Origin: Crossaster papposus
Lineage: Eukaryota; Echinodermata; Asteroidea; Velatida; Solasteridae
NCBI GenBank assembly: GCA_037893245.1
Contig: JBAIAA010000409.1
Span: 1,479,001 to 1,543,000 of the forward strand
Direction: 5' to 3'
DNA length: 64,000 nucleotides
A program made the position numbers and the translations under genes. The first letter of the stretch is position 1; every line of letters starts with the position of its first letter. The notes below the pieces were generated by a model. It had not been told where the DNA came from, ran no database searches, and saw only the letters and a program-made list of their open reading frames with translations. Below are positions 1 through 64,000 of the stretch, in pieces.

Positions 1-2410
1 GATGGGCCCTGAATTTAAATCTAACAATGTTAAGATCATAGGATAAGGTAGTATAAGTTCCGCAGTGCACGGGCCCGGTGTGTTGACTTTAAATCTAACC
101 ATGTTAAGATCATAGGATAAGAGAGAATATAAATTCCGCAGTGGACAGGCCCTGCGTGTTGAATTTAAATATAGCTTTGTTAAGATCAGAGTTTAAGAGA
201 GTATAACAGTTACGCAGGGGACGGGCCCTGGGTGATGAATGTTTATCTTACCTAGATAGGCCTATCATCCGAGGTTAAGAGAAAATAGGAGTTACGCAGT
301 GGATAGGCCTTGTGTGTTGAATTTTGAATCTAACATGTTTATTTTTAGATCAGAGGTGGGGCCTCCGCGTGAGAGACAGTAACAATTCCGCGTGGAAGGC
401 CCCTGCGTGTTATATTTGAATGTAACTGAATAAGGTCAGAGGTCGAGCCTCTGCGTTTGAGACAATTAGAAGTTCCGCAGTGGATTAGGCCCTGCGTGTT
501 AAGGGTAGTATACACCATGGTTATATGCTTAAATTATCATGAATGGGCGAATTTAGACGGTTGTATTTTATAGTAAATATAATTTAACTGGCCTGTTCGA
601 AGTTTTACAGTCATAAATGCCGAGAAAAGCACGAAATACAGCGTTTGTTTTTAACCGGCGTTGGGCGGTTATTCTTATGTTATTTGTGTTGTTTCGCGAT
701 CGCCATCCGGCGGTCGCATATTTTTCTTTATAGAATTTTAATTTTCAGAATAATTTCGGGATATCTAGCGCAATCATTTTGCTGGATGCCTAGAATCTTT
801 ATTTACTTTCAGATGAGTAAGATATTTCTTAATATTTCGGAGTAAATGGTGTATCCTACCCTTAAGTTTCCGTGTAGCTGGTTAAAATCAGAGGACGGGC
901 CTCTGCTTGAGAGACAAAAGTAGTTGCCGCAGTGGATAGGCCCTGCGTGTTAGATTCGAATGTATCTGATTAAGATCAGACTGGTGGGCCTTTGCATGAC
1001 ATGCAAAAGAAGTTGGGCAGTACTTAGGTCCTGCGTGTTAGATTCGAATGTACCTGATTAAGATCAGAGGGTGGACCTTTGGATGGGAGACAACAGAAGT
1101 TCTGCAGTAGATAGGCCCTGTGTTTTAAAGTTGAATGTAACTGATTAAAATCAGAGAACGGGCCCTTGCATGAGAGACAAAAGAGGTTTCGCAGTGGATA
1201 GGCCCTGTGTGTTAAATTTCGAATTTAACTGATTAAGATCAAAGGACGGGCCTCTGCATGAGAGAAAATGAGGAAGTTTCGCAGTGGATAGGATCTGCGT
1301 GTTAAATTTTGAATTTAACTGATTAAGATCAGAGGACGGGCCTCTGCATTTGAGACAAATGGAAGTTTCGCAGTAGATAGGCCCTGCGTTTTAAATTTGA
1401 ATGGGACTGATTAAGTTCAGAGGATGGGCCCTTACATGAGAGACACAAGAAGTTTCGCAGTGGATAGGCCCTGCGTTTACAGTTTTGAATTTAACTGATT
1501 AAGTTCAGAGGACGGGCCTCTGCATGAGAGACACAAGAAGTTTCGCAGTGGATAGGCCCTGCGTTTACAGTTTTGAATTTAACTGATTAAGTTCGGAGGA
1601 CGGGCCTCTGCATGAGAGACACAAGAAGTTTCGTAGTGGATAGGCCCTGCGTTTACAGTTTTGAGTTTAACTGATTAAGTTCAGAGGACGGGCCTCTGCA
1701 TGAGAGACACAAGAAGTTTCGCAGTGGATAGGCCCTGCGTTTACAGTTTTGAATTTAACTGATTAAGTTCAGAGGACGGGCCTTTGCATGAGAGACACAA
1801 GAAGTTTCGCAGTGGATAGGCCCTGCGTTTACAGTTTTGAATTTAACTGATTAAGTTCAGAGGTCGGGCCTCTGCATGAGAGACACAAGAAGTTTCGCAG
1901 TGGATAGGCCCTGCGTTTACAGTTTTGAATTTAACTGATTAAGTTCAGAGGACGGGCCTCTGCATGAGAGACACAAGAAGTTTCGTAGTGGATAGGCCCT
2001 GCGTTTACAGTTTTGAATTTAACTGATTAAGTTCAGAGGACGGGCCTCTGCATGAGAGACACAAGAAGTTTCGCAGTAGATAGGCCCTGCGTTTTAAATT
2101 TGAATGTGACTAATTAAGATCAGAGGATGGGCCCTTGCATGTGAGACAAAAGAAGTTTCGCAGTGGATAGGCCCGGCGTGTTAAATTTTGAATTTAAATG
2201 ATTAAGATCAGAGGACGGGCCTCTGCATTTGAGACAAATGGAAGTTCCGCAGTGGATAGGCCCGGCGTGTTACAATTGAATGTAACTGATTAAGTTCAGA
2301 GGGCGGACCTCTGCTTGAGTGACAATAGAAGTTCTGCAGTGGTCGGGCCACGCGTGTTAGATATGTAACTAACCGATTAAGATTAGAGGACGAGCCTCTG
2401 CGAAAAGAAA
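1..2410. repeat. 88-bp tandem satellite array
   Basis: Units of the type GAGGACGGGCCTCTGCATGA follow each other head to tail. In the best preserved part (about 1430-2060) the motif AAGTTC(A/G)GAGG recurs at 1501, 1589, 1677, 1765 and 1853, an exact 88-bp period. Copies toward both ends are more diverged and vary in length. The array is interrupted at 499-865 by a MITE and ends at 2403-2441 in an A-rich tract. No open frame of interest lies in it. Confidence 0.93.
499..865. mobile_element. TTAA-flanked MITE (piggyBac-like target) inside the satellite
   Basis: A 367-bp segment unlike the satellite is bounded by TTAA at 499-502 and 862-865. Just inside are inverted repeats, GGGTAGTATACACCAT at 503-518 and its complement at 846-861 (15 of 16 match). 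TTAA target duplication is typical of piggyBac-type elements. No transposase is encoded, so it is non-autonomous. Satellite units resume on both sides, so it is a clean insertion. Confidence 0.75.
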
Positions 2411-3500
2411 AGGAGAAAAAAAACAAAAAAAAAAAACAAACTATGGATTAAAGGATATTTTCCTAAAATGTTTAAATGGTATTTGTTTGTACCAGCAGGG
2501 CGTCCTTAATAACATAAACAAGTTTCGGCCAATCCTTGTCTATTTTTTATTGTTGTGGTCATCTTTACTCCACTTCTTAGAAGTCTTATAATTGGGATCG
2601 GAACTTTTGCCTAAAGACCTCAAAAGAATTATAAGAAAAAGAGATAGCGGCACGTAAAGTAGTTGCCATAGCCAGTTTGGCCTAATTTATACACGATTTT
2701 TAACGGTGTTCTTTATTTTTGCTTTCTGTTTCCTAAATGAGGTTTAATGATTGGTCGAAGTCACATTTTTTCTTCACAGATTCTAAGAACCGTTTCCATG
2801 GTGAAGAGCGATGTTGTTGTTTCCACGGTCGCCGCTAAACTTGGCGAAAATTGCGTGTCGACGGGTCAGCAACTGTCCATCGGTGCAGCCGTTCTGCAAA
2901 ACTGCCCGTTTCCAACGTATAGATGAATCCAATCAAACATACATGGGCATTGTGGGCCAGTAGCCCTGTATCCCTATAGTAATTTAACGTCACATGGTCT
3001 TCCTGCTCGAGAATGAAACAACCTTTTCTTCGTATTGTTAACTGTTGTGTTTGAAAAAGTGCCTGAGTCAAGTGGTAATGGCAATAATTACAATAAAATA
3101 GATATTAACTATACGCAGTTGCGGTAGGCATTGACCCACAGGGGGACATTTGAGGAAACGAGACGCTTTATGCGTGCAATTCGGCGTCGAGAAAAGTCCC
3201 ACACGCAGCATTTCTCCTTTTTGTTGTTCTGCGCATATTTGCGGACTTGTGAAGCTCATCTGCAATATTAGTTTATCAATTAGATAACACCGTTAAAGGT
3301 ATGGGGCGGTCTTGCAGGTTCATTCAGGACGTAGTTCCCAGTTCCGCGCTATTTTTCTTCCCGTGCTCGTTTGGCGTCTGCAAGTCTATCGGGATGTTCC
3401 CGAAAGCGAAGGCGGAGTTCTAAGCGAGGAGTGACGACACGAGACCCCATAATAATATACCCGTCATTGACGATCCTTGGCACCGTGGAGCATGGCAAAT
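2411..3500. other. No gene seen; A-rich start
   Basis: After an A-rich tract (to about 2441) this is unique-looking AT-rich DNA. Short open frames on the minus strand (2835-3265) show no recognisable domain or codon pattern. I see no RNA gene or repeat. Confidence 0.5.
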
Positions 3501-3522
3501 GTACATTTATGTTTAAGATATC

Positions 3523-3902
3523 TTGAAGGTCGCAATTGCGCCGGATGGTTCGATCTGTCGCTCATTAGGTAGTATTCCGCGCCCTAATAACTCTCGGCTT
3601 TTGATGCCTCGGTATGTAGGGCTATCCGCCCTCTGGCCACATACAGTGTCAAACTGCAACGCGCTACTCGCAAATGTCGGATATTCTAACTCGGGGGCTG
3701 GTCCTTCAGAACCTGCCTCCGCCGATCTGGTTAGCATCGATAGTCTGAATGGCTACGCCGCCCCCGTAGACAAGGGGCGACTTTCAAATTCAAGTTGGTT
3801 TTCATTGCACGCATTTCCACCGCGTCTGTCGAATAATACGTCAGCGTTTACGGCAAAACGCCATCAGTTAGGCGGGGAGTTCTTCGCTTTACCGGATGGA
3901 TG
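3523..3902 (+). other. Open frame of about 126 codons upstream of Ngaro-type repeats, unidentified
   Basis: A frame stays open from about 3523 into the minisatellite at 3903. It has mixed composition rich in Ser, Pro and Asn, and no motif I recognise. Its place just before the minisatellite and the 3' repeats of a Ngaro-type element suggests a remnant of that element's last ORF. That is inference from position only; it could be chance. Confidence 0.2.
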
Positions 3903-4379
3903 GCGGCGTTGTGCGTGTGGTGTTCTGCGTGGGGCGTTGCGCAGGTGGCGTCCTGCGGGTGGCGTCGTGCGAGAGGCGTTGTGCGGACGGCGTCATGCGG
4001 GCGGCGTCGTGCGTGTGACGCGTTGCGTCGTGGTACGGGCGTCGTGGTACGGGCGTCGCGGTACGGGCGACGCGGTACGGGCGACGCGGTACGGGCGACG
4101 CGGTACGGGCGACGCGGTACGGGCGACGCGGTACGGGCGACGCGGTACGGGCGACGCGGTACGGGCGACGCGGTACGGGCGACGCGGTACGGGCGACGCG
4201 GTACGGGCGACGCGGTACGGGCGACGCGGTACGGGCGACGCGGTACGGGCGACGCGGTACGGGCGACGCGGTACGGGCGACGCGGTACGGGCGACGCGGT
4301 ACGGGCGACGCGGTACGGGCGACGCGGTACGGGCGACGCGGTACGGGCGACGCGGTACGGGCGACGCGGTACGGGCGGT
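3903..4379. repeat. GC-rich 14-bp minisatellite
   Basis: The core (about 4045-4379) is a nearly perfect run of the 14-bp unit GCGGTACGGGCGAC. The 5' part (3903-4040) is an older, degenerate version of a 14-bp unit (GGCGTNGTGCGNGN). Because 14 is not a multiple of 3 and the unit lacks stops in several frames, long overlapping open frames on both strands are artefacts. Confidence 0.93.
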
Positions 4380-4445
4380 GAGGTATGGGTGAGGTATGGG
4401 TGAGGTATGGGTGAGGTATGGGTGAGGTATGGGTGAGGTATGGGT
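4380..4445. repeat. 11-bp tandem repeat, 6 copies, next to Ngaro-type B1 repeat
   Basis: Six units of GAGGTATGGGT run from 4380 to 4445, about 60 bp before the B1 repeat at 4507. The Ngaro element ending at 30765 has a similar 11-bp array (GATTTGGGTAA) at the matching place. Confidence 0.85.
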
Positions 4446-4506
4446 GGTATTTGGGGCGAGATATTGTGGGAATAGGTGAGGCTTCGTGGTCCTGGTTCGG
4501 AGCGAA

Positions 4507-4899
4507 GAATCTCCCCATATCTAAGACTCTAGTATAGATTCTGGGGCCCGAACAAAGCAGCAGTGCAATTAGGGTACTATTTGCATTGCGGCGAGTGAGG
4601 GCGCAAGATAAGATACTATCAGTGTTAAGTCTGGTTGAGGCAAGGATGAACGGTAAGGTGTAGCCGGTAGGTACAAGTGAAACAATAGGTGTACTTCAAT
4701 TAATCCGGGCCCAGTCTCGAGGGGACAACACCTGTTATTTACATTTTTTTTTCTTCTCCCCTTCTGTTACCACCCTACCGCCTTACCACCCGATGTTGGT
4801 TTGTTCGGGCTCCGGTTTCTTCTCTCGAATCTCCCCATATCTAAGACTCTAGTATAGATTCTGGGGCCCGAACAAAGCAGCAGTGCAATTAGGGTACTA
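4507..4899 (+). mobile_element. 3' end (B1-A2-B2) of a Ngaro-type YR retrotransposon
   Basis: A 73-bp sequence at 4507-4579 is repeated without a mismatch at 4827-4899. The copies share with the B repeats at 30329/30685 the string CCCATATCTAA, then ACAAAG and GTGCAATTAGG(G/T)TACTA in the same order. The spacer also matches the other element in style: a T-rich then C-rich stretch before a CTCCGG motif. B1-A2-B2 is the known 3' architecture of Ngaro-type elements with split direct repeats. The matching A1 and the coding part are not recognisable here, so this is a truncated or decayed copy. Confidence 0.7.
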
Positions 4900-5612
4900 G
4901 TAGGCTGCGTGCGTTTGTACACGGTAATCGTTACACGGCACTAATTTTGATGCTGTGATTTGACGATACATTTCAGGAAAACTATGCATAGAAAGCTCAA
5001 GATATTTAAAAATCGTCATAATCAATTTCTAGTCCAGTATTTGTGAAAATCCCAGGGTGGCATCGAAATGGATTTGGAAATTACAGGTCAATTTCCAAGC
5101 TGGGTGTGTTGGCTCCGATGTGTCGCTCGACGTTACAATACATTTGAATGTGAATTTGAATGAGTTCCTCGACTTTTGGCGGGAAAACTACACTGTATGA
5201 GTTTGAAGTAGCATCTTCAGTGGATTATATCCTCCAAATTGTCCAAAGTTTAGGGTGGCTTCATAATCGGTTCAAAAATGAGAGGAATTTTCACGAACAT
5301 ACCCTGACCAGCAACACGTAAGGCCAGATAAAAAAAAAAGTTGTTGAGCGTCCTTTATTTTTAAAAGTTCGCGTAGGGAGAGATTTTTTTTCAATTTCTT
5401 TCAATATTTTTTTTCTTCTCTACTTTCTATTGAGTTTTGTTGACATGTTAAAGTATGAAATGAAGACTACTTTCTTCTCAAAATGGTTGTATTTTTTCAC
5501 TCTAACTCATAGTGTAGGCATATTCGTCATGAAAAAAAAGATTCGTGTATTTTTTTTGTTAAAAGCAAAAACTCACTTGATTTTGTTAGATGATACTATA
5601 AACATAAAAACA
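4900..5612. other. No gene seen; AGGGTGGC motifs
   Basis: AT-rich DNA. The motif AGGGTGGC occurs near 5055 and 5250 and again at the start of the inverted repeat at 5614. No coding sequence is supported. Confidence 0.45.
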
Positions 5613-5613
5613 A

Positions 5614-5672
5614 ATTAGGGTGGCATTTTTTCTGAGCATTCTAACGGCCTGAAATCCAAGATGGCCGCCACT
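5614..5672 (+). repeat. Left arm of inverted repeat bracketing decayed BEL
   Basis: TAGGGTGGCATTTTTTCTGA and the following 40 bases are repeated in inverse orientation near 9860-9932, with a handful of mismatches and one small insertion. This may be the end of a DNA element into which the BEL element was inserted. Confidence 0.65.
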
Positions 5673-6016
5673 GTAAAAAAAACGCCCTAAATTTGACACT
5701 AAAATTAACTTAATTTGGTTTATCTTTTTTTTTTCCAGCATGAACTGCTTGGAACCACTCTCAACAAGACCAGAACCATTTTGTTTTACTATCACCGCAA
5801 AATCTTCCGGGAAAACTATCTCGCTGTATAATAGGATAATGCACAGAGGATTTTCCGGGAAGGGCTTGGATGTGGTGGAGCTTAATAAATTAATCGTTAG
5901 ACCATGCCATAATCACTGTGAATGAGTTTGGCTTGGAACTTGTATATAGAGGTGACTATAATAACAATAACTTTCACCTGACTACTATTCCTTTTATTTA
6001 ATCTAATCTTTTTATT

Positions 6017-6265
6017 TTGCACAATTTGAGACAGAGGCCGCCTTTTTATTTCAACATGGCGGCCGAAAAATGGCGTTCAAAGGCTATAGATCACCTCGAC
6101 AAAACAGGCCGCTATCCCAACATCATGAAACTTGTTGAATGTCTTGGAAGGGCTGCCAGGGAGGCCAACGATCCCGTGTATGGGTTTGAGGAAAGAAGCA
6201 GCAGGAAATCCAAGAAGGGATCAAACTTCAACGTCCAAAGAACCCGATCAAGCAAAGGAAATTGA
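6017..6265 (+). pseudogene. BEL/Pao gag fragment
   Basis: The open frame contains AAREANDPVYGFEE, which resembles the conserved gag stretch of BEL/Pao elements (AA-R-x-A-x-(D/N)-PVYG). It is 82 codons, far short of a full gag, and is followed by frame breaks before the protease region. It begins the ordered series gag, protease, RT, RNase H, integrase on this strand. Confidence 0.5.
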
Positions 6266-6559
6266 TATCAGCATGGCATCAGTTAGTTGAGTGTAGCCAG
6301 TTCACTATGATGAGTCCACATGATAGTCTCGATGTAACAGGTTATGTTTCAATTGCCTGACGGCTAGACGCCACTTTACCAGAAGATGTGATCAGGGTGC
6401 ATGTGGAGTTGGAGGTTGCACAGTGAGACACTCAAAACTACTGCTCGATGTGTTCCAGTCTTCCAGTATCAACGTTCAAGCCCCGACAGAGCTACGGTCA
6501 ACTGACAGCCAGAACATGGGAGCTACCGTCTTGCATGTGGAGTGGACCAGGTTACTAAC

Positions 6560-7160
6560 AAGGTGGCTTTGCCTATCGTTGCGGTAATCGTGAAGGGTGT
6601 CGGCAGGACTTGACAGCATCAAGACTCATGCGCTACTCGACCCTGGCAGTAACACGAGTTTCTGCTCGGTAGATCTGGTGAGGATGCTTGACATACTAGG
6701 GTAGTCCACAAGCCCTGTCCCTCGACACGCTGAACAAGGTATCACAGGTGAAGACACTGGCGGTCGCTCTGAACATATCCGGTAACCACACGGGCAAAGT
6801 GTTCCACCTGCCACGAGTCTACGCCTTGAAGGACGTTCCTACCCTGCGAGACAGCTGTGCCACTCACAAAGAAGGAAGGTGTCACCATGTTAAATGGCCA
6901 AGATGTACCCGATATATTAGTCCCTCTTGAGGTACGACATGGCAAGGAGGGGGATCCCTATGCTGTCAAAACATCACTCGGGTGGACTATTAATGGTCCG
7001 TTGGGTTACAAGGGAACCGGTAGTGCTGTATCTAACTTTGTCCAAGGAAACCTTGAGGCTCAGGTAGAGAAGTTTTGGAAGTTGGATATCGGCCTATCCT
7101 TGGCAAGTGACTTGCCTGCTATGTCGGTTGACAATATGAGGGCGGTAAAAAACATATAAA
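6560..7160 (+). pseudogene. BEL/Pao aspartic protease region, decayed
   Basis: Near 6640 a frame reads LLDPGSNTSFCS, the retropepsin-like Asp-x-Gly-Ser/Thr-type site of BEL proteins (DUF1758). From 6857 another frame continues with GQDVPDILVPLEVRHGKEG and GWTINGPLGY, the conserved linker between protease and RT in BEL pol, followed by a VEKFWKLD motif. The pieces lie in different frames, so the region is broken by indels. Confidence 0.8.
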
Positions 7161-7339
7161 GGGTCAATAAGCATAGTCAATGGCCATTACCAGCTAGCCA
7201 TTCCCTTTAAGGGCGACCCCCAAGACATGCCTAATAACAAGATGTTGGCAGAGAGGCGTCTTTCGTCTCTTGGCAATAGATTAACGAAAAAAAACTCCGG
7301 AAAATTAAATATACCAAAGATATATTAAATATACCAGCT

Positions 7340-8360
7340 GGTTGAGAAGGGCTACGCCGAGAAGGTGGCAGACGAACAGCTGAACAATTCTCCCGGTGCA
7401 ACCTGGTACCTGCCTCTCCACGCCGTTATCAACCCCAACAAACAAGATAAGCTGAGAGTCGTGTTTGACTGTGCAGCCAAGAGTCATGGGATGTCTTTCA
7501 ATGACACTGTTCTACAGGGGCCGGATATGATGAGCTTGTGGGAGTCATCATGCGCTTTCGTGAGCACAAGGTCGGCTTGATGGGTGACGTCGAACAAATG
7601 TTCCACCAGGTGCAAGTTCAGAAAGAGCACAGAGACGCCCTGAGGTTTCTTTGGTGGCCGGAAGGAGACACAACTCAGCCACCAGATGTTTTCCGAATGA
7701 CAGTTCACCTGTTTGGGGGCGTTGGGAGCCCGGGCTGTGCTAACTTCGCACTGAGACGCACAGCAGAAGACAACAAAGACAAATTCAGTGCTGATGTAGT
7801 GTCACGGTAAAAGAAACTTCTATGTTGATGACTGCCTCAAGTCCGTGCAGTCTGAAGATGAAGCTGTTCTGATGGAAAAGCAGCTGACTGACCTGTTGGC
7901 AATGGAAGATTTCCGCTTGACAAAGTGGATTGGTAGCAGCAGAAAGGTCTTAGAATCTATACCACAAGTTGACAGGGCTAAAGTATTCAAGGACCTGGAC
8001 CTTGACCGAGACGGCCTTGCGGTGGAAAGAGCCTTAGGAGTTCATTGGGACACAGAGAATGATCTGCTCGGTATCAAGATAAAATCAAAGTCCATATGTC
8101 ACACCAAAAGAGGTATGCTTAGTGTCATCTGCTCTGTGTACGACCCCCTTGGGTTTGTGTGTCCATACATCCTTCAAGCCAAGATTCTCTTTCAGAACGA
8201 GTGCAGAATTATGGGTAAGGGGTGGGATAATCCCTTGGAGGTTGACACCGAACAGCACTGGGTCAGGTGGTTGGAAGATCTTTCCATGATGGATAGGTTT
8301 ACCATGGAGATGTGTCTTGTTCCAGACTGGTTTGGGCAGATTCGTGAGTGTCAACTCCAT
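7340..8360 (+). pseudogene. BEL/Pao reverse transcriptase region, decayed
   Basis: The frames 7365-7580, 7538-7810 and 7845-8456 together cover a BEL RT. The first has YLPLHAVINPNKQDKLRVVFD; the second has GDVEQMFHQVQV (first catalytic Asp) and SPGCANFALRR; FYVDD is encoded near 7815 just before the third. The third then covers the Peptidase_A17-type connection (GMLSVICSVYDPLGFVCPYI). At least two frameshifts separate the pieces. The order and motifs are BEL/Pao; it cannot make a functional polyprotein. Confidence 0.88.
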
Positions 8361-8765
8361 CACTTATCCGATGCCTCACAATACGCATATGGTAGCGTTT
8401 CCTACTTACGTCTTGTTAACACCCAAGAAGTTGTCTGCAGCTGTAGTAGCAGTTAGGATGGAAAAATGCTAAAGAGAGAATTAAGACTGGAGGTACAGGA
8501 GTCAACGTTTTGGACTGACAGCATGTTGGTGCTTCAGTTCATCAACAACCAAACAAAGCGTGTCCATACCTTTGTGGCAAGCATGGTAGCTGTGATTTAT
8601 GACTGTTCAACAGCAAGTCAATGGAGGTACGTGCAATCCGAGCTAAATCCTGCTGACGACGCATCCAGAGGTCTTGATGCTCAGGACATGATTCTCTTCT
8701 TGATAAGAGGCTGCGAGGATCACCTGGAGAGCAGCGCATGGCTAATCTTCCCGCATGCAGAGTAG
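8340..8765 (+). pseudogene. BEL/Pao RNase H region, decayed
   Basis: A frame ending at 8456 encodes HHLSDASQYAYGSVSYLR, the first RNase H Asp motif of BEL elements. The frame 8466-8765 continues with FWTDSMLVLQFINNQ and NPADDASRGL, later RNase H motifs. Stops separate them. The zinc-binding start of the integrase that should follow is mostly missing, so a deletion near 8760 is likely. Confidence 0.85.
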
Positions 8766-8769
8766 TTAC

Positions 8770-9530
8770 CCCCGGTGAACCACCATTTGCATATGTTGGA
8801 GTGGACAGTTTCGGGCCGTGCTACGTCAAACAACTAAGGCCATAGCTAAAACGATACAGATGTTTATTCACATGCATGTCCATAAGAGCTATCCACTTAG
8901 AGATGCTACATTCGCTGGAAGCAGATTCCCTCCTGAATGCTTTCATCAGGTTCATTGCAAGGCGAGGGATACCAAAAAGGGTCCACTTTGACAACGTTAC
9001 AAAATTCGTCGGTGGGGAAAAAAGGAGCTCAGAGCAGCGATCAAACATCTTGCGGAAAATAAGCAGACACAGGGCTTTCTCCTGAGCACGGAGATGGAGT
9101 GGGAGTTCAACCCACCAGCGACGTCCCACATGGGCGGGGTTTGGGAGCGCCATATACGCACATTCTGCAAGGTTCTCTACTCACTTATGCACGATGACCA
9201 AGTTTTGGATGACGAAAAACTACTCACTCTGTTCTGCGAGGTCGAGTCTATTGTCAACGACAGACCAGTCACAGCCGTTTCTGATGATCCAAAGGACTTA
9301 GAGGCTCGTACACCAAATCATCCCCTGAAGCTGAGAGCTAGTCACCCAGTCCCACTCCATAGTACTAAGGGAACTGACAAGTATGGCAAACGTTGGAAGC
9401 ATGTCCAGTACTTGAACTGAAACCAGTGGCCGCTTGGAAGGGTGATCAAGACTTTCCCCGGAGGAGATAGGCTTGTCCGCTCTGTCGAATTGAAGACAGC
9501 TACTGGTAGCCTTATGAGGCCTGTCACTTA
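8770..9530 (+). pseudogene. BEL/Pao integrase region, decayed
   Basis: Frames near 8780-9420 carry [12 protein letters not shown] (first catalytic Asp), RAIHLEMLHSLEADSLLNAF and RRGIPKRVHFDN (second Asp), then FNPPATSHMGGVWER (Glu region) and SIVNDRP. The C-terminal WPLGRV-type segment of BEL integrases follows near 9425-9525 after an in-frame stop. Several stops and frameshifts interrupt it. Confidence 0.87.
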
Positions 9531-9667
9531 GCTGTGCCTCTTGGAAGGCGTCCTAGAGTAGTTGTCTCCAAGTCCTATGACTTAAACCTTCACAGTTTCT
9601 TATTTCATTGTAAATTAGCATGCGTTCACGTGTTCACGATAGTTTTGGTAAATGTTTAATCCTACAT

Positions 9668-9850
9668 TTAAGGGGCCGGGATGTAACGCAGGTCCTTCCT
9701 GTTATCTAAATTTGGGCTTACCCTTTTATGAAGATCATACGTATAACATACATTTGATGATTCTATTAGATTCCCGCTGGTCTCAGAAAACATATTTAGA
9801 CACTCTATTTTTAAATGTATCACATGTATTCGCGAAGATATCGCATTATT
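9668..9850 (+). mobile_element. Probable polypurine tract and start of the 3' LTR of the decayed BEL
   Basis: AAGGGGCCGGGA ends at about 9679 and is followed by TGTAACGCAGG, the expected polypurine tract / LTR start order. No matching upstream copy of this LTR is visible, so the 5' LTR is lost or unrecognisable. The 3' limit is uncertain. Confidence 0.45.
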
Positions 9851-9856
9851 AGTGTT

Positions 9857-9932
9857 CGGCGGCCATTTTGGACGCCATCTTGGATTTCATACCCTTAGAA
9901 TGTTCAGAAAAATGCCACCCTATTTTTTTTTA
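9857..9932 (-). repeat. Right arm of inverted repeat bracketing decayed BEL
   Basis: The reverse complement begins TAGGGTGGCATTTTTCTGAA and matches the arm at 5614-5672 over about 50 bases. A related GCCACCCTA end also occurs near 10450. Confidence 0.65.
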
Positions 9933-11034
9933 ATGCCGCCCTCCAGAGTGGTGACCAAACAAACTATCGGGCATTAGATAGTGCTCGTCATTACGAACAC
10001 GGAGCCTTGTGGGTGCAATGTTCGTTTTTTCGGTGTTTTTTTTCAAGAACAATTAAATCTTCGCAAATTTTAATGGAAATGCAAGGCTAACCACTTTTTC
10101 CCCCTTACAATTGTTCATTTTCCCCCAAAAAGAGTCAAATAATTTTCGAACAATTTTTATAAAAATGCAAGGTTAACCCTTGGCAACTTTCAAATTCTCC
10201 TTAAAAGTCAATTTCTGGCGAATTGTAATTAAAATATAAGAATAAACCCTTTACAATGTTTTTATTTCTCAAAAAAAAAAATCAGTTTTGGGGATAATTT
10301 CAATTTAAACGCGAGGCTAACCCCTTACAATTCTTTTATTCTAGGCCAGGTCAATTTTCGCAAACAAATCAATTTTGTTGACAATTTCATATAAAATGCG
10401 AGGCTAACTCCGTACAATTATTAAATTTCAAGTAAATAACACATAAATTGCCACCCTACTCCTGAGCGTCACGAGGCAACAATGCCTGTCTGATTTTCCG
10501 TTGTTTCCTATGAGCGCGTATTTGGTGCAGTGCACCCCTATGGGTGCACTAGCCCCATTCAAGCCCTATTGAAACAAGTGTAAAAACCCACTCTCGAAAT
10601 GTTATACTTCGCCAGCCTGCACGCAGGCATTTTACAGCTACAATTTTCAAGTGGCATCCCTCCACGTTCTCGGGCAATAAGGACCCATTTTTCAACCGTA
10701 ATTTTATCAAGTCTGCCCTCATATTGAAGCCCCCAAACCAGGGAGTTGATCCTGGGCTATATTTAGACAATCCCACCATTGTTTGTTTACCAAACGGACC
10801 CCTTTTTCAAAAGATAATTTGTGGGGGGGCACATTTCATGCTAATGAGCTCGCGTAGAAATTCTCACTTCAATTAGGATAGTGCACCCTTAAACGTTTCG
10901 CCGGTGACCGCTGTTTGTTTGGCGCGCCCTCTATCGACATAAAATAAGTCTAGTTTTCGGACAATTTATGCGTGGGCGGCTCATTAACCCTGAAAACATA
11001 GTTTCTACTTCTTCCTTTGAGCAGATGTAGGATA
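9933..11034. other. No gene; degenerate tandem motif at 10081-10430
   Basis: Around 10081, 10166, 10237, 10310 and 10398 the string AGG(C/T)TAACC-like followed by TTACAAT recurs at spacings of roughly 70-90 bp, an old tandem repeat. A perfect 9-bp hairpin, AGTGCACCC / GGGTGCACT, lies at 10529-10550. No open frame is supported. Confidence 0.5.
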
Positions 11035-11225
11035 GAGCTATTACTTCAGCTTCCAAACCTATTAAGTCACATCGATTGGAAACAATGTTGACTGGTAGTC
11101 GAATGGCCGAGTGGTTAGACTCCTCGTCTGCGGGCTTCCATCGCCTGGGTTCGAGTCCTCGTTCTGGCCCACGTCGTTTTTTTTCCTCAGTTTTAACGCG
11201 CGCGATTTCGCAATCTTATCTTTAA
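11035..11225 (+). mobile_element. tRNA-like (SINE-like) repeat, copy 1
   Basis: A Pol III type promoter is visible: A box TGGCCGAGTGG at 11104-11114 and B box GGTTCGAGTCC at 11148-11158, followed by a run of T near 11177. The start GTAGTCG and A box recall tRNA-Ser, but the acceptor ends do not pair, so it is not a working tRNA. The same unit, with flanks from about 60 bp upstream, is repeated at 11579-11755, which marks a repeat element or local duplication. Confidence 0.65.
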
Positions 11226-11257
11226 AATAATTAATTTACCGTCTTCAAATACCAACC

Positions 11258-11332
11258 GGAGTTAGCTCAACGGCTTAATTCGTCAGGCTGGTACTATCCG
11301 CCGTATTCAGGTTCGCACCTTCGTAAAGGGAC
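11258..11332 (+). pseudogene. Second tRNA-like sequence
   Basis: TTAGCTCAACGG (11262-11273) resembles an A box and GGTTCGCACC (11310-11319) a B box, with about 36 bases between them. The stems do not close well, so I take it as tRNA-derived rather than a working tRNA. Confidence 0.35.
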
Positions 11333-11578
11333 GGAGTTCGTTTGCTTGAATAGGCGGCAAGAGCTTGGGTCTCGCTCCGTTTGCCTCCCTCATATGGTTG
11401 CGTGGCCATCGGGCGGGCTACATGAACATGGACAGGGTAGGACGTGTGATGGGCCGGGAATCCTAGAACCCAAAAGAGTGCTATATGGGAGTCGTTCAAT
11501 GAGTAAAGTCATGGGTCCGAACCCCTGAATGCTTGTTCAACACCACATACTTCTTCTTGATTTCTTCATTCTACTCTG

Positions 11579-11755
11579 GAGCTATTACTCCAGTTTCCAA
11601 ACCTATTAGGTCACATCGATTTAACACAATGTTGACTGGTAGTCGAATGGTTAGGCTCCTCGTCTGCGGGCTTCCATCGCCTGGATTCGAGTCTTCGTTC
11701 TGGCCCACGTCGTTTTTTCCCCCTCAGTTTTCGCGATTTTGCAATCTTATCTTTA
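11579..11755 (+). mobile_element. tRNA-like (SINE-like) repeat, copy 2
   Basis: This is the second copy of the unit at 11035-11225, starting GAGCTATTACTCCAG and ending CAATCTTATCTTTAA. It lacks about 11 bases across the A box (GGCCGAGT region), so its promoter is damaged while the B box is kept as GGATTCGAGTC. Confidence 0.65.
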
Positions 11756-11954
11756 ATAATTGTAGGCATTTCTATACCTCCAAATGGGCACTTTGGGAGA
11801 TAATCCCATAGAGTCGTGCACAATCTTTATTGTAACCTAACCCGTTTTTACCTGGAGCTTTTTCCACGAAATTTCATATTTATGCTATTTAGACCCAAAT
11901 CTGTCTTCTCCGAGCAAAAATAACTCCCAAATATCGTTTTGTGGGGTAGCTAGA

Positions 11955-11988
11955 CACTTAGGGAGACACTGAAATGTCTCCCTAAGTG
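11955..11988. repeat. 14-bp perfect hairpin
   Basis: CACTTAGGGAGACA at 11955-11968 is followed after six bases by its exact complement at 11975-11988. The surrounding 11756-12269 has no recognised gene. Confidence 0.6.
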
Positions 11989-12269
11989 CCACTGTCTCCC
12001 AAGTGAATCAAAACTATCGCTAATTTGTCTCCCAAAGTGCCTATTTGGAAGAATTTAGTTGTAACACGAATTTCGTGTAAAAAACGGCTAAGCTATAAGT
12101 TATCAAGAAATCCTTCATATAATTAGTAGCTGAGGGAAAAGAAGAACCAAACAGAAATTTTAAAAGACGTTTTCTGAGACTGCACATGGGATTAACTGTT
12201 TAGATTTCGTCCAAATGCTCTAAATGTTTCTACTAAAAAACAACAATTATAGCAATGAATACAAACTGA

Positions 12270-13088
12270 TGTTACGGTCCGGAAAGTGCCAGACTAAAAC
12301 AATACACAAATAAAGATGGAAACTCCCCAAACGCAACAAGGAGTCAAACAAGACCACACTGATGTAAAGAACAATGACTATTATTTATGGATTCATCCCA
12401 AAATCAAAACAGTTGCACTATGATTAGGTTGGGCTAATAATAATATTATCACAGTGAGCTCTTAAACTTTACAGATGAAATCTTATACAAAAGATACACA
12501 ACAGCTCATTCGAGAATTATGACGAGGACTTGAACTTGAAGCTTGAGACTGAGAGTCATGGAGGAATAAGTGTCTGTCCCGGGTAAATCCAGCGATGGGC
12601 ACTCCTCAAATATAGAGCTGGAAGTTGCCAAGACAAACACAGTTTCGACATGGAGGTAGGTTTCTTTCTCTCAAGAAACAACGGCCAACTGCACACGGTG
12701 TTCGGGTAGCGTGTAGACTCCCGGCACATGTCATGGTGATTATTCTCCGTCAAACACTCCCAGTACTTCCCACGATCCAACGTCGGTGTCACAAGTCCCG
12801 TCCAATACGTGAGGCAGACCCTCCTTTGTGCCTGATGACTGCACCTTGATCACGTCAGGAGACCTGATCCCAGTTAAACATTTATTGCATCTTCAACATT
12901 TGGAGAAACGTGCGATGTCGCCGCCATTTTTCTTCTCTCCCCCAGTCGGGGCGCCCCCTGTCGGCCATGCCAGGATTAAACCGGCCAGTCATGAATATTT
13001 AGATTATATTAGCTTCTAGGCAGGTTTCCTTAGAAAATATAGTAACAAATTATAGATCAATCTCCCTAATTCTTGTTTGTGCATAACA
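12270..13088 (-). mobile_element. LTR (3') of the Gmr1-type element
   Basis: An 819-bp segment begins TGTTACGG and ends GCATAACA, a 5-bp inverted TGTTA/TAACA terminus as in LTRs. Adjoining it at 13089-13100 is TCTCCCCCCT, which on the element's strand is the polypurine tract AGGGGGGAGA before the 3' LTR. Its companion LTR is not visible, so the limits rest on the termini and tract alone. Confidence 0.65.
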
Positions 13089-13265
13089 TCTCCCCCCTAA
13101 AAGAAGTGAAAATTTACAGGGGAAATTTTCGCTTATACTCTTCACGTAATTTACAATAAAGGTGAATTAAAACTTTCACAGTAATACAAAGTTAAAAGTT
13201 ATGAAAAACAAAACAAAAGTACATGTACTCTGATCAACTTGGTACTGGCGATGGAGTGCAAACTT

Positions 13266-14957
13266 CTAAACTCTAGACAGAGCGTCTGCAATAACATTGT
13301 TTTTTCCGGCAATGTGCATAATCTTGAGTGGATATGGTTGCAAAATCAAACTCCATCGAAATAATCTCTGATTCTTGGTCTTGAATTTGTCTAAGAACAC
13401 AAGTGGATTATGATCAGTGTAAATTATGGTTTCTTCAGCACCATTTGTCACATACACTTCAAAGTGTTGGAGAGCAAGTACCAGACCCAACGCTTCCTTT
13501 TCGATGGTTGAATATTTGGTCTGGTGTTTGTTCAGTTTCTTAGAGAAGTAACTGATCGGTCGTTCAATGCCTAACTCATCATCTTGGAGCAAAACGGCTC
13601 CGATACCAACATCACTGGCGTCAACGGCTATTTTGAACGCCTTGTCAAAATTAGGCGCGGCCAAAATTGGTTCGTTTGTCAGAATGGCTTTCAACTTGTC
13701 AAATGTATTTTGGCATGAGTCGGACCAAACAAACTTGACATTTTTCTGCAAGAGTTTAGTCAGTGGAGTGGCAATAGTGCTGAAGTTTGGAACAAAATTT
13801 CTGTAAAATCCACTCATTCCAAGAAATCGCATAAGTTCTCTCTTCCCAGTGGGAATGGGAAAGTCCTGAATGGCTTGTGTTTTTGCCATCCGGGGCAGCA
13901 CGCGACCCTGAACGACCACGTGACCTAAATATGTCACAGTAGCTTTGACAAATTCACTTTTCTTCAAGTTTATCACCAAATTGGCTTCAGAAAGACGGTC
14001 AAATAGGGCATTCAAGTGTTTCAGGTGGTCTTCCCAGCTATCACTGTACACCAAAATGTCATCAATGTAGACAACACAGTTTTCAAGCCCAGAAATGATT
14101 GTACTCATCATCCTCTGGAAAGTAGCCGGGGCGTTTTTCATCCCAAACGGCATCATTTTGCACTGGTACAGACCATCGGGTGTCACAAACGCTGAAATTT
14201 CTTTGGCTTGGTCAGTCAAGGGCACTTGCCAATAACCCTTTAACAGGTCTATTTTACTGACAAATGCAGAGTGTCCCACTCGATCAATACAGTCTTCTAA
14301 TCGAGGTATCGGAAAAGAGTCACTCTTAGTTCCTGCATTGACCTTTCGATAGTCGATGCAGAATCTAAGTGTACCGTCAGATTTTGGTACCATGACAATG
14401 GGAGAGCTCCAAGAACTCTGACTTGGTTCTATAATGTCATTCTCTAACATGAAGTTAATTTCTTCCCGAACTTTTGACAACTTTGTCGGGTTGAGCCGAT
14501 AGGGTGCCTGCTTTATAGGTCTTGTATCCCCTACATCGACATCATGAACTGCAACTGAAGTATGACCTGGTTTATCATAACAAACCCGCTTGCACCTCTG
14601 GAGCAGGTTTGATAGGTCTTGTCGTTGGTCAATGCTCAAATGGCCAAGGATGTTGTCTAAGTCGGCTATAATTTCAGAATTTGAAAGCTGAACAGTTAGA
14701 AACTCTTTCGTCGGTCTGGGGGTACTGATGACGTAATTGACGTCATTAAGTTTCTTTTTGACACAGTAAGGCCCACTAAACTTGGCTTTAAGGGGCTCGC
14801 CAGGCAGAGGCAACAACACTAGAACTTTCTCGCCGGGCTTAAAGATGCGGACTTCGGATTTCTTGTCTGCTCTTGTCTTCATGACCCGTTGAGATTCCTT
14901 GAGGCGTTCTTGAGCGATAGAACAGGCTCTTGATAACCTCTCCTTGAAGTTCGACAC
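13266..14957 (-). pseudogene. Gmr1-type Gypsy pol: GPY/F region, reverse transcriptase and RNase H
   Basis: This 563-codon open frame starts inside an integrase C-terminal GPY/F-like module (FSGPYCVKKK), then gives a Ty3/Gypsy RT and RNase H. RT motifs in order are RFCIDYRKVN, FVSKIDLLKGYWQVPL (first Asp), MPFGMKNAPATFQ and VVYIDDILVYS (YIDD). RNase H follows with IAVDASDVGIGAVL, STIEKEALGLVLAL, IIYTDHNPLVFL and ADALSRV. In ordinary Gypsy elements integrase comes after RNase H; here it comes before RT, as in Gmr1 elements of deuterostomes. No stop interrupts this part, but the frame is cut from the integrase by a shift in the C-run at 15021-15024. Confidence 0.92.
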
Positions 14958-15013
14958 ATAGTCGAGTAGATTGGTCTCGTCATCCTCTGCCAGGAACTTC
15001 TCCTTGATGAGTT

Positions 15014-15639
15014 TTAAAGGCCCCTCACCTCATGACCGTAGACTAACTCGAACGGAGTAAAACCAGTCGATTCATTCGGGGAGTCCCTCGTGGCAAATAA
15101 CAGAAAGGGAATTCCTTTGTCCCAATCTTCTGGAAAATCCTTGCAGTAAGCTCTCATCATATTTTTGAGGGTTTGGTGGTACCTCTCCAGGGCTCCTTGG
15201 GACTGCGGGTGATACGCGGATGACTTTATCTGCTTTATCCCCATCTCACGCATAACTTCTTGAAACACACCCGACATGAAGTTAGACCCCTGGTCGGACT
15301 GCACTTCTTTCGGCAGTCCATATCTTGTGAAAAACTGCATAAGAGCCTCAACAACAACTTTAGCTGTGATTCTCCTCAATGGAATGGCCTCAGGAAATCT
15401 AGTTGACAAATCCATGATGGTCAACAAAAACTGATGCCCAGACTTCGTCCGTGGCAGAGGACCAACACAATCCACGAGGACTCTCGTAAATGGCTCATCA
15501 AATGCAGGAATTGGAATCATCGGTGCAGGCTTAATTGATGGTTGAGGCTTTCCCACCATCTGACATGTATGGCACGTCCTGCAGAATTTCGTCTTCAAGA
15601 GGCAAATGTCTGGCGAAGTTGTGAAGCATAACCGTTACA
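15014..15639 (-). pseudogene. Gmr1-type Gypsy integrase, broken
   Basis: Minus-strand frame with the Cys pair of the zinc finger (CRTCHTC), then the DDE core: RVLVDCVGPLPRT (first Asp), EVQSDQGSNFMSG (second Asp), HPQSQGALERYHQTLKNMM (Glu). The His pair of the finger is seen in another frame near 15605-15630 (HNFARH), so a short deletion and shift separate the two halves. At the other end a stop is reached near 15014 because of a one-base shift in the G/C run at 15021-15024, just before RT resumes in another frame. The 5' part (protease, gag) is cut off by the Ngaro element starting at 15640 and is not found beyond 30765. Confidence 0.88.
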
Positions 15640-15702
15640 ACTATTTGCACCACCGTCGTCGTTGAGGGCAGCGCAAGGCTCTTCGCAGTCTCGAGTATAG
15701 CA
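15640..15702 (+). repeat. Ngaro A1 (5' terminal repeat)
   Basis: ACTATTTGC(A/G)CCACCGTCGTC and the following 40 bases, down to GAGTATAGCA, match 30404-30466. It begins abruptly within the Gmr1 integrase finger. Confidence 0.85.
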
Positions 15703-15831
15703 TGCCCGCGAACGGACGTCTTTATGGCAGCTCAGCATAGTTTTATATTTTCATTTCGCTTGCCTATGACTGAGTATGATTGCCGATGGCGCCCCATAAT
15801 GCGAGTTGCGTGACATACCGCCTGTTTGGTA

Positions 15832-16566
15832 ATGGCCCAGTCACAATGTCGGCGATCTGTCGGGGATTAGTTTGGCCGGGGGTCGTCGTAGAAAATAAAG
15901 AATCCTTGAACAATCCTAGCAATAATCCTAATAAAAGTGGAGCAGTCACATTGTCTGAGATTTTTTCAAGGATTTTGACCCGGTTTTGTCGAAAAATCGT
16001 GGGATTAGCCTCCGATCGCCTCCGATTGCATCGGAGACGATATCTGCAGCAAGAGCGTCTCAAACTTTTAGCGATCCGATCGGAGGCGCCCTTATATACA
16101 CGGCGATTTACTACGATTCCACCGTACGATTCGTCGGAGACGATCACAGAAAGCGTACGAATCGTCGCAGGGCGCCTCCGATTCAGTCGGAGGGCGCCGG
16201 AGACCACTCGCAGACATTGAATCTCAACCTGAATTTCCAATCCCACACATAATCTTGCGACTAGTCTCAGATTATTCGGAGGACGCCTCCGATTAATCGG
16301 AGGGCATCGTAGGTCATCGGAGATTGTGTCTGGGATGCCCAAAATGGGTGAAAAATCTTGCGAGCAATCTTAAAATTTTAAGTTCAAAGTTGGGGACCGC
16401 GACGGGTGTGGCGATGCCTAAAAAATCTGCGACAAGCCGCAGGCGTCCGGAGAGCGCCTCCGACGGGTGCAAAATCGTGAGATCTGTCTCAAGATTTTGT
16501 TCAAATTTCCCGGTTTTACCCATCGCCGACGCATCGCAACTGATTTGTGACTGGCCCATTAGTGTA
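15832..16566. mobile_element. TIR element (MITE) in the Ngaro 5' region, rich in TCCGA/TCGGA
   Basis: TAATGGCCCAGTCACAA at the left is answered by TTGTGACTGGCCCATTA at the right (16 of 17 pair), and CGGCGAT / ATCGCCG lies inside both ends. The interior (15990-16330) is crowded with TCCGA and TCGGA in both orientations, which gives many small hairpins. No transposase is encoded. Open frames here (up to 192 codons) are by-products of this composition. Confidence 0.65.
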
Positions 16567-16933
16567 TTTCGGTACAAACGCAGGTAAAAAGAGTATTTGA
16601 TGGCCAAAAGTCGGCCAGTCCACCTTTTTTCTAGTGGCGTCAGGGTTTTGGTTTTGTTTTAGAATGGTTTCAGTTTTTCTTTTGTTGTTACGCGCTCGCA
16701 TACACCGTGGCTTTTGTTTCGTCTTTGTGTTCGATTTGGGCTTTCAAGACTCCGTTGTGTAACCCCTCGTTCGATTTTCGCCACGCTTCTTGCGTTTTGC
16801 GCAGCGGGGCGTTGGCTCTAAGGTAAATGAATGTGCGCCCTTTGTCATTTTGCTGTGGGCTGCGTCAGGTATATACTCGCAGCGTCGTGGGCGCAGTTCG
16901 TTTTCCCTCTGGCTCTCGCTCGTAGCTTTGATC

Positions 16934-17356
16934 ATGGATGCCGGCGTTGCACCGATTCAAGAGAAGCCCGACGCCTGCCCGGACACGGACAATGCGGCTA
17001 GTGCCCTTTTCAAGGGCTTGTGTAGCTCTTTTAAGATTTCCGCGGTTTGTTTCAAAGAGCTTGTTGGCGACGGCTGGGAGGAGACTGATCAGTTGCATGA
17101 TCTCGAGGATCGCTGGCGGGAGCACATTCTGGCTCTTGCACCCAACGGAGGGCAGCGTCGTAACCTAGAGAAAATGCTGCGGCGTGTTCAGGCTGGCCCT
17201 TTGGACCAGCAAGTCGTCAGTCCCCTCAAAAGACCAAGGACCGACATCGAGGGCCCTGGCGACACGGAGGCAGGCCCCTCGAAAACAGCCGACCAGACTC
17301 CCGGTGCTTCGGGTGGGCCCGTAGAGATTCCCGGCGCGGCATCCATGAAGTCTCAG
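16934..17356 (+). CDS. Ngaro gag-like ORF1, first exon
   Basis: ATG at 16934 opens a 141-codon stretch ending CAG at 17356, followed by GTAAAA, a plausible splice donor; without splicing the frame stops at 17392. The product is acidic then Pro/Gly-rich, with a predicted helical part (about residues 25-85), suited to a gag N-terminus but without a named domain. Phase 0 at the donor fits exon 2 at 21201. The assignment to gag rests on position after A1 and before the CCHC segment. Confidence 0.55.
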
Positions 17357-20300
17357 GTAAAACAAAACAAAAACAAAAACATAAAATTTTAAGCTGTATG
17401 TTATCATTCTTTGTGCGAAGATGCTTCATTCTATCTCGGTTTAGGTTGATGCCAAGATCATAACTATGGGGGGTCCGCTATAGAAGATTTAATTCTGGTA
17501 AACATGTTAACAAATTGACCAAGACAGTGCCCGCCCTTCATCTCACATAGAGACCATGTCCTTTTGGCATGGTGACCGATATATTTTGAGTACAATTATG
17601 TAACCGGGCATTAAGCGTGCGTAGATCTTTGAACATACATTACTTTTTGCATATCCGCATACTCGAAAGCCATAAAAGGCGGACCTATACTTCCCAGACA
17701 GATCACGATTTTAAACAATCATGCCTGTATCCCCAATGCCGGTGAAAGGCTCTCAAGTTTCAAATGTTTCGCCTGTGGCTCGTCCAAACTCATAAGCATT
17801 ATCAAATGCATTTCTCTTGGCTTTCCTAAAACATAATGTAGCTTTATGTTTCTGGGATTCAATTGAATTTTCTATAGGCGTGTTTAAGGTGAAAAGCTAA
17901 GAAGGGATCATGAATTTTGAAATCGCCCTCCTGTTTGTACACCTTTAGGAACAGAGGAAGGCCCCCTGAATATTAGGCATAAATTCCTTTTGCAGGTCAA
18001 AAACGGTCAAGGATCCATATATACATTAAGATTGTATTCCTGCTGCCTCAATGCTGAGGCAGGCTCAAGAATATTCAGATTGAATTCCTGTTTGCATTTC
18101 TAAAAACTTGGACAGTGCTATGTATATTGAGATTACAATTTCTTTGTGTATGTTTAAAAACAGAGACAGGACAGTAAGTATTGGAAGTCTATTCCGGTTG
18201 GAGATAAAAAGCAGGGCCTTGAATGTTGAGTTTGTATCCCTGTTCGCATATCATAAAACAGAGGTGGGACCTTGAATTTTGGGATTGTTTTCTGTTTTGC
18301 TCGCTTGAAATCAGAGTTGGGCCCTCGAAGTTTTGAGTTTGTATCCCTGTTCGCATTTCAGAATACAGAGGTGGGGCCTTGAATACTGAGATTGTATTCC
18401 TGCTTGCATATTTAAACAACAGAGGTGGGGCCTTGAATTTCGAGATTGTAATGCTGTTTGCTCGCTTGAAATCAGAGCTGGGATCTTGAACATTAAGATT
18501 GTATTCCTGTTTGCATATCAGAACTCAAAGGTGGGGCCTCGAATATTGTGATTGTTTTCCTGTTCACCTGCCTGATAACTGTGGTGGGTCCTTGGATATT
18601 GAGACTGCATTCCTGTTTGTATACCTGAAAACAGAGGTAGGGTCTTAAGTATTGTGATTGTTTTCCTGTTTGCAGGCCAGATGACGGAGGTGGACTTTTG
18701 ATTATTGAGATTGTATTTCTGTTTGCATGTTAGACTACAGAGGTTGGGCCTCAAATATTGTGATTGTATTCCTGTTTGCATGCCAGATGACAGAGGCGGG
18801 CCCTTGATTATTGAGATTGTTTTCCTGTTTGTATTTCAGATAACAGATGGGGCGCCTTGATCATTGAGATTGTATTCCTGATTGCAGGCCAGATGACAGA
18901 GGTGTGCCCTTGATTATTGAGATTGTTTTCCTGTTTGCATTTCATATAACAGAGGTGGGGCCTTGATTATTCAGATTGTATTCCTGATTGCAGGCCAGAT
19001 GACAGAGGTGTGCCCTTGATTATTGAGATAGTTTTCCTGTTTGCATTTCATATAACAGAGGTGGGGCCTTGATTATTCAGATTGTATTCCTGATTGCAGG
19101 CCAGATGACAGAGGTGTGCCCTTGATTATTGAGATAGTTTTCCTGTTTGCATTTCATATAACGGAGGTGGGGCCTTGATTATTGAGATTGTATTCCTGAT
19201 TGCAGGCCAGATGACAGAGGCGGGCCCTTGATTATTGAGATTGTTTTCCTGTTTGTATTTCAGATAACAGATGGGGCGCCTTGATCATTGAGATTGTATT
19301 CCTGATTGCAGGCCAGATGACAGAGGTGTGCCCTTGATTATTGAGATTGTTTTCCTGTTTGCATTTCATATAACAGAGGTGGGGCCTTGATTATTCAGAT
19401 TGTATTCCTGATTGCAGGCCAGATGACAGAGGTGTGCCCTTGATTATTGAGATAGTTTTCCTGTTTGCATTTCATATAACAGAGGTGGGGCCTTGATTAT
19501 TCAGATTGTATTCCTGATTGCAGGCCAGATGACAGAGGTGTGCCCTTGATTATTGAGATAGTTTTCCTGTTTGCATTTCATATAACAGAGGTGGGGCCTT
19601 GATTATTGAGATTGTATTCCTGATTGCAGGCCAGATGACAGAGGTGGGCCCTTGATTATTGAGATTGTTTTCCTGTTTGTATTTCAGATAACAGATGGGG
19701 CGCCTTGATTATTGAGATTGTATTCCTGATTGCAGGCCAGATGACAGAGGTGTGCCCTTGATTATTGAGATTGTTTTTCTGTTTGAATTTCAGATAACAG
19801 AGGTGGGGCCTTGATTATTGAGATTGTATTCCCGATTGCAGGCCAGATGACGGAGGTGGGCCCTTGATTATTGAGATTGTATTCCTGTTTGCATTTCAGA
19901 TAACAGAGATGGGGCTTTGAATATTGAGACTACATTCCTGTTCGCATTTCAGAAAACAGAGGTGGGCCCTTGATTATTGAGAGTGTATTCCTGTTTGCAT
20001 GTCGGAAAACAGAGGCGGGGCCTTGGTTATTGAGATTGTATTCCTGTTCGCATGCCAGATGACAGAGGTGGGCCCCTTGATTATCGAGATTGTATTCCTG
20101 TTTGCATTTCAGAAATCAGAGGTGGGCCCTTGATTATTGAGATTGTATTCCTGTTTACATGACAGAAAACAGAGGTCGGTCCTTGAGTATTGAGATTGTT
20201 TTCCTGTCTGCATGCCAGATAGCAGAGGTGGGGCTTTGAATATTGAGTTTGTATTTCTGTTTGCATTTCAGAAATCAGAGGTCGGCCCTTGAGTATTGAG

Positions 20301-21200
20301 ATTGTATTCCTGTTTGCATGTTAGAAAACAGAGGTCGGCCCTTGAGTATTGAGATTGTATTCCTGTTTGCATGCCATATAACAGAGGTGGGCCCTTGAGT
20401 ATTGAGATTGTATTCCTGTTTGCATTTCAGAGAACAGCCTGAGGTCGGCCCTTGAGTATTGAGATTGTATTCCTGTTTGCATGCCATATAACAGAGGTGG
20501 GCCCTTGAGTATTGAGATTGTATTCCGGTTTGCTTTTCAGAAAACAGAGGTCGGCCCTTGAGTATTAAGTTTGTATTCCTGTTGGCATGCCTTATAACAG
20601 AGGTGGGGCTTTGAATATTGAGATTGTATTCCTGTTTGCATCAGAAAACAGAGGTGGGTTCTTAATTATTGAGATTGTATTCCTGTGCATTTCAGAAAAC
20701 AGAGGTGGGGCCTTGAATATTGATATTGTTTTCCTGTTTGCATGCCCGTCAACAGAGGTGGGGCCATAAATATAAATATTGTATTCCTGTTTGCATGCCT
20801 GAAAACTAAGGCAAGGCCATACATTTTGAGATAGTATTCCTGTTTGTTTGCCTTAAAACAGTGCAGGGCCTCGAATATTGTGATTGTATTTCTGTTTGCA
20901 TGTCTAAATATAGAGACAGGACCATAAATGTTTCGAGTTTCGAGTCTGAATTGTGTTGGTCGGCTTGCTCGAATCGGACATCCGCATAACTTTGGTTGCA
21001 GTTCGATTCCCTCATTATATGTCCAAAGTTTCTAGCTTACTTTGAATGTTTATATCTCGCGACATCGAAGGGTTGCGAATATCGGCATTGAATTTTTTGA
21101 CACTCCCGGTCGGCTATTCTTGCGCCGATTTGGCCGCCCTCCCCGTCCTTAAGACACGTGCAAACAACCTCTCAGCTTGTTTTATCCCATGCACTTGCAG
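17357..21200 (+). other. Candidate intron in Ngaro gag, largely minisatellite
   Basis: The segment starts GTAAAA after CAG and ends TTTTATCCCATGCACTTGCAG before GCTAGATCT. Both borders are phase 0, and the frame runs through if it is removed. It holds the 53/106/424-bp minisatellite (17905-20925). The alternative is a large insertion with accidental splice-like ends. Confidence 0.45.
17905..20925. repeat. Hierarchical minisatellite, 53-bp monomer, 106-bp dimer, 424-bp higher-order unit
   Basis: Monomers of about 53 bp read GGCCTTGATTATTGAGATTG then TATTCCTGTTTGCATTTCAG plus AACAGAGGT. Between about 18790 and 19850 two monomer types alternate: GATTGCAGGCC recurs at 18880, 18986 and 19092, a 106-bp period. 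A variant TAACAGATGGGGCGCC recurs at 18841, 19265 and 19689, exactly 424 bp or four dimers. Outer copies are more diverged. Many monomers contain a pyrimidine tract ending in CAG, like a 3' splice site. Confidence 0.92.
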
Positions 21201-21369
21201 GCTAGATCTGCATTGGATGTCCACAGGCAGAGGCGACTGGAGCTTCTCAAGGCTTGCACCGAGACGGGCTACGACAGAAACGTAGCCTATGTCATGTCAT
21301 TGCTTAGAAATTATGTGCAGGAATTTCAGCCGTTGACTTCGGACGACAACAAGGAAAAACAGTTGTAAG
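21201..21369 (+). CDS. Ngaro gag-like ORF1, second exon
   Basis: After the AG at 21199-21200 the frame encodes a helical, charged segment of 55 codons (HRQRRLELLKACTETGYDR ... LLRNYVQEF) and reaches a stop at 21367-21369, or a donor-like GTAAGT at 21365. Right after, from about 21403, another frame continues gag-like sequence (MDGIAMYIYKSVTGEDSDKR). So either a very short intron or a frame break lies at 21365-21402. Confidence 0.5.
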
Positions 21370-21534
21370 TAAACTTGTTAACTGAATGCAGTAAGCATGT
21401 ACAGGCAAAGATGGATGGCATTGCCATGTACATATATAAGTCCGTTACCGGTGAAGATTCTGATAAACGTATGCGCTTTGCCAGAAAGCATTTAGGGCTA
21501 AGTTCTCCCCCCCGCCGACCATAGGTCGCGCCCA

Positions 21535-21717
21535 GTGGCACAGCCCGGCTCGTTCCGATCCAGGCAATTTTTTAGGGGCAACAGAGGGTTTTCTCGATGG
21601 GGTCGCCCTTCGGCGGTCGGCGCCTCCAATTCCAGAAATCCCTCCGGTCGTCAGAGAGTTTGCTTTCGGTGCCAAAAACTTGGTCACTTGTCCCGGGATT
21701 GCAAGGAGATCTTGTAA
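21535..21717 (+). CDS. Ngaro gag C-terminal segment with CCHC zinc knuckle
   Basis: The frame encodes an Arg/Ser/Gly-rich basic stretch followed by CFRCQKLGHLSRDC, a perfect C-x2-C-x4-H-x4-C knuckle for nucleic-acid binding, and then stops. It lies in a different frame from the preceding gag segment, with a shift in the C-run near 21508-21514. Confidence 0.8.
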   Translation: MAQPGSFRSRQFFRGNRGFSRWGRPSAVGASNSRNPSGRQRVCFRCQKLGHLSRDCKEIL

Positions 21718-22028
21718 CCCTAACAGTTCCAGGTCCTTCCATTTCCGTACGTAGGGTGTTGGGGTCAAGATGGAGGTCTATGTTTTAGGCTGGCTAAGCC
21801 CACCGTCCTCATGCAAGGAGGTCTGGTCTTGAATTTTTGAAGCTCATTGCCTTGTGTTTGATATCAGGATATTGCAATTATCAAATTGTATCCTATGCAC
21901 CCAATAAACCACCATCAGTCAAGAAAATTGACATTTCCCGGCTCTTGCTTTGCCGTGCATTTTATATATATATATAATAATAATTATGATCAAAATACCA
22001 AATTCAAAAGTGTTCGTTGCCTTATTAG
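21718..22028. other. No gene; TA microsatellite
   Basis: Between the zinc-knuckle frame and the next open segment there is non-coding DNA with a short TA/TAA microsatellite at about 21963-21990. Confidence 0.5.
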
Positions 22029-22271
22029 GAGTACCAGCGTTATCTGCACGGTCTGGTAGCACATGAGTGGGAGAGGTCTCTTGGTCAGTGTTTCGACCCT
22101 TTCGGCGCTCGCGCCAACAGACGAGCCCGAGGCGCCTTTCGCTGGGTGGACATCAGTGGTAAGCCAAGCTGTTCCCCGGGGCCTTCAGCGCCTAGCCCGA
22201 CCGATGTTATCTCGGGTATAGTCCGGCAGCCAAACCCAGATTTGGGGCCTAACCTTGTTTTGATGAAATAA
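22029..22271 (+). CDS. Open segment after acceptor-like AG, Ngaro ORF linker
   Basis: After TTATTAG an 80-codon frame runs to TAA at 22269-22271. It encodes EYQRYLHGLVAHEWERSLG and then a Pro/Ser-rich tail. The clean start after an AG and the compact composition suggest a true exon of the Ngaro ORF1/ORF2 linker. I recognise no domain. Confidence 0.4.
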   Translation, partial: EYQRYLHGLVAHEWERSLGQCFDPFGARANRRARGAFRWVDISGKPSCSPGPSAPSPTDVISGIVRQPNPDLGPNLVLMK

Positions 22272-22690
22272 GTTTTTTTTTAAATGGATTCTGATTGTCT
22301 AGGTATCCACTATGAACAAGCAAAAAACTGGAGCTCTGTCAGCCTTGAGCAATTTGAGATATAAGCAAAAACAAAATGGCGTTTTCTGCTCTAAAAATAT
22401 GTGAAATTGTATACTTTGTCATGTTTTATTGCTGCATTAAGAACACTTTTCGGATTTTTTTCACCAGATATAATATATATGATACATATTTTGATAATTA
22501 TAAATGGTATTTTAGATGACAGAGCAATTCATACATTATTTATACAGGGTGATTCATCAAAAAGTGTACAAGAAATTGGTTTTTTGCGATTTCTACTTCG
22601 ATAACAAGCAATCAATATATACACACTCTGACAACAATTTTTGTGATGTAAATAAGCTGCATTTTGAATAAAGCTAATTGATGTAGATTA
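22272..22690. other. No gene seen
   Basis: AT-rich DNA lying between the Ngaro linker and the Penelope-like element. The 5' end of the latter may lie here, but no boundary repeat is visible. Confidence 0.4.
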
Positions 22691-22699
22691 CGGTTAAGA

Positions 22700-24409
22700 A
22701 TGGCAGGGAGAGTCAGACCTATAAGCTCACACCCGTTCAAACTACCTTCAACTTGGACTCCCCAACCTACCTTCAATCTAAACCTAGAGTCATATATTGA
22801 AGGCACTCTGGAGGAACTGTCCAGACTGAAAATTCAAAATGTCAAACTAAATATAACAAAAGCAGAACGTGTTGCGCTATCTGGCCTTAAGAAAAGACAG
22901 GATATTACCATCAAACAATTCGATAAAGGCCGCGGTGTGTGCGTCCTTAACAAACAGACTACATACGTGAAGGGACACGACAATTAACAGGCCCCCACTA
23001 TGAAGAAATTAACAGGGACTTGACCGATGAAACCGCGGAATTAGTCTCTCAAGCCATACGCCAACTCTACGTGGACGGACTCATATCGAAAGACATATCG
23101 GAGTTTCTTAACCCCCGCAACCACGACATTAAAACACCTTGCCTTTACCTCCTACCGGAAGTTCACAAAAAAGTACCAGAAGAAACACGGTTCGTGGGGA
23201 GGCCAATCATTAGTGGTTGCGGAGGACCGACTCAATCCATATCCAAATACATAGACTATTTCTTGCTCCCAATTGTCAAACAGCAAAGCACATACACACG
23301 CGATTCTGGGCATGTGCTTGAAAAACTAAATAACCTGACATTGGAGCAAGATAACTTATTGATAACACTGGATATAGTATCCATGTACACTAACTGCCCA
23401 CAAGATGAGGCAATTGAATCAGTTTGTGACGCACTTGCAATGGCCGACGACAGACTATACGCAATACCCAAGCCCACGACAGACCACGCGCGACGTCTCC
23501 TTGAACTCATTGTGCGTCGAAACACGTTTGAATTTAATGGCAAGTTTTTCAGACAAAAAATTGGCGTGGCCATGGGCAGCGAATGCAGTCCGGAGATTTG
23601 TGACATAACTCTATTCAAATACGAACAAGACAAAATCCTCCCTCACAATCCCTCAATTGTGAGCTACATGAGATATAGAGACGATGTTCTTATAATCTTT
23701 AACGGAAATGAAAAGCAGGCTGCTGACCTAGTGCAATCACTTAATACAATTCATCCTACGCTGAAGTTCACGTCTGAGATCTCGCACTGCCAAGTCACTT
23801 TTCTCGACCTTATTATCTACAAAGGCGAACGATTCATACATGAAGGGATATTGGATACTCGAGTCGCTACCAAAAAAAAATGATACACAGTACCTAGCTC
23901 GAGATTCAGCACACCCTAAGTCGGTATTTGGCGGATTAATCAAGGGCGAAGTGACCAGATACAAACGTATATGTACCCATTCAAAAGACTTTGAGGAGAG
24001 GGTTGAATTCTTCAAAGACAAACTTCAAAAGCGCGGATACACAAACGAAGACCTAGCTCTCCTTTCTCAAAGGGGCAAGACTCCCGCGGACCTTAAGCGT
24101 GAAAAAAACAAAAACAATATCCCACTGGTGTTCGTCCTACCATACTACCCACATGTCGCGCACCCAGCCCTGAAACGGGCTATCCTCAAACACTGGCCCT
24201 TGATTAGCGAAAACGAATATCTGAATAGGCTTTTTGATATGGCATACAAACGGCACAAAAACATAAAAGATGAACTTGTTCGATCTAGGACTAAAGCATC
24301 TCCACAATCCAACCAAGAGGAACAAAATCTTGATGAGGAGAATCTGCAAATTATATTGGAACTATTGAAAGAACAAAACAATGATCAAAGAAATGGATCT
24401 CAAGACTAA
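22700..24409 (+). pseudogene. Penelope-like element RT, three frames, no endonuclease seen
   Basis: Three consecutive frames (22700-22987, 23020-23883, 23840-24409) make one Penelope-like RT protein. Visible in order are a helical N-terminus with KQFDKGRGVCVLNK, then PCLYLLPEVHK, FVGRPIISGC, DIVSMYTNCP (first catalytic Asp), GVAMGSECSPEICD and MRYRDDVLII (YRDD), and then the conserved tail PLVFVLPYYPHVAHPALKRA. Small shifts near 22987 and in the A-run at 23872-23880 separate them. A GIY-YIG endonuclease, normal in canonical Penelope elements, is missing on the C-terminal side and not seen upstream. It sits inside the Ngaro element between gag and pol. Confidence 0.85.
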
Positions 24410-26240
24410 AACAAAATAAATAAGTGAAACACCCCCCCCCCCCCCCTTGTCCTTGCCACGCGTCATAATAAACCGACACACAAATAAAAACAAGGAAAGT
24501 AAAATGAACTATAAGAGGGTGACTGATGACGTGCATGATATAGCACAGAAAATATGCCCTGCTGCCCTTCCAAAAAAGGAGAAAAAAGAGGGGACGGCAT
24601 ATTATCATCGGTAATAATCAATCACTGTGTGAACTAAAAACAAAGGGACCACTGTGGCAATACACAACCAGTCATCGCGTCGCCAAAACCAGAGACAGGG
24701 TTTGAAACTCCCGCTTTTAGGGAATGTCTAACCCAATTGGCCTGCAGACGTTTGATGTATTTGCCCGTCCACGAACTCCAACCACGGACTGTCATTTAGC
24801 AGAGATAATGTGGCTAAAACTGACCCCCAGATGCGTGTCTTACAGGGAAAAAAAGAAACAAGAGTTAAAAATCACGCTCTGGAGAGACCAGTCAAACAGC
24901 CACTTTCTAGCATACCCACTAGTTAACGTACAATTACAGATTTATCTTCGGCAGAACAGTCACAAATACAATCCATATGATACTTGCCAGCAGAACCTTT
25001 TCCGCGTCTCAAAAAAATCACGAAAAGCACGGAGGGGTTCAGTTGAAACTTGTACACGAAACACCCCCCCCCCCCCCCCCATTCCTACAGACTGCAATCT
25101 CGCAGAAAAAAAGTGGCCTGAACAGACCTCCCATGAAGCGTATATCACTAGGAAAGAAAACTTAAATTAGGAATTACGCTCTGGGCGGGATAGTTACGCA
25201 ACCACACTGCTGGCATACCAGCACACAATAAATTATGCAGATTTATCTCTGTAGACCAGCCACTACCTAAAATCCAATGATACCTTACGCAGCAGAACGG
25301 CTTCAGCATCTCCAAAATAAATAACGAAAACGATGAGAAAAAGTTCCGACTTGTGAAAACTCCCATGAACACCCTCCCCTTCGACTTCCCACATAGAATG
25401 AGTTCTAGATTAGATTCACTGCAGCTAACTCTAGAATTGATTAAAAAAAACACAAACAAATGAACTGATCATTCCTTGAAGTATGCCTGCATAAACCGGT
25501 TTCTCTGTGCTATACCTTCTTCCAAAAGCACTCCTTTAGAATTAAAAAACCTAATAGCCTCACAGAAAAAGAAAGAAAATTCCACAAAACCAAGTATTAC
25601 ACGTCCTTCACGTTAATGTCCTTCCCAGGTGACCGAGAATCGTTCTAAAAATTAAATAAACCTTGAGTGACATGTATGATTACGCTGCTTCCCAATAAAC
25701 ACAATACTTATGGGAAATGATGCTTAAAATTTATCATTTGTGGCCATTTTGTTTTTCCTATTAGCTAAATAAGTCATTATTGACAAATGAGTATGACATA
25801 AGTATTTGGTACACTTAGGTATTCTAGGAATTAAAAACATAAGATAGAAAGAAATGAGTAGAATACTATTTTATTGTGATTCTAAGCTTAACAGCTGGCA
25901 TTTATCCGCCATTTTGAATATGCAAATTAGCAACATTAAATACAATGGAAATATGCTAATTATGTCTAGACTCTATCTATGTTCATGTATGATCATCAGG
26001 AATGTGTTGACAATGGTCCTCGTTAATTATAAGCACACCACTCTGCCAAAAATTCGTAATGTATTATGAAATAATTCAAATTTTACTGAAAATAGGATAT
26101 TTTGGCGGCCATTTTGTTTTTGGCCATATCTTAAATTGCTCAACACTGACATAGCTCCAGTTTTCAGTTTGGTCATCTGCAATACCTAAGGAAACATAAT
26201 CCATCAAGAAAAAAACTTATTTCAACAAAACGAGGTGTAG
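24410..26240. other. No gene; tandem duplication of about 300 bp with poly-C tracts
   Basis: C-runs of 15 and 17 lie at about 24432 and 25064. The segment from about 24788 is repeated, diverged, from about 25092: ACTG(T)CA-T...GCAGA, ...TTACGCTCTGG and CAGATTTATCT(T/C) recur in order at roughly 300-bp spacing. The rest, 25460-26240, is AT-rich with no coding signal. Confidence 0.5.
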
Positions 26241-27300
26241 CTCAGTGGCTGCCGGACTAGTAGGTCCCTTCCGGATTTTAAGGCTCTCAGATTCAGAGAT
26301 CCGGATTTCTTTATTGCCGGGGCGTTAAATGACGACCCGAGCGTATGGGATGACATTTTGGCCGAATCCCAGAACGCCGAAGAAGTACGTCGTTGGCTTC
26401 ATAGCCAGGTTGACCCGCCGAGATGTGTGAACGCTTTGACAGTGGAACCGAAGAAGCCTCGCTTGGTTTTATCTATGAAAGGCCCCAATCTTTGGTGTAA
26501 AGACACGCCTTTTTCTCTAGTTCCCTTAGGGGACGTCGTCAAGCCAATTGCGAGGGGTGGTTTATTCTCGAGCACAGATGACAGTCAGGGATACAAGCAG
26601 ATTTTTCTTACCCATCAATCCAAACAATTTTGCGACTTCGAATGGGCGGGCTATTACTTCGTTGATACCACTCTCCCCTTCGGGTTTAAAAACAGCGGAT
26701 ATGTTTACTCATCTGTTGGCTTTTGTTTATCAACATGGCTTAAGAATAGAGGCATCCATACAGAGATTTGGATCGACGACCGTTTTATTGGCGAGGCCAA
26801 ATCTGTTGATGTTTAGGCACAAATTCGGCCAAGCATTTCTATGTCAAATATTTTGGTTATATTCCAGACCCACTCCGATATGTGCAAGAATCCCGCCTTC
26901 TCGAGGTCTCTTCGAGCTTTGTATGTTGTATGTTACATGCAGTCCAAGTTGGGTTTCTTCGTCAATCTAAAGAAGAGCCATCTGCAGCCCTCCAACAGCA
27001 TGGTGCATCTGGGGTTCGGAATCTGCTCAAAATCTTTGTCCTTTTGGATCCCAGAAAAGAAGAAAGTATCTTTCGCTGAGTTACGAGAGTCCATTTTGGG
27101 AGACAACCGGGTCGATTTAAAACAGATGCAGCGTTTTGTGGGCAAAGGTCAAAGTTTCGCTCTCGTTTTCCCGGCGGCTTCGATATTTCTAAGGAATTGT
27201 TGCCTGTTCATGGCGAGTCTGGATGAATTCCGTCCCATCCGACTTACCCCCGAGGTTAGAGAAGAGATTTTGTTCTGGCGGTTTGTCGACTCCTGTTCAC
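26241..27300 (+). pseudogene. Ngaro reverse transcriptase, frameshifted
   Basis: The frame opens after GTGTAG at 26240 (possible acceptor) and encodes PDFKALRF, then a DIRS/Ngaro-type RT: EPKKPRLVLS, STDDSQGYKQI (first Asp region), DTTLPFGFKNSGYVYSS and EIWIDDRFIGEA (DD). A break near 26800 moves it to the frame of 26841-28010, which continues LKKSHLQPSNSMVHLGFGI. RT copies the element's RNA into DNA; here it cannot be made whole. Confidence 0.85.
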
Positions 27301-27920
27301 GACCTATCCCTTGGAAACTAGAACGCCACTTGGCCATTGCTTTAGCGTCGGACGCGTCCGGGTACAAATGGGGTGGTACGCTTATCCTCCCGGGCGGAAG
27401 CATCAATTTTGGAGATTATTGCCCCCCCGGTATTCTCGAGCAAAACGATATATGTTACAAGGAGGCGCTGGCTTTGTACTTTGTTCTCCTCTCGGTTTTG
27501 GATTCTCTATGGAACTGGAGGGTTGACGTGATTGCAGACTCCAGGGGTTTGGTTGACGCCTGGTCCGGTCTAAGGGCCAGATCCCGAAATCTTGCAAGCA
27601 TTCTCAGGCTTATTTTTGGGCTGTCTTTGGAAGCAAACTTCTCACTCCACACGAGTTGGGTTCCTTCCAAGGAAAATCCTGCAGACGCGCCGTCTAGAGC
27701 AACATCCAGGGCAGACGCTCGTTTGTCACGTCACATTTGGGACCTTCTTCAGAGCGAGTTGGGCGCCCCCTCGGGTTTCACCTTCGACTTGATGGCGCTT
27801 CCCTCAAATGTTCCGCGACGACCCAATGGTGTTCCGCTCAAGTTCTTCTCTAGATTTCCAATGCCTGGCTCGGCAGGAGTAAACGTCTTCGCCCAGCAAT
27901 GTCCTCGGGGCGAAAATCTG
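27300..27920 (+). pseudogene. Ngaro RNase H
   Basis: In the frame 26841-28010, after RT, come LAIALASDASGYKWGGTLIL (first Asp), CYKEALALYFVLLSVL (Glu), VDVIADSRGLVDAWSG (Asp) and VPSKENPADAPSRAT (last Asp), the RNase H series typical of DIRS/Ngaro pol. The frame then breaks near 27925, where another (27925-28311) takes over with LFQEWGDVFVTMVVPKHDQP. Confidence 0.85.
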
Positions 27921-28219
27921 TATTGTGTTTCCTCCATTTTGCCTCATTGCGTCCGTCGTCAGGCTGTTCCAGGAATGGGGCGATGTGTTTGTGACCATGG
28001 TAGTGCCTAAACATGATCAGCCAAAAGTTTGGTGGCCCAGCTTGAGATCCCTTGCACAGCAGGCGATTCGGCTTTCCAAAGTGGGTCAAACGGGGGTTGT
28101 GGAATATCCTTCTGTCTCCGGTTATGCCCTAAATTTAAACGGCTTGCCCTTTGAGCTTTGGGCCCTACAATGTCATTTCCCGGGCAGTGGTGCTCCACAG
28201 GCATACTCCGTATTCAAAT

Positions 28220-28768
28220 TCGCATCGAGTTTTACTTCTGTCCGACTCGATGTTCAAAGGGCTCAAGGGATTTTGTTGGCCGGCGGCTTTGAATGTCAAA
28301 ATGTCCATTAACAGAGGAGCAACATTTTTAGATTTGTGCAGAAAGCTTGTCTCGGCTTGTCGGTCCGGCCAGCGAGAGGTAGTAGTTTTGCATGGAGGCA
28401 TAAACGACTTCAGCCGTTTAGCCGGCTGCGCACCAGGAGCTCTGGAAGTTGTCAGGGTATTTCAGGCGGCCGCCGTTCGGGTCAAAGAGGAGTTTCCTGA
28501 TTGCATATTCGTTCTCTCTTCATTGTGCCAGACGAAAATAGTCCACGTCAACCGGTCAGTTGCTACGGTCAATTCGTCGCTAAGGGAGAAATGCTGCGAC
28601 GCAGGCTGGCTTTTTTGCTCAAACGACAGCATTGGGCAAGCCGAGCTGCAGGACGAGGTTCATTTGTCCATGATCGGATGGCTCAAGTTTCACCGTCATC
28701 TGCTTATGTTCCTACGGTCTATTTTGAACCTTCCGCCCCCCGGTATTCAAATACCATGTCTGATTTAA
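28220..28768 (+). pseudogene. SGNH hydrolase domain of the Ngaro element
   Basis: The open frame encodes RVLLLSDSMFKGL (block I, catalytic Ser), VVVLHGGINDFSRLAG (block III GxND) and DEVHLSMIGWLKFHRHLL (block V Asp-x-x-His), the serine/Gly/Asn/His set of SGNH hydrolases. It lies between RNase H and the recombinase, where metazoan Ngaro elements are known to carry an extra hydrolase-like domain; its role in transposition is not settled. The catalytic residues are kept, although the surrounding frames are shifted. The usual GDS is SDS here. Confidence 0.75.
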
Positions 28769-28851
28769 GATAGGCGGTCGTCAGTCCTTTCGCATCGGTT
28801 TCATTTCTTTTATTATTTTGTTCTTTCAAGGCGGACGCCGTCGAGGCTAGA

Positions 28852-30083
28852 TTGACAGAGCTGGAAAACAGGTTAGCGAGCCGAGGGTACGAGGTACAGA
28901 AGTCCAAACTCGTAGCGTCGCTTGACAAATTCGTAAAAGAGCATCACGGTCAAGGGTGCCGCACTGAAGGATCGGACCTGGAATCGGCGACCCCCCATGA
29001 TATCCTAAGCTTTCTGATCGATCGCGATTCAAAAGGACGCACGCAAGTTCACGCCTTGGGATGTACGAATCTGGGCAAGCACGGCTCTTTTTCTTGTGGT
29101 TGCCCGCATAAATTAGCAGCCGGTACTGTGGATTCTTTCGTAGGGCAAATCAGGGCCTTCTTTAATTCCCTGGGCAGAACTGAAATCTGGCGTGATGGAT
29201 CCAGGTTCGGGAACCCATGCATCTCACACAGGGTCCGCAGATACATCAAAGCGATCCGGCTCGAGCAGGCCGAGTCGCACATCACCCCAAAGCGGGCAGT
29301 TCCTATGTTCTCCGACAAATTGAGGTGGCTGGTGCAAGAGATTGCTGGCCGTATCGCCACCCCGGCACGACTCAAGGAAATTTCTCTCATCTATACGTAT
29401 TACAGCGGGATTTGGCCTGCCTCTGGCTCTGGTGGGCCGGTGACAGGGCCGGCGACCTTGGTAGAACTAGGACCTGTGAAATAACCAGGATCGACGGCGG
29501 TGACCTGCTATTTAATCACACCATTGGCAAAACCGTTCGTGAGGGCGACTCTTCCCTGATTATCATTCCCAAGTTGCCAGACCAGGGGGATATGGATCCG
29601 GCAGGAGCGGTTCAGCGTCTGGTCGAGCTTGCAGCATCACACAAGTACGACCTCTCGGACGGCTATCTTTTCCGGCCTCTTGCCAGCAACCGTAAGGTCT
29701 TAGAAAACAAGCCTTTCATCGGCAATGCCCCAAATTCGCGTCTAAAAATGTACTTCGCCAAGTCGAATATCTCCGATGATCACCTCCTCAGGGCCCATGG
29801 TAGCCGTTCCGGGGTCGCTTGCACTCTGCGTCTCCTCGGTGCTTCTGAGGAGCAGGTCATGGATCATTGCAGATGGGCTTCTCGGAAAACATACAGCCAT
29901 TACACTCAGGTGGAGAGGATTTCGAGGCGGCAAAGCACCGTTCGGGTTCTGCGTGAGGCGATGTCAACAGATCCGCACTCTTCGAAAGCAAGTGCCGCGG
30001 GACAGTTCTACAGGATTTTAAATTCCGGCCTTGAGGCTCATATAGCGCTTCCGCCGTCTTCAGTCGGAAATTCAGGGCAATAG
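28852..30083 (+). pseudogene. Ngaro tyrosine recombinase, one frameshift
   Basis: Two overlapping frames (28852-29484 and 29217-30083) make one tyrosine recombinase. The first gives the N-terminal core-binding part (VDSFVGQIRAFFNSLGRTEIW). The second, from about 29420, gives AGDRAGDLGRTRTCEI (first catalytic Arg region), HGSRSGVACTLRLLG (His-x-x-Arg) and CRWASRKTYSHYTQ (Trp/His position and nucleophile Tyr). The shift lies near 29400-29440. The enzyme joins the circular DNA copy to the target without target duplication, in agreement with the short shared ACTATT. Confidence 0.85.
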
Positions 30084-30220
30084 TGTGCGGCGACAACAGA
30101 TTTCCTAATTTGTAAAACTCTCTTCTTTTCAGCCTAGCTGTCGGCTTCTTTAATAAACCCGAGCTTCTTATTGTTGCTACACACAATGGCGTCCCTTCAT
30201 TTAAGCCTACTCTCTTTTCA

Positions 30221-30275
30221 GATTTGGGTAAGATTTGGGTAAGATTTGGGTAAGATTTGGGTAAGGTTTGGGTTG
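30221..30275. repeat. 11-bp tandem repeat, 5 copies, next to Ngaro B1
   Basis: GATTTGGGTAA is repeated at 30221, 30232, 30243 and 30254, with a variant GGTTTGGGTTG at 30265. B1 begins 54 bp later. A similar 11-bp array precedes B1 of the other Ngaro copy (4380-4445). Confidence 0.88.
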
Positions 30276-30328
30276 TATAGTCTCGGGGGCGCCCCGTTGC
30301 CAGCGGATTGAGGGTAGAGTTCGGCGAA

Positions 30329-30765
30329 AATCTATCTCACCCATATCTAAAATCAGGTAGAACCTGGAGCTGGCATAAACAAAGACGGTGGTGCAATTAG
30401 GTTACTATTTGCGCCACCGTCGTCGTTGAGGGCAGCGCAAGGCTCTTCGCAGTCTCGAGTATAGCAATGCGCGTGTACAGGCTTCCGGCGTGAAGAACGG
30501 AGTAGCCAGGCGGGGTGCAGCAGCAAGGTTCGGCATCTGCGGCGGTGAGTCGGGTCAGCAGTCAGTCGGCTTACCGGTAAGGCGTTTTCTCTCGGTTTTG
30601 AGTTATTTTGTTTTGGGATTTGTTTTTCCCCCGCCCTCCCTCTGCCACCTTTATGATAGATCTCCTGCTCCGGGTTCTACGCTTAATCTATCTCATCCAT
30701 ATCTAAAATCAGGTAGAACCTGGAGCTGGCATAAACAAAGACGGTGGTGCAATTAGGTTACTATT
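30329..30765 (+). repeat. Ngaro 3' terminus B1-A2-B2
   Basis: B1 is 30329-30409, A2 runs from 30404 to about 30684, and B2 is 30685-30765. B1 and B2 differ by about one base. Each B copy holds the dyad CAGGT-AGA-ACCTG (30354-30366 in B1), a possible recombinase site. Confidence 0.85.
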
Positions 30766-31342
30766 ACCTGCCAAACCTGCAGTCTCAGATGTCGAAGACA
30801 TACCCACCTACGTTTCCATACTTTAATGCAACTTTCGACACTGGTTCTTGCAATTTTCTTCGCAATTGGAAATGTTCAGGAAGGAACACGAGGCAACTAT
30901 ATGGAATTACTCACTCTTCAGAAAAAAAGTCCAAGATGCAAAGCTTCGTTATATGAATTTAAAGATCAATAAATTGAAGAATGACGGTAACCATAGCAAA
31001 GGACCCTGGAATACAACCATTCTGATTATGATGAAATGAATTGGTGACATACATGAATTTGTAAACAATCACTAATTATCTGAATAGAACATAAGTGATT
31101 AAAGCTTATATCTAATTTCGGGATTGTAAACTGCGTCGGTCCCAATACAGTTATAATTATACACTATAGGACATGTCCTACGACGTGTCGTAAGATATGT
31201 ATTTTAGGACAAGTCTATAAGCTTTTCGGTGCAACCGCAGTTATGACATGTCTTAGGGTGGTCCTACATTTCTTATCTTACGACAAGCATGTAGGACATT
31301 ATACCCAGCACGATATGTGGCAGAGGGGTACCCCCCTCTTAC
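30766..31342. other. No gene recognised; short basic open frame
   Basis: A frame at 30848-31039 encodes a Lys-rich helical stretch (FRKKVQDAKLRYMNLKINKL) with no family I know. Upstream Gmr1 sequence, expected if the Ngaro simply split that element, is not recognisable. Around 31165-31290 GGACATGT, TCGTAAG and their complements form small inverted repeats. Confidence 0.35.
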
Positions 31343-31766
31343 CCCTATACTTCATACGCACTCAACACTATTGTAACCTAACCCACCCCCCTTGAAACCT
31401 AAAAGGAATTCCTGAGATTCCGGGAACACAATGGTCAACAAAAAAGAGGGGGGGGGGGGGGAGGGGGGGGGGGGGGGGGGGGTTCTCTGCCACATATCGT
31501 GCTTCATATGTAGGACATGTTTGGTGCAACCGGCCCCTGGTGTCATTATATGCACGGACTTGCACATGTTGCAGGGCAAAGCTGAGAAGTTGGGTACTAT
31601 ACACATAGTCTAGCGACCATATGAATCACGATATGTGGCAGAGAAACCCCCCTCCCCCTCTTTTGTGTTGACCATTGTGTTCCCGGAATCTCAGGAATTC
31701 CTTTTAGGTTTCAAGGGAGGATGGGTTAGGTTACAATAGTGTTGAGTGTGTATAAGGTATAGGGAT
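31343..31766. repeat. Fold-back repeat with G-rich/C-rich arms
   Basis: The left arm, from about 31343 to 31506, is answered in inverse by 31624-31766. Both hold CCTATAC, CACTCAACACTATTGTAACC, TTGAAACCTAAAAGGAATTC, ACACAATGGTCAACA and TCTCTGCCACATATCGTG. The left arm has a run G14-A-G20 where the right has only about 12 C. The loop is about 120 bp. No protein is encoded. Confidence 0.85.
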
Positions 31767-31989
31767 AATATATACAGTAGGACGCTCGCTTATATTATGC
31801 ATTATTGCGGTACACTTATGGGCAGATCATAAAAACCTTTTCAAAAGTTAAAGAATGTCATGAAGAACACTTTTTCAGCTTATCCCGCAAAAACGGACTG
31901 CACATTTTAACATAAATGATCGAAAATGATCGTTGAATTTTCGTTTTGGGGACGAATCAGATATCCTGTTACGGAAAGCGTTCGGTAGT

Positions 31990-32673
31990 TGGATCGTCAG
32001 GAAGTGTAGAACCAATTTACGGACTAGAAATCTTGCAATTCGTATAGAGACATAGAGACACAACACCTGATGATTAACTGTTGTAAATTCCGGTTGTGTT
32101 GTCCTCTTTAATCTTAGTTATTCGAACTGAAACAAACAAATAAACAGAAAATCCTTAAGCATGCTTGCAAAAGTACGTCACCTTTAAATTGAAAAACTAC
32201 AAAATTAAAGAAAATAACCCAGTAAATGCAACTACCTATCATCCTATATTAATCTGATACTTTGTTAGACAAATCTGAAATGTTCTCACTAATTAACAAA
32301 TCTGGCTGAAAACTTCTCAAACCGTATCATGCAAGTACGTGTACATGTAAACACATGTGAGCTCGATAAATGCAGTCACCTTTAATCCGTAAACGTGGCA
32401 AAAAGTATGGAAAGTCTAACCTTCTAAACAAAGCTTATTTCACCTTAAAATGTAACTTAACAAATACTCACTACCGTGGCAAGACTCTGGGTTCCACAGG
32501 CTTCAGTTAACTGACACAAAACAAGGTTTTAAACGGTAGAAAATTCGGTTATACTTTTAGCAATAAAACGAACGTTGTAAACATGGCTGAAAAACACGTG
32601 TAAAAACAATGTCTATTCACAAGAGGGCGCCCTTCAGGTTTGCTGTAAGGACAGCTCTTTGTTCATTGAAACA
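31990..32673 (-). repeat. 3' LTR of the young BEL
   Basis: 684 bp. It matches the other LTR except for scattered substitutions and a 2-base indel (AAGTACGTCACC against AAGTACATGTCACC). Confidence 0.95.
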
Positions 32674-32839
32674 TCCTCCACCCCGATGAGGTCATTTAGT
32701 CCTCAGCATATCCTTCTGCCGGGTAGATAACTGCAACCTTAGTGATCGGTCTCGAGTATTCACCCCTGGTTGTCTTGACCTTCACGTTCCTGACTCTGCC
32801 ATCCGAACCCGGGAAAACATCGAGAACTCGTCCTACGGA

Positions 32840-35800
32840 TCATTTCCCTCGGAGTGTGTTGTTGTCTGCAACAGTCACGATATCCCCAATCTGCACGTTG
32901 CGTCTGTCAGTCATCCATTTCTTTCGCGGCACTAACAGTGGCAGTACGTCTCGACTCCACCGCTTCCAGAAAGAATCGACGATCCCTTGTACAAATTCAA
33001 CGCGATGCCTCGGATTTCTGGTTTCACGGAATGGCCCCTGAGGGACATCAGTTGAAGCGCGTCCAAGTAGCACGTCATTCGGGCTGAGGTAGGAGCCATC
33101 GTCTGGATCATTGGGGACTTTTCCTATCGGGCGCTGGTTGACAAGATTTGCCACATCCAACAAGATGGTGTAAAGCTCGAATGGGGTCAGCACCTGAGCT
33201 CCCACGGCCTTTTTAAGAGCAGTCTTGCAGCTTTTGACTAATGATTCTGTGCACCCGTTCTGGTGTGGTGCGGACGGCGTTATAAATCTCCACTCCATAC
33301 CCCTCTCTGCTCCGAACTCACACAGCTTGTCAATGTCCCATCCCTGGATCATCTCTCGTAGCTCTCGTTCTGCTCCGACAAACTGGGTTCCGTTGTCGCT
33401 AATCATCGTCGCTGGGTAGCCTCTGATGGCGAAAAATCTGCGGAGCACCTGTAGATATTCCATGGTAGAACAGTCTACGGCTAACTCGAGGTGAACAGCT
33501 CTAGTGTTCAGGCAGGTAAACAAGACTCCATAGTGCTTCGCTGTTTTGTTGCGTCCAATCTTCACTTGAAGTGGGCCAAAGTAGTCACATGCAGTGATGT
33601 GGAACGGTGGTGTGTAAGGAGCCAAACGTTGCTTTGGCAAGTCGGCCATTCTCTGCGTCTCGGCTTTGTGCTCCATCTCTCTGCAGAACACACAGCGGTA
33701 TTTTACCGTCTTGGCCAAGTTGTGCGCTTTCAAGATCCAGTACTTCTGTCTCGACTTGGCTACGGTAGTGGCAACTCCGTTGTGGCCTTGCCCGTGTATG
33801 TTACGCATTATCAGGCGGGAGACGTGATGATCCTGAGGAAGCAGCGCCGGATGTTTCATGGTGTATGACATCGTAGATCCGTCTATTCGACCGCCCACTC
33901 TCAGGACACCTGCTTCATCGGTAAAAGGGCTGAGTGTGTTGAACTCTCCCTTGGCCATTCGTTTATATAGACCCTTCTGTGCCTTGATTACCCAGTATTC
34001 AGTAGCTTCTATCAACTCCTGTGGGGAGAGTGGACCTTTTCTGGATGCCTTGTCTGCCTTTTCAGCATTATTCTGCCTCTTGTTTTGTAGGTTCAGGGTA
34101 AATCGCAGAACATAAGCGGTGACTCTGATCAGCCTTCTCCATCCTGAAAACTTCTTGCAGTCGATGATGTCTTTATTTTCTGCCACGATAAGTACAGCTT
34201 GGGTCTTTCGGCGTTCCTTGTCAACTTCTCTCTGGTCTACACGGGATGCATCAAGTGGCCAATTCTCCTCTGGTAGGTACAGAAAATCCGGTCCAGATTT
34301 CCATCGCAGATTCAGCTGTTTTATGCTTACTCCACGGGATACGTCATCTGCCACATTCAGCTCGCCTGGGATGTGTCGCCACTGTGAAGGGTCTGAATGG
34401 CTCTGGATTTCACCAACTCGGTTGGACACAAACGGTTTGAATCCTCTGGCCTGGCTACGGATCCATGCTAAGGCGATCATACTGTCTGAGAAAAATATCG
34501 TCTGCCCAATCTCCAGTCTGGTCTCCTCAATGATAGTCTGGTACAGTCTAGTAGCAATCACTGCTGCTTGTAATTCAAGTCGAGGAACTGTCAGCTTCTT
34601 TAATGGGGCAACTCGTGACTTAGCTGCAACAAATCGCACATCCAATGTGCCATCCATCAGTTGCCATCTTGCATATGCACAGGCACCAAAAGCTTCTTCT
34701 GATGCATCAGAAAATATGCACAGGATTGGGTTCCTTGTAGCGTTGGATGGGGTGAGGCTTCTCGGGAAGCTGACATCATTGAGCTGTTTCATCTCACTGA
34801 ACAGTTGAACCCACTTGCTCTGCTCATTGATGGGGAGTTCCTGGTCCCATTCCAGTCCTTGTTGCCAGAGTCGCTGCATTCCGATCTTAGCACGTACCAA
34901 GACTGCAGCTGCAAATCCTATGGGGTCAAATATGCCTGCAATTCGGCTCAGGATCCGGCGTTTTGTCAGCTTTAGGTCGATTTGCTCTGGCTCGTCTTTG
35001 GACCGGTACTTGCCCACGATAACCTTGTATGAAATTTCGTCAGTCTGGGGGTTCCATACTGTTCCTAGGACCTTTTCTTCGTTGGCGATTTCCAGCAGCT
35101 CTATGTTTTTTCCCTGGCTACTGCCACCTTCATTCAGGGTTTCGTTGGAAAGCCATCCCTTTACCTTAAATCCACCTTCAGCAAGAACTTTGTTGACGTC
35201 ACTTATTAGTTTCTCGGCTTCTGTTACTGTGTGAACGGAGTCACAAATGTCATCCATATACGTGTTTTCCTTTAACACCTTTGCTGCCTCTGGAAATCTC
35301 TCTTCTGCTGCTTCGGCTGTTTTCTTTAGTGCTGTCTGGGCCATGGCTGGGGCTGGTTTGTCACCGAATGTCAGAACTGATTTGATGTACACATCTGGTG
35401 TCTGGTTCAGATTCAGGTTTCTCCACAAGAAACGATGAACATGCTGATCTTGTTCTGGAATGAGAATCCGATGATACATTTTTGATATGTCTGCGCTGAT
35501 TGCTACCTCATTCTCACGAAACTTCAGGATTACACCAAACAGGCTGTTGAGTAGATCTGGCCCCTTAAACCAGTAGTCATTCAAGCTGTGACCCTGGTAA
35601 ATGGCTGATGAATTGAAGACAATTCGAAGCGGTGTGCTCTTGCTTTCGGGCTTCAAGACTCCATGATGAGAGATGTAGTGCACAGGACCTGTGTATGACT
35701 TCTGCTCGATTTCAGACAGCTTGCGGGCAAACTTCATTGACACCATTTCCTTCATCTGGGAATCATAAGCGTCTGCGTGGGCCGGATTCTTCATCAGTCG

Positions 35801-37939
35801 ACGTTCCGTTGCACAGAGCCTCCTCTCAGCCTGTGCTTTGTTGTCAGGTAGATCTCTCGGGTCCCTTTTCCACGGGTAAGGGATGATCCACTGGTTTCCA
35901 CGTCGGGTACAGGATTCCGCTATCATTCTGGCTTCTTTCAGTTCTGCTGGGCTTAATTTTTCTACTTCACAGTCGAAGGTTTTGACAGTTACACCCATTG
36001 ATTCAGTTGACCAAAATTGTGTCATGTCAACCGGTGTAGAAAACTTCACATGAAGAACTCGGCTAGTCTTAGTCTGCTCTCCTGGTCCAGTTCCGAATAT
36101 CACCCAACCAAGCGGAGATTGGCGGGCTACCAGATTTTGGACTTCTCGTGTTTCACCAGCATGCATCTGTGCATGATCGATGCCAATTAGCAGATCAACA
36201 GGACCGCTACCTCGATGGAGATTGCTCGAGGGAATTTTGAACTGTTTGGCAATTTCTTCCAGGTTGACTTCAGCTATGTCGTCACTTATACAGGGGATCC
36301 CGATGGCAGTAACAGTGTATGTTGAGCCTCTTTTAAGTTGACGAAGACGGACTTCATAAGCCTTTGTTTGAAGCTCCTCTTCTTCTCCTCCCACCTTGGT
36401 GATTGTCGTAGCCACATCCTTCCCCTTGAGCTTCAGATCCTCAGCAAGGGATTTTTTTATCAATGTTATCTGGGCTCCTGTGTCAAGTAGGACGTTTGCT
36501 GGCCGACTGGTTTTATTTCCCAAAACCTTCACTTGCAGTACGGGTAGCAATGTGTCAGCATGGGTTACACTTGTTGCAACACCAACTGAACTGCTTGGCT
36601 GCTGTGGGATAAGGTGCAGTAACCGATGATGAAACAGCCTGCACTGGCTCCCATTCATCATTTCTGTGCACTGCCGACGTCTGGAGCAGGTGTTGACGTT
36701 GTGATCTCTACCAGCTTTCTTAAGGCAACTGAAACAGGCGTGATTTTCCTTCGCCATCTTAAGACGGTCTTCTGGACTTGTTGCTTTAAATTTCTCGCAT
36801 TGATCTATCCAGTGACTGGATGAGTGGCAAATCCAACATTTGTCACGGGCAGGCAATGGCATCGGCTTCAAATCCCTTTTGATCACATGATTGATGCTTG
36901 ACCGAGCACCTTGGATTGAGCAACGGACTGGTGCTGTTGCTCGCATTCTGGACTTCATCTCTGATGTCATCCAATTCAGCAGTTCTTGCAGGGTGGCTGC
37001 CCGTTTTTCTTTTTCCAGATGTCTGGACCACACCTTCCGGTCGTCAGAGTTCATCTTTTGTTCGATGACAGCGAGCATGTGATTGTTATCCATGTCGTTC
37101 CGTCGCCCCACTTCACTCAAGGTATTATAGCTTCGTCTGACAAGATGAACTAGCTCGCAGAACCTTGCATCCTCTCCGTCTCGAAGTGGCTTAAACTTCA
37201 TGATATCCTGGGTAATCGTGTCAGCAACGAGTCGTGGATCACCGTATATGGAGTCAAGGTACTCCCAGGCTGCTTCGTAGTCAGATCCGATCCCTTTAAT
37301 TAGCTCAAGTGGTTTTCCTTGTAGACATGTGCGCAGTAGTGTGATGGCATCTCTCTTGCTGTATCGTGCATCTATCATATGCTTAAAATCATCACGGAAG
37401 ATGAAATATTCTCGTACATCTCCGGCATACTTGGGCATCTTTGGCTTCTCCATTTTAAAGCCACACGCTTTATTACCATCTGAACTAGGCACTTTTGACG
37501 GCTTTCTTTCTTCACTGCTTGTCTCCACTGCGCTGACTTGGCTGTTTGGATCTGCAGGCTGCTCGTCAGTGGCCACAGGGGGCTCGTCTGTGGTCACAGG
37601 GGGCTCGTTGAGGGGGCTTGGCATGACCTCAGTAGGCTTTTCATTGATTTTCAAGTGATCTTTCACTCTGCACTGGAGGTTGATGAAGAATTGCTGGCAG
37701 TTTTCCAGCCACATTTCTTCTTGCTCGAATTCATCATCATTCTCAATCTGCTCGGTATATGCTTCGTGCTTCTGTAGCAGTTGATGGTATTGTTGCTCAA
37801 ATTTGTTGAGCCGAGTCGTAACTTCAATGGCCTCCCTTTCACCCTGCATCAACAACTGCAGTGCCTTTCCTTGTCTCGTGAGGGCTGCCTTTGCATTCCT
37901 TCGCTTCACTTTGAGCTCTTTAACTGTTGTGTCAGTCAT
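32840..37939 (-). CDS. BEL/Pao gag-pol polyprotein, premature stop near C-terminus
   Basis: ATG at 37937-37939 opens about 1699 codons; the frame is open a little further upstream but without ATG. Order: coiled-coil gag N-terminus; DUF1759-type gag (about 155-300); two zinc knuckles (CWICHSSSHWIDQC near 366, CFSC near 401); protease LLDTGAQ (near 485); RT with ADISKMYHRILI and YMDD (near 895); RNase H FSDASEEAFGACAY (near 1076); integrase with an H2C2 finger (near 1372), DYFGPL, SDNGTQF and HQNGCTESL; and a DUF5641-like end. The frame stops at a TGA (32840-32842) inside the DUF5641-like part, although about 47 further codons stay open to 32696. It replicates the element in the cytoplasm in particles; loss of the tail may or may not disable it. 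Confidence 0.95.
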   Translation of the reverse strand: MTDTTVKELKVKRRNAKAALTRQGKALQLLMQGEREAIEVTTRLNKFEQQYHQLLQKHEAYTEQIENDDEFEQEEMWLENCQQFFINLQCRVKDHLKINEKPTEVMPSPLNEPPVTTDEPPVATDEQPADPNSQVSAVETSSEERKPSKVPSSDGNKACGFKMEKPKMPKYAGDVREYFIFRDDFKHMIDARYSKRDAITLLRTCLQGKPLELIKGIGSDYEAAWEYLDSIYGDPRLVADTITQDIMKFKPLRDGEDARFCELVHLVRRSYNTLSEVGRRNDMDNNHMLAVIEQKMNSDDRKVWSRHLEKEKRAATLQELLNWMTSEMKSRMRATAPVRCSIQGARSSINHVIKRDLKPMPLPARDKCWICHSSSHWIDQCEKFKATSPEDRLKMAKENHACFSCLKKAGRDHNVNTCSRRRQCTEMMNGSQCRLFHHRLLHLIPQQPSSSVGVATSVTHADTLLPVLQVKVLGNKTSRPANVLLDTGAQITLIKKSLAEDLKLKGKDVATTITKVGGEEEELQTKAYEVRLRQLKRGSTYTVTAIGIPCISDDIAEVNLEEIAKQFKIPSSNLHRGSGPVDLLIGIDHAQMHAGETREVQNLVARQSPLGWVIFGTGPGEQTKTSRVLHVKFSTPVDMTQFWSTESMGVTVKTFDCEVEKLSPAELKEARMIAESCTRRGNQWIIPYPWKRDPRDLPDNKAQAERRLCATERRLMKNPAHADAYDSQMKEMVSMKFARKLSEIEQKSYTGPVHYISHHGVLKPESKSTPLRIVFNSSAIYQGHSLNDYWFKGPDLLNSLFGVILKFRENEVAISADISKMYHRILIPEQDQHVHRFLWRNLNLNQTPDVYIKSVLTFGDKPAPAMAQTALKKTAEAAEERFPEAAKVLKENTYMDDICDSVHTVTEAEKLISDVNKVLAEGGFKVKGWLSNETLNEGGSSQGKNIELLEIANEEKVLGTVWNPQTDEISYKVIVGKYRSKDEPEQIDLKLTKRRILSRIAGIFDPIGFAAAVLVRAKIGMQRLWQQGLEWDQELPINEQSKWVQLFSEMKQLNDVSFPRSLTPSNATRNPILCIFSDASEEAFGACAYARWQLMDGTLDVRFVAAKSRVAPLKKLTVPRLELQAAVIATRLYQTIIEETRLEIGQTIFFSDSMIALAWIRSQARGFKPFVSNRVGEIQSHSDPSQWRHIPGELNVADDVSRGVSIKQLNLRWKSGPDFLYLPEENWPLDASRVDQREVDKERRKTQAVLIVAENKDIIDCKKFSGWRRLIRVTAYVLRFTLNLQNKRQNNAEKADKASRKGPLSPQELIEATEYWVIKAQKGLYKRMAKGEFNTLSPFTDEAGVLRVGGRIDGSTMSYTMKHPALLPQDHHVSRLIMRNIHGQGHNGVATTVAKSRQKYWILKAHNLAKTVKYRCVFCREMEHKAETQRMADLPKQRLAPYTPPFHITACDYFGPLQVKIGRNKTAKHYGVLFTCLNTRAVHLELAVDCSTMEYLQVLRRFFAIRGYPATMISDNGTQFVGAERELREMIQGWDIDKLCEFGAERGMEWRFITPSAPHQNGCTESLVKSCKTALKKAVGAQVLTPFELYTILLDVANLVNQRPIGKVPNDPDDGSYLSPNDVLLGRASTDVPQGPFRETRNPRHRVEFVQGIVDSFWKRWSRDVLPLLVPRKKWMTDRRNVQIGDIVTVADNNTLRGK

Positions 37940-37995
37940 CGTGATGTACCACACTCCTTTCCGGTCCCAGGTTAGCAAGTAGTATTCGAATGTTG

Positions 37996-38681
37996 TGGAT
38001 CGTCAGGAAGTGTAGAACCAATTTACGGACTAGAAATCTTGCAATTCGTATAGAGACATAGAGACACAACACCTGATGATTAACTGTTGTAAATTCCGGT
38101 TGTGTTGTCCTCTTTAATCTTAGTTATTCGAACTGAAACAAACAAATAAACAGAAAATCCTTAAGCATGCTTGCAAAAGTACATGTCACCTTTAAATTGA
38201 AAAACTACAAAAATCTAGAAAATAACCCAGTAAATGCAACTACCTATCATCCTATATTAATCTGATACTTTGTTAGACAAATCTGAAATGTTCTCACTAA
38301 TTAACAAATCTGGCTGAAAACTTCTCAAACCGTATCATGCAAGTACGTGTACATGTAAACACATGTGAGCTCGATAAATGCAGTCACCTTTAATCCGTAA
38401 ACGTGGCAAAAAGTATGGAAAGTCTAACCTTCTAAACAAAGCTTATTTCACCTTAAAATGTAACTTAACAAATACTCACTACCGTGGCAAGACTCTAGGT
38501 TCCACAGGCTTCAGTTAACTGACACAAAACAAGGTTTTAAACGGTAGAAAATTCGGTGATACTTTTAGCAATAAAACGAACGTTGTAAACATGGCTGAAA
38601 AACATGTGTAAAAACAATGTCTATTCACAAGAGGGCGCCCTTCAGGTTTGCTGTAAGGACAGCTCTTTGTTCATTGAAACA
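37996..38681 (-). repeat. 5' LTR of the young BEL
   Basis: 686 bp, near-identical to the 3' LTR. The sequence just inside it, CAACATTCGAATACTACTTG on the element strand, is where the primer-binding site should be, but it does not start with TGG. Confidence 0.95.
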
Positions 38682-38686
38682 GTAGT

Positions 38687-38744
38687 ATTCAGCCAATCAG
38701 ACGCGCTGTATAACTCCTCTGCTCGGTCACGTGCACACACAAAC
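38687..38744 (+). promoter_or_regulatory. Probable compact promoter with CCAAT and TATA-like boxes
   Basis: Right after the BEL target duplication come AGCCAATCAG (CCAAT at 38693-38697), GTATAAC (about 38708) and a CACGTG E-box near 38729, then ATG at 38745 in good context (AAACATGG). The spacing fits a small promoter. Confidence 0.4.
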
Positions 38745-39090
38745 ATGGCCGCCGCCAGCAGTGGTGATCGCGACGTAGCCACCATGGCCAAGGAATATCC
38801 AAAGTTGAAGTGTATTTGTCACGATATCGGAGTTTCTGATAAAGTTATTAGGCCCTTCATAGATTCCACGTGGCATACACTTTTACGTAGTATTGGTGTT
38901 TGGAAGAATCTAGTGGGAAATAGGGCGGAAATTGCAAAGCGTTTCGTGGAAGAACACGGCGGCTACGCGGACGTAATATTGCCTGCCGATGCCGGAGCAC
39001 ATAGACACTGCTACCAGTACTTTACTGATTCAACAAAGCAGAGACGGGCTGTGATCGCGAAACAGAAACAGGAAGCAGCAACTGTTGCAG
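38745..39090 (+). CDS. First exon of a Cys/His-rich protein of unknown function
   Basis: ATG at 38745 (AAACATGGCC) opens 115 codons to GCAG at 39090, followed by GTAGGC, a usable donor. The protein has LKCICHDIG near the start, a helical middle with STWHTLLRSIGVWKNL, and AHRHCYQYFTDSTKQRR near the end. A Cys pair followed by an H-x-x-CY-x-x-(F/Y)T is a pattern I recall from many uncharacterised, often repeat-associated proteins of cnidarians and invertebrate deuterostomes, possibly metal-binding. No further exon is recognised downstream. Both a host gene and a domesticated or mobile-element gene are possible. Confidence 0.55.
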
Positions 39091-39425
39091 GTAGGCATTT
39101 TAGGCCCCATGTATTTCCTTACTAAAAATGTTTTATATTCCTGCTGTTTTCAGATAGCCAAGGTAGCATTTTGGCATTAGTTTAGGACACCTTTTTCATC
39201 AGTTGTTCATGTTTAGGTTTTACAATTTTTGTTCATAACATGGAGGTAGTACCTCCATGTTCATAATATGTATTAAAACTCTGCACTTTTGCAAAAATGA
39301 TAAGTAAGACATGAATCTGGGACTGAAAAACATTTCCAATTTTGTTAGGAAATACTTAGACAATTTTCTTAACAAGGTGTACATGCACATTGTACATGTA
39401 CATGTAGTCCGAGTAACTAGAACCA
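39091..39425 (+). other. Probable intron start, no other feature
   Basis: AT-rich DNA after the donor at 39091. An inverted pair around CATGGAGGTA / TACCTCCATG at 39239-39261 and ACATGTACATGTA near 39391 are the only motifs. Confidence 0.4.
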
Positions 39426-39427
39426 TA

Positions 39428-41000
39428 CATCGCTTTTTTAACATTTGGACATGATCTGGCGATAGTACTAGGGTCTAGGGAGTCCCATTGATTTTCAATG
39501 GGTATGCGATGGTATGTGGTATGCGATGCCGTCCACTGTACCCTCTCGGAAACAGTCTCCGGTACTCGGGGACGCTGCTGACAGTGACATGCAGGGTTCA
39601 CCGCGCGCCGTATTCATATGCAAATATTATTTTGAAACGTATCACAACAACTACAGTCTATCGACACGGCAGCAAAGTGCCAAGGCAGCAAAGTGCCAAG
39701 GCAGCAAAGTGCCAAGGCAGCAAAGTGCCAAGGCAGCAAAGTGCCAAGGCAGCAAAGTGCCAAGGCAGCAAAGTGCCAAGGCAGCAAAGTGCCAAGGCAG
39801 CAAAGTGCCAAGGCAGCAAAGTGCCAAGGCAGCAAAGTGCCAAGGCAGCAAAGTGCCAAGGCAGCAAAGTGCCAAGGCAGCAAAGTGCCAAGGCAGCAAA
39901 GTGCCAAGGCAGCAAAGTGCCAAGGCAGCAAAGTGCCAAGGCAGCAAAGTGCCAAGGCAGCAAAGTGCCAAGGCAGCAAAGTGCCAAGGCAGCAAAGTGC
40001 CAAGGCAGCAAAGTGCCAAGGCAGCAAAGTGCCAAGGCAGCAAAGTGCCAAGGCAGCAAAGTGCCAAGGCAGCAAAGTGCCAAGGCAGCAAAGTGCCAAG
40101 GCAGCAAAGTGCCAAGGCAGCAAAGTGCCAAGGCAGCAAAGTGCCAAGGCAGCAAAGTGCCAAGGCAGCAAAGTGCCAAGGCAGCAAAGTGCCAAGGCAG
40201 CAAAGTGCCAAGGCAGCAAAGTGCCAAGGCAGCAAAGTGCCAAGGCAGCAAAGTGCCAAGGCAGCAAAGTGCCAAGGCAGCAAAGTGCCAAGGCAGCAAA
40301 GTGCCAAGGCAGCAAAGTGCCAAGGCAGCAAAGTGCCAAGGCAGCAAAGTGCCAAGGCAGCAAAGTGCCAAGGCAGCAAAGTGCCAAGGCAGCAAAGTGC
40401 CAAGGCAGCAAAGTGCCAAGGCAGCAAAGTGCCAAGGCAGCAAAGTGCCAAGGCAGCAAAGTGCCAAGGCAGCAAAGTGCCAAGGCAGCAAAGTGCCAAG
40501 GCAGCAAAGTGCCAAGGCAGCAAAGTGCCAAGGCAGCAAAGTGCCAAGGCAGCAAAGTGCCAAGGCAGCAAAGTGCCAAGGCAGCAAAGTGCCAAGGCAG
40601 CAAAGTGCCAAGGCAGCAAAGTGCCAAGGCAGCAAAGTGCCAAGGCAGCAAAGTGCCAAGGCAGCAAAGTGCCAAGGCAGCAAAGTGCCAAGGCAGCAAA
40701 GTGCCAAGGCAGCAAAGTGCCAAGGCAGCAAAGTGCCAAGGCAGCAAAGTGCCAAGGCAGCAAAGTGCCAAGGCAGCAAAGTGCCAAGGCAGCAAAGTGC
40801 CAAGGCAGCAAAGTGCCAAGGCAGCAAAGTGCCAAGGCAGCAAAGTGCCAAGGCAGCAAAGTGCCAAGGCAGCAAAGTGCCAAGGCAGCAAAGTGCCAAG
40901 GCAGCAAAGTGCCATTTAAATTTTGATTTAAATGAAAGAAAATCAATAAGACTCCTACCCTACTATCGCCAGATCATGTCCAAATGTTAAAAAAGCGATG
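39428..41000. mobile_element. TIR element with perfect 40-bp ends carrying a minisatellite
   Basis: CATCGCTTTTTTAACATTTG and the next 20 bases (39428-39467) are the exact complement of 40961-41000. TA flanks both sides (39426-39427 and 41001-41002), as in Tc1/mariner-type targets. There is no transposase. Nearly all the interior is the 16-bp array at 39669-40914. Confidence 0.85.
39669..40914. repeat. 16-bp minisatellite, about 78 identical units
   Basis: The unit GCAGCAAAGTGCCAAG is repeated without visible variation for 1246 bases (77 units plus 14 bases). Sixteen is not a multiple of three and the unit has no stop in any frame, so all three plus frames and several minus frames stay open for 400-500 codons; these are not genes. 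Each unit has a GGCA ... TGCC dyad. Confidence 0.97.
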
Positions 41001-41184
41001 TAGGGTCGAAGCTAATCGGACTAAATTACAAAGGTTTTGATCTTTGTAATTTAGCACGTTTTTTGTTTGCATCAAGTATTTGGGGAAAATTATGAACCAA
41101 CTAAAGTATTAGTGGATTAGGTTGCAAAACATGAGATAATGGAGCTGCACTTCAGGTTTTTGTTATTGCACAAAATCGGGACAC

Positions 41185-41325
41185 GTATATTGTACATGTA
41201 CATACGGATGTACACATGTACACATGCACATAATTATACATGTACATATACATTCATATGTGCATGTACAGTTGAACACTTGCATACATGTACATGTATG
41301 TACATGTATGTACATACACTCTGTC
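41185..41325. repeat. ACATGTAC-type palindromic microsatellite
   Basis: Overlapping ACATGTACAT, TACATGTATG and GTACACATG motifs, all self-complementary or nearly so. Confidence 0.75.
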
Positions 41326-41376
41326 ATGAACTGACGAAAATCAGCCGAAGAGGGCGTTTTGCGGAAATTTGTCAAT

Positions 41377-41439
41377 ATGGCTTCCGAGCTCTCGCGTGAT
41401 ACTAACGTTAGCTATACCATGGAGGAAGGAAAACGGATA
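41377..41439 (+). CDS. Candidate small first exon
   Basis: ATG at 41377 opens 21 codons (MASELSRDTNVSYTMEEGKRI trimmed at its last residue would be the exon product) ending at ATA, followed by a consensus donor GTAAGTGAAG at 41440. The phase (0) does not give the sacsin frame with the exon at 46353, so it would belong to another gene or an alternative start. Evidence is only the start codon, codon feel and donor. Confidence 0.3.
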
Positions 41440-43231
41440 GTAAGTGAAGTGCGGGGAAATACTTAATAAAACAAATGGTCAATCATAAAACTAGATTTGC
41501 TTTCCTGCACTTGAAAAGACCCACCGTGTATTTATGCTCCTTAGACAACCGGTTAGGTCCAACATTTTAACTGATTAGTGCCTATTTTTTTTTTTTAGTG
41601 GCACTGAACTGAAGCTTTATTTGAATGCCATATATTTGAATGCCATACAGTAATTATTTTCTGGGGCCAATTCATGAAAACCAATATTCTCTTTGAATTT
41701 TGTAATTTTTTTGTTGGACATCAAATGTAAATTTGGGGCTTTACTGTACACACAAGCACTTTGTTCACATAATTACTATGGACGTTAAACCTCAACATTC
41801 TTGAATCCTGCAATGTTAATTTTAAAACCAACTTTGCGGTGCTTATAAAAATAACAAGGCCACGCTCCTTTTAAGGTTTTCCAAGGTTTTTACGTGAGCA
41901 TATCTCAAACAACAGTCTCATGTGTTTTCTAGACCTAGTAGTAGAAGTGCTATGAAAGCAGTTTTGGGAATCTTAAAAGCCCTATTTATAAGAATTTACA
42001 TGTTTCTGAAATTTCATGTTGGAAAACATCCATTCTGGGGGCGAAAGATAAACTCAGATCAATTAGCTGTCATTTTCACACTGTAAATCAGGATTACTCG
42101 GTGCATTGATGTCATACAAAAGCATGAACTTTTCATAGTCAACAACTTTGTTATGACCTTTAATCTTCATAGAACTTTCCATATAACGCAGGTGCAACAA
42201 AATATAAGCGGTGCGTTGGACAGTGACCAGTTGGCTTGGTAAAACAATGTGATTACCCAAGCCCATCTAGATCATCAGGCTTGCTGTTCTCTTTATCTTC
42301 CGTTCCAAATCACAACCACGACAACGTGTACAAAACATACCAAGCCGTAGTGCTTACAGATTGGACGCTATTTCATTCGAAAACCGTTCCCAAACTCGAC
42401 ATGACGGAGAAATGTTCGAAGGCGCTGTTGTCAGAAGTCATAAACACCAGAATGCTGTGTGGCCAGAGATAACACCCGATTATAAACGCCATGGCTCCGC
42501 CTATAAACAAAATAATGGCATCCAGTGTGGATGAACTTATCGATGTGAGGCCCTAAAACTAAAAAGTGTACCAACAAATACACATGGGGCCCCGTAAGCC
42601 AATAACATACATTCAAAATAACTTGTGACATAAATAAAACAATATCTTTTGTACATGCAACAACGCTACACAAAACCCGATCATGATCTCAATGTAACGT
42701 ATATTTTGCACGTACACGACTAGCTGCATAAGTACAGGTCACGGGCGCCGAGGCGTATATTATTTCACAATATAGGGATTTCTCTTATGAGAAATCGCGC
42801 AGAACATTTGTATAGAGCAAACACGACCCCCCAAAAAAAAACAAAAAAAAAAAATTAAAAAAAAAATCGTTCAATATGTATAGCTCATTGTTAAAACACA
42901 CAGCTATTCGGGTAGATTTTTTTCTGTGTATGATGTGAACGTGGGAAGTGGTGGTTATATTGATTCCCCCCCCCCCCCCCCCCGAAAAAAACCCATAAAA
43001 AACACGAGCGACAGCCAGTAAGAGGAAGTAGTCCAAAGGTGGGTTTTTAATCCAGAGTCGTGTTCGGCGAGTGGTTGAAAGCAGTTCACATTGCGAGTAG
43101 GTGGATTGATGCGAATTCGGAAACAAGATTGTCAATGTCAATTTTGAATCTCGCACATCTAAATGGCCTGTCTGTAAGTGAGTAGGACGCCTGACTTGTG
43201 TCCTGGGATTCCAAGGAATCCTTTTGTTACA
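41440..43231. other. No gene seen; C18 tract
   Basis: Open frames near 42063-42472 on both strands show no domain. A run of 18 C lies at about 42966-42983, preceded by A-rich DNA (42832-42867). Confidence 0.4.
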
Positions 43232-43262
43232 ATGGCAGATGGAACTCTCACAAGCAAAGAAC
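43232..43262 (+). CDS. Sacsin-like gene, candidate exon 1
   Basis: ATG at 43232 (ACAATGGC) opens 10 codons plus one base (MADGTLTSKE...), then the donor GTAAGT at 43263. The one leftover base (C) joins with the AT that begins the exon at 46353 to form a codon and brings in exactly the frame that reads as sacsin there. There is no other domain in so short a piece; the call depends on that phase match and position. Confidence 0.5.
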
Positions 43263-46200
43263 GTAAGTTGAATGTTTTACTATGTACTTTTTAAACTAGG
43301 CACTCAGTGCATTCAACAGGCTGTGAAACCCATTTTGCGGGGATTGCTGTAACGCAATTGGCGGAGGTGCGCACATTATCTAGCTTGAATGATTACCTGG
43401 CCGATGACGCACTTACTAACTTACTATTTCTTAAGAGCTTTTTAAAGGAAATTGTCACCCCCAACGTATGTATATACACATCGATTCGCAATTAACTGTT
43501 TAAAACTATATTAGGTCCACGTTATACTGCCAGTCATTTTCTAACATTTCTCTTCATAGGACGTACCTCGTACTCTTTAACAAAAGTAATATTCTTAACA
43601 AAAGTAATATTTTTTTCCTCCTAAAGAATTGACAATCCTTTGACAAAGTCTTTTCAAAGCAAAAACCCTTACTCGTCTTGCGAGGACCGAATTATTTTCT
43701 GACAGCCAATGAATCCAATTTCGTGAAGAAATAATTCAAGTTTAATAATCAAATGATGGATTTTTCGTTTGACGTCTCAAAGTAAATAACTTGTATGTTA
43801 CTAGGAAAAACGCCATTGAAAAACATATTTTCGAGGTGAAACTTGGTTATCAGTACTAAGCCTGTATCCCTAAGAATAAATATACATGTACATCGTAAAA
43901 ACCAAAGAAATTAATGGTTTCCTCCTCATTGTTAACCAGCACACTTAATATTAACCATTTGGTTTCGTTTTCTGTTTCAACTGGTTTGGCTCGTCAGGGT
44001 CCTTGGATTTAGTATACACTAGACCGTTTTCCAAATCCCAGCTTCGTCTACGTCTTTGACTTCGTTCATGCAGATTTGGCAGTGGTGATGGAGCTAGAGG
44101 CGGAGCCTACACTGGGGTTCGGAAAACGGCCCTGGTGTCATTGCACGCTCTGTGAAATCCCCAGCACGCAATAACGGCGACAAAAGTAGTTCTGGCCTCC
44201 CAATAGTCTGTCTATTGTCCTTTATACTCGAATTAGAGACTGGATTTAATGAAAGATGGTATTTTGTATTTGCATTACATGTAATAGGCCTAACCATTGC
44301 CTTGACAAAAAACAATGTGGCAAAAGTTGTGCTTTGGATTTCAAACATTTTGTTTCCTTCATCTAACGTATTATGTATACCTAGTGTTTTCTGCTATTGA
44401 AGAACAAATTCAATTTGTTAACCAAAAACTTATGCAAATTTTGAAAAAGCCGAGAAATGTTTACTCGAAAATAGGTGCAACTGATTTACTCTAACTATTT
44501 TAGTGAGGTGGGAATGCTTCGACTTACTGTTTCCAATTTCCAATTAATTAACAAAATTGCTTAATAAAAATCTCAAATGACCTTGTAAAAATAGGTGCAA
44601 AATTGTCCTTGGACACAACGAGTAGCCGTGTGTTTTGGTTATCTATATATTTTTATTGTTTTTTGAAGAGGGGTTTGAAGAGGTTGTTGAATTGTTTGCT
44701 CTGAAAAACCCCTAGCACGCAATACCGGGCAATACAAAATATAGTTCTGGCTGTGAGTCAATTTACGCAGCAAGCATGTGATCGAACATTGCAATGTCGC
44801 GTGATTCATTTGTGGGCAGTGACGTGCGAACAAACTTAATAAATGTATTGAATTTGTGTCGAAGGCCAATCAATCGTTAAAACGATTTGAGTGGAGCAGC
44901 GGCGTAGCCTCCCCCCCCCCCCAGTATATAATACTGATAATAGCGTACAAAAAATCATGAATACCCTTTTATCTCATTATTTTGTTTCCCCACCATAGAC
45001 AAACCAACCAGGATTACTGATGATAGTAGAACACTTATTGATAATATTTTTACCAATGTTTATCAAGACCTACCTGCTGGTATTTTGTCTACTGATTTTA
45101 GTGATCATCTTCCCATATTTTTAATTATTGAAGACTTTACTGAAAGAGTCCGACCGGATAGTAAATGTAAAAAGCATGACTTTAACCACAGTAATGTTGA
45201 TAATTGTATTCATGATTTGAATGATACTGAGTGGGATTGTATAACTTCTATAAACGATATCCACAGTATGTATGACACTTTGTACTACATATCAAACAAC
45301 TTTATAATAAAAACATTCCTCTGCACGAGGTAAAATGTCGCTAGGATAAACTCAAATCCCCACTCAACGTGGTCTATCCCGAAGCAGTGCAGCACTCACT
45401 GACGACGACACAATTACATTTAGTAATTACCACAATTTACCACTTATTCCTTTTCATTTTCCGGCAAGCACCGGGTACAAAATGCTTCGTGACCCACATC
45501 ACATTGTACACATACGCAATTGATTTATCACTCTACCCATCTAGCGGATGCCGAAAGTACAAGTCTAATTGGGTTCACTCTTGGTATGCAATTATTGCGG
45601 GATGCGTAATATATGTAGATTGAGGTGACATAATGATGCGCGCTTTCATAATACCAACTAATACCTCAGAGAGTTAATAACTTCTACTTGGTCCAGACGC
45701 GATCGTGTGGGGGTGTATTAACAGGTGATATAAAAACCACCCATTTAGCAGGTGCCGCGCGAAACGCGCCACTCTGCTAGTGTAGACATACAACGAAAAG
45801 CAAAGGCACACAAGTCAATGCACCGTTGGAGCACCTGCCTGACATGGTTACGTAACTTATGCACACAAAATACAGGTCGCGCAACAATTAGGATCCTGTA
45901 TGTGTTTCTAATAATACTACAGGTACATGTACAACAATACAAAGATAATGCTTGATATGTAGTCAGGCACAAATACTAGAAGGAATTACCAGTATTAACA
46001 TTTGACAAAAGAAACACAGCACACTAACAATGGACATTCATTGTTACTGTTCACATTGTATAACTTAAGAAGAAAGTATATGGAAAGGCTAGATAACTAA
46101 AATTCCCTAGCCGCGCTCCGAAATTCCTATGAAACAAGATAGGGAGCCCCGCCTCCTTTGTGTTGGTCATTATTATTTTTGTAATTGTTTAGCTGTTTCG

Positions 46201-46352
46201 GCATTTCAGCTGGAACAGCTCTTGTCTTCGTTAACGTTTTTTGGTTTTTTTGAACGCGTCACAAAACTGCCCGTCAGGAAGTACACTAAAACTGTACACC
46301 TCTTTACAAAGCATGAATTGTACACGTTTATAATATTTATCTATTATTGCAG
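43263..46352 (+). other. Probable intron 1 of the sacsin-like gene
   Basis: GT at 43263 and TATTATTGCAG at 46342-46352 bound it. It holds a LINE endonuclease fragment (45001-45333), a C12 tract near 44911, and two diverged copies of a short repeat (GCTCTG-AAA-CCCC-AGCACGCAATA at about 44148 and 44698). No other gene is seen. Confidence 0.45.
45001..45333 (+). pseudogene. Non-LTR retrotransposon endonuclease fragment
   Basis: The frame reads TLIDNIFTNVY and STDFSDHLPIFLIIEDF, the C-terminal signature of the APE-type endonuclease of LINEs (LIDNIFTN ... SDHLP-(I/V)). It lasts 111 codons and is cut on both sides. It lies in the probable intron 1. Confidence 0.8.
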
Positions 46353-46441
46353 ATGAATCATTTGGTCAGAGGTTGCCGCCGCTGTACATCTATTTGAAGA
46401 GGGTTCTTGACAAGTATCCTGAAGGTGGACAAATACTAAAG
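46353..46441 (+). CDS. Sacsin-like gene, exon 2 (start of first sacsin repeat)
   Basis: This 89-bp exon lies between TATTATTGCAG and GTAAAT. In the phase set by exon 1 it encodes ESFGQRLPPLYIYLKRVLDK and then YPEGGQILK. Sacsin family proteins begin their first HATPase-like repeat with FGQ-x-x-PPL ... L-x-x-YPEGGQILKELIQNA(D/E)DA, so this is the family signature up to the point where the ATP-site helix starts. Exon 1 plus exon 2 give 40 codons exactly (phase 0). The exon that should continue with ELIQNADDA is not found up to 51564. Confidence 0.85.
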
Positions 46442-46695
46442 GTAAATTCTATATTTTTATATTTCCCGATACGAAATCTTAACTTAAATTTATAAAAAGA
46501 ATAACTTACATACCGTATTTTTTTCGCATTACACTTTGTATACTAAAATTGGTTTCACCTAATTTCAACAATAATGGTATTAATAAGCACACGAATTCCT
46601 TACAGTTGTTTTTGTTTGCAGTACATGAATTTAATCTTTCACATTTTGGAAAGGATCCTAGTTTACAATCGCCTTACCAATAAGCCCTTTTCAAA

Positions 46696-47064
46696 CAATA
46701 AGCCATTTGCAAGTTAAATTTGATTAACATCTGGTACACTGACTTGTTCAACATGTTTGGCACATTTTTACTTTGAATTCTCCAGACTAAAGAGACTGTT
46801 ACTATATCACGTGATTCGGGGCAAGCCTTACGCTAGCAACCCCAGCTCCAGAATGGTCTGGTGTCTTTCTGCCATTCTCACCCATTATGAACGATGTATT
46901 GGTGCCAAGCGTTTCTTACGTAACTATGCAAGAGCTTGCTCCAAATCATGTGATACAGCAACATTGTCTTTAGTCTGGAGAATTCAAAGTTAAAACGTAC
47001 CAAGCATTTTAAACAAGTCATTGTACCAGATGCTATGTACATTAAACTCGCAAATGGCTTATTG
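46696..47064. mobile_element. MITE with TIRs of about 100 bp
   Basis: CAATAAGCCATTTGC at 46696 and the next 85 or so bases, down to TTTGAATTCTCCAGACTAAAGA, are answered in inverse by 46968-47064 with scattered mismatches. The total is 369 bp; no ORF. Confidence 0.85.
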
Positions 47065-47569
47065 AGTTATAGTTTCTGTAAACTATTGAAAGTCGGGTCC
47101 AGACCTTTGAGTGTGAAAGAATGTGACCTGTCATGACATAATGGGGAATAACCCCTGAATCTGCCCAAGATTAAATACGGCAATGCTGTGCTGCAGATTC
47201 AGGAACTTTATTATGTAGTAAGTACAAACTTCTGGTACAGTTTTGTAATCTTACATGATTATCAGGCACAGATTGACTACAATAAAATAAATGTCACAAG
47301 AAATGATCTAATGTTTGTGAACCTTTTGATTTAAACACAATTATCTCAACAATATGCACATAGCATATATTCCGCATGACTAAAGCAATATCTTTATGTT
47401 TACACATGTATACATGTACGTGGACAATACAAGTGTACAAACTCTGACCTAAATCCAGTATACATACTCAAAGCTGATTTACATTTAAGGAAGGTTTATA
47501 TACTACCCTGTAATCTCAACCAACAGCACATTTACATGGAAATTATAACATTAACATGTTCCACAATAA

Positions 47570-48277
47570 AGCCCGGTTCATACTTCATGTGAGTGCAAAG
47601 CGGATTTTACGTCATCATCCCCTTCGCAAATACTTCGCTGCGAAGTTCGCAGCAAATTATCGCAGGCAGTTTCGCACGAGTTCAACTCTGCGATTCTTCG
47701 CAAAGTTGACAACCAATCAAATCGCAGCATTAACTAATGTTTACAATACCACTTGAGGGCGCACTAGTTTCAGGGTCTTTTTGAATCCATGGCTTCGTTT
47801 TGTTTTATAAAGTGAATTTTAGGCTACTATGGGAACCCTATCCACATTCTGGTGCCTGTTGTGCTTTAGAAACATTCAATCAGTTGACAGGAGCCCTTCA
47901 TTTCTATTTACTTCTCAGTGATTCGGAAATCAGATGCGAAGACGAAGCAAAGGTCAAGTACGCGTACTAGAGGGCGACAACATAATGCGGCGCAAATGAT
48001 CTTTGCACAAACATTTCATGCATTTATTGCTTGTTCATTCATTAGCTGAAAATTGTATTCTTCATTTCCATCACACTGAAACAATAACATTCAACTTGTT
48101 GGAAATTGTTTACCAACATTTATTTTAAACACTGAAACACGGTGGACTTAACTTGACAATTCGCAAAAAGTATGAACGTATCTTTTCGCAACGAGTTAAT
48201 TCGTCGCAAATCGCAGCCAATCAATTCGAGATAAAATTCGCATCGGCTTCGCATTTGCATGAAGTATAAACCGGCTT
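47570..48277. mobile_element. MITE with GCCGGTTTATACTTCATG-type ends
   Basis: AGCCCGGTTCATACTTCATG at the left is answered by the complement of AGCCGGTTTATACTTCATGC at 48255-48277. The interior near both ends repeats GCGAAG / CTTCGC and TCGCAGC. About 700 bp, with no transposase. Confidence 0.65.
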
Positions 48278-48279
48278 CG

Positions 48280-49070
48280 AATATCTCGAATCGTCTCGAA
48301 TCGAAAATGTGTCCAATTCGTAGATAATTCTCAAACGTTTCTTGCATTTCTCAAATGATTTTTAGTTGATTCCTAATCATTCGTACAGTTCGCGTGAGTT
48401 CGTCGGGCCGCCACGAAAGTTAGGCAAAAACATTCGTGGGAGGGTTCACAAATTTCAATTTCGTAGATGTATCGTAATCACTTCGTAACCCTTTCTTATT
48501 GTCCGTAACAGCTTCGTAATCGATTCTTTTGCATTGTGGGCTATTCTTAGACATTCGTGTCTCCTTCAAATTCGTTGACCCACGCCGAAAACAGCCACGA
48601 ATGTCGCGAATCAAGTACCAATCATTCACGATTCGGCCACGAATCAGGTCCGATTTTTATAGCCTTTCGTGACCCGAGAATATGCCGAAATGTCACGAAC
48701 AATGCCGATTATCGTAAACTATTCGTAGATAGGTCGTAGTAGTCGTAACTTAATCGTCGAGGTCGTAGTGGATTGGTATGATTCTTTAAAATCGTACCTG
48801 TTTCTTAACCCATTCTTGACATTCGGCATATTTTTCAACCCGATTAGCCACGAATTACCGTAAGTCTTTCGTAATTAACTCTGAACAGCTTCGTAACTCC
48901 TCCCAAATCTCCACGGATTTTTTTATATTTTTTGCCGAATCGCCACAAATTTCGACAATTTCCGATTCGGCACGATTCGGGATATTCGTAGCGTAAGTGA
49001 AAGCAGGGCATTAGAGTTTTCACGGGGCACGCGAACGATTCGCGAATGATGCGAATGCCCCCCAAATGGC
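48280..49070. repeat. CGAAT/ATTCG-rich segment, probable mobile remnant
   Basis: The words ATTCGT, TTCGTA, ACGAAT and CGAATC recur every 10-30 bases in both orientations, far more than around it, and TTCGTGAC / GTCACGAA and GATTCGG / CCGAATC form small inverted pairs. No clean termini are identified. Confidence 0.4.
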
Positions 49071-49164
49071 AAAGTCAAACATTCGTATTTTAGGTGCCAT
49101 TGTCTGCCAGGCCCCACGTCTTTAGCGGCCGACCCCTGTACGTAGACAGTTCAGCAAGGTCCAT

Positions 49165-50409
49165 TTAGTCCAGTCAATCTAGTGGCCCAACCCACCACTA
49201 ATTGCAACATAATTTTGTTCACTGCTATGCATTTGAGAAATGTCCCCTTAAAACCATACTAAAAGTATACCGAAATATATTTGGTGGAAAAATGTTAAAT
49301 TTGCATAAATCGTTAATCCCTGCTGTGTAATATGTTTATTCCCATATTTGGGTATATATTTTATTTTATTTTTTTTTAAAGTTTATTTTGGCGATTATAC
49401 TTAAACATCCTTACTTCAATAACATTTTTTAAAGCATGTAAGTGACTAAATAATTATGAAAATATAGTAATGGTCCAAAATGACTACAATTATACCCTAT
49501 CATTTGCACGCATTTACCGTGTCTCCAGATATCATCAAGTAGTAAGTATTGAAGTGCTTCAAATTCACCAAGTTGCTTACTGGCACAGTTATCCCATTAA
49601 AACCTTATGAAAAATCATATGAACAATGATAACATTGTGATATTTAGCCCAGCAAACAAAAACTTGGAAAAAATGATGTGTCCCTAAATTGGGCTAACAA
49701 GTAGGTGAAGGGTTGCCTAAGGTGAAAGACTTGAACAAGTTCAAGGAAACCCCCCCAAATTTAAGATTTTTGTTGCTTACAATAATAATATCTACGTTAA
49801 AATGTATTTTGGGGATTTCCTTGAACTTGTTCAAGTCTTCCATGTTAAGAAACCCTTTAACTACTTTTTAGCCCAATTTATAGACACACCATTTTTCCCA
49901 AGTTTTTGTTTTCTGGGCTAAATATCACAATGTTATTATTGTTCATATGATTTTTCATAAGGTTTTAATATGATAACTGTGCCAGTAAGCAACTTGGTGA
50001 ATTTGAAGCTCACCAATACTGACTACTTGATGATATCTGGAGACAGTGTAATGTGCGCACATTTATAGGGTCACGAAGTTGTCATTTTGGATAATTACTG
50101 TGTTCTCATAATTATTCAGCCACTTATATGCTTTAGCAAATGTTATTGAAGTAAGGATATTTAAGTAGAATCACCAAAATAAACTTTTCAAAAAATAAAA
50201 ATAAAATATATACCCAAATATGGGAATAAACATATTACACAGCAGGGATTAACGATTTATGCAAATTTAACATTTTTCCACCAAATATATTTCGGTATAC
50301 TTTTAGTATGGTTTTAAGGGGACATTTCTCAAATGCATTGCAGTGAACAAAATTCTGTTGCAATTAGTGGTGGGTTGAGCCACTAATTTGGTTAGATTGA
50401 CTGGACTAA
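49165..50409. mobile_element. 1.25-kb fold-back element
   Basis: The left arm 49165-49750 and right arm 49817-50409 are inverted copies, roughly nine bases in ten alike by eye, around a 66-bp loop. Ends read TTAGTCCAGTCAATCT / AGATTGACTGGACTAA; the right arm has an extra 8 bases near its tip. There is no ORF or clear target duplication. If transcribed it would form a long RNA hairpin. Confidence 0.9.
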
Positions 50410-50429
50410 TTGCCGACGTGGTAGATCTT

Positions 50430-51564
50430 CTCCTACGACGCCACCTCCTGAGTCCCAGATGAAGCGGTGGAGTAGGGAGGGCCTGCAGCCGTCTTCCACA
50501 CTTGCTTCCAAGATGCTTCCAGCCATGCACTTCTAGACAGGTCCTCAGGGATAGGTGAACAGAGCATCTCTTGTACCGCCTTGTTGTAGGGGTGGCGGGA
50601 CTTGAGTCTGCTTGGAGGGGCCACTATCGTTGTGGTGTTATGCAGGATGTGCCAGTCGTTTTTCTGGGCTTTCCTTGCCAGGGCGAGGGTAGCAGCCTCC
50701 CGTCGGAGACCGGCTTGGGCGATTCCTGCTAGGACTGGCAGCTGGAACACAGGGGTACGGTGGGCTTCAAGCAACCAGTAGTAATCCGGAGGGCGTTGTT
50801 GATAGCCACATCAACCTTCCTCACGTGTGGGCTTCTGCTCCAGGCTGGGGCACAGTATTCGGCTGCAGAGAAGACCAGGGCTTGCGTGGATATTCGTAAG
50901 GTCTTTACAGATGCTCCCCAGGTCGTACCAGCGAGGCGTCGGATAAGCGAGACCCTTGATGTCACCTTGGCCTTAACATCTTCTAGGTGTTGCTTGAAGA
51001 ACAGTATTCGATCCAGGCGTACGCCGAGGTACTTTGGGGCTTGTTGGAACTCTAGGCGTTTGTTGTCAACGAGCACATCCAGTTCCCCTTTTGCTTCTCT
51101 GTTGTTAAGATGGTATGCCGCTCACACTGTCTTATCAAAGCTGAGCTGCAGGCGCCACCCCTGGAGGTAATTAAGTTACCAAGATGCCCACATCTTGGTT
51201 GAGACCATCTTCCATCGCCTTCCATGTTGGTCGTCGCAACATAATGGCCAGGTCGTCCATGGCCATTGGTCTGTAGGACAAAGCTGTTGTCACGGCTTGG
51301 TGACTTACCCGGTTTGAGCCTACTCATGGCTGCACTGAGTTCAGCTGCTGTGAAGTCTCCTGAGAGATTGGCATTGGCACTAGCCGCCCTGAAGAGTGAA
51401 GACACCTCACGCGACGTCAGGCGGGCAACATCTTTGTCTGCATCCGGGAAGCGACCGTTCTTCAGAAGCTGGGACGCGATGGCGTCTGTTGTCACCGGGC
51501 ACCTGGGTGGCGTTGTATTTCTACATGTCAGTTTGTTGATGGTCTGCCACGCCTTGCGACTGGA
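50430..51564 (-). pseudogene. Jockey/CR1-like LINE ORF2 fragment, internally deleted
   Basis: Minus-strand frames give, from high to low coordinates, SSRKAWQTINKLT-like and NAIASQLL-like pre-RT sequence (51560-51400), SRLKPGKSPSRD near 51310, then a jump to the RT C-terminal part KYLGVRLDRILFFKQHL (near 51020) and LVFSAAEYCAPAWSRS and NALRITTGCL (50760-50880), then LPVLAGIAQAGLRREAATLAL. The RT palm is deleted near 51200-51300 and frames shift. Its upper end abuts the sacsin-like exon at 51565; its lower end abuts the fold-back. Confidence 0.85.
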
Positions 51565-54500
51565 GTGGGTAAAGTCAACAAAATTGACTTGTTGTTGACT
51601 TTGTTGCGGACAACAAAATGTATCCCCACTTCCCCGAATGGCAACGAACTACTGCGTCCTGACCAATTAGTCAACCCCTGTTCATCAATCGGATCACTCT
51701 ACAGTGAGGAGAACTGTCGGTTTCCACACGGTAGCGAATTCCGCGAAGAGACACGCCTGCTATCATTGACACAGCTCGGGATGGCAACAGACGACTTGTC
51801 ATGGGAAGACATTTGTGAAAGAGCCGAATCAATGCTGAATGATGATCAGTGTGAAAAGAGGTGTACAATACTCCTAAAGTTAATCAGCAAGAAGATTATA
51901 AAGTCAGACCATCCTACCTCAGAGCCGAAACAACGAATTCAACACGCAGATTTCCTTCCTGTCCTGAAAATACCCGATGGTTACCCAGCCAAATGGTACA
52001 CGTGTGAAGATGGATTGATGTCTGCTGCTACATTGTACGCGTGTTCTCATATGGATTTGTTGGGTTCCGTTCGGCCTTTGTTAGACGAGGACAGACTTGG
52101 ATTCGAAACGATTGGCCCTCAGATCAAGGACTTCCTTGGTATTCACAAGAAAAAAGTTACAGTCACTGATGTTGTACAACAACTTACTGAGGTCATCGAG
52201 GAAGCATCAGCAGTCAAGCCACAAATATATCCTATGTTGTATAGTATATATAACTTTCTCCATACGGAAGTAGTTAGCGAAAGCTGTCATATGTTGGTAA
52301 AGGAGGAACATCGTGCTGCGTTTAACAAGCTATGCACATTGAGAATCGTTCTGTGTGAAGGAGCATTCCGATATTGCAGACAGCTAGCCTTTGACTACAG
52401 CGGCCCAAGTGGACCGTATCTGTTCCGGGTTCCTCCTGAGGTAATCCAATTTGAGAACCTGCTGAAGCTTTGTGGGATTAGGGACAAGTTTGAAGTGAAG
52501 GACTACCTTCAAACTCTACAAAAACTGAAGACAGCGTACAAAGACACTCCACTTGCCCAGTCCGATCTTAAAACTGCTAAGGCGATGGTGTCTGAAGTTG
52601 TTTCCAAGTCGACAATCGATCCAGATGGAACCAGAACTATCTTGAGCGGCGCAACGATATACATCTCTGACAACTCTAACGTCTTGCGGCCACCCCTAGA
52701 ATTAACATTCAATGACGTCGACTGGGAAGGAACTTGGGGAAGCAATATCTACACGCATTCAGATATGTCCTACAATGATGCAAAAGTTTTTGGCATTGTC
52801 ACACAAAGAGAGAAGCAGCTTGAAACATGTTCTTCCTCCGGTGGCTTCGAAATGGATTTTGGGCAACACGAAGAGCTGACGGACCGTTTGAGTTGTATTC
52901 TCAGGTCCTATCCCAATGTTTCCGACGTATTCAAAGAGATGCTTCAAAATGCTGATGATGCTGGTGCCAGTGAAATACATTTCGTACACGATCCCCGCAG
53001 TCATCCATTTAAGAAAATCACATCAGACTCATGGGCTGCTGTACAACAACTTCCATCTTTGTGTATCTATAATGATAAGCCTTTTACCGAAAAGCACATA
53101 AAGGGAATTCAGAATGTCGGAGTGGGGGGAAAAAGAGACGACATTGCAACAACTGGGAAGTTCGGCATCGGGTTCAATGCCGTTTACCATCTGACCGATT
53201 GCCCAAGTTTCATGACCAACAGAGACAGTCTGTGTGTGTTTGACCCCCTGTTGAAGTATGTCAGAGGGACCCGAAAAACGTTCCCTGGTAAAAGGTTTTC
53301 AACCACAAACAAATTTAGAGAGTTGTACCCGGAAATGCTTAGTGGTTATCTAGAGGACATAGACGAATTTCGTGGAAAGAAAGGCACAATGTTCCGTTTA
53401 CCACTTCGAGCTGAGGCTTCTGTTATTTCGAACAATGTTTACAGCCCCTCAGATATGCGTAGTTTGCTGAATGATTTCCAGAAGGTGTCACAGGACGCCC
53501 TACTCTTTCTGAATAACATCAACAAAATCACAATTTCGCAAATCGAAGAACAGACGGGTAAACTACAACAAGTATACAGCATCAATGCAAAGTTGACAGC
53601 TGAAGACCACCAAAGCCGCATGAAACTTGTAGAACACTTGATGCTATTCAACGAACACCCATGTCAAGAAATTGATCCCATGTCATGTGTTTACAGCCTC
53701 GTGACGAAGGACTCAAGCGGACATTTTAAGACTTGGTTAATTTCACAGATGCTGGGTGTTAAAGGTCTTGACATAAATAGCCAGACGTTGTCAAACGCTT
53801 CAAAATTAAAGAAGCCTCTCCCAAGGGGAGGGATTGCAGCGCTGATGAAAGACAGCAGAAAAGAAGATATGCGTGAATGGCAATGTACAGCCTACTGCTT
53901 TCTCCCATTACCCATTTACACAGCATTGCCCGTGCATGTCAATGGAACATTTGAGTTGGATGCTGCAAGAAAGAATCTCCAGAAAGGTTGTGCTTATTCT
54001 CGATCCAGTGGAAGATCTGAAGACGGCCTAATCCACCCGTGGAACAAGCTGCTGGTGGAGAACGTCATTGCCCCGGCTTATGCCGAATTAATAACACATG
54101 CAGGCAGAAGAATGCTAGGGACGTCAAAAGCCAAAAAGTCTTACAATAAACAGCTGAGACTATATGACAACATCTTCCCTAAAAATCCCAATGCATTACG
54201 TGGGGAGTGGCGCCTGTTAGCTGAGGCAACCCTCCGCTATATCGGCGACAACAATTTGGAGGTTCTGCCGATGGTGAAACCTACATCTGGCAAAATCAGC
54301 TGGCACCACCCGAATAGTGATACGAGCCGTGTGTTTTTCGACGACTTTGATGAGAACGATGATTTTAGTAGGAGTGTTGGTGTAGAAACATCCAAACCTC
54401 AAACTAACTCTACTCTATTGCGCCCGTTTCTGCTCAAAGTTGGTTTCTATCTCTTGAGTAGCTCCTCTGAGCTGTGTCGGGCCTTTCAAGCGTGTGATGT

Positions 54501-57500
54501 CAAAGCTGAGTTCGTATCTCCACGAGCCGTTGTGCAACACCTCTCATCAGAGTTTGTATTTACCCCAGAATTGCCAGCTCCACTGAGAAAAACAGCATTC
54601 AAGGGTATGAAAACTTTCCGAGCGGTGTTCGAGTATTGCCTTGTTAGTCTTACAAGGCCGACGGATTTACATGGGCTCCCACTCAAACTTGCGAATGATG
54701 AGACTCTTGGTCGGTTTACAAAAGTAGATGGGTTGTATGTGACATCGCATTGGAAGGTACTGCCGTCCTTGGGTAATATGTTTTTGCACAGAGATCTTGT
54801 GAAGTTATGCACTTCTTGGTTTGAGAAGAATGGCATTTTAGAAGATGCCTACACCTGTGGCGTATTTATCATGTTTACCATCGCTGAGCTTGGCAAGTAC
54901 TTGGGAGAGCAACTTCCAGAAGGTTGGCAAGGATGTGGTCAGCACGTAGAGTGGCAGCCCAAAAAGAAAGATCATCCATCAGAGTTATGGCTAAAAGACT
55001 TGTGGAGGTTCATCTGCAGTCAAATGTCTGACGAAATGTCCTTGCAAGCTATCGAAAACTGGCCGATTTTTCCGACGACAGCAGGGAATTTAGTTCCGCC
55101 CACTAAATCAAAGACGATCATGTCACTGCACACTGTAGATCGCATTGGTTTCGGGCAAAAGTTGGCTGAAGTACTCCGTAAACTAGGGCTACCGGAAAAT
55201 GCATGGAAGAAAATGTGCCCATCTTACAACACAGATCCACCAAATGATCTAACACCGATACTGGACGCGTACTTAGCCTTGCCAAATTCACACGAAGAAA
55301 TTATTGGCATTATCCAATACATCACAGTCACTTCTGCACTGTTTGGTACACTTGAACCAAAAGATTGCACCACCTTGCTACAGTTCTTCCAGGAGGGATT
55401 TGACGATAAGACGCTGACACTGCCGAACATCCAGATAATCAGAAGCCTTCCTATTTTCCAGCTTTTTGGAGAGACCAAAACCACAGATATCCAACGCCCT
55501 CTGCTTTATCACACCGTAGATGAGCACGTTCAGGGTAAATACGACGTGTTTAGAGAGGAACCGAACATCTGGATGGATAACATGAACTGTGTTTTTCTTG
55601 AAGCCATCCCTACGCTGTCTTTGCTCCATAAGGAACTCGGGATATCAGCTGTCACACTTGCTGAAGTCTACTTGAAGTACATACTGCCAAGTTTCCATCT
55701 ACTTACACAAAATGCTAGAATCAAGCACATTGAAAATATCAGGGACGACGTTCTCCAACAAGCCTCAAGGACAGACGAAGAAGCTATACTTAATTCCCTA
55801 ACCAGTGTAGAATTCATTTATGACCAGTCCAACAAACTGCGATCTGCCAGTTATTTCTATTACCCAGGAAATCCTGTCTTTAAGGCAATGGTTGATCCAG
55901 CGATGTTGCTACCTGAACATCCAGAACATACAGGTCATCTAATGATACATTTCCTTGCAAGGATTGGTCTACACACGGAAGTCACCGGGCAGAACTTCAT
56001 CGGCTTTGCCCGACAAGTAGAACGAAAAGCCCGGGGAAATACTGATAAAAATCAGCTGGAGGTTCTTTGTGGCAACTCAAGACTTCTGAAGAAAGAACTT
56101 GATTATAATGACAGTCTACATGATCAAAATACGCTAAGGAATATTTCCACAATCAAGTTTATTCCGTCCTCTTCTATTAAATCGGAACTTTTGACCATCT
56201 GTCCTGCGTACTCTTCGTCTGACATTCAGACCCGGGGTAGGCTACCATTTATTGCGTACCGTGGATCAGTCCCATCCAAGTATACGGAATTGGTGTGGTC
56301 AGCTTCAAGCGTGTTGACACAATGGGCTCAACCAGTTGCTGGGAACAAACAAATTCCGAGAAACAAACAAATTCCGATAAGTCCAGAAAACAAGGTGACT
56401 GTTCATGAATGCCTTGGAATCGTAACAAACGCAAGTGCAGTCATGGAAATGGTGTTGACACACACTAAGCTTGTCTGTGAAAGAATGGAGAAAAAGAACG
56501 CGATTTACAAGAAAGACAAACTCTCTAAGAAAGTAAGGGAGACTGTGGCAGGCGTAATGAATAACATTTTTCAGCACTTGAATGAAAATATGTCCAAACA
56601 CGAGAACACCATTAAGAGGTGTTTGCTAAACACTCCCATATGCCCTGTAGAGGGCAGTACCGTTTTTGTTAAGGCAGAGCAGGTACTATTCAACTTAGGC
56701 GACATCAAGGATGGTGCTCTTAAACCCTATTTGTACAAACTACCACGGGATTTGATGCGTTTTGAATACATTTTCAAACTACTTGGAGCCCAGGAGACGT
56801 GTTCCTTTGATCAACTTGCTGGAGTTTTGGCGACCCTAGCAAATCATTGTGAGAGAGAGTCAAACAAGTTGAATCCCAATCAGCAAAAATCTGCCCAATG
56901 TGCCGTTAAGGGCATTTTTAAATTATTGAAGGACCAGAAAGAGGGGTGTCAAATTTCCGCCGCTAAGCTCTATCTACCTACTGTAGAATATACCATAACG
57001 GAGGCACGTCAACTGTATTATGCAGATCCATATCAAATGCAGCAATTAGACACGGCTTCCTTTGGTGGGAGAAAGTTCATCCTTCCTCTACGAGTTTGCG
57101 GATTCAGATGCAAAAATGAAGTAGCTCTCTTTAGTTACCTCCCACACAGACTCCGTCCTAAATTCCTAATGGATGAAGTGCAGGAGAAGCCATGTGACAC
57201 AAACAAAGAATGCAACGATGGACAAGATTGTCAATTCTTGGCACATATCAAGCAGATGTTGATCTCCGAAGAGATGATGGGAGTGTTGCTGAGACTTTAT
57301 CAACACCAACTGAAGGAAACGGAAATATCAGAGGAGATTGTAAAACGAATTGAAGTGTTGCAAAATTTCAACAAACTTTCCTGCCAGGTAAAATTAGAGC
57401 TTGGGCTCTACGACAACGACGGTATAAAAGTTACAAACCAGCAGTATTCACGGAAAGCATTCTGGGACAAAAACAACAGTACACTGTATCTGGAGCACGT

Positions 57501-58830
57501 GTGGCCTTTGGGAAAACACATGAGTCAAATTTTTCAAGAAGTTGCAAAATGTTGCAATGAGTTGCTTGACGATTTGTTGAACGGTGATCACGTATCTATC
57601 CTACAGAGTGCATTAGACAGTCCAAGTCCCATTGAGATGAACGATGTTTTGTCCTCACTTGGGATTCCATACTATGGATTCCAGACAGAGAGACACAAAC
57701 TAGGAACAATCATTCCCCGTGATGTACGTACTCTTCTTAACGATGACCCATTCAACCGTTTTGAAAAAGATGAGATCGTTGGTTACAGAAGAACCATAGA
57801 CGAGTTGCCTGCAGAAGATGCAGTTGCTACGCAGAGTAAAGGAAGGCGCGTATCATCACTTGACTCATTAACAGGGGAAGCAACTGAGGTTATATATGCC
57901 ATCATTGTTGGTCAAGTCAGTTCGGATGACGAGGAGAGTATCTTGTCGAGGCAGTATGAAATCGATGTTGGTCTGGAAGAGCATATCATCGTGAGTGTTA
58001 CAACGCTCTTTAAGTTTCTAATTCTTAAGGACGAAGATGATGAAGGGTTGACGGATAATACCCTCCCAGCAGACCCGCAGAGTGACAGAGAACAGATTCA
58101 GAGGGAAGTAAGAGAAGCCATGGCATTACCGGATGAAGAACAAAGGAGGATTATCCACCGTTTATACCGGAAGTGGCATCCCGATAAAAATCCAGGTCAG
58201 GAGAAGCGTACTACTGAGGCTTTTCAATTCCTAACAAAGGAGATAAACCGATGTGATGCGGCACACCAGTACAGACAGGACTACGATTGTTGGGAGTCGG
58301 AGGTTAGAAGAGACAAGGATGAAGCCAGGGAATATCACAACCAAAGTAGGAGGAGACGGAACAAGGCAGGCTGCAGTAATGTGCCACCCTCCTTTTCCAG
58401 GGAGACTCCAGACCCACGCAGTGCACGACTGTGGTTTCGGCAGGCCAGGGAACACTTTACCGCTGCTGAAAAGACGAGTCTACTTGGACCATCCCAGGTA
58501 CAGTGGGTTGCCTTTCAGCTCCACCAAGCAGCCGAATTAGCTCTCAAGGCAGCCCAGTATAACCTCACTGGACGCCCCGACATTCACAATAACAGTCTGA
58601 CCAGTTTGGCAAGCATAATCTGCAGACACCGCTATGTGACCTCAAACGAGTTGATAAACCTCGTAAGCGATTTAGAACGTCATAAGTGTCTTTATGACAG
58701 GCCGCGCTATCCAGTGAGTTCACAGACTAGTGGACAGGCTTATCGAAGCTTCAGTGTAGAAGACGCCATGAGACACTGCAAATCCTTACTCATTCTTGTC
58801 CAGGACATAATTGGGATACAGGAGTTTTAA
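51565..58830 (+). CDS. Sacsin-like protein, long C-terminal exon (about 2421 codons)
   Basis: An uninterrupted frame. Its first codon here is GTG, so the true start lies in upstream exons; family-like sequence begins at NKIDLLLTLLRTTKCIPTSP. Residues 1-420 look like the end of a sacsin repeat. About 430-690 form an HATPase_c-like repeat: FGQHEELTDRL, EMLQNADDAGA (Glu/Asn/Asp-Asp ATP site) and KFGIGFNAVYHLTD. The long middle follows the sacsin pattern. Near 2203 a DnaJ domain has WHPDKNP, so HPD is intact and Hsp70 contact is possible. Residues 2282-2420 form a C-terminal HEPN domain. Vertebrate sacsin is about 4600 residues with three repeats and acts as a large cytoplasmic co-chaperone; this is roughly half. 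No stop or shift is seen, so selection has kept it or decay is recent. Confidence 0.93.
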   Translation: MGKVNKIDLLLTLLRTTKCIPTSPNGNELLRPDQLVNPCSSIGSLYSEENCRFPHGSEFREETRLLSLTQLGMATDDLSWEDICERAESMLNDDQCEKRCTILLKLISKKIIKSDHPTSEPKQRIQHADFLPVLKIPDGYPAKWYTCEDGLMSAATLYACSHMDLLGSVRPLLDEDRLGFETIGPQIKDFLGIHKKKVTVTDVVQQLTEVIEEASAVKPQIYPMLYSIYNFLHTEVVSESCHMLVKEEHRAAFNKLCTLRIVLCEGAFRYCRQLAFDYSGPSGPYLFRVPPEVIQFENLLKLCGIRDKFEVKDYLQTLQKLKTAYKDTPLAQSDLKTAKAMVSEVVSKSTIDPDGTRTILSGATIYISDNSNVLRPPLELTFNDVDWEGTWGSNIYTHSDMSYNDAKVFGIVTQREKQLETCSSSGGFEMDFGQHEELTDRLSCILRSYPNVSDVFKEMLQNADDAGASEIHFVHDPRSHPFKKITSDSWAAVQQLPSLCIYNDKPFTEKHIKGIQNVGVGGKRDDIATTGKFGIGFNAVYHLTDCPSFMTNRDSLCVFDPLLKYVRGTRKTFPGKRFSTTNKFRELYPEMLSGYLEDIDEFRGKKGTMFRLPLRAEASVISNNVYSPSDMRSLLNDFQKVSQDALLFLNNINKITISQIEEQTGKLQQVYSINAKLTAEDHQSRMKLVEHLMLFNEHPCQEIDPMSCVYSLVTKDSSGHFKTWLISQMLGVKGLDINSQTLSNASKLKKPLPRGGIAALMKDSRKEDMREWQCTAYCFLPLPIYTALPVHVNGTFELDAARKNLQKGCAYSRSSGRSEDGLIHPWNKLLVENVIAPAYAELITHAGRRMLGTSKAKKSYNKQLRLYDNIFPKNPNALRGEWRLLAEATLRYIGDNNLEVLPMVKPTSGKISWHHPNSDTSRVFFDDFDENDDFSRSVGVETSKPQTNSTLLRPFLLKVGFYLLSSSSELCRAFQACDVKAEFVSPRAVVQHLSSEFVFTPELPAPLRKTAFKGMKTFRAVFEYCLVSLTRPTDLHGLPLKLANDETLGRFTKVDGLYVTSHWKVLPSLGNMFLHRDLVKLCTSWFEKNGILEDAYTCGVFIMFTIAELGKYLGEQLPEGWQGCGQHVEWQPKKKDHPSELWLKDLWRFICSQMSDEMSLQAIENWPIFPTTAGNLVPPTKSKTIMSLHTVDRIGFGQKLAEVLRKLGLPENAWKKMCPSYNTDPPNDLTPILDAYLALPNSHEEIIGIIQYITVTSALFGTLEPKDCTTLLQFFQEGFDDKTLTLPNIQIIRSLPIFQLFGETKTTDIQRPLLYHTVDEHVQGKYDVFREEPNIWMDNMNCVFLEAIPTLSLLHKELGISAVTLAEVYLKYILPSFHLLTQNARIKHIENIRDDVLQQASRTDEEAILNSLTSVEFIYDQSNKLRSASYFYYPGNPVFKAMVDPAMLLPEHPEHTGHLMIHFLARIGLHTEVTGQNFIGFARQVERKARGNTDKNQLEVLCGNSRLLKKELDYNDSLHDQNTLRNISTIKFIPSSSIKSELLTICPAYSSSDIQTRGRLPFIAYRGSVPSKYTELVWSASSVLTQWAQPVAGNKQIPRNKQIPISPENKVTVHECLGIVTNASAVMEMVLTHTKLVCERMEKKNAIYKKDKLSKKVRETVAGVMNNIFQHLNENMSKHENTIKRCLLNTPICPVEGSTVFVKAEQVLFNLGDIKDGALKPYLYKLPRDLMRFEYIFKLLGAQETCSFDQLAGVLATLANHCERESNKLNPNQQKSAQCAVKGIFKLLKDQKEGCQISAAKLYLPTVEYTITEARQLYYADPYQMQQLDTASFGGRKFILPLRVCGFRCKNEVALFSYLPHRLRPKFLMDEVQEKPCDTNKECNDGQDCQFLAHIKQMLISEEMMGVLLRLYQHQLKETEISEEIVKRIEVLQNFNKLSCQVKLELGLYDNDGIKVTNQQYSRKAFWDKNNSTLYLEHVWPLGKHMSQIFQEVAKCCNELLDDLLNGDHVSILQSALDSPSPIEMNDVLSSLGIPYYGFQTERHKLGTIIPRDVRTLLNDDPFNRFEKDEIVGYRRTIDELPAEDAVATQSKGRRVSSLDSLTGEATEVIYAIIVGQVSSDDEESILSRQYEIDVGLEEHIIVSVTTLFKFLILKDEDDEGLTDNTLPADPQSDREQIQREVREAMALPDEEQRRIIHRLYRKWHPDKNPGQEKRTTEAFQFLTKEINRCDAAHQYRQDYDCWESEVRRDKDEAREYHNQSRRRRNKAGCSNVPPSFSRETPDPRSARLWFRQAREHFTAAEKTSLLGPSQVQWVAFQLHQAAELALKAAQYNLTGRPDIHNNSLTSLASIICRHRYVTSNELINLVSDLERHKCLYDRPRYPVSSQTSGQAYRSFSVEDAMRHCKSLLILVQDIIGIQEF

Positions 58831-59100
58831 GTGTCGAATAGGCAGCATATTAACACCAGCAGAGAAATGGTGGAGTAGTCGACTACTATACACATAACGT
58901 GAATTATTGTCAGCCACTGCTATTTGAAATTCAAATTGTTAAAGGTGAATGTAAATACAAGTAATACAGTTTGAAAAACGATTACTGTTCAGTATCAAAT
59001 GTTAGGTTAAGCACGCTTTATCTGTAATCTCATATCCACGCCAGATATTGTTTTGTTTACTGGCCGCCTTGTTGCTCTCTATATAGAGCTTTAAAGTACA

Positions 59101-59106
59101 AATAAA
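59101..59106 (+). terminator. Possible poly(A) signal of the sacsin-like gene
   Basis: AATAAA lies 271 bases after the stop codon, in AT-rich 3' sequence. Confidence 0.4.
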
Positions 59107-59174
59107 AATTTCCGGCAATTTTCTGGTATCTATTATTACCAGAACTGTACACCTCATTTGACAGTTTTTAAGGT

Positions 59175-59569
59175 TTAAAGGGATCGTATACGTTTGGTAA
59201 TTGGAACCCACTGTTTGTTTCAACCCTATATATTTATAGATATATACCATAAAACTAACCTGTCACAATTTAATTTTAAAAGGTGCTAGCAATTTTGAGA
59301 TATTGCCGAAAATCTGGAGCGGTTATGTCCACGCAGGAAGAATAATCTGCATTGGAATACACAATCTGAGAAACGTCACTGCAGTAACGCTTCTCAGATT
59401 CAAATTTTTGGGGATACAAAGTGATATCTTTTTCCATAACCGCAGTACTCCGAAGTGAAAAGTTTCTAAAAATGCATTATACTATCTAAAGCTGCTGTAC
59501 TTCTTACCAAGTAAGTTTTTATTGCCATTAATTTTTGGAGTAATTACCAAACGTATAGGATCCCTTTAA
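59175..59569. mobile_element. MITE with TTAAAGGGATC ... GATCCCTTTAA ends
   Basis: TTAAAGGGATCGTATACGTT then TGGTAATT at the left is answered by AATTACCAAACGTATAGGAT and CCCTTTAA at the right. An internal TTACCAAGTAAGTTTTTATTGCC next to the right end resembles a MITE group I recall from echinoderm genomes. 395 bp, no ORF. Confidence 0.8.
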
Positions 59570-60620
59570 TAGATAATGTTCCAGCATAATTTTCGTGCAT
59601 TATTATTATTATTGTTTTAATTAAAATTCTACGTATACACAAGGCAAACTGACTATGTAAATTTGCATAAATCTAAAATTAGATTTTCTACCGCTTATAT
59701 TACGCGTAGTGCATGTAAAGTATAGATATTGCAATATTTAATCGTTTTTATCAATTTTTTTTCACGATTTTTCATGAAATTTGCCCCTTTGTGAAAACGA
59801 TGACGAATATCTATGCCCTATCGGTTTCTAAAAAAACACAATAACAGAATGCCGAAACAGCCATGTGTTTGTCCACAAACATAAATCTAGTTTGTTCTTG
59901 GAATCCTCATCCAAACACGATGTGCCTACGTGAATTTTTAGCTCACGGCTAAACCTCAGGACAAGGCCTAGCATGTATTTTGAGATAGCAAATCGACTGC
60001 TGAGGTGGTTCGTGTAGAAAGGAACCCCCTTCCCCGCTTGTTAAAGAGTTCTTCTCAGAAATTGACTCCACGCCGTAAAGGCTCCACGCTCCCAGTGTCT
60101 ACCGCCCTGCTAAAACTAAAGGCCGTGGAGAACACTGTGGACGAAACATCACATGTTACGTTAATTCACTGGTTTGCTTTTGAATATCCCAAGCAAATTG
60201 GTGATTTTTGAAAAATGAAAACTAGTTATCATTTGTTCTCTCTGGCTCTTTCATTTCTCTCTGGCCTAGAGTTGTAAATTTGCAGGCTAGAAATCCATAC
60301 TTTTTACATGTGAAACCACTATGTCTTGGCTAAATACAACCACCATTTTTGGAACGACAGGTCTTACATTAACAGCAGGAGTAACACATAAAGACAAGTG
60401 GGCGAGCTTACCCCACACCCATCCTGTTAGGGCAGGTTCGCCCACATGGTGGGGCAAGTTTGCCATATCAAAAAATAAGTCAAAACAATGAACAAACTAA
60501 TATTGCATTATAACTGTTCTTAGAAATATTTATTTAAGACTCTTTACCCTAGATGTAAATAATAGCTTGTGTTTTTTGTTCTTCAAAAGTTTATTCTCGT
60601 TTAGTATGTTAAAATAAATG
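59570..60620. other. No gene seen
   Basis: AT-rich intergenic DNA. A 68-codon frame at 60005-60211 has no ATG start or domain. A GTGGGC / GCCCAC and GGGGCAAG inverted cluster lies at 60398-60465. Confidence 0.45.
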
Positions 60621-60629
60621 AATACATTG

Positions 60630-60847
60630 TATAACAAACCAAATGGTTATAAACCACAACTTGTGATTTCTGAGCAACAGTTTTGTCTCATTAAACTGTT
60701 GAATATTAAAAGAAAATGCTATATAAACTGAATAGTTATAAATCACAACTTGTGATTTCTCTAATATTTGAGGGTAATCTTTTCTCATATTTAAACTGCT
60801 GAATGCAAACTAAAAATACTAGCAAACTAAATATTGTTGAACCACAA
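60630..60847. repeat. About 90-bp tandem repeat, third copy cut by the LTR
   Basis: ACCACAACTTGTGATTTCT (60653) and ATCACAACTTGTGATTTCT (60743) start similar units. A third at 60841 reads ACCACAA and then passes into TGTAGAGC, the LTR start. Confidence 0.6.
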
Positions 60848-62331
60848 TGTAGAGCCCCTCTGGAAAGGTCTAGAAAAATACCACCCCCCTAAAAAAAGTA
60901 ATATTTCCTGTTGGCACATCCGATATGCCTACCCCTAGCCTGTACAACTAGTCAGCTGGACAGTGACCCAGTTGCCATGGTCACTCTCCTCTGATTGGTT
61001 TAGGCACACAGAAACTTCCACACCACATGGTCCAGTGTGCGTCTCAAGCCATTCTTGGATGAGAAGCACAACCAAATAAACTAATTTTACTAGCAGCTCT
61101 GCAAAACAACTAATGATGCATCTGTAATTTCATCCTTTCTAACAGGTATGTTAATTTCATTTCTTTTCCACATTTCAAACCCAATTGTATTGATTTATAA
61201 ATTTGTAATTATTTGTATTTCCTGTAAAATCTTTAAGCTAAAAGTGAAGAATTATGAGTACTTTAAGAAAGGATACCACTGATGATAGAGAGGATAGAGA
61301 AGTTTAGCCGTTCTTTAGAAGTGATACAAGTTGGTTTTATAACTAAATTAGGAAGAATGTAAAAGAGTGAGTACTGCTAGAGATTAGAGATGCATTTCGT
61401 GGATAATTGTTGACAAGGAATTCCTTGATCTTTTATTATATCTCTAGTCTTGCAAAGATCCAAGAACTTCGGATTATATTGTTAATGTGATTTCATTATA
61501 TTTTTACTTTTCTATTTACTTTTGTAGACATTTTATACTTTTCTGCCCAAGTGTGTCATTCCCATAGACGCTACACTTTAGATAAATTATTTAGAATACA
61601 TGTATAGTGCAAGTCTGTAACCTTTGATAATTCAATACAACGTTGTGGTTATGGGATACATATGTGCTTTTACATAGGACCAGATAGTGACCCCTAGTAC
61701 GTGGCAGTGGTTTATCTTGAGAAAACCTTGGTTCCTTTAGACTTGCTCCAGTTGAGCCATTGAGATTTAAGTGGTTACCCCTGTGGGTAGTTTTATTAAT
61801 AGCTCTCTTACCGTTAAGTAGTTAGACCTAGTGGGACTGGGACAAGTTTACAGTTGGCCACAGTACTGACAAGGGAGTGGAAGGTGGAGCCAGTTGGCTC
61901 TGACCTCAAGGATAAATGCCCATGGTCGATTGATTGATTACCAGCACTGGACTTACTTTAAGTGATTTTATAGAGACCACATGTTACTTTGTTTTGTGGT
62001 GCTTATAGTAGAAACCTATGGGAACAAGAACACCCTTTTTTCCTTGTGAATAATTATTAAGGAGGCCACAGACTGATGCTTTGGTATTGACATTTTAAAG
62101 AGATTTGATTATCCAACTTTTCAGTTTAGACTATTTTATTAGATCCGAAGTTTGTTTATAACATTGTTTTATTCTAAATAACTCTTGTATAATTGATTGG
62201 CCATTCTTGGATGAGAAGCACAACCAAATAAACTAATTTTACTAGCAGCTCTGCAAAACAACTAATGATGCATCTGTAATTTCATCCTTTCTAACAGAAT
62301 TGAAACCCACCCCGAGCCGGGCGGGCCTACA
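60848..62331 (+). mobile_element. 5' LTR of a Gypsy-type element
   Basis: The segment begins TGTAGAGCCC and ends GGGCCTACA (TGTAG/CTACA inverted tips), 1484 bp. It starts where a tandem repeat unit is broken and ends two bases before TGGCGACC, a primer-binding-site-like sequence. A 98-bp sequence is present twice within it (61048-61145 and 62200-62297). The other LTR lies beyond the window. Confidence 0.7.
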
Positions 62332-62333
62332 TT

Positions 62334-62352
62334 TGGCGACCTTGCCAGGACG
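62334..62352 (+). promoter_or_regulatory. Probable primer-binding site
   Basis: TGGCGACCTTGCCAGGACG directly after the LTR fits the TGG-start pattern for tRNA priming of minus-strand DNA. Confidence 0.6.
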
Positions 62353-62560
62353 GGTGTGTCTGGTGGCCAAGAAAAACATGACCTACTAGACGATGTGCGC
62401 CCGTCTTGCGACCCAGAACCTGTAATGTACCGCTACCTTTCTGAGATGTGCGGTATACCAAGCCCCCAGCAGTAACCAGCAGTAACCAGTAGTGATGTCC
62501 AGACGAGCTCTCTTCTGGTGACCAGACCCTGATTGACCAGTGTCCCCCCCCCCCTCTTTC

Positions 62561-63802
62561 ATGATGGCGCAGCTAGATGAGTTACATAGTGTGGTCAACG
62601 CCCTGCTTCAGACGGCTGCTAGAGATCAGCTGCTGAGCGTGTGCGCTGAGCTTGGCATTGATGGCGAGGGGAAAACAACGTCAGCCCTTCTTCGTCACGT
62701 GCGGCGTCACCTCTGCAGTGAGGAGATGGAAGAGAGTGAAGATGGCGGACTAGAAGTTCTGCAGGAAGTGCAGAAAATGCTAGCAGCAGAGACTAGCCCG
62801 TCATCATCGAGTCAGTCTCAACCGACAACAAAACCGGGGGAGCTGTCCACTGCATCTATCTTCAGGAGGGAGTTCAAGATTTTTGGACAAATTGGTGACC
62901 TTGGTCAGAAGGACAAAATCACATTTTTGTCCCTGATGCACCAAATAGAAGCTGGGCTGGCCAAAGGCTACAAGGAGCAAGAGGTGGTAGAAGCAGTCAT
63001 TCGGGCCATAAACCCGGCGTCTAGGCTGAGAAGCTACCTAGAGGGGAAATCCTCCCTCAGTCTGGCAGATCTTCGTCGTGTCCTCCGGTTACATTATCGG
63101 GAGAGTGATGCGACCGAGTTATATTACCAGCTGTCGAGGGCTCACCAGGAGGCCAAGGAGACCCCCCAGGAGTTTCTGATCCGGGCTATGGATCTCCAAC
63201 AGAAGGTCCGTTTCGTCTCCAAAGAAGTAACGGCGGGTCCAAAATACGAAGGGGAGCAGGTTAGGGCGATGTTCCTACACACGCTACAGACGGGCTTTCG
63301 CAGTGAGGGTGTCCGCATGGAACTGCGCCCATACCTTCAAGACCCATCTATCACAGACGAAGAGCTGCTGGAAAAACTCAATATTTCGGCAAGTCGGGAG
63401 GAAGAGCGACGGCAGAAGATGAACCCGTCCAAAGTCCTGACCGTCAATACAGTGTCCCAAAACACGACAAGCCCTGGCCCTGCAGAACCACCCATACCGA
63501 ACCCCCCAAAGCCAAACCCCTTGGTGGCCGATGTTAAAGAGTTGAAAACGCAGGTGGCTGCCCTCGTCCAGGCTCTCCAGCTCAACAACCAAGTCCCATC
63601 CCGCCATCAAGGATCAGCGACCCCCCGACCAGTACACCCTCGGCCTCAGACAAGGAGATGGGGATGCCAAGGCTGCGTGAGAGCAGGTATGGGCGACCAG
63701 TGCCGCCATTGCTTCCGCTGCGGTGCATCAGACCACTTTATACGAGACTGCCTCCACCAGGCGGGAAACGAGCAAGGGTTACCGCCGAGGGGCGAGCAGT
63801 AA
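62561..63802 (+). CDS. Gypsy-type gag
   Basis: ATG at 62561 (the frame is open upstream but without ATG) gives 413 codons. An N-terminal helical part with LLSVCAELGIDGEGKT is followed by an acidic, Ser-rich linker. The capsid-like domain (about 100-290) has FRREFKIFGQIG, LTFLSL-like KITFLSLMHQI and LYYQLSRAHQEAKETPQEFL. A Pro-rich stretch follows, then the zinc knuckle CFRCGASDHFIRDC (C-x2-C-x4-H-x4-C) near residue 385. The product packages the element's RNA. The stop TAA is at 63800-63802; pol continues in the -1 frame after a GGGAAAC heptamer at 63763. No breaks are seen, so the element may be young. Confidence 0.92.
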   Translation: MMAQLDELHSVVNALLQTAARDQLLSVCAELGIDGEGKTTSALLRHVRRHLCSEEMEESEDGGLEVLQEVQKMLAAETSPSSSSQSQPTTKPGELSTASIFRREFKIFGQIGDLGQKDKITFLSLMHQIEAGLAKGYKEQEVVEAVIRAINPASRLRSYLEGKSSLSLADLRRVLRLHYRESDATELYYQLSRAHQEAKETPQEFLIRAMDLQQKVRFVSKEVTAGPKYEGEQVRAMFLHTLQTGFRSEGVRMELRPYLQDPSITDEELLEKLNISASREEERRQKMNPSKVLTVNTVSQNTTSPGPAEPPIPNPPKPNPLVADVKELKTQVAALVQALQLNNQVPSRHQGSATPRPVHPRPQTRRWGCQGCVRAGMGDQCRHCFRCGASDHFIRDCLHQAGNEQGLPPRGEQ

Positions 63803-63804
63803 CC
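63763..63804 (+). promoter_or_regulatory. Predicted -1 ribosomal frameshift signal between gag and pol
   Basis: G GGA AAC lies in the gag frame as X XXY YYZ. After a 7-base spacer comes a hairpin: GGTTAC (63777-63782) pairs with GTAACC (63799-63804), and CGCC with GGCG inside. The -1 frame is open from before the heptamer to the window end. Confidence 0.65.
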
Positions 63805-64000
63805 ACCCCAGCAACAAAGTCCCAGCAGAGAGAAACCACAACGAGAGAAAGGAGGACCGGAACGATGGCACAGGTATGTGCACACCTCACCCCAAGGAAA
63901 CACCAGAGAGTTAGTCGACTAATAGGCAGTAGATGTATGGTGCACTGCTGCATTGGTGGGCAGCAGACAGAGGCCCTTTGGGACACGGGGTCACAGATAT
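63764..64000 (+). CDS. Gypsy-type pol, protease start (runs off the window)
   Basis: In the frame one base back from gag, a stretch stays open from the frameshift site to base 64000. It is basic and Thr/Arg-rich at first, then reads MVHCCIGGQQTEALWDTGSQ, where DTGS is the aspartic protease active site. Vertebrate and invertebrate Gypsy elements of this kind have (A/C)LWDTG(S/A)Q at this place. The rest of pol lies outside. Confidence 0.85.

Follow-up and report, generated by a model that had tools for sequence, protein, structure and literature searches.

A probable partial-deletion allele of a three-repeat sacsin-like gene in Crossaster papposus

How does a sacsin-like gene come to have two well-formed first exons and a long open reading frame, with the sequence that should join them missing, and is such a gene dead? 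The question arises from a stretch of Crossaster papposus DNA of 64,000 nucleotides (hereafter the window; C409:1479001-1543000, where C409 is contig JBAIAA010000409.1), part of an assembly of 1.02 Gb in 1841 contigs. A preliminary description of this locus, made from its letters, offered two answers: about half of the gene was deleted when a LINE and a fold-back element arrived, or exon 2 is spliced straight to a shortened long exon, giving a new short form of sacsin.

The 5' end of the gene is intact. Exon 1 (43232..43262, forward strand; 31 nt) begins with ATG, ends in phase 1 and is followed by the donor GTAAGT. Exon 2 (46353..46441, forward strand; 89 nt) ends with YPEGGQILK exactly where it had been placed, and the donor GTAAAT (phase 0) follows directly. 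Joined, the two exons encode MADGTLTSKEHESFGQRLPPLYIYLKRVLDKYPEGGQILK, and both are also present in contigs C236 and C193, discussed below. If exon 2 is read on into its intron, a stop follows after 17 further codons. The continuation expected at this point, ELIQNA(D/E)DA, had been reported absent, and every search agreed. Six-frame regular-expression scans of the window gave 0 matches to EL[IVML]QN[AS][DEN]D[AGS] and one to E[MLI][LIV]QN[AS][DE]DA, namely EMLQNADDA at 52936, within the retained exon. The proposed tblastn check of the gap, with the retained protein as query (residue 61 of the long frame onward), found no exon and nothing credible in the remaining window (best E 5.4), and no other frame longer than 198 codons lies in 43232-51600 once the retained frame is set aside. 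The SACS profile has a single match in the window's part of C409, the third repeat. Since a query with the third-repeat ATPase domain reaches bacterial relatives at 26-39% identity (12 plasmid records), a missed ATPase exon within these 5 kb is unlikely. Motif scan, tblastn, frame lists and profile search thus rule out a hidden ELIQNADDA exon in the gap. The plasmid matches are in their own right distant bacterial SACS-like domains; no relatives were found in viral contigs.

The long frame had been described as free of stops, and it is: 51400-58830 is open over 2476 codons. Its supposed extent of 2421 codons needs correction, as the frame upstream of 51603 is made up of antisense LINE sequence followed by the 26-nt filler described below, and gene-derived sequence begins at 51603/51604, leaving 2,408 sense codons. 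This retained 3' part of exon 4 (51603..58830, forward strand; stop codon 58828-58830) encodes the second-repeat tail, all of the third repeat, a J domain and a HEPN domain. The third SACS (Hsp90-like ATPase) domain (52867..53577, forward strand; Pfam PF25794, E 7.2e-73) is the only whole one left. The J (DnaJ-like) domain (58090..58263, forward strand) was recognised through PDB 1iur (E 2.6e-10), with Pfam DnaJ below its cut-off, and HPDKNP is found in the translation, ahead of the C terminus. The HEPN domain (58423..58746, forward strand) matches Pfam PF05168 (E 2e-9; 38.1 bits against a cut-off of 22) and PDB 3o10. All three thus match solved sacsin domains (ATPase 5v44-5v47, J 1iur, HEPN 3o10), the ATPase domain aligning to lizard and human SR1 structures with a best E of 4.6e-34. 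EMLQNADDA and GKFGIGF of the third repeat align with ELIQNAEDA and GRFGIGF of sacsin structure 5v47, and the ATP-binding residues (E, N, D, A and glycines) are kept, going by the ATP-contacting residues listed in an excerpt of PMC9880540. Pfam reported no XPCB family in the retained protein at E 1.

What a complete gene of this kind looks like can be read from two other contigs. The DNA of 51600-52600 has ten matches in the genome: itself, C236 (96%), C193 (89%) and seven at 64-69%. The gene on C236 has four exons with GT/AG borders and encodes 4376 aa with 0 internal stops; the paralog on C193 has the same four exons and encodes 4388 aa, likewise with 0 internal stops. In both, exon 3 opens with ELVQNADDA and ends with FGLGFISVFHLT, and the long exon 4 starts with DMPCILS. 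The predicted continuation of exon 2 therefore exists in these two genes as exon 3, but not in the window. The profile search counts a stop in its exon 3 matches on C236 and C193; this stop is the intron TGA just before the acceptor. Searched as three pieces, the C236 gene gave three SACS domains and HEPN in Pfam, the first SACS domain being split over exons 3 and 4; C193 also carries three ATPase repeats by the SACS profile. The C236 gene is sacsin-like. It has three repeats, as human sacsin has according to excerpts of PMC3710099 and PMC9880540, whereas the window allele has one whole ATPase repeat only. Vertebrate sacsin has an N-terminal ubiquitin-like domain; here, exons 1 and 2 supply about 13 residues ahead of the first repeat. 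The comparison also changes which repeats are missing. The long exon was correctly seen to open partway through a repeat, but the repeat is the second and not the first: with three repeats present in C236, the retained piece cannot be read as a first-repeat tail. Nor is only the first repeat lost, since two are affected and the third alone is whole.

The gene belongs to a family with many members in this genome. A genome-wide SACS profile search returned at least 51 matches (53/53 candidates scored; 0/14 control genomes), which group by position into at least 14 gene copies; both counts are lower bounds, the 14 copies may include haplotype pairs, and full gene models are those of C236 and C193. 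All three repeats are found in 12 of the 14 copies: five in a row on C678, two on C81 and one each on C282, C59, C927, C193 and C236. One C59 copy has the first repeat only, and the window copy the third only.

Alignment with another haplotype was suggested earlier as a check, and alignment with C236, the presumed second haplotype, locates the loss. C236 aligns on both sides of the gap (94.7-99.6% identity) and has 8,850 bp extra in between (C236:64820-73669), in place of which the window has 26 nt of filler (51577..51602). The missing block begins within the LINE, whose 5' part it takes away together with what remains of intron 2; it then removes exon 3 and intron 3 entirely and reaches codon 1972 of exon 4, in the middle of the second repeat; 1,932 of the 4,376 C236 codons and 43% of exon 4 are gone, so that the claim of a deletion of about half the gene stands. 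As the block is also present in the paralog C193, its absence from the window is derived. The window gene is thus very probably a partly deleted allele of a sacsin-like chaperone gene with three repeats. As it has one whole repeat against the three required, truncated allele of a sacsin-like gene is the most fitting name for it.

The filler hints at how the deletion could have arisen. It includes templated copies, sharing a direct and an inverted repeat with the flanks or with itself. The direct repeat is a 9-nt copy of right-flank sequence, reached by 0.2% of 3000 shuffled fillers; the inverted one is a reverse complement of 11 nt that overlaps the left flank, reached by 0.13% of 3000. None of the 3000 had both. 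The products of polymerase theta described in an excerpt of PMC5068794 are deletions with short inserts copied from the flanks, both direct and reverse-complement, of which the snap-back (reverse-complement) inserts form a minor part. The window junction resembles such scars in its large deletion and in a short insert that copies adjacent flanks in both orientations. It differs in that it is one event, with an 11-nt reverse-complement copy of the class that the same excerpt calls minor. From this likeness we infer repair by polymerase theta end joining. A double-strand break between the intron 2 LINE and the middle of exon 4 would have occurred on the window haplotype and would have been healed by error-prone end joining, at the cost of 8,850 bp and with a gain of 26 nt of locally copied filler.

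The mobile elements named in the preliminary description do not account for the loss. The LINE remnant of intron 2 (50409..51576, reverse strand, hence antisense) was identified by eye, and its 3' edge may fall left of the fold-back; three frames of it gave no Pfam family at the cut-off. Intron 2 of C236 also has the LINE, with an endonuclease-like part (again by eye), without 986 bp that the window has at 50490-51475. The C236 LINE runs on past the point where the window LINE stops, so the left end of the deletion lies inside the element. Being common to both contigs and extending further at this point in C236, the LINE is older than the deletion, and what looks like its edge in the window is a deletion end. 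It follows that the loss did not come with the arrival of the LINE, and that the LINE edge at which the long exon had been said to start is not an insertion edge. The fold-back (inverted-repeat) element (49166..50408) has arms about 90% complementary and a target duplication ATT (49163-49165 and 50409-50411). It is missing from C236 and lies about 1.2 kb from the deletion junction. The fold-back is a separate, independent insertion with its own 3-bp target duplication; a deletion at its arrival does not agree with this, and as a cause of the gene loss it was rejected.

Three other accounts of the missing block can be weighed against a deletion on one haplotype. That the LINE insertion itself truncated the gene has next to no probability. 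The LINE sequence does adjoin the truncated exon in the window, but in C236 it sits in intron 2 of a gene that is open, and extends further. An assembly artefact, in which the gap is a mis-join and the allele is absent from the individual, would be conceivable in so repeat-rich a region, with a junction read from assembled contigs. The 30 kb of C236 that were searched do not contain these 26 nt as such, and nothing of the junction stretch beyond 10-mers recurs there, which argues against a simple mis-join; invention of a templated structure by a mis-join is unlikely. We regard such an artefact as highly improbable. The third account, which makes C236 a large, recently duplicated copy of the C409 region and the window gene a truncated paralog, is very unlikely, and depends on how the two contigs are related. 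C236 aligned to the window at 41841-48593, 48607-49165, two LINE pieces, 51603-60083 and 60109-60847, with 94.7-100% identity, and downstream the two are collinear in blocks to the end of C236; in all, this shared order covers C236 positions 52-81,687 in blocks. Upstream of 41.3 kb, they share only scattered pieces (blocks of at least 400 nt), and these 41 kb of non-collinear sequence upstream of the gene favour a duplicate. So do two counts: RNase P RNA occurs once in the assembly (16/32,579 candidates scored; 0/14 control genomes), and no second close copy of C193 is found among the genome matches of the DNA 51600-52600. Together, these two counts indicate that the assembly is at most partly diploid. 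Against a duplicate stands the reach of the collinearity, which resumes upstream outside the window: C236:124801-132800 corresponds to C409:1450322-1462605, C236:500001-505000 to C409:1120193-1125000 and C236:900001-905000, in pieces, to C409:294051-306351. The matching stretches have the same order and always the opposite orientation. C236 (961 kb) is therefore ordered like C409 at 0-82, 125-133, 500 and 900 kb, mostly with about 89-100% identity in blocks, a pattern to be expected of an unpurged second haplotype. From this collinearity, seen in most of the sampled stretches, we infer that C236 is the second haplotype of the window region.

If the window allele has lost two of its repeats, has its remnant been free to decay? 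Over the retained part, window and C236 differ by a dS of 0.041 and a dN of 0.017; their exon 4 sequences differ by 2%. Polarisation with C193 as outgroup (2,393 codons, with 29 codons that differ in all three set aside) gave 34 synonymous and 38 nonsynonymous changes on the window branch (ratio about 0.31) and 20 and 31 on the C236 branch (ratio about 0.43), with no difference between the branches (Fisher p 0.46). Compared with C236, the retained 2,408 codons have 0 stops and 0 frameshifts. The sole length difference in the retained coding part is one of 12 nt, in frame, C236 being the shorter and C193 having the window length. Outside the coding part, 7,789 aligned bp of these contigs contain 154 substitutions and 39 indels; 36 of these indels would break a frame, against 0 in 7,215 bp of coding sequence. 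A retained frame free of constraint throughout the window branch should have gathered about 20-25 disabling changes. The 0 observed limit the time for which the frame can have been free to at most about 12-15% of the branch. In the second-repeat tail, the window branch has 7 synonymous and 17 nonsynonymous changes, against 27 and 21 elsewhere (p 0.045, uncorrected); the C236 branch has 6 and 9 there, which is not different from the window branch (p 0.51). Divergence along the retained coding part is patchy (0.2-5.0% per 500 bp), so that recombination has probably mixed haplotypes of different ages. Of the signs of a decayed pseudogene, stops and frameshifts are absent and the loss of essential exons is present. 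The absence of disabling changes speaks against an old dead gene, and the open frame could reflect either a young deletion or a remnant that is still used, to which the data fit equally.

A working short sacsin kept by selection would be a one-headed protein with J and HEPN domains, made through a cryptic acceptor such as 51532 or from a start at 51781. The first in-frame ATG in the retained gene sequence (51781..51783, forward strand) lies in a fair context (GGGATGG) and is a candidate start of a shortened protein. This alternative also gains from the 2,408 codons that are open and without frameshift relative to C236, from the concentration of frame-breaking indels in noncoding sequence, and from a window branch whose ratio is no looser than that of C236. 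A young deletion would explain the same observations equally well, since they bound the unconstrained part of the branch only from above, and the uncorrected excess of nonsynonymous changes in the second-repeat tail, itself not different from that of C236, points the other way. Splicing is a further difficulty, as phase-0 acceptors in 51380-52900 are weak: the best of the AG sites listed, at 51532, scores 1.1, compared with 5.7, 2.7 and 6.8 for the acceptors of the C236 gene and 1.8 at the 95th percentile of 1,561 AG sites in 40-64 kb. No acceptor of any phase scores above 2 in 51250-52900. All of these scores come from an approximate vertebrate-like matrix. The idea that exon 2 is spliced straight to a shortened exon thus found no positive evidence, and we consider a working short sacsin unlikely. 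At most, a product with one ATPase head, J and HEPN might be made, of about 2,349 residues if translation starts at 51781 and of up to 2,472 if exon 2 is joined to 51532.

An allele with little or no function remains the reading that we prefer. Transcripts initiated at exon 1 would either terminate in intron 2, encoding a short peptide, or reach the remnant through a weak cryptic acceptor. The window allele presumably makes no full-length protein; most likely its function is lost or strongly reduced, and the counterpart allele and the paralogs make up for it. For this locus, the second haplotype corrects a plausible but wrong story in which a LINE cut the gene. It is distinctly unlikely that a downstream start or a cryptic acceptor yields a stable one-headed sacsin-J-HEPN protein that selection holds beside the three-headed allele. 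If this were true, a giant chaperone, one possibly related to stress or defence in view of its HEPN domain and multi-gene clusters, would be structurally polymorphic in nature. Otherwise, the locus is one more large structural variant of a heterozygous animal genome, and a fairly ordinary one. In either case, our results suggest that one individual may carry a sacsin-like gene lacking two of its heads beside a complete one, and a natural heterozygote of this kind could test the need for each ATPase head.

Within intron 2, the contig that we read as the second haplotype of this region (C236), which carries the complete three-repeat gene, lacks 986 bp of the antisense LINE common to both contigs (window 50490-51475), with an overlap of 2 nt at the join. 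This gap is a second structural difference between the contigs, opposite in direction. There are also ~14 kb in C236 between the sequences flanking window 41832-41841, where contig alignment places window 41308-41832 at C236:96248-95723 and window 41841 at C236:81687. The inverted repeat of intron 2 (window 46696-47064; arms of 131 nt, 84% complementary) is common to C236 and to C193, the contig with a complete paralog.

Upstream of the gene, ~78 copies of a 16-bp tandem unit (GGCAGCAAAGTGCCAA; 100% matches) occupy window 39668-40914, and both strands of this array are traversed by frames of >400 codons, six of which appear in the open-frame listing. A 1720-codon open frame on the minus strand (window 32840-38002) resembles the polyprotein of a BEL/Pao-type retrotransposon. 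Three further frames also look like retroelements: Gypsy-like (window 13266-15634), Penelope-like (window 22951-24409) and DIRS-like (window 26241-30083), all four names being assigned by eye only.

Elsewhere in the assembly, the search with the SACS profile (Hsp90-like ATPase domain) located a sacsin-like copy at C59:601926-602760, which has the SACS domain of the first repeat only in a frame of 653 codons and has the look of another broken sacsin-like gene. It also located a row of five sacsin-like genes at C678:372955-470554, each with all three repeats, on one strand throughout and spaced ~21-24 kb apart.
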